A stretch of 64,000 nt of DNA, taken from Datisca glomerata. Taxonomy: Eukaryota > Streptophyta > Magnoliopsida > Cucurbitales > Datiscaceae. Under the pieces are notes generated by a model that was not told where the DNA came from, did not search any database, and saw nothing but the letters and a program-made list of their open reading frames with translations. Within the stretch, counting starts at the first letter, position 1, and every line of letters starts with the position of its first letter. Below, one piece after another: positions 1-64,000 of this stretch. The stretch spans positions 434,001-498,000 of the forward strand of contig QANY01005401.1 in assembly GCA_003255025.1 (NCBI GenBank). Direction: 5' to 3'. The position numbers were made by a program, and so were the translations under genes.

Positions 1-2040
1 TATACTTGAAAAACATCTATCGTGGTAAAGTGGATGATCCGTTTATTGATCTGTTCTGTCTCCTAGTTGTGGTAGGCATGTGATTCAGAAGAATAGGTTT
101 GTTTGTATTAAGAAAAATAATAATAAATTAAAAAGGAAATTCACGAGTCTCACTCACACCAAAGTATAAATCCTTTTTTAGTCTGTGATGATCCAAAGGA
201 ATTGTAACCTCTTTTGAGACATAATTACGTTTTTTGACGGCCACGACGCCAATTATATGCTTAAAGCCAAACCTATATAACTACAAGTTAGTCTACTTTT
301 TTAAATCGTCATCATGTTCCTCACATGCAGGTCCATATAGGTTAGTTGCTTCCATTTTAGTTTATTTTCAGCCACTCGTTGGTAAAAAGGCTCATTCTAC
401 ATTATAACGTTTGTACGGTATATGAATTATTTTTTTGTATTATACGTAATTTACCTATACATGTACAAAAAAACAGTTCATGTACTTATAGGGGGTTGCC
501 ATTGATCAAATAGAAAAACAAGAGCAGCTAAAATACTAAAATGTCATATTATTTTTTTATTATTTAACTAAAAATTTGAGGACTTCAGTAGAAGTCTCAC
601 TAAAAACTAAAGATTTATTTGCTGATTCTGGGTTCAATTTAGTTTGGTATAGATTATTATTTACGGGCATGGTTCTAGTGATAAAAGTCAAATATATGAT
701 TTCTGTCGGGTGGATTGACAATACAAGCGTCTTAATTTTTTACGGGAAATACGTGAAACTCTCAATTTGTAGGCATTCAGTAAGGAGATATTATAGCCTA
801 TAATTTATAGGGACCAGCGGCCAATAACATCCATCCTATCAGAGAATGAAAAATCCAGATATATTTTGACTTCAAAAGAAAAAAAAATTAAAAACAATAT
901 GTTTTTCCAATTTCCGTTTTGAGTAGACTTAAGATGCTCAGATTTTAATCAGCATATTAGGACTAGAGAAGGTGGGTTCTACGCCCGTTGTAGAAACAAT
1001 AACTTCATTCAATAAAACTAGTGACAAATTAAGGTTCCCTTTTTCTAAATAACGTAAACACCCTCTTTTTCTATTCTTTTGAAAAATCTCATTTTTACTC
1101 GTTAAAACGGACGGCGAGATTTTTTACAGCCAACACAAATGTAATATGTGTGTCAACTGATAGAATAAATAGATCTCATTATTGTGAAGATGAAGAAGAG
1201 CTCATGCATAAATTTTCCACTTCTACAGATTGGTATTCCTTGTATCAACTAATGATTTCAATTCCACCTTTTACATGAAAAACAAAGACTTTCACTAAAA
1301 TTTAGAACTTAATCGCTTCCTCTTTCTTTTATATGATCGACCTTATATCAATAGCTAATGCAACTGTATCATAAGTATGATGGTATAGAACTTTATTAAT
1401 AATATATATTTTTATATCATAATAACAATGAACATGGTGACATTAATTATTATTCTTTTAAAAATTGATTAGATAAATTACGCAAGTAATAGAAAAAGCA
1501 GGCAATCGTGGAACTGCGAGTTTGGCACGAGTGGGGGTGGTCAACGTTGAAGGGCAGCCCATACTAAAGAAATGTAGACCTCAGAAGTTAAAGGATAGAC
1601 AAATCATTAAACGTCTCTTACCAGTTTTCAGTCCAAATCATCAACTCAGTTCTCTAGATCAGACCTCGTTGAATGTAATGGGTAGAACCATTACCGTTAA
1701 GAGATTCTTGTATTTTCTTTTTTTTAAATCCAATCAGAAGTTAATTATGTATGACGTTCGAGTTTGTTTGATCTAAGTAATTGGTTCAAATAATTTTTAA
1801 TTATCTAGATATTTCATAAAAAATGGATTCTAAGTTTAGTAAATAGAATGTTAGACGCCAAAACCACTTTGATTGTGCCAAAAAAAAAACTTAGCTTGTA
1901 TAAAATGGAGGTTACACAGATTTTTTTTAAATAATTTTAGAATACTGAAAACTCATTACTTAATATCCCTATAATTTATTCTCATATATTCAATTGTGAT
2001 TTTTATTCGTATTTGAAAATGAAGAAATATAGAGGATTAT
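1..2040. other. AT-rich intergenic DNA, no recognised gene
   Basis: The stretch is AT-rich with short homopolymer runs and no recognisable coding domain, LTR or terminal inverted repeat. The only part with more even base composition is an 84-codon frame at 1,522-1,776 (+), containing KKCRPQKLKDRQIIKRLLPVF. It matches no family I know and has no clear start context, so it is mentioned as a possible gene fragment only. Confidence 0.5.
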
Positions 2041-2739
2041 TATTACATGAAAAACACGTCTTTTGTGACAGTCTTCTTGGTTTGTTGCAACGGTTTCTCA
2101 TTGTCGCAAAAGCTATTGTGACAGTTGAAAATTCGTGGCGAAAACCTTCGTCACCAAAGATGCTGCAATAATTTTGACAATCCCAGAGTTCTGTCACGAT
2201 GTACTGCTCTCTCGCAACAGTTATGTTCACCAATTGCGAACGGTTGCGAGTCATCGCAACAGACACTTTATAGCCACGTTTATACTTAACTGTTGCCATT
2301 CTCATTTCCCAAAACACGGTATAGAGACAGCTTGGAACCATCGCTATACATGTTATGTTGCCACGATTTGCTTATCCGTCAGGCATAAGTTCAGAATAAA
2401 ACACTATAGCACCGTTAGCAACAATCGTGAAAAAACATATCGCAGGTCGCACCTTTACGTAGAGTTTAAATAATGATATTCACAACAGTCACAATTGTAT
2501 TCATCCATACATTCAATAAAGTATCAAACTCTACCAGTACATTCAAAAGCGTTCAAAGTATTAAATCATCCATACATTCAAAATATTTCGTTAGTACCAC
2601 ATATAGTTCAAACGTATCAAACTCTACCTTTTACAAGACTCTTGTGTAAACTTCATGTCTAACTCTAGTTGACCATTCACATTTGAATACTGCGCCTCCA
2701 ATCAGACACTCATGTACATTATGCCTCCTTCATAGGCAC

Positions 2740-3500
2740 TCATGCACATTGAGCCTTCAACTTAGATTCACATGCACGTTGAACCTCCAACTCGGTCACT
2801 TGGATATATTGAGCCTCAAGCTCATCTCTTAAATGACGGTCATCTTGCGTAGAAGATATCTCACGGTAACACGATGATTGCGTGAACATTATATATGGAT
2901 TTGGCCCGAGTCTGAATACACATATACGTATAGGATGCTCTAGACCTAATACTTGTGAGGGTAAATTGTGTGGTGAAATTGGAGTATGAGCAATATCTGG
3001 GAGTGCATTCATGTGCTCTTAAAGTTTTTCCGACAACACAAAATTGAGACTTTGTATCAATAAATCTGTTTTACCAATTTCAAAAACTTTTGTATAAATA
3101 TTTATAACTTATACTTACAATTTCCTCACTCGCAAAAGTTCCATCATCTTTCCTATGTAAGCTACCCACAACTATGATCTTGAAGATTCCCTTTGAAGTT
3201 CTTCAGTCTATTAAGTGATGGAAATATATGATTAATACTTAAAATAGAACTTAAATGATGTAAATTAAATCTATAAAATCAAAAGAGTGTACCATTTGAT
3301 ACATGTTTTTTTTCCTGACTAGTACGTCCCAACGTATGACCGTATTTTTGTTTATTCTATAATGCTCGGCAATTTTCAGAACGTCTATGTTATGATGGAG
3401 AAAGAATAGTTAGTTTATTTTATATACAATCGATCAAGAGTAAAAAATATATATTCCCTTCTTAAGAGTACCATCTACGGACAATTGTAGTGAAACTATC
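2740..3500 (-). pseudogene. Plant transposase (Ptta/En/Spm, Transposase_24-type) remnant
   Basis: The clearest part is a 90-codon open stretch at 2,740-3,012 (-) with SQVLGLEHPIRICVFRLGPNP followed by a segment rich in Glu, Gln and Leu. This matches the C-terminal signature of plant Ptta/En/Spm transposases (QVLG-x-E-x-G-R-V-R-G-x-G-x-GP-x-P, then a coiled coil). Further upstream on the same strand, near 3,120-3,190, a piece in other frames reads HRKDDGTFAS-like, which resembles the family's conserved THTRKDGTFV motif. The pieces are separated by frameshifts and stops, so no product is expected. This protein type is usually the accessory DNA-binding protein (TnpA-like) of CACTA elements. Its orientation is opposite to the Tnp2 pseudogene downstream, which suggests that two CACTA elements are involved. 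Confidence 0.6.
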
Positions 3501-3580
3501 TTTTGAAATAGGCCCAACCCTAATGTTGCAATGTCTCTTCTTCGATTCATATGATAATGTATATTACTTCCTAGTTTGTA

Positions 3581-3690
3581 CACTACAAGAAAAATGATTT
3601 TTCCCGGCGGTTATGCCAACCGCCGGTAAAAACACTGGCAAAACTTTTGGCGATAGTTTTAAAAAAACTGCCGCTAAATAACCTTTAAAT
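3581..3690 (+). repeat. CACTA left terminal inverted repeat and subterminal hairpin
   Basis: The sequence begins CACTACAAGAAAAATGATTT, the standard CACTA terminus. It is followed by an inverted repeat of ccggcggtt / aaccgccgg (about 3,604-3,627) and a related array (gccgctaaa). Subterminal hairpins of this kind bind the transposase. A matching right terminus (ttcttgtagtg) was not found before 7.4 kb, so this looks like one end of a truncated element. It most likely belongs with the Tnp2 pseudogene 1.2 kb downstream. Confidence 0.7.
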
Positions 3691-3720
3691 CCCGAATTTT
3701 TCCTTTCGCCCAAACCCGCG

Positions 3721-3723
3721 CGA

Positions 3724-3756
<33 letters not shown>

Positions 3757-4015
3757 GGCGACGCGAACCTCCACCGTGAGTTTTTACCGTAAGCTCCTCC
3801 CCGCAAACTCCCCCACCGCGAGCTCCTCCGTGATCTATAGGTACATACTCGATTCTCGCCTATCTTCCCCTCTTCCCTCTCTCTCTCTCTCTGCAATCTC
3901 CCTATGTCTCTCTTTGCAACAAGCTTTTCTCTCTTCCCCTCTTCCCTCTCTCTCTCTTTGCAATCTCCCTCTCTCTGCAACAAGCTTTTCTCTCTTCCCT
4001 TCTTCCCTCTGGACT
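3721..4015. repeat. CT-rich low-complexity tract
   Basis: A (CT)n microsatellite at about 3,723-3,752 is followed by several copies of a segment of the form ctcttcccctcttccctctctctctgcaa. It lies between the CACTA terminus and the Tnp2 pseudogene and probably represents its leader. Reading frames across it on either strand are composition artefacts. Confidence 0.7.
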
Positions 4016-4827
4016 TTTTACAACAGATTTTGACACATTATTGGTTACTATTTTATTATGAATTTATATAAAAAATTTCAAAATGTTGATTGGAGTATAT
4101 TGATAGGGAGAGACAAAGTATATATACTAAGCTATGTTATCTAAAAATGATCAATCATTGTTAATCTTCATTTCTTTTTATTTTTCTAATTTGAATTGTT
4201 TATGAGTACAGTAATTATTCTGCTTTAATTAGGTTTACATATAATAACACACTTGGAATATGATTCTCATCTATATATTTCTATTCTAAATGCGAAAGGA
4301 AATGCTTGATTCCCCCACTTGTAAATTTTAATACCGAATTTCCAAAGAGCAAAAGTAATATCATACTCACAGATACTATCATGTGTGTATACTCTTTGCA
4401 CTATGAAAAGTTGTTAATATTAATTCATTATACTTAGCTATGTTATCTAAAATTCTCAACATATTGATTGGTGCTTTTGGTTCATTTATGCCAAAGTTAG
4501 AATATGGTTAGTTTGTTTATTATAATCTAATTATGAATATAGTTAATTGTTTATTGTAGTTTTCCTAAATTTTAGTTTATTTAATTTAATAGTCAAATAG
4601 TTAGAATATGGGTAGCTAATCTAATAGAATAGTAGAATATAGGTAGCTAATTTGCTTAGTTAATTGTTTATTATAATTTTCCTAATTTTTTAGTTTATTT
4701 AATTATTGTAGTGATTGCAACTTGTTTGTTTATATTATGTACCTTAATTTGAAACTCTGATTTCATTGTAAGTTTGATTTTTCTTGTATTGAACTATCTA
4801 TTATAATGTGTTCAGATTGATTTTAAC

Positions 4828-6140
4828 ATGGATAAAAGTTGAATTGAAAAATCTCAAGTTAGTCAAGATTACCTTAATGGAATTGATGAGTTTATTGATT
4901 TTGCTTTTGAAAGAGTTTCTGCATAGGGTAAGATTTTGTGTCCATGTAAATGTTGCGTGAATACGCCGAGGATGAATAGAGAGATGTGTATGGGCACTTG
5001 ATGTATAATGAGTTTTGCATTAGTTATACACGTTGATTTTTTCATGGTGAATACATATTGTAAAATTCAAATGGAGAAGAGCTTAATGAAATAAATGTGA
5101 AACATACATCTGTGTATGAAACTTGTGATGACAATATGCATGACTTATTGTGTGATGCATTCAGAGTTGTGGATAATGAGAGAGGAACAGATGATTTGCA
5201 AACATAACTAACTGCTAATAATATGAATGAACAATAAATGATGCTCAACAGGTAGAGGTGAATGATTTCTCTGACTTTATATTCAGGATGTAAAAAATTT
5301 CAAAACTCTCATTTATTGTGCATCTTTACCACCTTAAGTGTCTTCATGGATTGAGTAATAATGCACTATCAGGGTTGCTTGAGTTATTGCGTAAAGCTAG
5401 ATAAGAGTTGCCAAAAATATGTTATGAAGCTGCAAAGATTATAAAAAAGTTAAGTCTTGGGTATGAAAAGATACATACTTGTTCAAATGACTTATATTGG
5501 AAAGACAAAGAACAAGAACAATCATGTTCTACTTCTGGTACATCAAGGTAGATAACCAATGAGGATGAGAGTACATCTCAATCTCAAGGAAAAAGGAAGA
5601 AGAAGCCAAAAGATGCTAAAGTGATACGTTACTTTTCTTTAAAAGGAAGGTTATAGAGATTATACATGTCATCTAAAACTGCTGACGATATGAAATGGCA
5701 TCATGTAGAGCGTACTGAAGATGGTGTTTTAAGACATCCTGCTGATTCGACTGCTTGAAAATCATTTGACTCTAGACATACTAAATTCTATCCGAACCAT
5801 GTAATGTCATACTTGTTTTGGCTAGTGATGGTTTCAACCCATTTGGAGCAATGAGTGTTAGTTATAACATGTGGTCTGTTCTTTTGATTCCATATAATTT
5901 GCCTTATTGGATGTGCATGAAACAAACATCATTGATTCTCTCTTATTCTTGGGCCTAAAATTTCTAGTAATAATATTGTCGTGTATTTGAAACCTTTGGT
6001 AGAATAATTGAAAGAATTATGGGAAACAAGTGTCGATGCGAATGATGCATGAAAGAAGTTTTTAAGATGCGTGCGGCATTGTTGTGGACGTAAAGATGAA
6101 AATTTGGTAGATTAAGAATGTGCTTCTAGAGCTGTAAAAA
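4828..6140 (+). pseudogene. CACTA transposase (Tnp2 / Transposase_21) pseudogene
   Basis: The start at 4,828 opens a Transpos_assoc-like N-terminal domain: DYLNGIDEFIDFAFERVS, then ILCPCKCCVN with its Cys-rich zinc-binding pattern, then a FHGE-like end near 5,040-5,050. From about 5,270 the Tnp2 core follows: HLKCLHGLSNNALSGLLELL, CSNDLYWKD, MKWHHVERTEDGVLRHPADS near 5,690-5,750, SDGFNPFG-type and IPYNLP-type motifs near 5,825-5,910, and LKPLVE / LKELWE near 5,990-6,030. These are family hallmarks in the correct order. Several in-frame stops (for example after FERVSA and after RHPADSTA) and frameshifts show it is dead. An intact Tnp2 is usually far longer, so the C-terminal half is missing. 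In a live element it would bind the termini and catalyse cut-and-paste transposition in the nucleus. Confidence 0.88.
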
Positions 6141-7405
6141 TAATTTTAAGTCTATATTGTCAATATTTTTTTATTTTTTCAACTATATTTGTCACATATG
6201 TGATTGAATTGTTTATTTGTGTTGTAAGAGAAAATGCAAGAACTTCTGACAACCCAAACACAGGATGTAGATAATATCCCGCCATTTCTCATTAATGGAG
6301 GTCAGAGCATACTTTGTACTATCACGAGAATACATTTTGACTAAAGAAATTTAATACACAATTATGTATATATAATGTGTGAAATGATAAAATGTACAAG
6401 TGTCCTAACAAAGTAACCATAACTTAACCAACTCAAACACTTAATCTTTATGGTAACGTGATATCTACTTGCAATCACACTGTACGAGCAACAATGTGTA
6501 TGATATAGCAACGATGCTGAAAAGGTCTGCAAAACATACTTTAGCAATGAAGTGTAGCTTAATTCAGACAGAGTCAAAGATTTAAACAAGATAATTAATT
6601 TAACTAACTCAGGAACCATGAGTAATCAATGGGATTGTGGAAAGTTAGCAAAAGGGATAACACAATTCTAATAAATTAGGCACTAACAAATGCAACTAAA
6701 ACTGTATCCAAGCCAAGAAAGAAAGATAATTGTACTAGCTCTTTGAAACAAGGAAAAGATAAAAAGATCATTCTTTCATGAAACAAATTACACTAATTTA
6801 GAAAAAGATACTAAGTAATCAGAATAAGCTCACCCCAAATAAAGTTCTATTGAGAGAGAGAGAGAGAGTATACCAAAACAACTGAGAAGATGGTTGTGAA
6901 ACGGCCGAAACCACTGGAGTTGAAGAGAGTCGCTGTGGTCGCTTACCGTATCGTGAATTGGAGTAGAGAGAGACCGACTGAGAGAGAAGAGAGATTGAGT
7001 CTGAGAGACAGAGGGGAATAGGGGACAGAGAGAAGAGATAAATGAGCTTGAGAGAGATGAGAGGCAAGAGGCGAGAGAGATGCGACTGAGAGAGAAGACA
7101 GAGATGAGACGGGCGACAAGAGAGGTTTTAGAGGTCGAGAGAAATCTAGTGAATTTTCAGAGAAAAAAGAGAAATTAGGATGTGGGAAAATGAGATTAGG
7201 GATTTACGATTATGATGTTTTCAAACAACCGTCTCAATATGCCCCTCTAAATCCTTTTGTCGTGACGGTTTTCAAAACCACCCTTATTGGGCTCCCTCTA
7301 TGACTTTGTTATGGCGTTTGACTCTCTACCATTACAGTATAAAACTTATTGTGATCGTTAATGACCTGTGGTCGATAACGAAATGCGTCGACATTTCGTG
7401 ATGCT
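6141..7405. other. CACTA internal/subterminal remnant with GA-rich tract
   Basis: No protein domain was recognised here. A GA-rich low-complexity tract runs from about 6,851 to 7,170, the mirror image in composition of the CT-rich tract at 3,721-4,015. From about 7,200 the sequence changes to short motifs such as cgtgacggttttcaaaacc, gtcgataacg and gcgtcgacatttcgtgatgc. These resemble the subterminal repeats of a CACTA right end and continue directly at 15,713 once the LINE is removed. Confidence 0.5.
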
Positions 7406-7497
7406 GAATTCTAAATATTTATCATTACTATTTTTTTATTATTAAATTCTCTCTAGGATTAGGGAGCAGCTGTCGTCGGGAGGTTTTCTCTTCGACG

Positions 7498-8053
7498 GTG
7501 ATGTCTTTGGAAGTAAATGGCGTTGGCTCGAGAGAGTCAGGGCGCCTGATGTTAAGACAGCTTCTGGGAAGGCCTCGCAATGGTAATTTTACAGAGGAAG
7601 AATCTATTGAGATAATTATCCCCAAGGAGGAAACCTATGTTAACATAGAAGAGTGCTCTCTCAGTTTATTGGGGAGACTATTCATAAGTAGGAAATATAA
7701 CATGTTGGGACTTAAGAGGCGCTTTCGAAATCTTGGAATCTTACAGAGGTGGCTAGATTTGTTGTTGTGAAGAAATATCTTTTTCAAGTTTTATTTCCTG
7801 TGAGAAGTCTCCTTCGTTTCTGATCTCTAATGGTCCTTGGCTCTTCGAGGAAAATATTTTTTGTAGTTCGGCGTTGGTCTCCCGGTAGCCCCCTGAGTAT
7901 CCAAGATTTTTATTCATCGGGATTTTGGATTCAAATTCACAAGTTGCCCTGTTTCAGAGTAGAAAGGTAGGGGAACTGATTGGGAATAAGATTGGCAATG
8001 TGCTTGACTCGGATGATGGTATGCAAAAATATGCTATTGTTCGAAATTGTTTT
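7498..8053 (+). pseudogene. LINE ORF1 (DUF4283) remnant, N-terminal part
   Basis: An open frame from 7,498 to 7,770 contains CSLSLLGRLFISRKYNMLGL and then a Lys/Arg-rich segment. This is the pattern of plant LINE ORF1 proteins (DUF4283: a conserved small-Gly-Lys/Arg-Leu segment followed by the Asn/Phe/Met-Leu block and a Trp motif). Further on, in shifted frames, motifs of the type FISNGPWLFE, LPCFRVERVGELIGNKIG and GNVLDSDDG follow at about 7,815-8,030, again in family order. ORF1 is the nucleic-acid-binding chaperone of LINE particles. It is broken by frameshifts, then cut by the LTR element that starts at 8,054. The C-terminal part continues at 14,119. Confidence 0.75.
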
Positions 8054-8924
8054 TGAACAGGAATAATTCTCCGTGTTCATCCACATCAGCGGAGAAGAAA
8101 AATAATTAAAGCAAATGTCACAGAAACATTATGGGTATAGTTGAATTTGTCATATTGGCATATCTGAAGAAGCTGATCTGGAGTTACTGGTCTAACCAAG
8201 GTAGTTGAAGTATAAACGTCGCATAGAGAGTCACGAAAGCCAGATAAGCCAATCGAGGGAATCATCACCGTGGCAAAACTGGTAGCAATCACTACAATCA
8301 TCAAATTCGGCACACTACGCCAAACGATTCAAATTCAAAAAGTTGTTAATATTGACAAGCAAGATGTTCAGACAAAATTTTTTCATGATACGTGGTAAGA
8401 TCTAAACCGAAAACTCCATCGAATAGAAGATATAGCAAAAATCGTAGGATTAACTAGGCGGTTATGAAGAACAGACCAATCAGACGAAAGTACATGGATT
8501 GGCAATGTGGCAATCTAAAGAAAAACTAATCAAGACCATTGGATTTCAGATAGTCAAGATTTACTAAGTTGTTAATGTTGATAAGCTAGATCTTAGAGAA
8601 TATTCTGCTGATCCTATTTTCAGATAAAATTAGATAAGCTGTATCAGATTTTATGTAACCAATTGAAGGCCTATAAATAAAAGTAAGATGTAACTTCAAC
8701 AATGGAGAACAATTCTCAACACCTATTAGCCTTGTAAACCATTCCTCCGTAATGAAATACTATCAAAATATCTTCGTGGTTTTTCTTTCCTTTAAGAGTT
8801 TTTCACGTAAATCATGGCTTATTTATTCTCTCATTCTCTCTCTTAATTATTCTCTATATTTTCATATTATGATGTAGGGAATTCACGGTCAATTCTCAAA
8901 GACCGTGAATTTTTTTTCTTTACA
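8054..8924 (+). repeat. 5' LTR of LARD-like copy 1
   Basis: The repeat starts TGAACAGGAATAATTCTC and ends TTTACA, and matches 13,253-14,118 along its length. Near its 3' end an inverted repeat, attcacggtc / gaccgtgaat (8,881-8,910), can form a 10-bp stem. A likely promoter TATA-type motif (tataaataaaagtaag) is at about 8,672. The repeat ends just before the candidate primer-binding site. Confidence 0.85.
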
Positions 8925-9229
8925 TTTGGTGTTTTCATTGAGAGATGAGAAACATTTCAAGAAATCCCTCCCTTGAATGCTCGAAACCAAATCAAACGCA
9001 CTTCCAACAACGGAAGCAGAAGAAGAAATGGATGCGGAAGCAGAACGAAAATGACTACAAAACTGAAAATAGAGCAAAGAACGGTAAAGCTCATAAAGTT
9101 CATACTAGAAGAGCTCATAAAGTTCAGACTAAAAAAACTCATAAAATTCAGACCAGAAGAGCGTAGAAAGTTCAAAAATCTCACATTAGAAGAGTTCAGA
9201 AATCTCATATCGTAAAATCTCAGAAAACT

Positions 9230-10870
9230 CATATCAGAAAAGCTCAAAAGCTAAAAAAGGTTTCAGAATAGAAAAGATGAAGTAGGAGTTTCAGAACAGA
9301 AAAGATGAAGTTAGAGCTTCAGAACAGAAAAGCTGAAGTCAGAGCTTCAGAACAGAAAAACTGAAGTCAGAGCTTCAGAACAGAAAATTTGAAGTCAAAG
9401 CTTCAGAATAGAAAAGATGAAGTCAGAGCTTCAAAACAGAAAAGTTAAAGTCAGAGCTTCAGAACATAAAGTAGAAGTCAAAAATTCATAACAAAGAAGC
9501 TTCAACGCTTTAGAGAAAAAAGCTAAAACTTTAAAAGTATCATAATTTTAGAACAGAAATTTGAAAGAATTTCATAATAGAAATTCATTAGAAAATAAAA
9601 AAAATGTTAAGGAAAGAATTTCAGAGTAGAAATTTCAGAGAAAAGAAGAGCAAACAAGATCACGTTCACTTCAGTCAAGAAATCTATCACTTCATAACGG
9701 AATAGCTTCCACTTCAGAACGGGAAAGCTGTCACTTAATTACAGAACAGGAAAACCAAAAAGACAGCCATTCAAATTTTTAGAACGGAAAGCTACGGACT
9801 TGAAAGCCCTTCAATGGACTTTATGAGGAAAATAAAAGATGTACAAATAACGAGAATGAAAACGTCCTGACAATGGGAACAGAAATGTCTTAACAACAGA
9901 AGCGACAATGAGAGCAGAAATGGAAACTGAAACAAAAAAAAAAAGCTGGAAGAAAAATTGCATGGCGAGTCACATAATTATAAATATATAGGAGTCTGTT
10001 TCATAGAGAATTTTATAGAATTCAAGATGAGCTCTAGATCAAAAGTATGATAGTCTTCGTATATGAAAGTAAACTTAATTAAGTCTTCCAAATTTATTTA
10101 TTTTTAAGCAGACTTACATAGCATATAATATATCATGAGAAAGATGTAGATGTCTACTATTTGAAGAATATTACAGAACTTGATTTAGAGCTCATGGGAA
10201 AACAAATTATGCAGTTAAATTCAGAAATTAAACTGTATTTACTGGGGGTCAGTTACACAACGAATCTTATATCAACGAAAGGATATGGAAATAAACCTTG
10301 TGAAGAATTTTACAAATCAATTAGAAGCTCTCGATCAAAAGTTATGGTAGCTCTCGTTGGTGCTATTCAGAAAAGTAAATATATGAATGATTCTCAAATT
10401 TAATTTTTAAACTGTATTAGTTTTTATATCATTATATATAAAATAATATATCATTAGAAAACTATGGATATCTACTTTTTGAAGAATTTTGCAAAACTCG
10501 ATCTGGAGCTCTCGAGCAAAAGTTATGAAAATTTTGTGAAGGTTGTTCGAGAAAGCAGAATATGCAGAACAGTCAATTTCAGAAAATAAACTGTATTTGA
10601 TGGAAGTCAACTATATGATGAATCTTATATCATCAGAAAGATACAAAAGTCTACTTATTGATGAATTTTACGGAATTCAATTTGGAGATTTTTATCAAAA
10701 GACACGAAAAGCATATATACAGAATGGTCAAATTCATTAATTAAACTATACTGAATGGGAGCCAATTACATGACGAATTGTATATCATCGGAAGTATATG
10801 AAAATCAACTTCTTGAAGAATTTCATGGAATTCAATTTGGAACTTTCAATCAAAATTTATGATACGATAA
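9230..10870 (+). repeat. Internal tandem repeats of LARD-like copy 1 (two kinds)
   Basis: From about 9,250 to 9,480 a unit of about 30 bp, of the form gcttcagaacagaaaagatgaagtcaga, recurs many times. From about 10,010 to 10,870 a longer unit of roughly 200 bp recurs. It is recognised by gaattttacaaatc or similar, then gagctctcgatcaaaagttatgg, a run ending agtttaaactgtatt-like, and gacgaatcttatatcatc-like. The same long unit recurs in copy 2 at 20,380-21,010. Small open frames here are by-products of the repeats. Confidence 0.7.
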
Positions 10871-10929
10871 CGTGCAGACTGCTTACAAGACAAATACTTG
10901 GCGTCAACTTTCTCTCTTCTTCAACAACA

Positions 10930-11960
10930 ATGGAAATTAGGGCGTGAGTCCTTGAGAGCAGGCAGTTCGTAAGTCTTGTTCTCTAAAGGAACTAAGGGCA
11001 TAAGTCCTTGGAAGGGACAGTTCATAAGTCCTACTCTCAGAAAGAACTAAGGATGTGAGTCATTGGGAGGAGCAATTCATAAGTCATACTCTCAAAATGA
11101 ACTAAGGACGTAAGTCCTTTGGAGGGGCAATTCATAAGTCCTACTCTCAGAAGGAACTAAGGGCGTAAGTCATTGGGAGGGGCAATTCATAAGTCCTACT
11201 TCAGAAGGAACTAAGGGCGTAAGTTCTTGGGATGTGCAATTCATAAGTCCTACTCTCAGAAGGAACTAGGTGCGTAAGTCCTTGGGAGGCGCAGTCATAA
11301 GTCCTACTTTCAGAAGGAAATCAAAACGGGGTCATGGTTCCACTAAAGGAGCCTAAGTCCTTGGGAACGTCTACATACGCCGTTCCCAGAAGGAAATTGA
11401 AATGGGGTCATGCTTCCACTGAAGGAGTCTAAGCCCTTGGGATCATCTACGTATGTCGTTCTCATAAGGAAATCAAAACGGGGCCATGGTTCAACTGAAG
11501 GAGCCTAAGTCCTTAGGAGCGTCTACGTACGCCGTTCTCAGAAGAAAATCAAAACGGAGCCATGGTTCAACTCAAGGAGCCTAAGCCCTTGGGAGTGTCT
11601 ACGTACGTCGTTCTCAAAATGAGAAAGTCTGACGAAAAAGGAAACATCCTCAGACTTCAGAACGGAAAAGAGGAAATGTCTTTAGAACGAGAAAAGAAAT
11701 ATTCTCAGAACGGAAAAGGAAACGTATTCAGGACGAGAATGTTTGGAGAACGGAAAAAGAAATATTTTCAGAACGGAAAAGGAAATGTCTTCAGAATGAA
11801 AAAGGAAACACCTACAAGATGGAAAAGTCTGGAGAACGAAAAAGGAAATGTCTTCAGAACGGGAAAAAATGTCTTCAGAACAGAAAATGAAACGTTCTCA
11901 GAAGAAAATCAAAACGGGGTCATGTTTCCACGGAAGGAACTTAAGTCCTTGGGAATGTCT
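10930..11960 (+). repeat. Tandem repeats with the gcgtaagtccttggga motif
   Basis: From about 10,930 to 11,320 a unit of about 60 bp of the form aaggaactaagggcgtaagt, ccttgggaggggcaattcat, aagtcctactctcag is repeated at least six times. From about 11,330 to 11,600 and again at 11,890-11,975 a related unit contains ggggtcatggttccactgaa and gtctacgtacgccgttctca. Between them, 11,610-11,890 is an A/G-rich series of cagaacggaaaaggaaatgtcttt-like units. Nothing indicates protein coding. Confidence 0.7.
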
Positions 11961-11974
11961 ACGGACGCCGTTCT

Positions 11975-12012
11975 AAAAAAAAAAAAAAAAAAAAGNAAAA
12001 AAAAAAAAAAAT
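11975..12012. other. Poly(A) tract with an ambiguous base
   Basis: A run of about 37 bases, nearly all A, contains a G and the window's only undetermined base (N at 11,996). This is a sequencing or assembly weak point. Any frame read across it is unreliable. Confidence 0.9.
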
Positions 12013-13252
12013 AAGGCCATGATTTTTTATTTGAACCTAAGTCCTCCTCTCAAAACAAAATGACAGTTCGTAATTCCTTCTCTCAAAATGAAAATGGGGT
12101 CATGGTTCTTTATTTGAACCTAAGTTCTTGAGGAAGCATGTAAAGTATTATACTCAGGAACATATCTCACAAAAGAACACAGTTATTCTTAAGAGAACTA
12201 GGCCAAAAGTTTTCTAAGTATTTAAGAAATGATTTTGTTGAAAGCTTGAGTCGACACTATACCAGATTTTTTATCTCTAAATTTTGCTAAGTCTTTGAAT
12301 GAAGTACAACAAAATGGAGTTCAATAAAAGAAAAATTGCGCAAACAGAGTAATCCATGTTGATCGAAGCAGAAGTACAAAGAGAAAATATGAAATGAGAG
12401 AAGGAAAAAGAAAATAAAAAGCAGAAGAAATTCTACCAACAAATGTCGAACATTAAACTCAAACTCATGCGATGCAATTATGAAACGGTACACACGCTCC
12501 TTACTCATCTCAATAAATTATTATCGTTCTTGTACAACATTCTTATCACAGATCTTAACGTACGAGAGAAGAAAAATAAAAAATGAAGAAATGGGAAAAA
12601 CTCTACCAATGAGTCCATCATGAAAGGAACAAAATGATGAAACAGCAAATGAAGAAGAAGGAATCACCATCAACAACAAACTGATAAAAAAAATTTCTCG
12701 ACAACTGTAAAGCATTTGTGAACGGGAATAGAAAAATATAATGACAGAAAGAAAATGAGAAACCACCACTGACAACGGACAACTAAAAAAAAGGAAAACA
12801 AAAAGCTGAGAAGTCCATAACAGCTTCAAGAGCTGAGCCCGGACTAGAATGCAGAGCTGAGCTCAGCTTAGAAAGCTCAAAAGTAAACGATTCAAAAGCT
12901 GAACTCAGACTAGAAGGTAGATCTGAGCCCAGTTCAAAAGGTAAAGCAGAGTTCAGACCAGAAAGCTCAAAAGTTCATGACGTGAAAGTTTTAAGAGTTG
13001 AACTCGGACCATAAAGCTCAAACCCGAACGCCAAGAACTTTGGTATTTCAGAAAAGAAAAAGTCAGAACTTCAGAACTACGGAAAGAACTTCAGAGCAAA
13101 ATTTCTTATCCAAAGATTATTACTCACTTCAAGACAGAGAAGTAATATATATGGACATCTATGAGGTCCCAATGAATCTAGTGTTGAAGATTGATGAATC
13201 AAATCAGTACACCTGAATGAAGACAGACTTCATCAAGTGTAATGGAGGTAAA

Positions 13253-14118
13253 TGAACAGGAATAATTCTCGGTGTTCGGCCACATCAGCGGAGAAGAAAA
13301 ATAATTAAACCAAATGTCACAGAAGCATTATGGGAATAGTTGAATTTATCATGTTGGCAAATCTGAAGAAGCTGATCTAGAGCTACTCGCCTAGCCAAGC
13401 TAGCTAAAGTATAAAAGTCGGATAGAGAGTCACCCAGAGAAGCCAATCGATGGAATCCTCATTGTGGCAAAGCTGGTAGCAATCACTACAACCATCAGAT
13501 TCACCACATTACGCCAAATGATTCAAATTCAAAGGTTGTTAGTACTGATAAGCAAGATGTACAAACAAAAATTTTCATGACACGCGGTAAGATCTAGACT
13601 GAAAACTCTATCGAATAGAAGATAGAGCAAGAACCGTAGGATTAACTAGGCGGTTTTGAAGAAAAGACCAATCAGACGAAGGTACATGGATTGTCAACGT
13701 GGCAATCCAAATAAAAGTTAATGAAGAACATTGAATTTCAGACGGACAAGATTTACTAAGTTGTTAATGATGATAAGCTAGATCTTAGAGAATATTTTGT
13801 TGATCCTATTTTCAGATAGAATTAGATAAGTTGTGTTGATTCTATGTAACCGATTGAATGCCTATAAATAAAGGCAAGATGTAACTTCAACAAGGAAGAA
13901 CAACTCTCAACACTCATTAGCCTTGTAAACCCTTTCTCCATAATGAAATATTATCAAAATCTCCCCGTGATTTTTCTTTCTTTTAAGGATTTTTCACGTA
14001 AAACATGGCGTATTTATTTTCTCATTCTCTCTCTCTCTTAATTATTCTCTATATTTTAAAATTATGATGTAGGGAATTTACGATCTATTCTCAAAGACCG
14101 TGAATTTTTTCCTTTACC
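13253..14118 (+). repeat. 3' LTR of LARD-like copy 1
   Basis: The repeat starts TGAACAGGAATAATTCTC and ends TTTACC, where CA would be expected. It is collinear with 8,054-8,924. The U5 hairpin seen in the 5' copy is eroded on its left arm (atttacgatc). The upstream purine-rich aatggaggtaaa is the likely polypurine tract. Confidence 0.85.
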
Positions 14119-14539
14119 GAGGATCGGAAAGTTTGTGTTAAGCATATAGTTGGTTTTTGTCTTGTTTAGACATTTGGGGTCCTTTCTGCCGGTCTGCAGC
14201 GACAGAGCCACTTCTTTTGGGTCAGTGAGGGTTTTGTTAGAGTTAAAGTAGAAATTACAATTTGTAGTCCTCTTATGAGAGGGACAATTATTTATTTTGA
14301 AGGGAACAAACATTAACGTATTCCCAAGTTTTACAACAGGTGTGGCTGTATTGTTCACAAAGACAATATATATCAAGGGAGTGGCGTATAGAGGGAGGAA
14401 GGGGTCCATCGACGGTGAATATGGTGAGGATCTGAGAGATTTCCTGGGTCTGGACAGAGAACATGGGTTTGGTGGAAGATCTCCGACGGTCGGAGGTGAC
14501 CAAACTATTAGGCATAGTGGTCGTTGGGGTGATATGAAT
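14119..14539 (+). pseudogene. LINE ORF1 (DUF4283 / zf-CCHC_4) remnant, C-terminal part
   Basis: At about 14,239-14,350 the sequence reads RVKVEITICSPLMRGTIIYF and then a CGCI-H-like segment. This is the end of a DUF4283 domain (R-x-K-V-E-I-x-x-x-x-P-L-x-R-G) followed by the start of a CCHC_4 zinc knuckle. This is the continuation of the ORF1 piece that stops at 8,053, so the LTR element lies inside one original gene. Frameshifts follow, and the frame is lost before the TRIM array at 14,540. Confidence 0.75.
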
Positions 14540-15350
14540 TGAAAAGCTCAGCCCGATCACTCCTTAAGAAGAGGGGTATTAGAACCTTATAACTAGCACA
14601 TAATGGAAAAGTCTAGGGGATGTGGGACAACATTCCAACACACCCTCCCGGACCACAACACGGTAGCCGAACTAAGCAGCATACCAAACAATTCGAACTA
14701 AGCGGATAAAGAACAGAACTAAGCGGCACAAACAAAGGCCCAACCAAGCTCTGATACAAAGTTGAAAACCCCAGCTCGATTACTCATTAAAACCTAGGTG
14801 TTAATGAGATGAGTACTAGAGCCTTATAACTAGCACTGAATGGGCAAGTCTAGGCGATGTGGGACAACATGTCAACACACCCTCCTGGACCACAACACGG
14901 TAGCCGAACTAAGCAGCCTACCAAAAAATCCGAACTAAGCGGATAAAGAACCAAACTAAAGCGGCACACACAAAGGCTCAACAAAGATCTAATACCAAGT
15001 TGAAAAGCCCAGCCCGATCACTCCTTAAAATCTAGGTGTTAAGGAGAGGGGTACTAGAGCCTTATAATTAGCACAGAATGGGCAAGTCTAGGCGATGTGG
15101 AATAACATTCTAACACACCCCCCTGGACCACACGGTAGCCAAACTAAGCAACATACCAAACAATCCAAACTAAGCGGACAAAGAACCGAACTAAAGCGGC
15201 ACAAACAAAGGCCCAACCAAGCTCTGATACCAAGTTGAAAAACCTAGTCCGATAACTTTTTAAAACATAGGTGTTAAGGAGAGGGGTACTAGAGCCTTAT
15301 AATTAGTAAAGAATGGACAAGTCTAGACGATATGAGACAACATTCTAATA
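14540..15350 (-). mobile_element. Tandem TRIM array: four LTRs and three internal domains
   Basis: Four LTR-like repeats lie at 14,540-14,640, 14,763-14,877, 15,001-15,115 and 15,236-15,350 (101, 115, 115 and 115 bp). Three internal segments of about 120 bp separate them. On the minus strand each LTR starts TGTT(A/G) or a close variant and ends TTTTCA. Immediately after it comes acTTGGTATCAGAGCTTGG or a mutated form, the primer-binding site for initiator tRNA-Met. The LTRs share a gatgtgggacaacatt core. There is no coding capacity, typical of terminal-repeat retrotransposons in miniature. Alternation of LTR and internal part indicates amplification by unequal recombination between LTRs rather than four insertions. 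No flanking 5-bp duplication was found. Confidence 0.85.
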
Positions 15351-15697
15351 TATAATAAATTTTATAATATTATTTTAGATGACCAATTTTGTTCTGAAGC
15401 AGAGCATCGAAACACTGAAATATCTTATATATTTCATTTCTTCACAAAATCGAAACGGTCATTAAAACAGAATTGACTACTATGCTATTAAGAGGAATTC
15501 TTCTTCTTTCTCGTCTGCTCCAAGGCAGATCATATTTTGGTAGATTACTAATCTAAGGAGGGAAGTTAAGGCTGTTTAGAATTATGTTTTAGTTGCCCGT
15601 TGTCCCGATGATATTGTTGCTATTATTTCGGGATTGAATCTTCATAGTAAAGTCTCATTTGATTAATGAAAGTGACCTATTTCTTTAAAGAAAAAAA
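15351..15697 (+). pseudogene. LINE ORF2 C-terminal end and 3' tail
   Basis: At about 15,555-15,665, allowing frameshifts, the sequence reads REVKA-like, then RCPDDIVAIISGLNLHSKVS followed by FD and stop. This resembles the RNase H-like (RVT_3) tail that ends many plant LINE ORF2 proteins. The segment closes with tttctttaaagaaaaaaa, a 3' end with A-rich tail, directly against the 15-bp target duplication at 15,698-15,712. Confidence 0.6.
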
Positions 15698-15712
15698 GAA
15701 TTCTAAATATTT

Positions 15713-15803
15713 GTCACAGTCGACCGAACAGTCACCATAAAATTCCATGATCACCAACCCTTGCAATACAACCCGGCGCGATAGGATGCTTTTTTCTGTA
15801 GTG
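15713..15803 (-). repeat. CACTA right terminus
   Basis: Read on the minus strand, the segment begins CACTACAGAAAAAAGCATCC, then a GC-rich cgcgccggg motif, and ends in a gtgactgttcggtcgactgt subterminal repeat next to the LINE target duplication. It is the right end of the CACTA sequence that hosts the LINE. Confidence 0.7.
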
Positions 15804-17795
15804 TATCAAAAACTGAAAATACTAAGTGAGAGTATTTGACAAAAGTTGAGTTAGATTCTCAGCTGTTTAGAGCAACATTGAAGTGTGAAATTTTGTTGAA
15901 AATTTGAAGTGTACACCTATGTATGACCATATTCAAAATATAATATTGTTAAATGTCATATGATTTGATAAGTATATGCATATTTTAACTTATAATATTG
16001 TTTTTATATTTTTAATAATAATTGAGTGAATATTTTAAAATAAAATGTAATATAAATACGCTAAATACTATACAGTATAATTGAGTTTTTAATAATTCTA
16101 TAATTAAAAATTTTATGATATGATTGGTATGCCATCTCGAGAGTCCCCAAAAGATTAAACTGCGCATGAAAAAATATTAATTATTCTAAATATTGAAAAG
16201 TGAGAAGTGTGAGAGTCAACGAGCAAGGATGGCTTATATTTGCCTCGGGCCCCTAATAATTCTCTGTTGCATTATTAAATAATAATCTAGTTTCTCATTC
16301 AACTTATGTCATAATGCCATGAGCGGCAGTGTACGGCCGGATACGGTGGCCGGGGAGTGTCCGAAACCGTACCCAGGTCATTAAAATATTATAATGCTGA
16401 AAACCAATTATTACTGACCACTAATTTGCGCGGTTCACGTGCTTGTTTTGGTAAAAGGAAAGAAACTCTTAATTAAGCTACGGTTGGTCTAGTGCTACTA
16501 TTTCTTATTTCTATTTTTTTTACCCCTACCCCTACTTCTTTGTCTTGGTAGTAGGATTTGTCATTTATTTTTTTCAGATAAATTCATTATTATTTAAATT
16601 GGGTAAATTTAACTCATAATAATAAACTTTCGATTGAGTTTACACAAATAATAACTTTAAAATGAGTTAATTTAGCATTACGCGATGTCGAATGAAATCT
16701 TTGATCTGCATCTAATAACGAAAAATTTTCATACTATTCCTTGATAGGTTGGATCATTTCTAAATTTACTTAGGGTTTGTTTGTTATTAAAAATTCAGAA
16801 TAATCATGATAATTAAATTTATGACAAAATATTATTAATATATTTGATTGTTTGTGATAATTCATTGATGACAATTTAAGATTGCTATATTTGATATCAA
16901 CCTAACTTCAAGGTATATCCGTGTAAACTAATTTTATAGATAATTCAATTAACTTCTCAATAATTTTAGAGATAATCACATTAGCAATTCTTGCTTGCTT
17001 CTATTTTTAAAACAATTTAATTGATTCTTCAAGAGATAACTTAGCTAACCTGCAAGCTAGAATTTCTACAGCAATATAGATTATTCTTATCAAAATATGA
17101 TAATTTAATTAGGAGATGATTATAAGAAAATTGCAAGATAAAGTCTACATAATAACCACTTATGTTTAGTGTATAAAGGAAACTATAATACTAATGTAAC
17201 TTGAATTTAACCCTTAATTAAATAATATTTTTTAAAATGATGACACTGCATGCTTGGTAAACATAAAGCCAAAGATCATGAGGCTATGCAATTAAATATA
17301 TTTTGGGGTTGGTCCCCTTCCCTTCCTCACCCAATCAATGTGATACAAATTAATCATTCTTTGTGAAAGTTGATTATTCAATTTTACTGTTCATTAGTGT
17401 AAATTCCACACTTGAATGAAAGTTAAAAACTTTTTTTATATTATTATCACTGCATGAGCAGGTAAGTTATCTCAAAATGATACAGTTAAGTTTTGGTGTG
17501 ATTCTGCATGAGAACAAGACGTTTTGGAATTTTGGAATGACTTTTGATTTTTATAATTAATTTTTTGTCATATTGCCTTATGTACATTTGAAATTGAAAG
17601 AGTTTTTTACTGTGTAAATATTTTTAGTTATATATTTACTGTTATACTATATCATTGACAATCATTTTATTTTCATGAACAATGGTGACTTCTATAGGAT
17701 TTGGAGCTTAATTAAGGTTGAAGGTAAAATCACCTATAAACTTTGTGTAACATATATACGTATATGTAAATTAACCTTTAAAAATGTATTCTAAA
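15804..17795. other. AT-rich intergenic DNA
   Basis: No gene, LTR pair or terminal inverted repeat was recognised. A short GC-richer island at 16,318-16,375 (gtacggccggatacggtggc and following) has no open frame of note. Confidence 0.5.
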
Positions 17796-17809
17796 AAAAT
17801 CCCTAAACT

Positions 17810-17993
17810 GAACCATGAGGGCAGCATCGTCAATGGTCACGTAGATCTGGGGGTTTGTTCCCCCCAAGTCACAGGTTCTAACTAGGGGACACACGGTCCC
17901 TCATAGCCACTGTAGATTTACCCGGTCTCTGTAGGGCCCATGGGACTTAGTCGGAGAACTACGTTTCAGAAACTCAGTGCTAGTGAAAAAAAT
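17810..17993 (+). mobile_element. tRNA-derived SINE with 14-bp target duplication
   Basis: The 184-bp unit is flanked by perfect copies of AAAATCCCTAAACT at 17,796-17,809 and 17,994-18,007. Near its 5' end is gtcaatggtcacg, resembling a Pol III box A. About 45 bp further is aggttctaacta, resembling box B (GGTTCGANNCC). The unit ends with a short A-rich tail (gtgaaaaaaat). These are the parts of a plant SINE: tRNA-like head with internal Pol III promoter, body, tail and target duplication. It encodes nothing and would have moved using LINE machinery. A tRNA gene is excluded because no cloverleaf can be drawn and the unit is too long. Confidence 0.8.
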
Positions 17994-18210
17994 AAAATCC
18001 CTAAACTATGATAAATAAATTAAGTAAAACAATCATGTAATCGTCTTAAAATTTTAGATGAAAATCATGTCATTTTTTTATGAGTTTGATTAAACTTAGA
18101 TGGTTACACGATTATCATTTAGCATTAAGTTGAAATCTGAACTGAAACGATGAGTGTTTTATAAATTCAGGAGTTTTAGATGCTCCTTTTAAAAGTGTAA
18201 GGGCTGTACA

Positions 18211-18523
18211 TGTCAGATTCTAACCCAAAACAAATTAGTGTTAGGTGGAGAGGTCCAACAAGTATATAAGCACAGACAAATCCTTATCCACAGTCGATGT
18301 GGGATAACATCCCTTAACAGTTCCTCACACGAAGTGTGCCATGAGCTGGGTAGGCACAGACAAAGACAGACAGAGACCGGGCCTGAAGTAGGACAAATTC
18401 AAGTTCTGATACAATGTTAGATTCCAACCCAAAATTAATTGATGTTAGGTGGAGAAACGCAACATTTATATAAGCACACGCATATCCTCATCCATAATTG
18501 GTGTGGGATAACATCTCTTAACC
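18211..18523 (-). mobile_element. Complete TRIM retrotransposon, 313 bp
   Basis: Two 109-bp LTRs (18,211-18,319 and 18,415-18,523) enclose 95 bp. The element is flanked by GTACA at 18,206-18,210 and 18,524-18,528, a clean 5-bp target duplication. On the minus strand the 5' LTR is the right-hand copy. It is followed directly by ttgtatcagaacttg, a decayed TTGGTATCAGAGCTTG primer-binding site for tRNA-Met. A short purine run (gtgaggaac) precedes the 3' LTR. The LTR core, atgtgggataacat, resembles that of the array at 14,540-15,350. There is no coding capacity, so it depended on another element's proteins. Confidence 0.9.
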
Positions 18524-18574
18524 GTACATACAAGCCTTAAGGGATGTTCTATACAAATAACTCTTCAAAATGCC

Positions 18575-18908
18575 TGAACATATAAAATTTCACATGACGT
18601 GTGACGAGATCTAGAATGAAGACTCCATCGATGAGACGATAGAGCAAAGACCATAGGATTTAATAGGCGGTTATGAAGAGGAGACCAATCAGACGAAAGT
18701 ACATGGCTTACAAATGTGACAATCTAAAGAGAAGTCAATCAAGACCATTGGATTGATTAGACGGTCAATATTTACTTAGCTGTTAATGATGATAAACTAG
18801 ATCTCATAAGAATATTCTGTTGATGTTATTTTCAGATAGAGTATCAGATTCTATGAATGCCTATAAATAAAGGCAATATGTAACTCCAAAGGGATACTCA
18901 ACAACCAT

Positions 18909-18978
<70 letters not shown>

Positions 18979-19191
18979 GAAACAAGTAGAATGTCTAGTT
19001 TACATTAGCCTTGTAAATCTTTCTCCATAATAAAATACTAGGATAGTCTCTCAGTGGGTTTTCTTCTCTTTAAGGAGTTTTCACACAAATCATGGTGTTT
19101 ATTACCCTTTACTATTTTACATTTTATTTTTTTCATTATGATGTAGGAAATTCATACAATTTCTCTAAAATAGTAAATATTTTCCTTTACA
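18575..19191 (+). repeat. 5' LTR of LARD-like copy 2
   Basis: The repeat begins TGAACATATAAAATTTCAC and ends TTTACA. It matches 23,936-24,469, apart from an AC microsatellite present only here. Relative to copy 1 its LTR lacks about 310 bp just after the first dozen bases, joining TGAACA directly to the segment matching ttcatgatacgtggtaagat of copy 1. Confidence 0.82.
18911..18977. repeat. (AC)n microsatellite, about 33 units
   Basis: A perfect AC run of about 67 bp lies inside the 5' LTR. The 3' LTR has only catatacacaag at the same place, so the run expanded after insertion. Confidence 0.97.
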
Positions 19192-19410
19192 TTTGGTACT
19201 CTTGTTGAGAGTGAATCAACACACTCAAGATTTTCATCTTCAACCCAATGATGAACACATATGGCGCAGCCACCTCTATCAAGAGAGCGTCTGGGCAAAG
19301 GAACTGAAAATAGGAGCGAGAGCGTTGGAAAAAAGCTTCAACTTCCATGGAGCCGGCAAAGGTTCACCACAGCTGTGCTTCGTGACCCATAAGCATTTCC
19401 CGGGGCGGGA

Positions 19411-19915
19411 GTGCTCACAGTGGGCACAACAAAAGCTGGTGGAGGACTAGAATTCGAAGGAGCCTCGATCCGTGCAATGGGAGCACTGGGAGCAAGAGGT
19501 GTGGGCGTGAACTTTGAGCGGAAAACGCTTGAGATGAGGAAGTTGGGAGCAAGTGGAGTAGCGGATCTGGAAACTTTGACCTGTTCCCCACTATGCCCAG
19601 AAATTTTGGCCGCACCCATACCAAAAAAGTTCATGGCCACAAAGTTTAAATGTTACGAAAGAAAGTTAGATCCTGTTGATCATCTCTGACATTTCAAGCA
19701 AGTAATGATGCTTCATCAACATGAGGATGAACTAATGCGTTGGATGTTCCCAATTAGTTTGGACAGGAACGCGTTAAAGTGGTATCATTCTTTACCCCTT
19801 GCTCAATTGATAGTTTTGCTAGAATGTCTTTTGTTTTTCTAGAACAGATACCAACAGCTCGCCTAAACGGAAATCAGAATTAGATCCATTTGACCATTAC
19901 ATCAAATGATTTTTG
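19411..19915 (+). pseudogene. Ty3/gypsy gag (Retrotrans_gag) remnant
   Basis: A frame from 19,411 reaches CPEILAAPIPKKFMATKFKC and LDPVDHL, then one TGA stop at 19,687-19,689, then in the same frame HFKQVMMLHQHEDELMRWMF, LDRNALKWYHSLP up to about 19,800. This is the standard retrotransposon gag pattern (P-F-x-x-x-I-x-x-x-x-x-P-x-x-F-K-x-P-x-F...YDG-x-x-DP-x-x-H). In live elements gag forms the particle that packages retroelement RNA. Here the frame decays after 19,800 into A/G-rich repeats, so no nucleocapsid or pol follows. The remnant links the otherwise non-coding family to the Ty3/gypsy group. Confidence 0.85.
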
Positions 19916-19919
19916 GAAA

Positions 19920-21380
19920 TATCCAAAAACTCAAAACAGGAGTTGTGAACGGGAAAAGCCTTGGGAACGGAAAAAATGTCTCAAGAAAGGAAAAGAAGAA
20001 GAGAAACAAGGAAGGAAATGTCTTGAGAAATGAAAAAGTCATGACAACGGAAAAATTCTTGAGAACGGGAAAGAAATGTCTTGAGAAGGAAAATAAAAAG
20101 AAAAACAAGGAAGGAAATGCCATGAGAAAGGAAAAAGTCATGACAACGGGAAAAGTATTGAGAACGGGAAAGAAATGTCTTGAGAAAGGAAAAGAACAAG
20201 GAAGGAAATGCCTTGAGAAAGGAAAATAAAAAGAAAAACAACGAAGGAAATGTCTTGAGAAAGGAAAAAGAAATGACAACGGAAAAGCCTTACGAACGGG
20301 AAAGAAATGTCCTAACGGAGGAAACGGAAATGAAAACAGAAACGAAAAATGTCGGAAGAAAGTTACATGACAAATATTATATCTGAAAGATATGGAAGTC
20401 CATTTTTTGTAGAATTTAATGGAAATCAATTCGTAGATCCTGATAAAAAGTTATGATGGTTTTCGTTGATATTGTTCAAGAAAGTAAACATATTCACACT
20501 TTTCATATTTAAATTTTACATTATACCGATTAAATAATATTAAATGACAAATTAAAATTTTTTAGAAAGATATGGATGTCTACTTGTTGAAGAATTTTGA
20601 AGAACTTAATTTGGAGCTCTAGAGCAAAAGTTATAACAATTTTCGTGAATGATGTTTAGGAAAACAGAATATGCCGAATGGTCAAATTCAGAAATTAAAC
20701 TGTATTTAATAGGAGCCAACTAAATGCAAATCTTATTTCATCAAAATGATAAAGAAGACTACTTCTCGAAGAATTTTACGAAATTTAGTTCAGAGCTCAT
20801 GATCAAAAGTTATGGTAATTCTCGTGAAAGGTGTTCAGGAAAGAAGTTTGTGCAGAACTGTCAGCTTCATTCACTAAACTTCACCAACACATTAATAATT
20901 ATGTGACAAATCATATATCACTACAAAACTACGGAAGCCAGTTTCTTGAAATTCTTTACGGAATGAGATTCGAACTTCTAGGAGAAAGTTACGGTATATT
21001 CGTTCCCTACTCATTCCATTAAGATATCATATATGGTGTTGTTCATCATTCTTGTCACAGATATTTGGGTACGGGAAAAAGGAAAAGAAAAGCAAACAGG
21101 AAAAACTCTAGCAAGAGCCCGACAGGAAATACAGGGGCCCCTGAGATTTATGAAAAGCTTATATCATTGGGAGTGTCTGCGGACATCATTCTCAAAAGGA
21201 AACGGGCCCCCTAAGCTCACTAAGAGCTTATGTCCATGAAGACTTTTGCTTTCTAAAGGAAACGGGCCTCTTAGCTCACCAATAGCTTATGTCCATGAAA
21301 GCTTTTACTTTTTAAAGGAAACAGACCCTTGAGCTTACTGAGAACTTAAGTCCATAAGGAATGTTGTCTGTAGTACTAGC
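19920..21380 (+). repeat. Purine-rich and 200-bp tandem repeats of copy 2
   Basis: From 19,920 to 20,345 units such as gagaacgggaaagaaatgtc, ttgagaaaggaaaa recur. From 20,380 to 21,010 there are three or four copies of the roughly 200-bp unit also seen in copy 1 at 10,010-10,870. From 21,110 to 21,380 a third unit with ctaagctcactaagagcttatgtccatgaa recurs about four times. The frames on either strand are composition artefacts. Confidence 0.7.
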
Positions 21381-22380
21381 CACTAAAAGGAAAGAAGTAT
21401 GGAGAGAAGAAAGTCTAAAAAATAAAATAGTTTGAAAAGAAATAACTCTGAAAAGAAAGAATTTTTAAAAGAAAAGTAGTCTGAAAGGAAATAATTCTGA
21501 AAAAGAAAAAAATTCTGAAAAGAAAGAACTCTAAAAAGAAAGAATTTCCAAAAGGAAATAAGTCTGGAAAGAAATAATGAAGTCTGAAAAGGAAAGAATT
21601 TTGAAAAGGAATTTTGAAAAGAAAGAAGTTTGAAAAGAAAGAACTCTGAAAAGAAAGAATTCTAAAAAGGAAAGAAGCATGAAAAGGAAGGAACTTCTGA
21701 AAAGAAAGAACTCTAGAAAGAAAGAAGGAAGTTTGAAAATGAAGAAGTTTGAAACGAAAGAAGTTTGAAAAGAAAGAACTCTGAAAAGAAAAAATTCCAA
21801 AAAGGAAAGAAGTCTGAAAATGAAGGAAGTTATGAAAAGAAAGAACTCTGAAAAGAAAGAATTCTGAAAAGGAAAGAAATCTGGAAAGAAAAAATGAAGT
21901 CTGAAAATGAAAAAAGTTTGAAATTTTTTTTTGAAAAGAAAGAACTCTGAAAAGAAAGAATTCTAAAAAGGAAAGAAGTCTGAAAAGGAAGGAACTTCTG
22001 AAAAGAAAGAACTCTGGAAAGAAAGAAGGAAGTCTGAAAATGAAAGAAGTTTGAAAAGAAAGAAGTTTGAAAAGAAAGAACTCTGAAAAGAAAGAATTCT
22101 GAAAATGAAATAAGTCTGAAAATGAAGGAAGTTATGAAAAGAAAGAACTTTGAAAAGAAAGAATTTTGAAAATGAAAGAAGTCTAGAAAGAAAGAATGAA
22201 GTCTAAAAATGAAAGAAGTTTGAAAATGAAGAAGTTTGAAAACAAAGAACTTTGAAAAGGAAGAAGTTAAAAATGAAGAAATTTGAAAAGAAAGAAGTTC
22301 GAAAAGAAAGAAGTTTGAAAAGAAGGAAGAAAGAAGTTTGAAAATAAAAGTTGCAAGGAAAGAAAGCTCCAAGGCAGCAG
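21381..22380 (+). repeat. 1-kb purine-only-like tandem repeat
   Basis: About 1 kb is built from gaaaagaaagaactctgaaa-type units interspersed with gaagtctgaaaatgaag. The plus strand is almost entirely A and G with periodic t or ct. Longer blocks recur about every 180-200 bp (for example aggaaggaacttctgaaaag near 21,687 and 21,980). The minus strand gives long Phe/Ser/Leu frames of up to 180 codons, which are not credible proteins. Confidence 0.85.
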
Positions 22381-22549
22381 AATCTTGGAGGACGAAGAAA
22401 GGACTATCTAAACACTTGCAAAGAGAAAGAATGAAACAATGGAAGATGATAAGTTGTTAAAACAATTTCATTTTCATTGATAATAAAGCAGAAATTACAA
22501 AGAAAAGGGAAGCAAAAATTACAACTACAAAAGTAAAGGAAACAGTCTA

Positions 22550-22880
22550 AGTGGAACCAACCACTGAATCCTTCTCCGAGGTATTCTTTTCAGCAGTAGC
22601 AACAATATCTTCTGTTGAAGCATTCATCGAATCCTCAACTTTTGGAACGAGAGCCTGCTTAGGAGGATGACTTGGGGCATCTCTATAGCCAGCGCTATAA
22701 ACGAGTATCTCTCATTCCTCAAACAGACTCTGATACTCCACTTCAAAAGTCTGCTCCGGCATAACAACTTCATCCTTGGCTTTCTCAGCTTCAAATTTTG
22801 CCTTCACCGCTTCAGTTAGGGACTTCTTTGCAGCTTCAAGGGCCTCAACCAGCCTTTGCTCTTCAGCCGTAGTAAAAAGA
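22550..22880 (-). pseudogene. Antisense coiled-coil reading frame in LTR element copy 2
   Basis: On the strand opposite to gag, between the purine repeat and the 3' LTR, a frame reads AEEQRLVEALEAAKKSLTEA and KFEAEKAKDEVV, a Glu/Lys/Ala-rich heptad-like coiled coil. It then reaches QTFEVEYQSLFEE, a stop at about 22,712, and continues in the same frame with GYRDAPSHPPKQALVPKVED to a stop near 22,547. Base composition is more balanced than in the flanking repeats, which suggests past coding use. Some plant Ty3/gypsy lineages (Tat/Ogre group) carry an antisense ORF in this position, and that is the best analogy. The function of such ORFs is not known to me. The upstream end dissolves into A/G-rich repeat. 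Confidence 0.5.
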
Positions 22881-23935
22881 GAGAGGAAGAAATACGAAAA
22901 GTGGAGAAAGGAAAAGTGAAAATGATGAATGAATAAGTGAAAAGTGAAAGAGAAAGTAAAGAAAAGGAAAGTGGACAAAGAAAGGGAAAGTGGTAAGCAA
23001 AGTAAGATGAAGGAATATAAGAAATTTGGAAAGTTTTGAAGAAAAGAAAATTACAAAAACATACAAAAGACTACGATAACAACAACTCCAACATAAAAGA
23101 TGACAACAGCATCCTCAACGGAGATATTAACAACGTCCTGTCAAATAGCAGTTTGAAAAGCTATGTCCTGTCTTCCGAAATAATACTTGTAAACGAAAAT
23201 GCTCAAATCAAGTCATTTCAATACCAAGCTGAAGTCGTTCACAAAGCGAGAAACATTCATAATGATATAAAGAAATCTGAATGAGAAGCAGACTTACAGA
23301 CGCGATCATAGTTCTTTATTTGAATCTAAGTCTTTGAAAACGGGAAGTTCGTAAGTCCCTCTCAAAGTAAAAATGGGGTCATGGTTCTTTATTTGAACCT
23401 GAGTCCTCCTCTCTAAAGAAAGCAAACCGTTCATAAGTCATCAACTCATAATGAAAACGGGACCATGGTGATTCATTTGAACCTAAGTTCTAAAAAATGG
23501 AAGAAACTCTATCAATGAGCATGTAACGAAGGAAACAGGAGAAACTTTGCCAATAAATACAGAACATCAAACTCAAACTCTTTGATGCAATTATGAAATG
23601 GTACACTCGCTCCCTATTCATTTCAACAAATTATTATGTTATTGTTCTTGTACAATATTCTTGTCACGGATCTTAACGTACGAGAGGAGGAAAAGAAAAA
23701 TGAAGAAAATGGGAAGGACTCTATCAATGAGTCCGTAGTAAGAAAATAGGAAAAACTCTATCAACGAGCCCGTAGTGAAAGGAATAGAAAGTTATAAGAG
23801 AAAATGAAGAAGAAGTAATCATCATCATCATCGGCAAAACATTTATAAACGGGAACAGAAGAACGTAACGTCATTCAGAAAAGATAAACATTACACCTCA
23901 AAAAATAAAATTTCTTTGAGTGTAATGAGGGCCAA

Positions 23936-24469
23936 TGAACAGATAAAATTTCACATGACAAGTGGTGAGATCTAGACCGAAAACTCCATCGATGTGAAGA
24001 TAGAGCAAAGACTGTAAGATCAATAAGGCGGTATGAAGAAGAGACTAATAAGGCGAAAATACATGGCTTGCCAACGTGACAATTCAAAAAGAAGTTAATC
24101 AGACGGTAAAGATCTACTTAGCTGTTATTGATGATAAACTAGATCTCAGAGAAATATTATGTTGATCCTATTTTCAGATAGAATTAGATAAGCTGTATCA
24201 TATTAAATAAAGACAAAATGTAACTCCAATGGACACTCAACAACCATCAACATATACACAAGAAACAAGCACAATGTCTAGCTTACATTAACCTTATAAA
24301 TCTTTTTCCATAATGAAATATCAGCATAGTCTTCCCATGTTCTTCCCTTTAAGGATTTTTTATGTAATTCATCTTGATTATTACCCTTTACTATTTACTT
24401 TTTATTTTTTCATTATTATGTAAAAAATTCACGATCAATTTTCTAAAACCATGAATTTTTTCTTTATCA
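23936..24469 (+). repeat. 3' LTR of LARD-like copy 2
   Basis: The repeat begins TGAACAGATAAAATTTCAC and ends TTTATCA. It is collinear with 18,575-19,191 minus the AC run and some small deletions (for example near 24,196). The U5 inverted repeat (attcacgatc / accatgaat) is partly eroded. Confidence 0.82.
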
Positions 24470-26090
24470 TACTAGTTTTAAGTATTTCAGATATATATAT
24501 ATAGCTTTTTTTGAGAACATATTTCTCTAATAGATTTTTTTAAAATCATGTGTCAGAAGTTTTAGAAGGTCATGTATTTTTCTCATATATGCTATACAAC
24601 ATTAAAATCCCTGTATTTTTTTAGTTATCTTGACATTCTAATTGTTTAAATCTCATAATTCCTTCATTGATTTTCCATATTAGGGAGTCTATACCTGATT
24701 AACACATATATCAAACGAAAATGATCAAATCACAGTTATATCTTGTACAGAAGCTTGAGCGTGTTGACCTCCATAAGGCCATAATTTTAGAGTTTACTCT
24801 CTCCTATAATTAAATAATATCGTTTTAAGTCAGACCATAAAATGATTATACACCAAAATTTGAAATGCAAAGCTTACTCCCACAAAAAAGAACATAATTG
24901 ATATCCGGTCTCTTTTGTTAGAAAAAAAACAACTAATATACTAATGTATTGTTTTTGTTTTTATTTTCCTTGTTTCAGTTAAAAAAATGTTTAAAAACAA
25001 GTTTACTAAAACATTTTCTTGAATTTAAAAATACACAATTTCTTTTAAAACTATTCTAAGTTTTTACGAGAATTTAAATTAAAATACTTCTTCAATGCTA
25101 CTAATAAAAAATGGTAGATAGTTAAAATACTTTAGAAAACAATGTTATTTGCATTGTTTACACTGTTATTTGCATTGTTTACACTTTTCTTTGACAACTC
25201 ATCTCAATTTAATTAAAGTAATTTATGTATTTTTGAACCAAACTAATTGACTCATTAAATAAACTATTTTCGTAACTAATATCAAAATTTATCATTTGAT
25301 TCATTCCTATAACTGGAATTGTGATGGGAAGACCCTAAAAAAAGAAAAATAAAATAAAATTAAGACCTATTGACTTTTTTAAACAAAATATAATATTTTT
25401 CACAAAAATTAAAATAAAGTTACCGCGCGTTGTACCATGCGTTAGTAAAAATTTAATGTTAAACTTCGGTCTATCATTATAAAATTAACTTATTAACATT
25501 TAATAGATGGTAGTCTAACAAAATATTTTAATTAGACTACTAACTAGCAGTCTACTCATTCAACAAAAAAAATAGATGAAAAGAATAATTTAATAATATA
25601 TTTTGTAAAAAAATATTAAAAGCCCAAGTCTTAATTTAAGTTTTTCTTTTCTCTATGCTATCTTTTTAAATTTCTCTAGTTGTAAATAAAAGATGATGAA
25701 ATATCATGAATAGATGCTTTAAGTAGGATTTCAATGTGACGCTCTACATTCTTTCTATGACAAAACGATTGTTTTTTTTCCTGTTGGGAACATGAAATTT
25801 ATAGACATATAGATATTTCAATTGTACAAAATCTCGCCATGACATATTATAAAATCTATCGTCATGGGTAGGATTAAGAATGAACTAAAACTTAAATCTT
25901 TAGTTAATAATAGGGATAAAGGATTGCGGGTTTCACGGTGTAAGGACGAATAACAAAAGCTGATTCCAACACGTGGACATCTAACAACCCTTGGATTGTC
26001 ATGCAGACGACTGGGATTTAACACTCCCAGTTTGATGAGATTAGACTGAAAGACAACTGTAAGAGAAGTGCCCAGTACTAGTCATAGATC
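24470..26090. other. AT-rich intergenic DNA upstream of the SRS gene
   Basis: No domain, LTR pair or terminal inverted repeat was recognised. The stretch separates the LTR element from the only host gene. Its last few hundred bases presumably include the promoter, but no single TATA box stands out. Confidence 0.5.
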
Positions 26091-26593
26091 TTCTTGTCTC
26101 TCTCACTCCTTCCACCCCCACACACTCTCTCTCTAACCCACAAAAGGCACAGAAAAAAGAAAACCCAGTTTTCATTTTAGTAAGATAGAGAGAGAAAGAG
26201 AGTACTTTTTAGCTTCTAGAGAGAGAGAGTTGGGGTTTGGTTGTCTTAATTAATTGAGGTTTTGTGTACAGAGAGGTGCAGTTACCATGGCGGCGTTGCA
26301 GGGCTCTTATTCTGTGCCATAATTGCATCGAACCACGAAAACCCCCTTATTATTCAATCTCTAAACCCCCAAAAAAATCAAACAAAAACTAAACCCATCT
26401 TCCTTTTCTCCTCCTTTTTTGCAATTTTACCTTAAAATTGCAAAAAACACACACCCAGAAGCTCACATAATTAAAAAAAAACCACAAAAAAGACTGGAAA
26501 GAAAGTTCTAGAAGAACTTGGGATAGGGGAAATTCTTGATATGGATAGTCAGTCTAAAGTGGTGTTAGTTTCAGAAATTAGGTCGTCAAAGAA
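26091..26593 (+). promoter_or_regulatory. Probable 5' leader of the SRS gene with CT/GA tracts
   Basis: CT-rich runs (26,095-26,133) and GA-rich runs (gagagagaaagagagt, 26,187-26,202, and gagagagagagtt, 26,218-26,230) precede the start codon. CT-rich initiator regions and GAGA-type tracts are common around plant transcription starts. The long leader contains two upstream ORFs, listed separately. The transcription start cannot be placed exactly from sequence alone. Confidence 0.5.
26287..26322 (+). promoter_or_regulatory. Upstream ORF 1 in the SRS leader (11 codons)
   Basis: ATG at 26,287 in the strong context ACCATGG opens 11 codons that end with TAA at 26,320-26,322, about 270 bp before the main start. 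If it is in the transcript, scanning ribosomes should often start here and need to reinitiate. Confidence 0.5.
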
Positions 26594-26615
26594 ATGGCTG
26601 GTTTCTTCTATCTAA
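26541..26615 (+). promoter_or_regulatory. Upstream ORF 2, overlapping the SRS start codon
   Basis: ATG at 26,541 (context gatATGG, +4 G) opens 24 codons ending with TAA at 26,613-26,615. It is out of frame with the main ATG at 26,594 and overlaps it by 22 nt. Ribosomes that translate it would pass the main start, so it should lower SRS protein output. Confidence 0.5.
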
Positions 26616-28024
26616 GTGGAAGAGACGACAATACCAATAATAAACAAGAAGAAGGTCAAGTAGAAAGGGAAGAACACAACCTGTTTTTGTACAGATCATC
26701 GAACGACGAGTCGTCGATCTACAACAAAGGCTTCGAAATATGGCCCCATCATCACCATCATCAACAAAACTTGAGCAATTACTTGTCATTTGGAGTGGGA
26801 CCTACACAAAGAAGCTTCATCAACGTCTCAGATGAGTCAACATCAAGATCAGGCGGCGGTGGGTTCACGGTGACCACTAGATCATCACATTTAGGTAGCA
26901 GTAGTGGAGGAGGAATGAATTGTCAAGACTGTGGTAATCAATCAAAGAAAGACTGTGCTTATTTGAGATGTAGAACTTGCTGTAAAAGCCGAGGGTTTCA
27001 GTGCCCTACTCACGTTAAAAGCACTTGGGTCCCCGCCGCCAAACGCCGTGAGCGGCAGCAACAGCTCGCCACGTTGGAACAACAAGAACGACATCGTCTC
27101 GAAATTCCGAAACGACAGCGAGATAATACTCAATCTCTTGCTTGTCCTGGCTTACCCACCTTCACATCAGGTGTAGTTTATATTATAATTAAATTTAAAA
27201 AAATTATTATTTGGTTATAAAATAATTTCCTGTACTGGTTTCAATGTATTAAGTGTAAGATCTTGAGGGATTTTCAAGTAAATCTCGGTTTCCTTCGATG
27301 TTTTAAGATTCAATAATATATTTAAATTATGGTATGATGTTTTAGGATTCAATAATCTGTTTAAACGTGTTTAATAAATACGTTCAAAAATTTAATAAAT
27401 ATATTAAAATTGTTCAACTAATATATTGTAACATTCAACAAAACCCCAGAATCATGTAAAAAAGGGACCAATAACTTCTGGACATGCTTTTTTTTCTTTT
27501 CAATTCTTCTACTGTTGGTCAGTAAACCTGACGAAAAAAAGTTCCTTGAAACTAGCTTCAGTGTTTTTTTATTACTTTTAATTCATAGTACTGATTAAGG
27601 GTTTTTTGAATGGAGTTTGTGTAAATTAGGGTTAGAGCTGACGACGGAGTTTCCAGCGGAGGTGAGTTCTCCGGCGGTGTTTCGTTGCGTGAAAGTGAGT
27701 TCAATGGACGATGCGGATGAGCAATTGGCTTACCAGACTGCTGTGAACATTGGAGGGCACGTTTTTAAAGGAATTCTTTACGATCAAGGCCCTGACAGTC
27801 ATTACGCTGCCATTACAGGAGGAGAAAGCTCCTCCGGCCACGGCGGAGATCAACAACAACTTAATCTAATTACAGGTCCAAACACCAGTAGTACAATAGC
27901 TACAGCAAATACTAGCCTTCCTTCTTCTTCTTCAGCTACACTGCTTCATGACCCTTCTCTTTATCCAGCTCCTCTCAGTGCCTTCATAGCTGGTACGCAA
28001 TTCTTCCCTCCCCCCAGATCCTAA
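26594..28024 (+). CDS. SRS: SHI/STY-family (SRS) zinc-finger transcription factor, two exons
   Basis: Exon 1 is 26,594-27,170 and exon 2 is 27,630-28,024. The 459-bp intron (27,171-27,629) starts GTGTAG after TCAG and ends AAATTAG. The splice keeps the frame and rebuilds a Gly codon, giving 323 residues. The N-terminus [11 protein letters not shown] is typical of SRS5/SRS7-like members. Residues 110-140 form the RING-like zinc finger [12 protein letters not shown], then C126, C129, C130, C137 and H140, followed by a basic nuclear-localisation stretch (KRRERQQQL, from 150). Exon 2 carries the plant-specific IGGH motif ([15 protein letters not shown], from 233), which mediates dimerisation, and ends with an [13 protein letters not shown] tail. 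Family members are nuclear activators of YUCCA auxin-biosynthesis genes and shape gynoecium, stamen, leaf and lateral-root development. No stop or frameshift was seen, so it looks functional. The length fits the family. It has a poly-His run near residue 54. Assignment to SRS5 or SRS7 rather than another SRS member is inference. Confidence 0.95.
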
Positions 28025-28877
28025 CACACATTTGGTTTCTCTCTCTATCTGTCTCTGATCTCTCTCTCTCTAGGTTGATTTTTCTTTTCCTTTTTTAAAA
28101 AACATGTGTAAGAAATTACAGCATTGAGATGATGATGTTGTTATTGTTATTATTTTTCAAATTGAATTATGTGACACGAAATCGAGGATGTGAGGAAGAC
28201 ATGGGGATGTTTTTTATTTTGTTCAATTTTCGATTCAGAATTTCTCACAGATTTTTATGTTCGATCTTTTCAATGTCATGCATTAACACTATTTTTAATA
28301 TATTATTTAGTAGCTTATGTGGCATTGAACGATAAAAATGTTACGAATTAGTAACATATAATACTAAATGGAAAATTATCAATTATCTTAAAAGTTTAAA
28401 TTGTATTTGTATACATGAATTCATTCTTTCCAATCTCTCTAATATTGTGGACATTTTTTTTAAATTTTAATCGAGAGAAAAAAATTGTTGATACAAGAAT
28501 TTGAACCCAAAACCTCATGATCAATTACCATTTTAAATTCTTAATTATTCTAAGAGTTTAAACGGTTAAGTTCATGTTATTTATATATTTAAATTAATTG
28601 ATAATATGAGTTTTATTCCTAATTTTCTTAAACTCTTTAAATTCTTAATTTGTGTGTGGATTATTGCATTTGTTTTGGTTTGGGGTTGTTTCTATTGATC
28701 ACTCTTTTTGGTTGTTGCTGAACTCGAAGCTACTTTTTCCAGTTTATCCGTTTACTTGCCTGTTGCAAATGGGGACTAACTTAGTTTCGTCTTTGGTTTG
28801 TCAAAATATTTAGATTCCTTCTTTATCTATATTTAATTGTTTCTTGATGGTTGAAAAACAATGACTTGATGGGGGAG
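28025..28877. other. 3' flank of the SRS gene and intergenic DNA
   Basis: A CT-rich stretch (28,038-28,073) follows the stop codon and is probably 3' UTR. The rest is AT-rich with no recognised gene. Small frames such as 28,129-28,335 have no family resemblance. Confidence 0.5.
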
Positions 28878-29218
28878 TGTTAAAGTCTTAGACTTTAACT
28901 CAACTCAAAAATTAACTTGAGAGTTTATGGTTATTTTAAATTTATATTTTTAGTCTAATATTTCTACTTAGACGATGTGTGATTATTTTCTCAATACCAA
29001 TTACCCGTCACATACATGCCAGTCTTTTGCATGATCATTGTCACGTGAAAATACTATGAGCTCACTAGTGCTTGATTTTCGTCTAAAGTGACTCTAATAA
29101 CATGTTAAAGTCTTAGAGTCTAACTTAACTCAAAATTTAACTTCAGAGTTGAGAGTTGCTCTAAACTTATATTTTTAACTCAATATCTATTTAATCGATG
29201 TATGACTATTTCCTCAAT
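28878..29218 (-). mobile_element. Decayed TRIM retrotransposon, 341 bp
   Basis: LTRs at 28,878-28,995 and 29,103-29,218 (118 and 116 bp; both start tgttaaagtcttaga) enclose 107 bp. The element is flanked by GGGAG at 28,873-28,877 and 29,219-29,223. On the minus strand the sequence after the right-hand LTR is tgttattagag, a decayed TGGTATCAGAG tRNA-Met primer-binding site. The LTRs differ at many sites, so this is an old insertion. It lies about 850 bp downstream of the SRS stop codon. Confidence 0.8.
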
Positions 29219-31925
29219 GGGAGGAGTCCTTCTGAAAACCCCCGTCAAACCCCACACCAAATTCATATAACACCCTATTTATGTATTAGTTTTTAACAAT
29301 ATAAGAAATGCTACTTAGCACCATAAGTATGGTTATAAGTTGATATCATATGTGACATCTAACTTAAATATCTGTGTCATTATTACAGTATAGTTTTCAT
29401 GATTTGTTTGCTAAGGTCGATTTAGCGCAAATGTTATATACTATACATGACTTGTTTAATTTGGTATATATGTATACAAGATTTTAGTACATATCTATAA
29501 ATAATACAGAGTATGTACTGTCCCATGATCTATATAACACTAGAATGATTTTTGTAGCATCACAGTGTGCTTAATACTAATATAACATACATGCGGTGGT
29601 AAGAGACAACTCATACCACTTGTATCATGATTAAGATATGATCCACATGCACGGCGGTGTTACACATAATATTTACTTCGTTTACGTATTTCTTTTATTA
29701 ATGCATGTACGTGTATAATACATTTGTGAAGACTGAACCTTTTTTGTCCCTTCTCTTTTTATTCATTGACGTGAACTTAGATGGCACGTATATTTACAAA
29801 CATAAGAGCATTAATAACAACTACTTATTAAAAAAAATCGTATATAATTAGCAAATTAAATGGACAAGCAAAGGATTGTGACCCCTATGCTTAGGGGTGG
29901 TGAAAAGTGGTGATGGTTTAGCTGATAATGTTTAATGCTATATAGCTGCTGAAAAGTATGTGCATGTGATTTATGTCATATGAAGACTCTCTTATAACTT
30001 TGATGACATAACGATTGATGAGGCCTAGTACTACGTATATTTATTTATTTGATTTGATATGATATGGGATGTACACTTGAACCTTTCTATAGCTATAGAT
30101 TGTTAGCTGGAATCAAATCACCTCATGTTGGGAGATAATTCTTCGTGGATTTAAGCCGATTAATAGAAAAATAATGATTTAGAAAATCCATCCATGGAAA
30201 TTAAAAAAAGGATAACATTTTGAATATGCTACTTTTGAGGAAGAAAAAAAATAGTGAAAGACAAAAATATAATCACCCTCAATTCTTAAAAAAATTGACG
30301 CAAAAACGAAGTCCTACATCCAACACAAATTAAGTACAGTGTCTAGAAAGTTATGATACATACAATATACATAAAATATACTATAAGCATATTCAATTTA
30401 TATTATATATTGCATATAATTGACAATTGGAAGCGAATTTCCGCGTGTGACCGAAACGTTTTTTTACCGTGATTTTTTTTTAGATGCTTGTTGTGGTTAT
30501 TCTTGATGTTTTTAATAATTGTAATCATTTTATGGTAGTTTTTAAACATTACTTATTTATGATCAAACTACTAAAAACATTATTAGTTTTTTAAAATTCG
30601 ATATGGGCCATTTTTTCTTAATGAAACTCAATTTCTGACACATTACATGTGCCATAACAATTTTCTCACAAAACTGGAATTAATCAGAGTTTTTGGTTTT
30701 CCATAATCTCCAATGTGTGTAATGTCAACATATCCTTTCGTTTTATTTTCTGCTTTAGTTGTTTTCTTTAATGTTACAATTAAGTGTATAGTTTGATGGA
30801 AAGGTTATTCTTGTTGTCAGAGAGGACAGTCTATCTATCCTTGGATGTACTGAAATAAGTTACTTCATCTTCTTCCGACAAATGAGATCCAACTATAGCT
30901 GAAAACACACTGCATTATCCTGTGCATGGCCATCAGCTTGTCCCTCTTGATGGTATATATCCATGTACACATAGGGATCTGAATTTTTTATTGTCAGACT
31001 TCCAACGATAGAGATAAAGTCAGATCTATTCCGTTTGATCAGATTTAAATGATCAAATCCGTTAATGAAAAATAAAATAAAAAATAAAAAATTAGTATTT
31101 TAACGCAAAAACAGTTAGTTTATATCTGATCCGCCTAGATCTACTTGAACAGTCATATCTGACCCATATGCACTTTTTAATTGCCGTTGCTAAGCTAAAT
31201 CAGGGCATGTAATTATCGCATCTTCGTCACGATTTCATAAACTGAATGTAATGAAAGTTATATGACGAGTGTTGCGGTTATAGTTTCTTTTTGAAAATTT
31301 TAGTAATTTTTTTTCAATTCAGATGGCCAAAACAGTGGTCTCCAGGCTATTAAGTTATTATAATGGCAACACGAGGGAAGTGAATCACCTTAGAAACTAA
31401 TTCAAATTTGAAATTGAACGGAATAGATCTTTAAAAACTAATTAAAATGTGGTCTTGTAAGTAGTTCATCTTGTTGAATATATGTTGTTCATATGAAGTT
31501 ATTCCATGAAATTTGAGCAATTAAGCTCTTGGAATGTGATTACTTCTTTTTTCTTTGAATAATTAACACTGATAATCATAATTAAATTTGTTTAATCTAA
31601 TATATATATATATTTTTTTTTTCTTGGTAGTTATTGCACGGTCCATATGGGATTTTGTCTGCAAGCAAATAACAAAAGAATATTACACGAAATAGTAGAA
31701 AAAAAAAGTAACTATAATGTTCTCTTTTGTGTCCCTAACAGAATGAGTACAATTTAAAGTAGGAACTTGAGTCAAAGAATGAGGGGTCGAGAATTATTTG
31801 ATACCTCTATTCAACTCTGTCCTGTCATTTTCTACTTGAAATTTGACTCCCATCACTCAAATTAAATGCAATCTAAATCTTTGAAAATTACTTAACCGTT
31901 ATATATGAATATATGAGAATTAACA
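29219..31925. other. AT-rich intergenic DNA
   Basis: No protein domain, LTR pair or RNA gene was recognised. The stretch is rich in A/T runs and short near-palindromes. Confidence 0.5.
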
Positions 31926-32050
31926 ATTTCTGATGATTTTATTCATGGACAATCTCTTATTTTTATATATAATATAAGATAAATATATAAAAATTAAACT
32001 TATAATATATATTTAGGTTTTTTACTTTTAATGTAAATGAGAGAGTTAGA

Positions 32051-32140
32051 GGACAAGAAAAATGATTTTTCCCAACGGTTTTCTTAGTCAATGGCAGCGG
32101 TTTTAACCGCTGCTAAAAACTTTCTCCGCGAATATCTCTA
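32051..32140 (+). repeat. CACTA-end-like fragment
   Basis: The sequence acaagaaaaatgatttttcc followed by c is identical to the CACTA terminus at 3,584-3,604. It is followed by an inverted repeat, gcagcggtt / aaccgctgc, at the same place as the hairpin there. The first bases (CACT) are altered to gagg. It is an isolated end with no partner found. Confidence 0.6.
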
Positions 32141-32509
32141 AAACGAAGCAGATTTATTTAGATCTTGTAGAGAATAATGCGTCATTAATAATGAATTTTA
32201 TTTCACCAGGTAGTATAATGTTGACTCTTCTGGAGCCCTCAATTAATTTCGTAGTGTCAGATATTTTATTTACTATTGTTTCTTCTAATATCAAATGAGA
32301 GAAAGAGATGTATTAAGGCGTATAGTAGGTACGCGACTAGTGACCTTTCATGCGACACCTATAACAAACTTCTTCATAATTTTTGGAAGGCTTATTCAGT
32401 GAACCTTTCCTTTTTCATGTTTTTCATCCATGTGATGGTATGGTGTGGTTTTCTTATTCTGATAACCATATGATTTAATATTATATTTATGACCACCACA
32501 ATGTTGATT

Positions 32510-33070
32510 ACTTCGACCACAGCCACGCCCACGCCCACGCCCATGATTACTACACTTATGGAAATGGTGTTGAGCCAGTAGGGCGGGATTGATGCTTTCT
32601 CATTAAAAGCTCATTATTTTACTCTGTAACAAGTAAGCAAGTGATAATTCATAGTATTTCTTAAACTCACGCTCTTGATATTGTTGCTGCAGGAGCACAT
32701 TCGAGGCACAAATTTGTATTGTGAGCTAATTCTGAATAATGCAGAGTTATATTCACTAATTGATTTGTAATCTTACAACCTCAGGTGCATCAAGTCATAA
32801 CGAGCCTTTGGAAGTATTACTGTTTTCCGATGGTCATATCTGAAGATGATCTTTTATAGTGATATATTCAGTTTTCAATCTTTCATGTAACTGGTGATGA
32901 AGGAATGTCATAGCTTTTGGTCGATCCTCCAGGGATGCTTGATTTCATTCTTTAATTGTATTCCCAAGGTTCATGGCATGAAAGTGAATTTCGGCATCAA
33001 GAGTCCATGATAAATAATTTTTACCCGAAACGTCGAGAGCAAAGAACTTGAGTTTTGTAAGATTTGACAT
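32510..33070 (-). pseudogene. Copia-type gag pseudogene (UBN2/DUF4219 type)
   Basis: The start at 33,070 reads MSNLTKLKFFALDVSGKNYL, then SWTLDAEIHFHAMNLGNTIK, the N-terminal signature of a widespread plant copia gag (SGKNYLSW...DAEIHL). EYNSALFRISSQ, a further family motif, follows near 32,745-32,720. The frame ends in a GVGVGVAVV-type reading of a GC-rich run at 32,519-32,545 where family members have a Gly/Arg-rich stretch (G-x-G-R-G-R-G). The middle is shortened, and several frameshifts are needed. It is a dead capsid gene of the surrounding element. Confidence 0.8.
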
Positions 33071-34396
33071 TTCTAGGCCGCTAGTAATTGCATAACAAAA
33101 TAAAAAAGTAATTAGAATAAATAGATAAAAGAATTAATGCAATAATACATTAAAATATAACATTAGATGAGTATAAGAAAAAATCATAAATGAATAAATT
33201 TAAATATAGCAATAACTATTAAAATGCTATAGGAAATCAATTCTTATTTAAACAAACTTTCATTTAAGAACAAAAAATAAATAACAACATAAATATATGC
33301 CATAAAATATCTAATTTAGAGTTTTCTCTAATATTCAATAATATATTAATTTATAAATACTTCATAACTTTACCACTAGGTCATAAAAATTATTGTAAGA
33401 TATTATCTTATGTGTCATTGATAGGTTTCACCAAATTTAAGAAAAACTAATATTATTTAAATCTTGAATATGAAAATTATTTATCAATTGATAAAGGAAT
33501 ATGTTAAACAATCTAATTAGAAAATAAATTAATAAACTATATTTTGTCAGATAAATTTTATTAGAAATCTATTTTATAATAAGTGCCGATTTATCATTTT
33601 AATCATAAATTAGAATAAATTATGTAAGAACACAAAGAAGTAATAATATTTTTTTGGTAACTAATTCTAGAGAAATGCTTATAAACTATCCTTTATAAGT
33701 TATACCCAATTATCAAACATAAAATAAAACAAGATTATTATCTAAGATTTGAATCAATCACCAAACATGAAATTAAACAATATTGTTATCTAAGACTTGT
33801 GAAAACTTTAAAATGTAATAGAATAGTCAACAATTAAATTTCACCTTTACGACAAATTATGGTCAAAGTTTCGTGCTGATAATGTGTTATAAATAGAAGA
33901 TGGGTCAAGAATGTAAAAAATAAATTAGGTTAAGAATAAAGAAGAAGAAGATGATGAAGAGAGAACTAATTATTTCTCTTGATTTTATTCATGGACAATC
34001 TCTTCCTATTATAGCCAACATAAGAGAAATATACAAGAATGAAATTTACAATATTTATTTAGGATTTTACTTTTAATGTATATAGAAGAGTTAATAATAA
34101 AAGAATTAGGAGTTAAGAGAGTTAGAAAAGTTGAGAGTAAATAATGACGACATCTAACTTATGTATTTACAGTAGTAACATGTTAATATTGGAGTTAATT
34201 ATTTGGATCACATGATCAATTTTTTCAATCTCGAATATTTAATTTGTTTCAATGATCCAAATTTATTACATATATCAGGATTTCCATTTAAAAATTTGAT
34301 GTTTTCTTAGCATCATTCCTTAATGTTAGCCATTACAATGAGAAATTGCGATGAATAAAATATTTGAACGCCCACAAAAGTAAAGTATTTAAATTG

Positions 34397-34854
34397 TAGG
34401 GGTGTAGAATTTTGTAGCGTGCCAAATTAAATTAAAAATGACATGTTTGGTTGATTCTTAAAGTGTCTTCGATTCGGTTCGAGAAAAATTAAAAAATTTA
34501 ATTTTGGTTTGGTTAAGTTTTTTAACGAGTTCCACCGAAATGAATTGAACTAATTAAACCAAAATTCTAGTTTTCAATTGTATTTTTTAGTTTTCATAAT
34601 GTTATTTAGTCTTAATGTCATAATTTTTTAAAACTTATAAACTATAGGAAAATTCCAAGTTTTTTCATTAAATGTCTAATCAATGTTTTTTTCATCACTT
34701 ACGCCAGACGTAGAGCTGAAACAAAGCAAAATAAAGACTTTGATTCATTTTTTAAGTCATGTATCATCTTGGTTCGATAATAGTGTCGAATTGAGACTTC
34801 AGTTCTATACGAGTTCAGCAAATAATGAACCAAAATGAACTCTTAATACCCCTA
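34397..34854. mobile_element. MITE candidate with TAGGGGTR termini
   Basis: The 458-bp segment begins TAGGGGTGTAG and ends AATACCCCTA. Its interior has ggttcg-type and ttaattttggtttggttaag-type repeats with inverted partners (gaactaattaaaccaaaatt). No convincing 8-bp duplication was seen. The termini match those of the candidate at 35,493-35,947. Confidence 0.45.
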
Positions 34855-35492
34855 GCTAGTAAATTAATTAGCCTTTTTTAATCTACCGATAGCATATTAA
34901 TTTTCTATCAATGTATGTCATATTCCTACCTTTGATGTATGCCAGATTCATGTTATCAGGAGACCATCGCGATTTGCTTTAATTCATTGAGTAACAAAGT
35001 CTACATTTTTAATTAATTTTATGTCTACGTGTTGAAAGATGATAGTAAATTTTTCCACATAATGCAAGCAATAGAATTATCGTCTAAATTATCATATTTT
35101 TGTTACTTTAAATTGTTATGATTTAGTGCCGTAACTGTTTTTTACAATGTATTATATATATATATAAGAATTAAATATTTATATCATGAAGGTAAAATGG
35201 TAATTATATAATATTATTTCTGGTTACCAGAATCAAAAGTTGTTTTGAAAGCAGTTTTATGAGAGTACGTATTTGAGACAAAAGTTAATATACATAAAGT
35301 TTAAATTAGGGTCCCTAGGTCATTGAGGGGCCTTAACACATTGTCTCAGCGGCATAAGTGTTGAGTCGCATTTGTTAGAGGTTAAGGGTTTTTTTCAATT
35401 AGTATACTGTCATCAGTTTGTGTTCTCTTTTTATTTCGTCAAGCGTGTAAGTATGTGTTAATAGGTTAAATAAAATATTGGCCGGTAGGAAT

Positions 35493-35947
35493 TATGGGTG
35501 TGTACGGTTCTGTTCGATCGGTTAATAAATCATTTTTATAATCAAATCGAATTAATCAGTTATCTAAAATACTGAATCGAAGTCAATCAAATTGAATGAA
35601 ACCGAAGTAGTCGGTTCGGTATAAAACTTCCCAAAAGTAGTAAAAATAATTAAATTGAAAACATCAACACTCAACACAATTAATATATATGTGTGTGTCT
35701 AATTAATAATTTATGTCTAATTTTTAATAATATATGTCTAATCTATTAAGTTTTTAATAATTTATGTCTAATATATATCTATATTAAAAAATAGTTGTAA
35801 TCGGTTTGAACCGATTATAGATTTATTATAAAATATAATCAAACTGAAAGTACAATTATTTAAATTAACTGAACTGATTACAATTAGCATAATAAAAGTA
35901 CCGACAAATAATATCGGTTGGTTATTAAAAATTCTGGACACCCCTAA
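35493..35947. mobile_element. hAT-like MITE candidate
   Basis: The ends are TTATGGGTGTGTACGG and, in reverse complement, TTAGGGGTGTCCAG, a short imperfect terminal inverted repeat. The flanks read TAGGAAT on the left and TAGAAAT on the right, which may be a decayed 7-8-bp duplication. The interior has ggttcggt and gaaccgatt inverted motifs. It has no coding capacity. Confidence 0.5.
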
Positions 35948-36260
35948 TAGAAATATATAGGGTAGGGGGTGTGAAATGTATATAGCGTTATGGGTAGGTC
36001 ACTGGCATGCGCATGCATATCCCAATTTAGCACCCACCGTGCAATGTCCATATCTTTCATCTTGGCTTTTTTAGCTAAGCCACGTACAAGCCTGGTGGTC
36101 CAAATATCGCCAGTCTGGTCTGAGTATTTTGCTAGCTGCTGCCTGCTGTTTGCTTCTGCTTTGCCTGCACGAGTAGCGGCCAACTCTGATTCGTGCTTCC
36201 CCGCCCCAAACACTTACCAACATTACAAACTTCCTTATGGCTGTATATGTTAGTTTCAGC
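35948..36260 (-). other. Unidentified GC-richer segment, possible gene fragment
   Basis: Between about 35,990 and 36,220 the composition is much less AT-rich than the surroundings. On the minus strand an 89-codon frame runs from 36,213 to 35,944, with LAKYSDQTGDIWTTRLVRGL followed by AKKAKMKDMDIARWVLNWDM. A GTAAGT donor-like site precedes it (minus strand near 36,219). I recognise no family. The plus strand also has an open frame, so the coding direction is uncertain. It could be an exon or captured gene fragment. Confidence 0.3.
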
Positions 36261-37730
36261 TATTGTATCTCTTGAAACTCAAGAGGAACGTCAAAAGCGA
36301 TCATAACTGTTGGAATACACGGTTTGTGGAGTGACGGTAAAGGTGATTTATCTGTCAATTTTTTTACTCACTCCTAGAAAACTAAATTCTGCCTTATATA
36401 AAATTGTCAGAGTACACTTATCATCTGGATTTGAAATCACTGCTTACATATATATATGGTATTGACCATAATTTATAAGAACATTTTGTAGTTGTAGTAA
36501 GAGGGGGAAGGGTTAATTAAGTATTTATGCGGTGTGAGATATCACATTGTTCGAGGAGCTCTAGATGTTATCGGAGTAAAGGATCATCACGTTCTAGTGC
36601 GGTGTAGATTTTTATCCAAGACTTGGTGTCTCAAATTTTTTAATGATCGAATTTCCTATCTATGAGGATGTTTAGAAAATATATTATACATATTCTGTTT
36701 TGAGTGAGTTTCTTATTTTGAATAGTAAAATTAGGGTTTTTGGTGAGTCTACAAATATGGTGTTTGTCTTATGGTTTTGTAGCGTGACAAAGGTGTGAGA
36801 GGACATTGGATGTTTTGGAGATTTGAGTTTGTCGGAGAGAGATTTTGTTAGAATGTGTAATTCGTTCTTTGATAGTGAATCTGTCGTGGAGGCAGGCATA
36901 TTGATTGGACCATATTAAAATTTAATTGTTTGTGGTTTCATATTTTATTTTCTATCGGTATCTCGTTACAACAATGCCATTGCTAGAGGTTTTGCTCAAT
37001 TATTTTGTTTGATGTATACATTCGAATCAATATATTATATTGATCTACAATCAATGTTATCAAGGTTTTAAATCACGGTCGCAGTTGATGTCGCGTCGTC
37101 ATAATATCACGAAAATCGGGTGCAACGAACGTTACTTAACAGGTCACTGGAGTTGCGGGTGTGTTTTTTTAAGTTCTAATAATCTATTTATTTATTTTAT
37201 TCTGTCGAGGTCGGTAACGACCGTTATGTCGAGTTAACGGCTGTAACAGACATAAATTTTTTTAAGTCTGTTATATCGAACCGTAACAATCTCAACAATG
37301 ACTGAGACCGTTACGTAACGACGTAACAGCCGTTTCGATATAATGATGGGCATGTTACATGATGATCATGAAATCAAACATATATAATTGATTTTTCAAT
37401 TTATTCTAATTTCCCATTTTCATTGTACTGTATATCGTCTTTATTAAGGCCTTACTTAGAAGTACCGTGCCATAAAACAAATGAAAACTATAAGGTTAAT
37501 AGTTTTGAGAAAAATATATGTACCTACAGTAATGAAATTTGTATAAACTGTCTCAATATCTTTAATAATAGGGAACAAAAATAGTCCGAACCTAACATAA
37601 ACATTGTCTTCCTAAGAAAGTTTTTCTTCCTCTATGTTGCACTCTAATCTAAAATAACTTGATGACGTAATTGTAAACAATAATTAGTTAAGTATTAGTT
37701 GACTTGATTTTATTTTATAATTGATAGTGT
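36261..37730. other. Intergenic DNA with a CpG-rich repeat
   Basis: Most of this stretch is AT-rich with no recognised feature. At about 37,055-37,345 there is a segment dense in CG dinucleotides and short inverted motifs (gttacgtaacgacgtaac, cggtcgcagttgatgtcgcg). It looks like a small dispersed plant repeat or MITE, but borders could not be fixed. Confidence 0.4.
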
Positions 37731-39875
37731 GTGGATATAAATGAGGAACAATTTCTAGACAAACAAGATAAGCAAAGTGATAATTTTCTTCCACAGATAG
37801 CCCTAATTGTAACACAAGCTTCAAATTTCTTCCGTGGCAATAACAATCGAGGTCAAAATTTCTTCCGTGGCAATCGAGGAGGTGGCCGATTTGGTGCTGG
37901 CCAAACCAACAATGGTGGCAGGGGCAAAAATTTCTTCAATCCTCCCTGAAGTACATCAATACTTGGTACTCCTCTTCAATTTTTGGTTAAAAATGGTCTT
38001 CAGATTCTTCAACTCAGAACACTCAGATTTACTGCCAAATATGTCAAAAACCGGGCCATTCTGCTATTGATTGCTATCACCGGATGAATTTTTCCTATTA
38101 AGGTAAAAAAAACCCATGCTACACTTGCTGCCATGGCCACAACTCCTCCATGAACAACTACTTCACAAGTGTGGCTGTCTGACACTGGTTGTAATTCTCA
38201 TCTAACGCCAGAGCTAAGTAATCTTTTCTCCCCTTCTGATTATAGTGGTATTGATACTATTGCCATAGGAAACGGCCGAGCTTTATCTATTTCTCATACT
38301 AGATCAGGTGTTCTTCACACTTCCTTTCATTCCTTTATTATGCCTAAATTGCTTTGTGTTCCTCATTTATCTAAAAATATGTTCTCTGTTTAAAAATGTT
38401 GCAAAGATAATAACTGTGTGTTCATTTTTTATGCTTCTTACTTCCTTATACAAGACAAGGCCCCAGGTCGTGTTTTGTACAAATGACTCAGTAACAATGG
38501 TCTTTATCCTATTCCCTCCATAATGCCTGTTACGTCCAACAATGCTTCTCGTGGGTCTGTAGCTTTTCTTGGACAAAAAGATTCAGATAAATTGTGGCAT
38601 GGAAGACTTGGCCATGTCTCCAATATAATTGTTAGAAAAATATTAAAGAATGCTAATCTTTCTTGTAAAAATACTAGTTTTACTGATTCTACGAATTGTG
38701 TTCGTACAACTTGTCCTTACAGTAAAATGTCCAAAATTCATTTTCCTCTGTCTCAATCTACTTCTAATGCTCATATTTATCTCATTCATTGTGATGTTTA
38801 GGGACCTTCCCCTACTATCTCTTCTAAGGGATTTAGGTATTATGTCTCCTTTATTGACGATTTTACTAGGTATACTTGGAATTTTCCTATGACTAATAAA
38901 TTTGAAGTTTTGTCTATCTTTCAACAATTTAAAGTCTTTATTGAAAAGCATCTCTCTAATTCCATTAAAATTTTACATACTGATGGTGGGGTGAATATAC
39001 TAGTCTTTCTTTCAAATCTTTCTTACATTCTCAAGGAATTTCTCATAAAAAAATCTTGCCCCTACACACCGAAGTGAAATAGCATCGCTGAATGGAAGCA
39101 TAGGCACATTGTCAAGACTGCCTTGGGTCTCCCGCATACTGCCTCTCTTCCTCTACAATTTTAGTTTGAAGCATTTACTGCTACTGTTTTTTTAATTAAT
39201 CGTGTCTAAAACCTTATAACACAAATAAGTTGCAATATAAAACAACTAGTGTATTTTTCTTGGTTATCCACTTGATTTTAAAGGATACCTTTGTTATGAT
39301 CCTCTTCCTAGCAAAACTTATACTTGTAGGCATGTGATTTTTTATGAATCCACCTTTCCTTATGCTAGTATAAAATCTTCTTCTCATGATTCTGGTTCTA
39401 ATAGGCTGCCTAATAATTTGAATGTTTCCTTGCCTTTACTGTATCAATTTCTCTATGTTAATAATGATTCTGCTTCACATACGGCACAGCCTAGCATTCT
39501 GCCCAACACTAATTCTAGCGTGCATATCAATGATCCTCAGTACTTGTGTGATTTCAGTGCTCCTTCTGCTGTAATTTCTGCTCCTGTGTTGATTAATAAT
39601 TCTGCCGATAATAATAATAATTGTGTTGTTTCTGTTTTGCTTCCTGCTTCTCCCACTTCTGCTTTAAATTCTAGTCTTGCTCACGGTAATATGCCTTCCG
39701 TTTCTAATACTGATTCTGCATTAGTTCCTATGCAGAGTCATGGCAATTCTGCTTTAGTTCTTGCTCACGGTAATCACGATACTTCTGTTTCTGATACTGA
39801 TTCTGGTCCTACTCATGCATCATCTTTTCCTGATCTCTCTCATGCATTAAGCATAGATCGCAACATAGATCATTT
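37731..39875 (+). pseudogene. Ty1/copia gag-protease-integrase pseudogene
   Basis: In order: a Gly/Asn/Arg-rich gag tail (FFRGNRGGGRFGAG, 37,860-37,910); a CCHC knuckle (CQKPGHSAIDCYHR, about 38,040-38,085); the protease with WLSDTGCNSHLTPELSNL (38,172-38,225), where DTG is the active site; the pre-integrase motif LWHGRLGHVSN (38,592-38,625); and the integrase core with YVSFIDDFTRYTWNF (38,838-38,885) and ILHTDGGVNI (38,968-38,997). Stops and frameshifts occur throughout. A late piece (39,334-39,875) corresponds to the linker before reverse transcriptase (FYESTFPY, then a Ser/Asn/Thr-rich stretch). RT and RNase H are absent, because at about 39,876 the sequence changes into pararetroviral DNA. 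No LTR was found upstream. It resembles plant RE1-type copia elements. Confidence 0.9.
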
Positions 39876-40257
39876 TACATTTCTACTTTTGACTAATTAA
39901 AGTAAAAGGACAAACGGTTGCCTAATTATTTGACAACTAATACAATAATTGTAGAAAAGACAAATTACAAAGATTTCTTGATAATTGTAATCTTAGACTT
40001 TGCGTCTTTATTAATACTTTACCATGATTATTGTCTTCGAAAAAGTCAATGTGACTATTACTGTATATTGGAGTCCTTGATAATTGCAATCTTGAATTCT
40101 TGTGCTTTGATTACATTTTTAGAGAAGTCATAATTGTTTATCTTGATAGTTATCATGACTGTTTGCATTGTGTTGAAGAGTCATCAAGACATATCTTCAA
40201 ATTGCTTGATTATTTGATTTTAACATTGGAATTTTGCCAAATGTAGATAATTTTCAT

Positions 40258-41640
40258 TTATTCATCTTCATCGAGATTAATACTATCAAATGGGTCATGT
40301 GAGTCTTGGCAGGCATCATAGGCCCACTGTGGTAAGACGCGACCTTGTAATTTATTTTTATCCTTCAATTGTTGAGGGAAGGCTTTGGATGATTGGCCTT
40401 TCTGGATATTTAGTTTAATTGGGTGATTTGACTCTATGGATGATTCAGAGTCAGAATTTTTATTGCTTTCTAGGAGGATAAGCATTTTTTAGATTAATCA
40501 TGGCTTCAATTTGGATTTTGATTTTGTAGTCTTGAATTTTCCCTTTGAAGAGAATTTTGATTTGGGTTTGGATTCTTTGGATGAACTAGATAATTTAGTT
40601 TGTGGATCTGGATTAATAGGCTTATTAATTTTAATGGAGCCAGAGGAGAAGGATTGGCCAATTTTAATTGAGGGTATATATTTGCAAATTCAAATATTGA
40701 TAGAGGCCATTATTTTTAGGTATTGAATTTATTCGACCATTTAACATAATACTGTCTGGTGATGATTTCTTCTTCAATTGGATATTGCCATTCTAAGATC
40801 CAAGGTAATTTGTACTTATTTGTCAAGCAGAGTAATTGGGGGAAAGATGCCCCTATTGATGAGGGTTTGTATACTTTTAGAAACAAGTTAAAAAATTGTT
40901 GAAAATCATTTGAAAATAATTCTAAGACATGGTCAAGGATTGACCACCATCTTATGAACTATTTTAGAAAATTAATTTTGAAATTTTTATTGAAATTCAA
41001 AAATAGTGAATGGGAAAAATCACTATTTTGATGTAGGAAAATCATGTGTCAAGTATCAATATAGTCAAAATAATTATATTATTTTTTATTTAAAAGATAT
41101 TTAAACATGAAAGATGGATTTTTCATTATTCGATGGTTATAATTTTAAGAATGTAGAAGGAATGATAGAGATTTTTTCCTTCAGAATTTTTTATTTAGAT
41201 AATATTAACAGATTTTGTTTTTCAGAGAATGTCTCTATAAAAACCAAGACTTTTGTCCTTGTGATCAGGGACAAAGTGAAAATCTGAAAGAAAATAAGAT
41301 TTGGCTATTTTAGCAGGATCTTTCAAATGAGCAAATGTGGCTCAATATGAAATATATTTTTGCTGAGAATTTTTCTGAAATATGAGGATGATTTTTTTAT
41401 ATTTTGTAATTGATCGATTGACTAAATATACATCAAAAGATTTAGTAATTGAGAATGAGTCAAATTGGTTGAACATATCTGATTGGAATATGAGTCTAGT
41501 TGATCTAAGTATTGTTAATTGGGTTTGTATGAGAGTAGAAGACTCATCTTTAATTTGGACCTTATGGGCCCATTGTGAAGTCGAAGACTCCCATTTGATT
41601 TCAGGTTTTGAGGCATGGAGCCTAGACCCCATTTTGACGA
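40258..41640 (-). pseudogene. Polyprotein C-terminal region, copy A
   Basis: This lies downstream of RNase H. The last open piece (40,258-40,485) ends with PQWAYDACQDSHDPFDSINL, then an acidic end and TAA. The same ending occurs in copy B (47,434-47,520). The part nearest to RNase H (41,400-41,640) is a Ser/Gln-rich linker found in both copies. No enzyme motif was recognised in the tail, and its role is unknown to me. Confidence 0.65.
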
Positions 41641-41865
41641 TCATGCACGAATTCACGAGTAACGAAGCCAGAAATTGAATTATTAATGCTTTGAGTAAAT
41701 TTAATATAAAAAGTATTAAGATTGGACTATCATCGAGCAAAAATTTGTTTAGAAGCAATATTTTTAACATATTTTTTAAAACATGTTTTGTAGATTTACA
41801 ATCAATTTTCAAAAGAAATTTTTTATTTAGTAAGTCCTTGAAATTTTTGTATACATAATACAATA
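41641..41865 (-). pseudogene. RNase H domain remnant, copy A
   Basis: A segment at about 41,800 reads FLLKIDCKSTKHVLK, corresponding to the caulimovirid RNase H block (F-x-x-x-x-D-C-K-S-A-x-x-x-L). The end near 41,670-41,640 reads SGFVTREFVHD, the usual SREF/TREF end of the domain. In a live virus RNase H removes the RNA template after minus-strand DNA synthesis. The remnant is short, so part of the domain is missing or unreadable. Confidence 0.7.
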
Positions 41866-41899
41866 GATAAAATGCCTCTCTTAACTGTACTATAATTTA

Positions 41900-42760
41900 T
41901 TTATGATTTAGTCCAAGTTTCAGATGTGAATCTAACAATTTACTTTGGAGATTCTAGAAAAATAATTTAAATTTACTTGCAGAGATAATTAAACCATTTT
42001 ACTTTATTATCCTAACAAATAATTCAAGGTGTTTCCAATGTTGATATATTGATTTAGAGAAAATAATAACATCATCAATATAAACAATTGGGAAATGAGT
42101 AAATTGATTAAATATTTTATTCAATATATTCTTAAATTAACTTGGAGTATTTTTAAGACCAAAATGCTTTACATTTCATTCGTAATGGCCAAATGGAGTT
42201 ACAAATGCAATTTTGTATTTATCATTTTCATTTATGGATTTGTCAGAATTCAGATTTCATGACAAACTTAGAGAATACAACATCTCCAAGTCTGTTGATT
42301 AAGTCCCTTTTTATTTGGTATTGGATATCTTATCAATTCCAGGACATTGTTAAGGAGCTTATAATTAATTACTAATCAAGGGACTCCTCGTTCAATTTTG
42401 TTGGCCTTTTGGACATAAAAGGCCGAGCAAGACAAGGAGATTTGCTCATTCTAATAATATTCTTATCGAGAAGTTATGCAATTTCCTTCTTACAAAACTC
42501 AAGTATTTCAGAAATCATCTGAATTGGTTGTGTCTTTGTTGGGATATTATTTTGATCAAATCTCTTAATGTAAGAAAGACTGATAGTATGGTACTTCCTG
42601 TACAAGAAAGCATTGGGAATGTCAGCACATAATTTTTTACAAATTTTTTGTCCAAAGATTTTAATTTGTTTTTTAGGAGTAGAATTTTGAAGTTGTTCTT
42701 CAATTGTTTTGAATTTCATTTTGTCTTGCAAAAAATATAATTATTTTTCTTTACAAGAAA
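41900..42760 (-). pseudogene. Reverse transcriptase remnant, copy A
   Basis: The catalytic-site segment VYIDDVIIFSKSINQHWKHL is intact at about 42,083-42,020. Upstream at 42,205-42,130 is the YKIAFVTPFGHYE-type block and the FGLKNTPS-type block that follows it. Still further upstream is a TRSPLIS-like piece near 42,390. These are the ordered RT blocks of Caulimoviridae. Frameshifts and stops separate them. The protein would copy pregenomic RNA into DNA in the cytoplasm. Confidence 0.85.
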
Positions 42761-42959
42761 TTAACGTTATAGTTTTAAAAATAGAATTTTGTTTAAAATT
42801 TTTTAATTTCACATTGTGAGAAAGGAAAATAAATTTGAATTTGATAGGTTTATCCATAAGATAAGTAATAATCTCATCATGTTCTGCTGTGAAAGGATAC
42901 AACAGAGAAATAAATGATAAACTAAAAATAATTTTGTATGTCATATTTTTTACTTAGAC

Positions 42960-43170
42960 AAATTGTGTTTTAAAATATATATTGTCCTGGCAAATATGAA
43001 CCTTGAAGATTTCATAATTGATATGCATTCTAGTACCATTGGTAGATGACAATGATTCTTTTGTCTTATTGAAATACTTGGTAGGAACGAGTCATTCCTA
43101 CATATAATTCAAATAAGTTCATGAATTAATAAGAGCCATTGAAGTGATCAAATTCTTGAATTGTGGTTCT
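42960..43170 (-). pseudogene. Aspartic protease remnant, copy A
   Basis: The active-site region reads MALINS at about 43,138-43,121. A D-S/T-G triplet is expected; the catalytic Asp codon is AAT (Asn) here. The flanking sequence is collinear with the copy B protease. The enzyme would have cut the polyprotein. Confidence 0.6.
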
Positions 43171-43570
43171 GACCATTATGCATCATTTCTTAATTTTGAT
43201 GTGATTAAGGATTTGAATGAAGTTATCATCATCTCAATTGTTGACAACAAGTTCTTCAACCTCATTATCAGAAATTGAGGGTTTACTAGGTTCTCCTAGT
43301 TCAATGGTTTCATGATTTTTAATTAGATCTCTATTTTTAAAAGATTTGATTCTTTTGTTATTTTTGTGTTTGAATCTTTTAATTCTTTTATTTCAATTTT
43401 AATATTTTTATTTCTTTTTGAAGTTCTTGTTATGTAACTTCTCTTTCCTTTCCTTTAAGTTTGTTGAATTTTTCAAGAGTTTGTGAAAGACTTGCAATAT
43501 TATTATTAGGCTTAGTATTTTTAATTTTTTGAATTACGTTCCTAAGTCTTTCAAGGTATTCTTGTTTTAA

Positions 43571-44990
43571 TTAAGGATTTTCAATTTTACTAAATAAATC
43601 TAAAAATAGATTTTCTTGTTCTTCATTTTTATTTAAGACATTATCAATTTTTTTACAACAGATATCCATGTATCCCATATAGATGTTAGTAGAATCACTG
43701 TCAGAACTTGAAAAGTTTGATTTATTAGATTTAGAGGATTCAAGTTCTCCTAAATATTCATTACTACTTTCATAGTAATCAATTGTTTCTATTATTCTAA
43801 GCAATTATTGTTTATCTTCTTTAGAGAGTTTTAAGTGATTAATTTTATTTTTGACATGGTAAGTGTTGGAAAAATGATCATTCAGACCATATTTAAAACA
43901 CTTAATTTTACTTTTATCAACAAATTTTTTATTGAATAATTTTTTTCTTAGAAAAGTATTTGTCAAAATTTTTGTTTTTATTTTGTGCAATTTTTCCTAT
44001 AAGATTTATAAATTCTTTTAAGATTTAGATGATAATATTTCTTATCTTTTTTGGAATGAGCAATAGAAGGTAGTCATATCACCAATAGAAATTGCCTAAT
44101 TCGTATTTGGCAGTTTTTTATTCTTTTTTTTAATTTGTTTGTTAATTTTCATATTTATACACATTCTTAGACCTTCTGTTTGGATTGTAGTGATAATTGT
44201 ACCATATGTAAGACTATTATAGTCTATATTTTCTAGGTCATCACTAAGGACTGCTCTAATTTTTTGGAGTAAAAAAAATTGGTAAGCCATTCATAAGTTT
44301 TCTTTCCAAAAGAGTTGATTACTATCATCCATAGACATTACTCTAGGCAAAAATATATTTTATACCAGTCAAAATCACTTAGGGCAGGACACCTAAGATT
44401 GGTTAATTGATCATGGATACGCAAAATAACATTGTTTGGCATCCAATGAAATATTCAATTATTGTGTAGAAGAGTGTATTAATGGCATCATACATAGTTT
44501 CATGATACTCTCCAAGGATTATGGTTCCTTCAGTATCAATTTTTATTGCCGTAAGGATGATATTTTTATATTCTTCAATGAAATATTTTTCCCACCAGGA
44601 ATGAAGCATTTCTGTGAATCATGTGACTAAAAGCTTTATTACCTCATTGTGAGGAAAATTTTGTTTGGTAATGTAACTGTTGGTTGTAATTTATTGAGGA
44701 CATCCAGTTCTAAAAGACCATCAATATTCCATTCATATAATTTTTCTGCAGAGACAGAAAATTGTTTAACTAAAGTAGATTTAGTAATTTGCATATCTGG
44801 AGGAATATGCATTTTATGCATTTTATTTCCAGTTTATTAATTTGTAAATGTTTTTAAAAAAATTCTTCAATATTGTGAATGTTTGAAGATTCATGAATTA
44901 TCGATGATTCATAGGTGGAATATGACCTATGACTTTCTTAGTGTAATTTAGTTGTTTAACAAATTTTTATTGGGTTCTTCTTTATTTGAA
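43571..44990 (-). pseudogene. Coat protein remnant with zinc knuckle, copy A
   Basis: Open pieces at 44,639-44,821, 44,403-44,609 and 44,096-44,290 contain motifs shared with copies B and D (LYEWNIDGL, NIDYNSLTYGTI, EGLRMCINMKINKQIKK). They lead to a knuckle at 43,900-43,859 reading CFKYGLNDHFSNTY. Against C-x2-C-x4-H-x4-C, the second and fourth ligands have become Tyr. An acidic Ser/Asp segment follows (43,571-43,804), as in caulimovirid coat proteins. The capsid would package viral DNA. Confidence 0.8.
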
Positions 44991-44999
44991 ATCTTAAAA

Positions 45000-45640
45000 G
45001 GAGATGTAGTGATTAAAATTATTTTATGATTAATTATAATTTTTCTAGATGGGAGAGGCTAGCAGACACCACACTGGAGTATTCTTTGACCCATTTGGTC
45101 TTGAAAATTAGTTTAATATTCTTTTTTTTAAATATCCTAGATATAATCAAGGAAAAACATACCAACTCTACATTCTTGCATGAACGTCTTCCATTCAGTA
45201 ATGATGATTTTTCTTTTATCTATATTATATGTCTCTCTAAACCTATTGCGTCTATTAAGATTGATTGGATCATTCATGTGTTGGGTTAAACCCTCCCAAT
45301 TAGACTTGTATTCTTGGTTTTGGGTGTCTATATACAAAACTAAGAGTTGGCGATTGACAGGAGGTAAGACTCCTTAGAAATCAGATTCATTTGGTGATTC
45401 AACTTCATCAGATTGTTCAGTCTTATTATCAAATATTGGTTGACTAACTTGAAAATTTGTGGTTATGCCTTTAACTTTTAACTTTTTCATTTTTTAATTT
45501 TTTTAGTTCTTATTCTAATTGATGTATTCTAAGATCTTGACTATTATTGACAAGTGATTCTGGGAAGAAACTTCTAGGAGTGCTAGACTGGTAAACTCCC
45601 TAATTATAGTATTAGAACTGGAAGATTATAAATTAATTTT
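45000..45640 (-). pseudogene. Linker between movement and coat proteins, copy A
   Basis: An open piece at 45,137-45,337 contains EGLTQHMNDP and NRRNRFRETYNIDKRKIIIT, conserved with copies B, C and D. It is part of the polyprotein between movement and coat protein domains. No named domain was recognised. Confidence 0.7.
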
Positions 45641-45649
45641 AACAGTACC

Positions 45650-46446
45650 ATTCATGCACTGCTGGATATAATCAATATCTTCAATTGGGCGCTGAATTGG
45701 AATGAGTTGGCTTTCATTGGTTAAAATTTAATTTGTAGGTAAGTAATATCAGACTACCTGATGGTTTTAGGGACTCTAATATTTTCATTACTTTGGCTAG
45801 ATTGAATCAAAATGGTTTGATTTTTTGGACTCCTATTGATGGCTTGGAAATTCATATTGGTTTTGATTATTTTGTAATGTATTCTAAAAATCAAAGCTAG
45901 GGGTTGGGCACCTTTAAGAATTTGATAACCACTAGTTTTTATATTCAAAGTTAAATATTTAAGAATATGTGGGAATGTTAGACTAAGAGATTAATCTGCC
46001 AAACAATCAAAATGGATTGGACCATTACAAGGTGAAGATTCAATTAATCCTAATATACTAGCATTAAAATTTGTAAATCTTACATCACGCAAGACTAACA
46101 AGATAGAGTTATCAAGGTCTCTTCTTGTAAGTGGTTTAATTCTAATCTTTACTAAACCAAAGTGAAGGAGAAATTATATCCTTCTTCAATGTGATGTTTA
46201 ATTACATTAGGAGAAATTAATTGACAAGTTTCATCCTCTTTCCCAAGTGCATATATTTTATTTTGACATGATGCTGAGGTTTGAAGAAAGCAACAAACCA
46301 TGTTGATTTTGGGTATATTCCTTACCATATGATCTACTTGGTCATCTGCTAAGTATTAAAAATGTTCTTCATTAATTACGTCTTGTATTGTATTTATTGT
46401 AAACATATTGCTACAAGAAAAATTACTTCTAAATAATTTACTCATG
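45650..46446 (-). pseudogene. Movement protein remnant (30K superfamily), copy A
   Basis: The region is collinear with the movement protein of copy C. The clearest open part is 45,754-45,948, with IKTSGYQILKGAQPLALIFR, a segment conserved in all four copies. Upstream parts carry many frameshifts. The movement protein forms tubules at plasmodesmata for cell-to-cell spread. Confidence 0.75.
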
Positions 46447-46796
46447 ACTCAAGATAACTAAATTATGCTTGTGATTAAAAATACCATCATGTATTTTGAT
46501 TATCAAACATGTTATGTCTTCTACAACCTCCTATGAAGTTGACTTTTCTCTCATTTACCTCTGAAGCAAACCTAATAGAAACTGATGCGTCATATTCACA
46601 GATTAGAAAATTAAATATTATAGAAAAATAATCAAGCTAAAAAGAACCAGCCACTTGGGTAGTGAGTCAGATTAAATAAAAATAATTATTCAAAGAAGCA
46701 AGTAAGCAACAATAGCAACAATATACCAGCCACATGGAAAGTGAAGAATAATAATTAATCACATTAATTAAAAATAGTAAGTACCCTACCATGTTA

Positions 46797-46809
46797 GGCT
46801 CTGATACCA
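46797..46809 (-). promoter_or_regulatory. tRNA-Met primer-binding site, copy A
   Basis: The minus strand reads TGGTATCAGAGCC, complementary to the 3' end of initiator tRNA-Met, the standard Caulimoviridae primer site. It is intact here, whereas copies C and D have TGGTATCAAAGCC. Confidence 0.9.
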
Positions 46810-47080
46810 AAAGAGGCAGACTTGTGTATGAATTATGTATTTACGGACTAGGTATTAGAAGAAAGAATTCACAATAATTTTATTGTGAGAAAATAAAACT
46901 TACATATATTGAAAATTATTTTACAACAATAATTAGTGCTCCCGCTCACTAATTAATGTTGAAGGAGAAGAAGAAAGATTATAAAAGATGAGGAAGAATA
47001 ATGCTTTGTTTTCAAAACAAGTGTTCTCTCGAAATTAAGAGTAGAAAACCAGTTTTGAGAAATAAATGGGAGAGGCCAAC

Positions 47081-47090
47081 CTATTTATAG
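47081..47090 (-). promoter_or_regulatory. TATA box of the pararetroviral promoter
   Basis: The minus strand reads CTATAAATAG about 270 bp upstream of the primer-binding site, in the only gene-free part of the viral unit. Caulimovirid pregenomic promoters have a strong TATA box at this position. Confidence 0.65.
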
Positions 47091-47433
47091 GCAAGAAAAG
47101 TAGAGTTCATCAAGAACTCATCACTTACCTACACTATTCTTTTCCATAAAAGTAAAAACATTTTATATTTTCACTTTTGATTAATTAAAGTAAAATGATG
47201 AATACTTACCTAATTATTTGACAACTAGTACAATAATTACAATAAAAAAGATAAATTAAAAAGATCACTCGATAATTGTTATCTTAGACTTCGTGTCTTC
47301 ATTATTACTTTAGTTGGGGAAGCCATAATTGTTGTCTTAAAAACTTATTGTGACTATTGTTGTATATTGCAATTTCTTGATTTCTTGATTTTTTTTCACC
47401 AATGGCATTTTGCTAAAAGTAAATTATTTTTAT

Positions 47434-48729
47434 CTATTCATCATCACTTAGATTAATGTCATCAAACGGGTCTTGAGAATCTTGACATGCGTTATAGGCC
47501 CATTGTGGTGGGACGCGACCTTCTGTGTATTTTGGTCCTTCAATTGTTGAAGGCAACTTTTCTGGATGATTGAGCTTTTTGGATATTTGGCTTAATTAGG
47601 TGACTTGACTCTACAGATGATTCTGGGTTAGAACTATTATTGTCTTCTAAAAGGAGAAGCATGTTTGGCCTCTGATTTTCCCTTTGAAAATGGTTTGGAT
47701 TCTTTGGATGAATTTAAACTGGATGGTTTATTTTGTGGATTTGAGTTAATGAGCTCATTAATTTTTAACGGAGCCTGGTTAAATAGATTTTTTGTCAATT
47801 TTAATTGAGGTTGATTATTTGCAAATTTCCGGTTAATGGAGGCAATGATTTTTTGGGTATTGAATTTATCCCACCATTTAACATATTACTATTTGGTGAG
47901 AATTTCATCTACAATTGAGTGTTGCATTTTTAAAATCTAGGGTGTCTTGTATCTATTTGTAAAGTAGAGTAATTGGAAAAAGAAAACTCTATTGATGAGG
48001 GTTTGTATATTTTAGAAATAAATTAAAAATTTGTTAAAAATCAATTGAAAATAATTCTAAGACAGGGTCATGGATTGACCACCATCTTAAGAACCATTTG
48101 GAAAAATTATTTTGAAATCTTTATCAAAATGTAAAAACCACGAGTGGAAAAATTCACTATTTTGATGCAGAAAAATCATATGTCAAGCATCAATATAGTC
48201 AAAATAATTATATTATTTTTTATTTAAAAATATTTTGAAAGCTGAAGGATGAACTTTCCAATCCTCCATGCTTATGATTCTAAGAATGTAGAAGGAATGA
48301 TAAAGGATCTTTCCTTCAGAACTTTTGATTGGGCTAATATTTATGAATTTTGTTTTAAGAGAATTTTTCTATAGAAACAAAGATTTTTGTCCTTGTGTCC
48401 AGGGACATAAAAGAATTTAGGAATGAAATGGGTTCTGGTAATTTGGGTAAGATCTTTCAAATGAGTAAATTGAGGCTCAATATGAAAGAGATTTTTACTG
48501 GAGATTTTTCTGAAATAAGATGATGAATTTTGATATTTTGTAATTGGACATAAAAGGGTTAAGTAATTGAGAAGGGGTCAAATTGGTTGACTAGGGCTGA
48601 TTGGTAATTGGGTCTGATGGGCCCAAGTATTGTTAGTTGAGCTTGGTTATGAGTAGAATACTCATATTTGATTTGGGCCTTAAGGGCCAATTGTGGAGTC
48701 GAAGACTCTTCTATAATCGAATCATTCAT
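47434..48729 (-). pseudogene. Polyprotein C-terminal region, copy B
   Basis: After the AlkB-like domain the same frame continues with SSTPQLALKAQIKYEYSTHN and LTILGPIRPNYQ (48,700-48,580), matching copy A at 41,590-41,490. It then decays. The end (47,520-47,434) reads PPQWAYNACQDSQDPFDDIN, then an acidic end and TAG. No enzymatic motif was recognised. Confidence 0.65.
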
Positions 48730-49170
48730 CAACCTCACATGATTTCTGAAAGTAATATTGATTCTTTTAGTTAAGGACTCTACAGCATGCTTATCGCTTT
48801 TTTGAAATCCGTTAGTCATGATGAAGAAAGTTCATTCCAGTATAAAAAACTTTTTGACTGTTTTGTCTGTAAATTCAATTTTAAAATTGCTTGTCCCAAT
48901 AGGTTTATACATGTCATCATAATACATTATCTTTGTGAAAACCTATTTTTCTACCTTTCTAATACCATTGAAATAAGGTTACGTTGAAGTCATGCTTCAA
49001 CCCAACTTCTTCCAAAATGTTATCTAATTCATCAATCCATGCATTCTTGGAAATTCAAATCCATTATGGTCATAATTAATGAATGAGAATTTTGAGCAAA
49101 AGGTTGAAGCCCTACCATTGAACTTCTTGATCTCAAATTCCTCCATGACAGAATTTTGAACTGATTTTCT
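48730..49170 (-). pseudogene. AlkB-like 2OG-Fe(II) dioxygenase domain in pararetroviral polyprotein
   Basis: Directly after the RNase H end (LIPDFFSREFI, 49,203-49,171), a domain follows in three frames. In order it shows an FNVTLFQWY-like piece, a stop, then KGRKIGFHKDN (H 48,937-48,935, D 48,931-48,929), which is the N-x-x-L-x-x-Y-x-x-G-x-x-I-x-x-H-x-D block of AlkB. Next, in another frame, come IGTSNFKIEFTDKTVKKFF, one stop, FFIMTNGFQKSDKHAVESL (H 48,789-48,787) and RINITFR (48,765-48,745). The last matches E. coli AlkB RYNLTFR in position and spacing. Thus the HxD...H iron triad and the Arg that binds 2-oxoglutarate are all recognisable. AlkB proteins demethylate nucleic acids; plant RNA-virus versions are thought to act on viral RNA. 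Frameshifts and two stops make this copy inactive. A chance match is unlikely because three motifs occur in order and spacing. Confidence 0.78.
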
Positions 49171-49420
49171 GATAAATTCACGAGAAAAGAAGTCAGGAAT
49201 TAAATTATTAATATCTTGAATAAATTAAATATTGAAATAAAAAATGTTAAAAATAGACTATTACCTGGTAAAACTTTGTTTGGAAGCAGTGTCAAAACAT
49301 GTTTTGCAGATTTGCAATCCATTTTTAAAAGAAATTTTTTATTGAATAGATTTTGAAATTTTTTATTAAATTGTATGATTCGATTAATTGTTTTAATAAT
49401 GAAAGGATAGATTTCAAATC
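49171..49420 (-). pseudogene. RNase H domain remnant, copy B
   Basis: The piece FLLKMDCKSAKHVL (about 49,340-49,300) matches the caulimovirid D-C-K-S-A-K block. The domain ends with LIPDFFSREFI at 49,203-49,171, the usual SREF end. Frames in between are shifted. Confidence 0.75.
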
Positions 49421-49873
49421 CTAAAAATCTAATCTTAGATTGAAAATTCATTTTTTCTTGCAGAGTTAGATAACTATTTTATTTTATTATCTTGGTAAAC
49501 AATTCAAAGTGTTTCTAGTATTATTTAATTAATTTAGAGAAAATAAGAATATTACTAATGCAAATAATCAAGAAATCAGTGAATTGCTTGAACATTTCAT
49601 TCATTGTATTTGGAACATTTTTAAGATCAAATAGCATTACGAACGATCAAATGCAATTTTGTATTAATCAATCCCATTTGTCTGGATCTACTGAAATGTA
49701 TTAGGAATGTCACTACACAATTTTTTACAAATATTCTTTCTAAAGCTTTAAATTTGGTTTTGAAGAGTAGAACTTTGAAACTATTCTTCAACTTTTGAAT
49801 TTTATTTTATCTTGTAAAAAATATAATTGTTCTTCTTTAAGAAATTAAATTCACAAATTTTTAAATAGAATTT
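49421..49873 (-). pseudogene. Reverse transcriptase remnant with internal deletion, copy B
   Basis: This is collinear with copy A except that the fingers region equivalent to about 42,215-42,590 is missing (junction near 49,680-49,705). The catalytic YIDD segment is destroyed: the equivalent of copy A's VYIDDVIIF (49,573-49,540) has lost both Asp residues. The enzyme cannot have worked after these changes. Confidence 0.75.
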
Positions 49874-50012
49874 GGTATCCTTTCTGGCTATACAGAAGGG
49901 CGGAATGGATCATAAATCAAAGGGTGGAAATTTCCTCCAATCGGAAGACTTGCTTTTCCATAGGGATTGTATACCCGGATTAATCATTTCACGGGAAAGA
50001 ACACGAGGGATG
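49874..50012. other. Foreign 139-bp insert in copy B
   Basis: Compared with copy A (about 42,796-42,818), 23 bp of AT-rich viral sequence are replaced by 139 bp of clearly higher GC. The insert has an open plus-strand frame of over 40 codons (with KGGMDHKSKGGNFLQSEDLL), antisense to the virus. The composition and codon style would fit an organelle-derived piece, but I could not identify the gene. No terminal repeats are visible. Confidence 0.55.
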
Positions 50013-50099
50013 AGTGAGAAAAAGAAATGAATTTGATTTTGACAAGTTTATCCACGGGATAATTAATTATCTCATCATGCTCTGTTGTAAAAGGATGCA

Positions 50100-50420
50100 A
50101 CAGAGATATGAATTGTTAAACCCAAAATAATTTTGCCTGTCATATTTTTTACTAAGACAAATGATGTTTTAAAACATATATTGTCTTGGCAAATATGAAT
50201 TTTAGGGATTTCATGATTGATATGCATTTTAGTACCATTTGCAGAGGATAAAGATTATATTGTCTTCTTGAAGTACTTCGTAGGAATGAATCCTTCCTGC
50301 AAACAATTTAAACTAGCTCTTGAATCAATAAGAATCATTGAAATGAAATCAAAATCTTGGATTATTATTCTTATCATTGTGCCATTCTTTTTATTTTGAT
50401 ATGATTAATGATTTGGATAA
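50100..50420 (-). pseudogene. Aspartic protease remnant, copy B
   Basis: The active site reads LIDSRASLNCLQEGFIPTKY at about 50,332-50,273. D-S-G is expected and Gly has become Arg (AGA), so the Asp is kept but the turn is lost. The downstream frame matches copy A. The enzyme would have released polyprotein products. Confidence 0.75.
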
Positions 50421-50929
50421 AGTTACCATCATCTTGATTGTTGACAATATTTTCTTCAACCTCATATCACAAATTGGAGATTTACTAAGTTCTCTTAGTT
50501 CACTCGATTCATGACTTTTAATTAAATTTTTTATTTTTAATAAAATTTAATTCTTTTGTTATTTCTATGTTTAAATCTTTTAAATCTCTTATTTCATTTT
50601 TAATATTTTTATTTCTTTTTGAAGTTCTTTTAAAATAACTTCTTTTTCATTTTATTTATCTTTGTTGAATTTTTCAAGAATTTGTGAAAAACTTGCAGTA
50701 TTATTATTAGACTTAGTATTTCTTTTCAGTATTATCATTCAAGGTATTTTTATTTTAATTCAGGATTTTCAATTTTATTAACTAAATCTAATAAAAGATT
50801 TTCTTGTCCTTCATTTTTATTTAAAACACTACTAACTTTCAGACAATAGTTATCCTTACATCCCATAGAGATGTTTGGAGAATCACTATCAAAGCTTGAA
50901 GAACTTAATTCATCAGATTCAGAGGATTC

Positions 50930-52180
50930 AAATTCTTCTAAATCTTCATTACTACTTTCATTTTAATATATTGATTATATAATTCTAAACAATTCTTATT
51001 TTTCTTCATCGAAGAATTTTAATTGATTAATTTTATTTTTTTACTTAACAAGTGTTGGAAAATGACAATTTTGATCACTTAATTTTACTTTTATAAAAAA
51101 ATACTATTGAATTTTTTTCTTGAATAATTTTTATTCTTAGAGAAGTACTTGTCAAGATTTTAATTTTTATGTTTGTGGTATTCTCCTATAAGGGTTGTAA
51201 ACTCTTTTAGGATTAAAATGAGATTTTTTCCTATTCTTTTGGGATGGGGCAATAGCAGTTAATTCATATTGCTCACAGAAATTGTCTAATTTGTATTTGA
51301 TTGTTTTCTTTCCCTTTTTAATTTATTTATTAATTTTTATGTCTATGCACATTCTTAGACCTTCTTTTTGTATTGTAGTGATAATTGTACCATAGGTTAG
51401 ACTATTGTAGTCTATATTTCCTAGGTCATCACTAAGGATTGTTCTAATTTTATGGGCAAACAAATTTGGTAAGCCACTGATGATTTTTTCTTTTTAAAAG
51501 AGTTGATTGCTATCATCCCTAGACATTACTATGGACAAAAATATATTTTTGTACTGGTCAAAATCACTTAGGGTAGGTCACCTAAGATTGGTTAATTTGT
51601 CATGGATGCGCGAAGTAACATTACTTGGCGTTCCAATAAAATGTTCAATTATTATGTAGAAGAGTGTATTAATGGTATCAGACATTGTTTCATGATCCTC
51701 TCCAAGGATTGGGGTTACTTTAGTATTAATCTTTATTGCTGTAAGGATGGTATTTTTAGATTATTCAGTGAGATGTTTTTTCACCAGGAATGAAGCATTC
51801 CTATGAATTCTGTGACTAAAAGCTTTATTATCTTATTGTGAGATTAATTGTGTGTGGTAATGTAATCGTTGGCTACTATATCATTGTGCTGTAATTTGTT
51901 GAGAACTTTCTGTTCTGAAAGACTATTAATATTTCATTCAAATAATTTTTCTACAGAGACATAAAAATTGATTAACTAAAAAAGATTTAGTAATTTAAAT
52001 ATCTAGAGGAATAGGCCTCTTGTGCCCCTTCCTTTCCAGTTTATTAATTTCTAATGTTTTAAATTTTTCTTCAATATTGTGAATGTTTGAAGATTCATGG
52101 ATTATGGATGATTCAAGGTGGAATCTAATCTATGACTTTCTGATTCAGAACTACTATATTGGTTAATTACCTTAACAAAA
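50930..52180 (-). pseudogene. Coat protein remnant, copy B
   Basis: Pieces collinear with copies A and D lie in order. They include NIDYNSLTYGTI-like and LRMCIDIKINK-like segments near 51,410-51,330, and an acidic SNEDLEEFESSESDE-like stretch near 50,965-50,900. The zinc knuckle region (about 51,075-51,035) is damaged by deletions and keeps no full CCHC set. Confidence 0.7.
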
Positions 52181-52439
52181 GAATATAACTCAACAAGTTT
52201 ATTCTTTAATTATTGATGTATTTTATCAATCTTTTTATTGAGGGGAACAATATTAAGGTAGTTTTATCTTAAAGACTTAATAAAGAAGTTTCTTTCAGAG
52301 ATTTGTTAGACTTAGGTTCATGAAGATCATCAACCTTATTTTTAATTTTATCTAATTATTTTTTTATTGTTATTAAACTTTGATTAGTGTAATTTAGTTG
52401 TTTAACAACCTTTTATTTGGTTCTTCTTCCTTCGTAAAC

Positions 52440-53682
52440 TTAAATGGAGAAGCAATGATTAAAGAATTTTTGTGATTAATCATAATTTTTCAGGTGGAGG
52501 ATGGCTAGCAATCACGCAACTGAAGTCTTCCTTGAGCCATTGTGTCTTAGAATTAACTTTAATATTCTTTTCATAAATATTTTTTGATATAATCAAAGAA
52601 AAATATATCAACTCTAAATTCTTGTATGAACGCATTCCATTCAGCAAAGATAATTTTTCTTAGATTCACATTGTATGTCTCTTTGAATCTATTTTATCTA
52701 TTGAGATTGGTTAGGTCATTCATGTGTTTGGTTAAACCCTCCCAATCAGGCTTGTATTATTGGTTTAGGGTACCTAAATTTAAAAATAAAAGTTGGGTAT
52801 TGACAAGAGGTAAGGCTCCTTTGAAATCAGATTCAGTTGATGATTCAATTTCTTCAGATTGTTCATTCTTATTATCAAAGATTGACTCACTGACTTGAGA
52901 ATTTGTGGTTATGCCTTTATGTCTTAATTTTTTTATTTTTTATTTTTAATTCTTGTTCCAATTTATGGATTCTAAGATCTTGATTATTATTGACAGTGGA
53001 TTCAAAAACGAAATTCTTATGAGTGTTAGAGAGGCTAAACTTCATAATCTAAGGATTCGAAGCGGAAGATTAAAAATTAATTTTAACAGTACCATCCATA
53101 TACTGCTGGATATAATCATCTTCGATTGGGCGTTGAATTGGAGTTGCTTGGCTTTCATTGGTTAAAAGTCAATTTGTAGGTAAAATAATATCAGACCACT
53201 TAATGATTTTAGAGACTCCAATATTAGCATTACTTTGGCTAGATTGAATCAACATGATTTTGATTTTTTGGACTCCTATTGATGGCTTGGAAATTCATAT
53301 TGGTTTTGGTTACTTTGTAATGTATCCTAAAAATCAAAGCTAGGAGTTAGGCATCTTCAAGGATTTGGTAAGCACTAGTTTTGATATCCAAAGTTAAAGA
53401 TTTAAGAATATGGGGATATGCTAGACTAACAGACAAATATGAAAAATAATCAAAATGGATTGGACCATTACAAAGTGAGGATTCAATTAATCCTAAAATA
53501 CTACCGTTAAAATTTGTAAATCTTGTATCTCATAAGGCTAACAAGACAGAGGTATTTAGGCATCTATTTGTGAGTGGTTTAACTCCAATCTGGACTAAAC
53601 CAAAGTGAAGGAAATTATATCCTTCTCCAATATGATCTTTAATTGCATTAGAAGAAAGTAATTGACAAATTTCATTCTCTTT
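52440..53682 (-). pseudogene. Movement protein (5'-truncated) and linker, copy B
   Basis: From 53,682 down to about 53,160 the sequence is collinear with the movement protein of copy A. At 52,920-52,480 it matches the linker with its EGLTKHMNDLTN-like and RFKETYNVN-like pieces. The N-terminal part of the movement protein is missing because the copy ends at the inverted junction with copy C. Confidence 0.7.
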
Positions 53683-53767
53683 ATTTTCCTTCAATAAAAT
53701 CATTGTGAATTCTTGCTTATGATACCATGTCTTTAGATACTCAAAATATATGCAATACTTCCTCTTT

Positions 53768-53780
53768 TGGTATCAAAGCC
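53768..53780 (+). promoter_or_regulatory. tRNA-Met primer-binding site, copy C
   Basis: TGGTATCAAAGCC differs from the intact copy A site by one G-to-A change. Confidence 0.85.
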
Positions 53781-53989
53781 AAACCTAGTAAGGTATTTTA
53801 TTGCTTAAATTAATACTTGCATAATTATTGCTATTCACCGCCCAAGTGGCTAGTTATTATTATTATAGTTTCTTAATTTTTTGAATAATTATTTTTATTT
53901 AATTTGACTCTCCACCCAAGTGACTGGTTATTTTTGTGCTTGATTATTTCTCTATAATCTTTGATTTTTTAATCTCTGAATCTGATAAA

Positions 53990-54950
53990 TCAATTTCTAA
54001 TGGGTTTACTTCAGGCACCCCAATAAGATCTCTTAGATACGTAAATCACGAGGGCATGGTAGTTGTAGAGGCAAAGGGGAAAAGAATGATTTCTTAGGAG
54101 GTTGTAGAACTTATAACAGGTTTGAGATCAAAATACATGATGAAATTGTTAATCATAATAATAATTTAGTTATCTTGAGTCATGAATAGATTATTAGAAG
54201 TAATTCTTCTAGTAGAAATAAGTCAATAATAAATACAATACCAGACATAATTAATGAAGAATATTTTGAATACTTAGCAGATGATCAAGTAGATCATAAG
54301 ATATTGAATATACCTAAAATCCCTAGTAAAGAAATTTATAAATCAACATGGTCTGTCGCTTCCTTCAAGTCTCAACATCATGTAAAAATAATTGAAAATA
54401 TATATACTCTTGGGAAAGAGCATGAAACCTGTCAATTACATTCTTCTAATACAATTAAACATCACATTGAAGAAGGATATAATTTCCCCCACTTAGGTTT
54501 AGTCCAGATTGAAGTTAAACCACTCACAAGGAGAGATCTTAATATCTATGTCTTGTTAGCCTTATGTGATGCAAGATTCACAAATTCTAATGATAGTATT
54601 TTAGGATTAGTTGAATCCTCACTTTTAATAGTCCAATCCATTTTGATTATTTTTCAAATTTGTCTATTAGTCTAAAAGACCCCCATATTCTTAAATCTTT
54701 AACTTTGAATATCAAACTAGTGGTACCAAATCCTTAAAGGTACCCAACCCTAGCTTTGATTTTTAGAATACATTATAAAGTAACCAAAACCAATATGAAT
54801 TTCTGAGTCATCAATAAGAGTCTAAAAATCAAACCCTGTTGATTCAATCTAGCCAAAGAAATACAAATATTAAAGCCCTTAAAATCATTAGGTGGTCTAA
54901 TATTACTTTGCCTACAAATTAGTTTTTAACCAATGAAAGTAAACCCACAC
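53990..54950 (+). pseudogene. Movement protein remnant (30K superfamily), copy C
   Basis: The longest open part (54,304-54,675) contains STWSVASFKSQHHVKIIENI, then LGKEHETCQL, GLVQIEVKPL and LLALCDARFTNSNDSILGL. The Asp in the L-x-D-x-R segment matches the conserved D of 30K movement proteins. After a frameshift the second half reads through 54,700-54,930 in pieces (QPLALIF-type). The protein would modify plasmodesmata. One frameshift near 54,660 and others downstream inactivate it. Confidence 0.82.
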
Positions 54951-55890
54951 CCCAATTCAATGCACAATTGAAGATATTGATTATATCCAGCAGTACATGG
55001 ATGGTACTGTTAAAATTAATTTCCAATCTTCATGTTCTAATCCTAAAATTAAGGAGTTTAGTAAGCCTAACACTCCTAGAAGTTCCTTTTCTGAATCCAC
55101 TGTCAATAATAGTCAAGATCAGAATCCATCAATTGGAACAAAAAAATACAAAATAAAAAAATAAAAAACCTTAAAACTTAAAGGCATAGTCACAAATTCT
55201 CAATTCAGCCTGTCAATCTTTGATAATAAAATTGAACAATCTGACGGAGCTGAATCACCAACTGAATCTGATTTTCCAAGGAGTTTTACCTTTTATCAAT
55301 CCCCAACTCTTAGTTTTGAATGTAGGCACCCTTAGCCAAGAATACAAGCTTGATTGGGAGGGTTTAACCCAACACATGAATGACCTAACCAATCCAAATA
55401 GACGCAATAGGTTCAGAGAGACATATAATATATATAAAATAAATCTTCATTGCTGAATGGAAGACGTTCATGCAAGAATTTAGAGTTGATATGTTTTTTC
55501 TTGATTATATCAAAGATATTTATGAAAAGAATATTACAGTAATTTTCAAGACCAAGTGGGTCAAGAAAGACTCCAGTGTGGTGTCTGCTAGTTGTCCCCC
55601 ACCTAAAAAATTATAATTAATCATTAAAAAATTAATCACTACTTCTCCTTTTAAGATTTTAAAGGAAGAAGAACCCAATAAAAAGTTTTTGAACAACTTA
55701 ATTACACTAATCAAAGTTTAATAACAATAGAAAAATAATTAAATAAAATTAAAAACAAGGTTGATGATATTCATGAACCTAAACCTAATGAATCTCTAAA
55801 AGATGCTCATTTAATAAATCTTTCAGATAAAATTACTTTAAATATTATTCCTCTCAATGAAAAGATTAATAAAATGCTTCATGAATTGAA
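54951..55890 (+). pseudogene. Linker and coat protein N-terminal remnant, copy C
   Basis: An open piece at 55,220-55,456 includes EYKLDWEGLTQHMNDL and NRRNRFRETYNIYK, conserved in all copies. A second piece (55,450-55,610) has FMQEFRVDMFFLDYI and KDSSVVSAS. The region 55,640-55,890 is Lys/Glu/Asn-rich and helical in style, as in copy D at 62,820-63,060. Homology ends near 55,890. Confidence 0.7.
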
Positions 55891-58800
55891 GGAGATTTCA
55901 AAAACAAAATCTTGATTGAAGCCCTTAACGGACGCCATGCAACTCGAAATCCCGAAAATCTCTCAAGGTTCTATTTTTCTGGTATAATGGGAATTGAAGT
56001 TCAAAACATTGCCCAATAAAGACGGCCCATCATATTCCATGAGTTTTTCTTGGTTTTTAATTTATTAGTAGTAATATACATGTGTTACGCACAAAATATG
56101 TGTAGAATTAAAAAGTAACTGCACCAAATAGACATGTTTTGAAAACTGAGTTAAGAGATATCATGTTTTTCAATTTTTTAGGTAAAAAACAATTTTTTGT
56201 CACCACATCATCAAACCAGTTGCTAATGATTTCAAATTGATGATTTTACTCTTCGTTTGATAGATTCTATTATCTGATTTGTGGGGTTATTTCACCTAAT
56301 GAGATATCATTATTTTAGAAAATTTTGGGTTATCATTAATATATATTATTTTTAATTTAAATTAATTTTTTATTTTTTATTAACTTTTTTAGTGAATTCG
56401 GTTATGGAAATTATCTTTTTCATAACCGAATAATTGTCATCTGAATTTTCAGTGTTGTTTTAGTAATATTTCAATATATGATATAATGTACGAGAATAAA
56501 ACTATGATTTGCAATGATATATCACTTATTTACATATGATTTACTATGATATATTGACCGAGATTTTCTAGAGTTTTTTTTTTCTTTTTTATGATTGATT
56601 GATATTTTAGGTTAGTTATTATTTATCATAATTAATTAAGTAGTAGTTTCCATAACAATAGTTTTTTATTTACTTTTCTAATTATTTCATTAAACTTTGA
56701 TTGGTTGAATTCAAAATGAAATATGTTATCAATTAATGTATTTTAGGGAAGTTAATATTGCATCTATTTTTAAGGTGAGGGCGCAATTTGCTAGTTTTTA
56801 AATTTTCGTTAAAAATGTTAATTACCGTTTATGGAAATCATAATTATACAGTTAAAGCATTAATATATGCCATAGTTGAGTCAAGTGTATCACTTATTTA
56901 CTTATAATCACTATGACGACTGTACATAACATGCATTATATATTAATTTATTAGAATTTTTGAATTTAGTTCATTGATCGAATTACAACTAATTTGTTAT
57001 TGATTTTTTATCGATTTAATTTGATTTCCTTTTAAGATTTTTTATTTAGTGTTTAATTGATTGATGTAGTTAAAAAGTAGCGGTTAAGATGGAAATTAAA
57101 GGGCTCCCAAAAATAGATAAGAAAAGTAACGGTTTAGATCTTGATTACAGTTTAAATCCATTGATAACTACTGCTTTCTTATTTGTAGGGTATATCAATT
57201 AAGTCTATCAGATTTATATATCTGAGTTATCTGAAAATATAGGTAGTATGTTATTTATAGATGAGGGGTAGATTTATCTAAAATTATTGACTATTTAGGA
57301 AACTTGCTATTTACTTAATTATATTGAAAGCCTGATATTTCTTAAAACACCCCATAATATTGTCGATTATGCAAAATTTCCCAAAATTAAAATATATTTC
57401 ACTTTGTAAACTTAAAACAATATTTTTAAATAAAAAATTCAACACGGGTTGGAATAAATAGTAAGTTAGTATAAAAAAGTACTATTTAAAAGGAAGTTAA
57501 AAGTATAAAAACCCAAAAAAAACAATAAGATAAAAAAGGATGATACAAAAAAGTTAGATCATTATATTGTTTATTTCCTACAAATTATGAGTCACACAAT
57601 ATATCAACAAATTTTGAATGTGTAATACATATAACCTTATTAATAGAGAAAATATCGTAATTTAAATATTAAAGATCATAAAATAGTACTTATTATCTAC
57701 CCCAATATTGAGATTTTTCTAACCGAGTTTTTCTTTTTTTGCATTCCCCTGCGGTATTTGCTCCTTTTCCCTAACAAAGAAAATATGCATTGAAAGAGTT
57801 TACTCTCATTTAGTGTCATTTTATCGTAAATTTCATAAAACAATTGTCTATAATATATTTCGGTTTGAGACTTTTAAATTTTCTCATTTATGATTATAAT
57901 TAATAATTTATTTTTTTATATTAGGTATTCTTGTCTTGCAACAGTACAATTATAAAATTCATTCTAATACATTTCTTGCTTTTAATTATATTATAATTTG
58001 TCTTCTAAGTAACTTTTCGATTCAACTATAACTTGTATATTGCATATACTAATAACTATTTATAATCCTACAACAATACATGTAAAATCTTAAAAGTAGT
58101 CATACATTTTTCATATATTGTTAAACAGTATATATGTAGCTCTTAATTTACTCGTATACGATTTTTTTACAACTACAATACCATTGAAAGTTTTTCTTTG
58201 AAGACAGTTGAGTTATATTTTAAATGATGTATCCATGTATCCATGCCCAACTCTTGTAAAGCAAGTATTATAAATATATTTTATCTATTTTAATTAAAAG
58301 TATCACATTATAATTCTATTAAACTATGAAATATTACTTTATTACTATTAATTTATCACAATACTCTTATACCCAATCAACTACCAATTATTTGAGATTT
58401 TCGTATATCCCCGTTAAAATTTTCTTAAACTTAAAGTATGTTTTAATATAATTAAGGTGATACTTATAGCTAATGAATATTAATAATACTAAAAGCTTAC
58501 ATCGGTTTATATTCTTTACATAAACTTATTTTATGAAAATTTTGGCAACAAAAGAGCGGTTATTTCAATTAAATTTAATGTTTAAAATATTTAGTGGAGT
58601 AATAACATTTTAATTATAATAAATACGGACATATAATTAAATAATAAATAAAAAAAATTATTTATTTAATCTATTAAATACATTTTGACATTTCTAAATA
58701 TTGAATATAGACACATGGCGCGAAGAGTGATCCCCATACTCAATTATATATATATAAAGGATTATAATAATTAAAAGTCTGAAAACATGTTAAAAGTAAT

Positions 58801-60250
58801 AATTTATTGTAAAGTGAAATATACAAGACGTAGTGAATCTAAAGATGTGTATTAAATTAGCTAAATATTGGAACAGACAGAATTATTTCTCTACTAATTA
58901 TCTATTGTTTTCACTCTAAAAGAAATTTTTTAATAAGAAAGGATTTATTTAAATGTGATTAAAGAGAATTAAAATCAAAGGATACTAAAAGTCAGTTAAA
59001 AAATCATGTCCATATGTATCTTTTTTGTCAAAATATTTTGTGTATTTAATTATTACCGAAAAATTAAATATACTCGACTTATCTATATATATACACATAT
59101 ATAACATAAGACTAATAGTTCATCTACAACATATTTAATAATAATTTATGATCTCTACCTCATTAATTTATCTCAGTTTATTGTTCCTACCTCATTACTT
59201 TGTATACATTTATAGTCATAAGGTTACTTTAGGAATAAAATCAATATGGTTGGATAGAATTGTCAAACAAAAGTTTTCCAAGTATCCTTGCTTTTAGAAG
59301 TAGTAGAGATAGAAATAGGGATATGTTAATTAAGAGTAGAATATGTAGTCTTTTTTATGGGTCTATTCGCACTGATTATTTTTTTATTATTATGAAATTA
59401 TTTGTCTATTTTTGAAACTCACACAAACAAATTGTTAATATTACATAAATTGTTAATATCTTTTCTCAACGTGTTAACATGTGTCATCATATTTATAAGT
59501 TAAATTATATTTCAACAATATGTTTGCTAAATGATTAAACCCAAAATTCATATTAACATACAATTCATATTTTCCTTAATTAACACGCCAAAGCTATCAT
59601 TTATTGGAGTTTTAATATTTACGGTATGAATGGTTTATCATTTATTGAAATCTTTGCCATTGTTAGGGAAAGATGTTTGTAAACTAATGTTGTTATTTTT
59701 TCAGAAACTAAAAATTATCACTAAGAGATTTTTGAAAATTAATTTCTTTAATAGTTTTGAAAAAATAACTAAAATTTCTGAGTAGAACCATAGGATAAGG
59801 GCGTCACAAACAAATCATAAAAATTTAAAATCAAATTAAGTAGAAAATGATAATTTATCTACTTTAATTTTTTTAAGCCACTTTCTAACTTACGACTTTG
59901 AAAGTAGTTTATCTATACTATGAAAGTAGCCTATCTCTATCATTTTCTCTTTAGAAATGATAATATCTATATAAGTTTTTTTAATTTAAAATACACTTTT
60001 GTCACACATTTTGAAAAACATCAAATAATGCATTTTTTGAAAACTTAATTAACATAGCAAATTGATTTAAATTCAGTAGTTTTTATATTAACATAGTTAC
60101 TAATATGCCCTCTTGATTATATTCTCTCTTTATCATTTTTATCTCTCTTTACCATATTAAATTAGTTACTAATTTAGTAGTTTTTACATTAGAGCTCAAT
60201 ATTTTTACCATTTATCTCTCTCTTCTCGTCTCTCTCTCAATCTCTCTTTT
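55891..60250. other. AT-rich intergenic DNA between copies C and D
   Basis: A short less AT-rich piece (55,915-56,030) follows the copy C end and is unidentified. The remaining 4.2 kb is very AT-rich with no recognised coding region, LTR pair or RNA gene. Confidence 0.5.
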
Positions 60251-60900
60251 ATATTTGGTTGCTTCCAAGAAGCCTTGCAAACTCACAAAACTTGCAAAAC
60301 AGTAAGAGGCAGAAGCATGCTATCACACCCATTTCCTTCCCAAAATTCGTCTACACGTTATATCAGCGGCTCCATCAACCCAGCTTGAAAGATAATAGTT
60401 CTTTGCCTAGAAGATATATCAGCGGCTCCATCAACCCAGCTTCTTGGCTTGATCTCTTACCAACTGAATTTTGAAATATCCTTCAACTACTATCATAGCA
60501 TCCTATAGGACTATAAGCTCGAGAAGAACACAAACAAATGCCTGGAAGATTTCATAGTCTCCACTGGATAGCCACTTGGATTGCTGCTCCAAATGGTTGG
60601 AAGAGTAAGCTCAGAGTACTACTTAAGGGTTCTCACTGTTTGAAGCTTCCTTTCCGTGTGTTTGATGTATAAAGGAAAAATCACTTTACAGCGTGATTAA
60701 CACCTTCCAGGCTAATGACAGCTGGCCTCATATTAGGTTTCTTACGAGCAACAAACGTCTTTGTTTTTTTTTACGAATCCAGGAAGCAAGAGTTGAATTA
60801 TCATCCCCACTGACTAAATCAACATATATATATTATATGTATGTATATGTATATACATGTATACTTATAAGCTTTAATCTTACTCCAATAAATAATTTTA
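60251..60900 (+). other. Unidentified segment, possible gene fragment, with a 28-bp direct repeat
   Basis: This segment has a more balanced composition than its surroundings. TATATCAGCGGCTCCATCAA plus eight further bases occurs at 60,359-60,386 and 60,415-60,442 (period 56). Open frames at 60,259-60,474 and 60,693-60,956 have no recognised family. A broken exon or captured gene piece is possible. The composition returns to AT-rich at about 60,800. Confidence 0.35.
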
Positions 60901-60935
60901 TTTTTGGTATCTTGCTTACAAAAGTTCACCTCTTT

Positions 60936-60948
60936 TGGTATCAAAGCC
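60936..60948 (+). promoter_or_regulatory. tRNA-Met primer-binding site, copy D
   Basis: TGGTATCAAAGCC has the same single G-to-A change as copy C. The shared change suggests C and D descend from one viral lineage, distinct from that of copy A. Confidence 0.85.
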
Positions 60949-61169
60949 AAATTTGATAAGGTATATTACTGTTTAAATACTTTTTAATACTGCATCATTA
61001 TTGTTCTTCTCTGCCCAAGTGGCTAGTTATTATTGCTATTGTTGCTTAATTGCTTACTTGAATAAGTATTTTATTTAATATGTATCTCCGCCCAAGTGAC
61101 TGGTTATTTTTATGTTTGATTATTTCTCTATAACCTTTGATTTTCAAATCTGTGAATCTGGTGTATCAC

Positions 61170-62107
61170 TTTCTATTAGGTTTACTTCAGGCATCCTAAG
61201 AAGGCCTATTAGATGCATAAATTCTGAGGGCAAGTTAGCTGTAGGGGCAAACAGGAGAATATTGACTTCATAGGAGGTTGTAGACGTCATGGCACATTTG
61301 AAAATCAAAATACATGATGAAATTTTTAATAATAAGAATAATTTAGTTATTTTAAGTAATGAATAGACTATTTAAAGGCCATTCTTCTTGTAGCAATATG
61401 TTTACAATGAATACAATACCAGACATAATTAATGAAGAACATGTTGAATACTTAGGAGATGGTCATGTAGATCATAGGGTATGAAATATATCCAAAATCC
61501 TTAGTAAAGAAAATTATAAATCAACATGGTTTGTTGCTTCCTTCAAACCTCAACATCATGTAAAAATAATTGAAAAAAAAATATATGCTCTTGAGAAAGA
61601 GCATAAAACTTGTCAATTACTTTCTCCTAATAGAATTAAACATCACATTCAAGAATAATATAATTTCTTTCAATTTCATTTAGTCCAGATTGAAGTTAAA
61701 CCACTCACAAAAGGAGGCCTTAATAGCTCTGTTTTGTTAGTCATACGTGATGCAAGATTTATAAATTTTAATGATAATATTTAGGATTAATTGAATCTTC
61801 ACTTTGTAATAGTCTAATCCAATTTAATTATTTTTTGGATTTTTCTGTTAGTTTAACAGGCTCACAAATTCTTAAATCCTCAACCTTGAATATCAAAACT
61901 AGTGGTTACCAAATCTTTGAAGGTATCCAACCCCTAGCTTTGATTTTTAGAATTCATTACAAACTCACAAAAATCAAAATAAATTTCCAAGCCATCAACA
62001 AGAGTCCAAAAACTCAAATCATGTTGACTCAATCTAGCCAAAGTAATGCTTCTATTATAGTCCCTAAAATCATTAGATGGCCTGATATTACTTTACCTAC
62101 AAATTGA
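61170..62107 (+). pseudogene. Movement protein remnant (30K superfamily), copy D
   Basis: It is collinear with copy C. The first half has pieces matching STWFVASFKPQHHVKIIE and VKPLTKGGLNSSVLL with frameshifts. The second half (61,835-62,107) is open and contains NIKTSGYQIFEGIQPLALIF and LTQSSQSNASIIVPKIIRW. It ends with the PDITLPTN segment shared by all copies. Confidence 0.8.
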
Positions 62108-62307
62108 CTTTTAACCAATGAAAGCCAACCCACTCTAATTCAACACCCAATTGAAGATTCCAACAAATCATGGATGATAATGTTAAAATTAATTTCCAAT
62201 CTTCCAGTTCTAATTCTTAAATTAAGGAGTTAAGCTATTCTAGCACTTCTAGAAATTTCTTTTCTGAATCCAATGTAATTAATAGTCAAGATCTTTGAAT
62301 CCACCAA

Positions 62308-62811
62308 TTGGAACAAGAATCAAAAAGTTTAAAAATAGAAAAGTTAAGACTTAAAGGCACAGTCATAAATTCTCAAGTCTGTCAGCCAATCTTTGATAAT
62401 AAGACAGAACAATCTGGCGAATCTGAATCACCAACTGCCTCTAATTTTCAAGGAGCCTTACCTCCTGTTAATCCTCAACTTTTAGTTTTGAATTTAGACA
62501 CCTTAAACCAATAATACAAACCTGATTGGGAGGGTTTAACCGAACACATGAATGACTCAGTCAATTTTAATAGATGTAATAGGTTTAGAGAGACATACAA
62601 TATGCATCAAAGAAAAATTATATTTGCTGAATGGAAGGCGTTCAAGCAAGAATTTAGAGGTGATATATTTTTCCTTGATTATATCGAGGATAATGACAAA
62701 AAGAATATTAAAGTAATTTCTAAGATCAAACGGATAAAGGAAGACTCCAGTTGGCTGACTGTTAGCCATCCCCTACCTGAGAAAATTATAATAATAATGA
62801 AATTTATTTAA
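62308..62811 (+). pseudogene. Linker region of the polyprotein, copy D
   Basis: Two open pieces (62,308-62,514 and 62,548-62,811) carry SPTASNFQGALPPVNPQLLV and NRCNRFRETYNMHQRKIIF, then EWKAFKQEFRGDIFFLDYIE. They are conserved in the other three copies. The region lies between movement and coat protein; no named domain was recognised. Confidence 0.72.
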
Positions 62812-62819
62812 TCACTGCT

Positions 62820-64000
62820 TCTCCTTTTAAGATTTTAAAGAAAGAAGAACCCAATAAAAACGTTGTTGAACAACTTAATTTTACTAATCAAAGTTTAATA
62901 ATAATAGGAAAATAATTAGATAAAATTGAGAATAAAGTTGATGATCTTCATGAGCATTAACCTAATGATTCTCTAAAAGAAACTCTTTTAATAAATTTTT
63001 CAGATAAAACTGTCTTAAAATTTATTCCCCTCAATAAAAATATTGATAAAATACTTCAAGAATTAAAGAATAAATCTGTTGAGTCATCATCTTCTGTTAA
63101 GATGATTAACCAAGACAGTAGTTCTTAATCAGAAAGTCATAGGTCAAATTTCACCTATGAATCATCCATAATTCACGAGTCTTCAACCATTGTAAATATT
63201 GAAGAAATATTTAAAAGTTTAGAAATTAATAAATTGGAAAGGAAGTGGCATAAAAGTCATATTCCTCCAGATATTCAAATTATTGAATCTTCTTTAGTTA
63301 ATCAATTTTGTATCTCTGTAGAAAAATTATATGAATGAAATATTGATGGACTTTCAGAAAAGTAATTCTTTAACAATTAGAACAGTCCTTAATGATAACC
63401 TATGAAATATAGACTGTAATAGTCTCACATATGGTTCAATTATCAATACAAAATAAAAAGAAGGTCTAAGAATGTGTATAGACATGAAAATTAATAAACA
63501 AATTAAAAAAGAAAAGAAAACTGTTAAATACGAATTAGGCAATTTCTGTGAGCAATATGGATTACTTGTTTTTGCTTATTTCCAAAATAATAATAAAAAT
63601 TCTAATCTTAATCCAAAAAGAATTTACAAACCGTATGGGAAAAAATTTCACAGAAACAAAGATAAAAATTTTGATAAATACTTTTCTAAGAATAAAAATT
63701 ATTCAAGAAGAAAATTTAATAAATAATTTGTTGATAAAAGCAAAATCAAGTGTTTCAAGAGTGGCCAGAATGGTCATTTTTTCAACACTTGTCGAGTCAA
63801 AAATAATATTATTCAATTAAAAGTCTCTGAAGAAGATAAACAAGAATTTTTTAGAATTATAGAAACCATAAATTATTATGAAAGTAATAATGAAGATTTA
63901 GGAGAAATTTATTAATGATTCTCCTATCATTTCTATGGGTGCAAGTATAGCTGTTGTGAGAAAATTATTAATGTTTTAAATAAAAATGAAGAACGAGAAA
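62820..64000 (+). pseudogene. Coat protein remnant with zinc knuckle, copy D (partial)
   Basis: After a Lys/Glu/Asn-rich segment (62,820-63,060), coat protein pieces include LYEXNIDGL-like (63,327-63,353), CNSLTYGSI-like (63,415-63,440) and LRMCIDMKINKQIKKEKKTV (63,468-63,526). The zinc knuckle at 63,751-63,792 reads CFKSGQNGHFFNTC; the second ligand Cys is Ser, the other three ligands are kept. An acidic end (NNEDLGEI-like) follows at 63,890. It is the best preserved coat protein of the four copies and is cut by the window end. Confidence 0.82.

What the first reader, a model, noticed from the sequence alone, without database searches (positions are those of the whole stretch)
48730..49170. 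AlkB-like dioxygenase domain inside an endogenous pararetrovirus polyprotein
Between the RNase H end and the C-terminal tail of copy B there is a decayed domain with the AlkB motif set in the correct order: G-R-K-I-G-F-H-K-D, then K-H-A-V-E-S, then R-I-N-I-T-F-R. AlkB demethylases are established in several plant RNA virus families (Betaflexiviridae and others), where they are placed in the replicase and thought to protect viral RNA from methylation. I do not know one in Caulimoviridae, which replicate through both RNA and DNA. If fixed in the ancestral virus, it points to capture from an RNA virus or host, and to RNA or DNA methylation as a pressure on this lineage. Seen: motifs and position. 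Known: the AlkB fold and catalytic residues. Inferred: viral function and origin.
Basis: partly seen in the sequence, partly recalled or inferred. Interest (0 to 1): 0.88.

Follow-up and report, generated by a model that had tools for sequence, protein, structure and literature searches.

The report
AlkB demethylase domain in plant pararetrovirus
Fossil copies of a plant DNA virus in this plant's chromosomes carry a domain that looks like an enzyme for removing methyl marks from RNA or DNA; it appears to have been kept working by selection while the virus was alive, and in the copies examined it sits mostly on viral genomes that lack part of the virus's polymerase.

Summary
The window copy is broken, but the same plant genome (G000, 678 Mb) gives 129 AlkB-profile matches, some of them host genes. 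All 60 virus-like loci I fetched carry the domain, 50 of them with matching RT-end/RNase H sequence beside it. Two unbroken copies pass Pfam's AlkB cut-off. Variants shared among copies are enriched for silent changes while private ones look neutral, so the domain was under selection while the virus replicated; a chance insert is refuted.

Two corrections. First, the domain is not in an RT-bearing polyprotein: it begins a second ORF whose ATG overlaps the polymerase stop; copy B's in-frame join reflects a one-base length difference. Second, AlkB and reverse transcriptase (RT) nearly exclude each other in the samples: 0 of 60 AlkB loci have the RT finger segment; of 20 RT-segment loci, 16 have an AlkB-less junction, one has AlkB, three are uninformative. 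Window copies A and D are RT-plus/AlkB-minus, B the reverse. This resembles the bipartite florendoviruses of Geering et al. 2014, with AlkB as new cargo of the RT-less genome. My searches found no report of AlkB in Caulimoviridae. Substrate and origin remain inferred.

The parts
48745..49128 (-). decayed AlkB-type Fe(II)/2OG dioxygenase domain of copy B; in-frame stops and frame breaks inside
   Evidence: motif positions; one piece hits PF03171 under cut-off; DNA match to 60 of 60 AlkB loci, two of which hit PF13532 over cut-off
49129..49146 (-). start of ORF2 in copy B: ATG codon 49144-49146 and short lead; the polymerase-frame stop begins 11 nt after the ATG
   Evidence: ATGGAGGA in 30 of 41 sequences (40 loci plus copy B); other-frame stop at +11 in 29 of those 30
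47540..48744 (-). rest of the ORF2 protein (tail), in one open frame with the AlkB end at 48562-48831; shared with copies A and D; lower end approximate
   Evidence: A and D carry the tail without AlkB
49174..49690 (-). RNase H end (SREF 49174-49185) and RT remnant of copy B; RT finger part missing relative to copy A
   Evidence: RNase H by motif reading only
47363..53760 (-). copy B: caulimovirid element, RT-deficient, AlkB-bearing
40192..46900 (-). copy A: RT-bearing, AlkB-less element of the same virus; tRNA-Met primer site 46798-46809
42395..42653 (-). segment read as RT fingers in copy A; not found in any of 60 AlkB loci
   Evidence: identified by position just upstream of an RVT_1 hit in copy D and by a recalled motif; the A piece itself has no RVT_1 hit
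41590..41660 (-). AlkB-less junction in copy A: ORF1 stop overlapping the ORF2 ATG; same junction in copy D
   Evidence: like junction in 16 of 20 RT-segment loci
53680..55900 (+). copy C: partial element (primer site, movement protein, coat region), head to head with B
60917..64000 (+). copy D: runs off the window; its continuation (L182) has RT and lacks AlkB

Best explanation
The segment is a decayed AlkB-type demethylase domain that belonged to an ancestral, florendovirus-like caulimovirid. In that virus it was the N-terminal part of the ORF2 protein, directly downstream of the polymerase. The virus existed as two main genome types: one with RT and no AlkB (window A and D), one that had lost the RT fingers and carried AlkB (window B and the 60 AlkB loci sampled). 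One locus has both, so an undivided ancestor or a recombinant existed. Shown: the domain, its place, its recurrence, the near-exclusion with RT in the samples, and purifying selection before integration. Inferred: the RT-less genome was copied by the RT of the other type and supplied AlkB in trans, where it removed methyl marks (most likely m6A or m1A) from the pregenomic RNA, or less likely alkyl damage from viral DNA.
For: AlkB identity: PF13532 3.6e-10 and 3.2e-10, PF03171 4.4e-8 and 1.6e-8 in two unbroken copies; HKD, distal H and both R of RxxxxxR line up with E. coli AlkB in a two-sequence BLAST, 23 of 98 identical; weak tblastn to annotated phage AlkB genes, best E=1e-3. Recurrence: 129 PF13532 matches at E<=1e-3 with 150 of 427 candidates scored, host genes included; AlkB in 60 of 60 fetched virus-like loci. 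Selection: variants shared by >=6 of 57 copies 39 silent:35 replacement, singletons 45:148, Fisher p=7.5e-6; shared variants by codon phase 35/29/65 in AlkB against 115/121/131 in the adjacent protease-end to RNase H stretch, chi-square p=0.0098. Catalytic residues: H 57/57, D 55/57, H 57/57, first R 53/56, second R 49/54. Two types: RT finger segment in 0 of 60 AlkB loci although 52 have the protease side, 50 the RT-end/RNase H side and 59 the ORF2 tail; of 20 RT-segment loci 16 have the AlkB-less junction, 1 has AlkB, 3 match neither.
Against: L227 has both RT segment and AlkB, so the split is not absolute. Both samples are biased: AlkB loci were taken in order of PF13532 score, RT loci in order of similarity to the AlkB-less window copy A (40 of 1078 candidates scored, 20 of the 40 fetched), so double-positive copies with a more distant RT could be under-counted. 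The score ranking also makes the catalytic-residue counts partly circular; singletons of the same copies look neutral, which argues that the bias is small. The 27-codon lead before the domain shows no third-phase excess (5/9/8). A-type copies align with C and D through the movement/coat region, unlike the truncated component A of Vitis (PMC4241990), so the AlkB type may be a satellite. No activity, substrate or virion data; no phylogeny with florendovirus references.
Confidence: 0.7

Rival explanations
1. Helper-dependent satellite or defective genome: the RT-less AlkB-bearing genome parasitised the AlkB-less virus, and AlkB served the satellite rather than a shared bipartite virus.
For: Window A and D align through movement/coat, protease, RT, RNase H and ORF2 regions and look complete without B (movement protein hits in C and D, none in the A piece scanned; RVT_1 in D); the RT remnant in AlkB copies drifts without codon-phase signal.
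Against: The ORF2 tail is kept and constrained in the AlkB type too (35/38/59 by phase; p=0.010); PMC4241990 describes RT-less components in other florendoviruses and reads them as bipartite.
Confidence: 0.35
2. Undivided virus with ORF1 plus AlkB-ORF2; the RT-less and the AlkB-less forms are later deletion derivatives that happened to be endogenised most often, with no division of labour.
For: L227 carries RT segment and AlkB; the overlapping stop/start arrangement in RT-less copies fits descent from an RT-bearing genome.
Against: AlkB copies span 2% to 32% pairwise difference in the domain (part of it post-integration decay) and still show selection on AlkB, so the RT-less form seems to have been replicated for long.
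Confidence: 0.2
3. AlkB within one polyprotein with protease and RT.
For: Copy B reads in frame from SREF into the domain; some loci have a long open frame from the protease through AlkB to the tail (902 aa in L132); at least 150 open codons upstream in the AlkB frame in 6 of 40 loci, against 2 and 2 in the other frames.
Against: The RNase H end is in a different frame from AlkB in 21 of 40 loci against 5 in the same frame, and the polymerase-frame stop overlaps the ORF2 ATG. In the long frames RT and RNase H are gutted or shifted and show no phase signal.
Confidence: 0.15
4. Chance insertion of a host or RNA-virus AlkB fragment into one integrated copy.
For: Copies A and D lack the segment.
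Against: 60 of 60 other loci carry it; shared-variant selection; best match among the eight host-like loci only 34% over 44 residues.
Confidence: 0.01
5. A Ty3/Gypsy element with AlkB, like the Phalaenopsis elements.
For: AlkB in a plant retroelement is known (PMC9289625).
Against: Movement protein PF01107 hits, though under cut-off; tRNA-Met primer sites at the element starts (LTR elements can use such a site too); genome-length tandem spacing of about 7.2 kb. The self-comparison shows units in tandem and inverted order, but terminal repeats and integrase were not searched for as such.
Confidence: 0.02

Closest known systems
Florendovirus (Caulimoviridae), including bipartite component A/B genomes (Geering et al. 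2014, PMC4241990; passages read)
   Same: ORF1 with movement protein, protease, RT, RNase H; ORF2 in another frame; tRNA-Met primer site; about 7.2 kb unit; an RT-less genome type with an ORF2-like C-terminal extension; many copies; compound insertions of both types
   Different: [quoted passage not shown] here one genome type has AlkB at the ORF2 N-terminus. The RT-bearing type here is not visibly truncated in movement/coat as in Vitis component A
AlkB domains of plant RNA viruses (Bratlie and Drablos 2005, PMC544882; passages read)
   Same: HxD, H, RxxxxxR in order; embedded in a larger viral protein
   Different: positive-strand RNA virus replicases; here a reverse-transcribing DNA virus.
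2-ODD/AlkB ORF of Phalaenopsis Ty3/Gypsy elements (PMC9289625; abstract, passages and sections 12 and 17 read)
   Same: AlkB-type domain retained by a plant retroelement
   Different: LTR retrotransposon. That screen (121 angiosperms, RT as marker, 423 consensuses classed as endogenous Caulimoviridae) reports 2-ODD only in Phalaenopsis; that an RT-anchored screen tends to miss RT-less copies is my inference

Membership tests
AlkB (2OG-FeII_Oxy_2, PF13532) | Profile match over curated cut-off | tested here: met
   40.8 and 41.0 bits versus 31.2 in two unbroken copies; the window copy's own pieces do not reach it
AlkB (2OG-FeII_Oxy_2, PF13532) | HxD, H, RxxxxxR (PMC544882) | tested here: met
   window motifs; conserved in 57 copies, a sample ranked by profile score
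AlkB (2OG-FeII_Oxy_2, PF13532) | Fe(II)/2OG-dependent demethylation | not testable with these tools
   needs protein
AlkB (2OG-FeII_Oxy_2, PF13532) | AlkB fold | not tested
No PDB sequence match at E<=1
Caulimoviridae | Movement protein, protease, RT, RNase H, tRNA-Met primer site | tested here: met
   PF01107 1.4e-3 and 2.4e-4, both under cut-off; RVP 2.2e-8; RVT_1 4.1e-12 in copy D; RNase H by motif reading only; primer sites
Caulimoviridae | No integrase | not tested
   no search for integrase was made
Florendovirus | RT-based phylogenetic placement | not tested
   no florendovirus reference sequence was obtained
Florendovirus | ORF2 in a different frame following ORF1; 7.2-8.5 kb | tested here: met
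   overlapping stop/ATG; repeat spacing of about 7.2-7.4 kb
Florendovirus | ORF2 protein homologous to florendovirus ORF2 | not testable with these tools
   no reference sequence; the tail has no Pfam match at E<=1
Bipartite florendovirus | RT-less genome type with ORF2 extension | tested here: met
   0 of 60 AlkB loci have the RT finger segment, 59 have the ORF2 tail; one further locus has both RT segment and AlkB
Bipartite florendovirus | Components complementary, RT-bearing one incomplete | tested here: inconclusive
   A and D align through the movement/coat region; completeness of the A type was not surveyed across the genome

The most novel reading that the evidence does not exclude
A reverse-transcribing plant DNA virus put a nucleic-acid demethylase on a separate, RT-less genome that was copied by the other component's polymerase and supplied AlkB in trans, implying that host methylation of viral RNA or DNA was a strong enough pressure on pararetroviruses to select for and maintain an eraser. 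RT-anchored surveys are biased against seeing such genomes, so AlkB may be more common in endogenous caulimovirids than recorded.
Probability: 0.45. Interest if true: 0.9.

Novelty: new variant of a known kind. Interest (0 to 1): 0.82.

Why it matters
AlkB domains are known from plant RNA viruses and one lineage of LTR elements. A selected AlkB in Caulimoviridae extends methylation-erasing to a virus family that passes through both RNA and nuclear DNA, which makes it a direct test case for whether epitranscriptomic marks (m6A, m1A) or DNA methylation restrict pararetroviruses. It also suggests a possible function for the RT-less genomes described in bipartite florendoviruses.

Tried and rejected
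Pieces of the broken domain against NCBIfam, PHROGs and PDB gave no relevant hit. tblastn of one piece to phages gave chance hits, mostly to portal proteins. The search for homologous proteins with two window pieces gave none. Viral-contig scans with the window piece and with an unbroken domain gave no relative. The unbroken domain against PDB sequences gave none at E<=1. Neighbouring contig stretches L203-L206 held no further copy at the thresholds used. Pfam hits to Bacillus_HBL and S-antigen in 49203-49478 are under cut-off and taken as chance; so is Tag1_N in 42477-42740. Considered and rejected: LTR retrotransposon, chance insertion, AlkB inside an RT-bearing polyprotein. Copies A-D differ by about 15-18% with no clear third-position excess, so this locus alone cannot show selection; the genome-wide copies can. 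Scripts 56 and 115 ended with an error after printing the counts used; the tail count missing from 115 was made.

Literature: searches paired caulimovirid or pararetrovirus terms with AlkB, 2OG, demethylase or dioxygenase; some searches were broader (in one search the term florendovirus was not required, so it adds little). No title or abstract start listed announces an AlkB in Caulimoviridae. Opened: PMC9289625 (abstract, passages, sections 12 and 17), PMC2714080, PMC10377300, PMC4241990, PMC9719215, PMC5766536, PMC544882 (passages only). Six of the eight papers and ten of the eleven were seen as listings only, except where named here. The library lacks most subscription papers and bioRxiv preprints.

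Full report
What was claimed.

The place. The window is plant DNA: it has two pieces of a DUF702 (SHI-related) gene at 26582-28021. Four related elements lie in the right third: A 40192-46900 (-), B 47363-53760 (-), C 53680-55900 (+), D 60917 to the window end (+). Matches to the tRNA-Met primer site lie at 46798-46809 (-, exact), 53768-53779 and 60936-60947 (+, one mismatch each), among eight matches in the window with up to two mismatches (2.4 expected). Movement protein PF01107 is hit at 1.4e-3 (C) and 2.4e-4 (D), both under cut-off; the A piece scanned has none. Pairs of copies differ by about 15-18% with no clear third-codon-position excess, as neutral decay after integration would give.

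The domain in the window. HKD, KHAVES and RINITFR are present in order between 48943 and 48745, with frame breaks and in-frame stops between them. One open piece (48562-48831) hits PF03171 at 9.5e-4, under its cut-off; the other seven pieces scanned with it hit no 2OG family. The published AlkB order appears in 206 of 20,000 shuffles; a tighter, recalled form in none and only here in the window.

The domain in the genome. The window lies on contig C527 of a 678-Mb assembly. A PF13532 search scored 150 of 427 candidates and gave 129 matches at E<=1e-3. Of the first 68 rows, eight (L122-L126, L128, L129, L135) looked like host genes and were set aside by eye; the other 60 were fetched in order of score. 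All 60 match the domain, 57 as one alignment of over 120 residues. Two naturally open copies (L131, L132) hit PF13532 at 3.2e-10 and 3.6e-10, over the cut-off. The domain aligns with E. coli AlkB over the catalytic residues, 23 of 98 identical in a two-sequence BLAST (phmmer gives 6.8 bits and stops before the R motif), and weakly with annotated phage AlkB genes, best E=1e-3. The best match among the eight host-like loci is 34% over 44 residues, so it is not a recent copy of those genes.

Where it sits in the virus. By a simple motif, the RNase H end is in another frame than AlkB in 21 of 40 loci, in the same frame in 5, in the third in 3, and unclear in 11. An ATG 72-81 nt upstream opens the AlkB frame in 23 of 40 loci. 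The string ATGGAGGA is present in 30 of 41 sequences (40 loci and copy B), and the polymerase frame stops 11 nt after it in 29 of those 30. So AlkB is best read as the N-terminus of a second ORF that overlaps the end of the first. The in-frame reading from SREF in copy B reflects a one-base length difference relative to other copies. In copies A and D the first ORF likewise stops over an ORF2 ATG, but ORF2 leads straight into the tail and has no AlkB; a like ORF2 start was recognised in 8 of 20 RT-segment loci. In some copies the AlkB frame stays open far upstream: 902 aa in L132, including the protease; at least 150 codons upstream in 6 of 40 loci, against 2 and 2 of 40 for the other two frames. 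That fits the single polyprotein described for RT-less florendovirus components (PMC4241990).

RT and AlkB nearly exclude each other in the samples. Copy B lacks RT sequence that copy A has. The segment read as RT fingers (A 42395-42653) lies just upstream of an RVT_1 match (4.1e-12) in copy D; the A piece itself has no RVT_1 hit. It is in 0 of 60 AlkB loci at E<=0.01, although 52 have the protease side, 50 the RT-end/RNase H side and 59 the ORF2 tail. A protein search of the first 40 found only matches to its upstream edge, the longest in L169. Four of six AlkB loci compared with L227 (L149, L153, L154, L156) resume at nearly the same point after the gap; L145 and L178 have longer gaps. In the reverse direction the segment gave 40 scored matches out of 1078 candidates, and I fetched 651 bases downstream of 20 of these 40. 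Sixteen have the AlkB-less junction (L212 with a further small gap there), L214 carries AlkB, and L211, L220 and L225 match neither. Wider context of L214 (L227) is continuous with copy A through RT and then has the domain: a survivor of an undivided ancestor or a recombinant. Caveat: the RT loci were ranked by similarity to the AlkB-less copy A and the AlkB loci by profile score, so double-positive copies may be under-sampled.

Selection. Among 57 copies, single-base variants seen in six or more copies split 39 silent to 35 replacement, variants seen once 45 to 148 (Fisher p=7.5e-6; with a threshold of four copies 53:58, p=2.2e-5). The first 40 copies gave the same direction (30:31 against 44:118, p=0.0024). 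Shared variants by codon phase are 35/29/65 in AlkB and 35/38/59 in the tail, but 115/121/131 in the adjacent protease-end to RNase H stretch of the same copies (AlkB against remnant p=0.0098, tail shared against tail singletons p=0.010). The 27-codon ORF2 lead gives 5/9/8, too few to judge. So AlkB and tail were constrained while the genome replicated, and the RT remnant shows no such signal. The neutral expectation is about 26% silent with an assumed transition weight of 4; singletons gave 26% (40 copies) and 22% (57 copies), so ranking by score is not driving the result. The catalytic-residue counts remain partly circular.

Age. The closest domain pairs differ by about 2%, the median pair by 12% and the widest by 32%, so the copies span a long time. 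Window copies differ by 15-18%.

What it does. Known AlkB enzymes oxidatively remove methyl groups from RNA or DNA using Fe(II) and 2-oxoglutarate. The retained H, D, H, R, R set predicts an active enzyme in the living virus. The most likely target is the virus's own pregenomic RNA, by analogy with plant RNA viruses and with the Phalaenopsis element, whose AlkB protein demethylates RNA in vitro (PMC9289625, abstract). That step is inferred. That the RT-less genome was copied by the RT of the other type is inferred from its apparent replication without a complete RT of its own.

Comparison. PMC4241990 (passages) describes florendoviruses with ORF1, an ORF2 without recognisable domains, and in Vitis, Oryza and Sorghum an RT-less component B whose polyprotein ends in an ORF2 homologue. 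The present system works like that, plus AlkB. It differs in that the RT-bearing type is not visibly truncated, which leaves a satellite reading open. PMC9289625 used RT as its marker and reports 2-ODD only in Phalaenopsis; PMC9719215 (passages) notes reduced sensitivity for component B. Both make it understandable that such a domain could go unseen. Genus membership was not tested by phylogeny.

Noticed in passing
26582-28021 (+): Two open pieces of a DUF702 (SHI-related) plant gene, 5e-32 and 7.4e-25; marks the host as a plant.
   Followed up: no
39250-39897 (+): SH3_retrovirus domain, 4.5e-10: a retroelement polymerase fragment next to copy A.
   Followed up: no
10381-15348: Several tandem repeat families (units about 55, 76, 155-179 and 237 nt), and primer-site-like TGGTATCAGAGC inside the 237-nt array at 15221-15232.
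   Followed up: no
8054-8843 and 13253-14034: Direct repeat about 5.2 kb apart in three blocks, 88-90% identical, possibly LTRs of an element.
   Followed up: no
53680-53780: Copies B and C meet head to head near their primer-site ends, a compound insertion.
   Followed up: partly
L227 (G000:C774:1146000-1149000): A copy with both the RT finger segment and AlkB; ancestor-like or recombinant.
   Followed up: partly
L158 and L165: Two copies on contig C202 share an unusual lead upstream of the ORF2 start, suggesting duplication.
   Followed up: no
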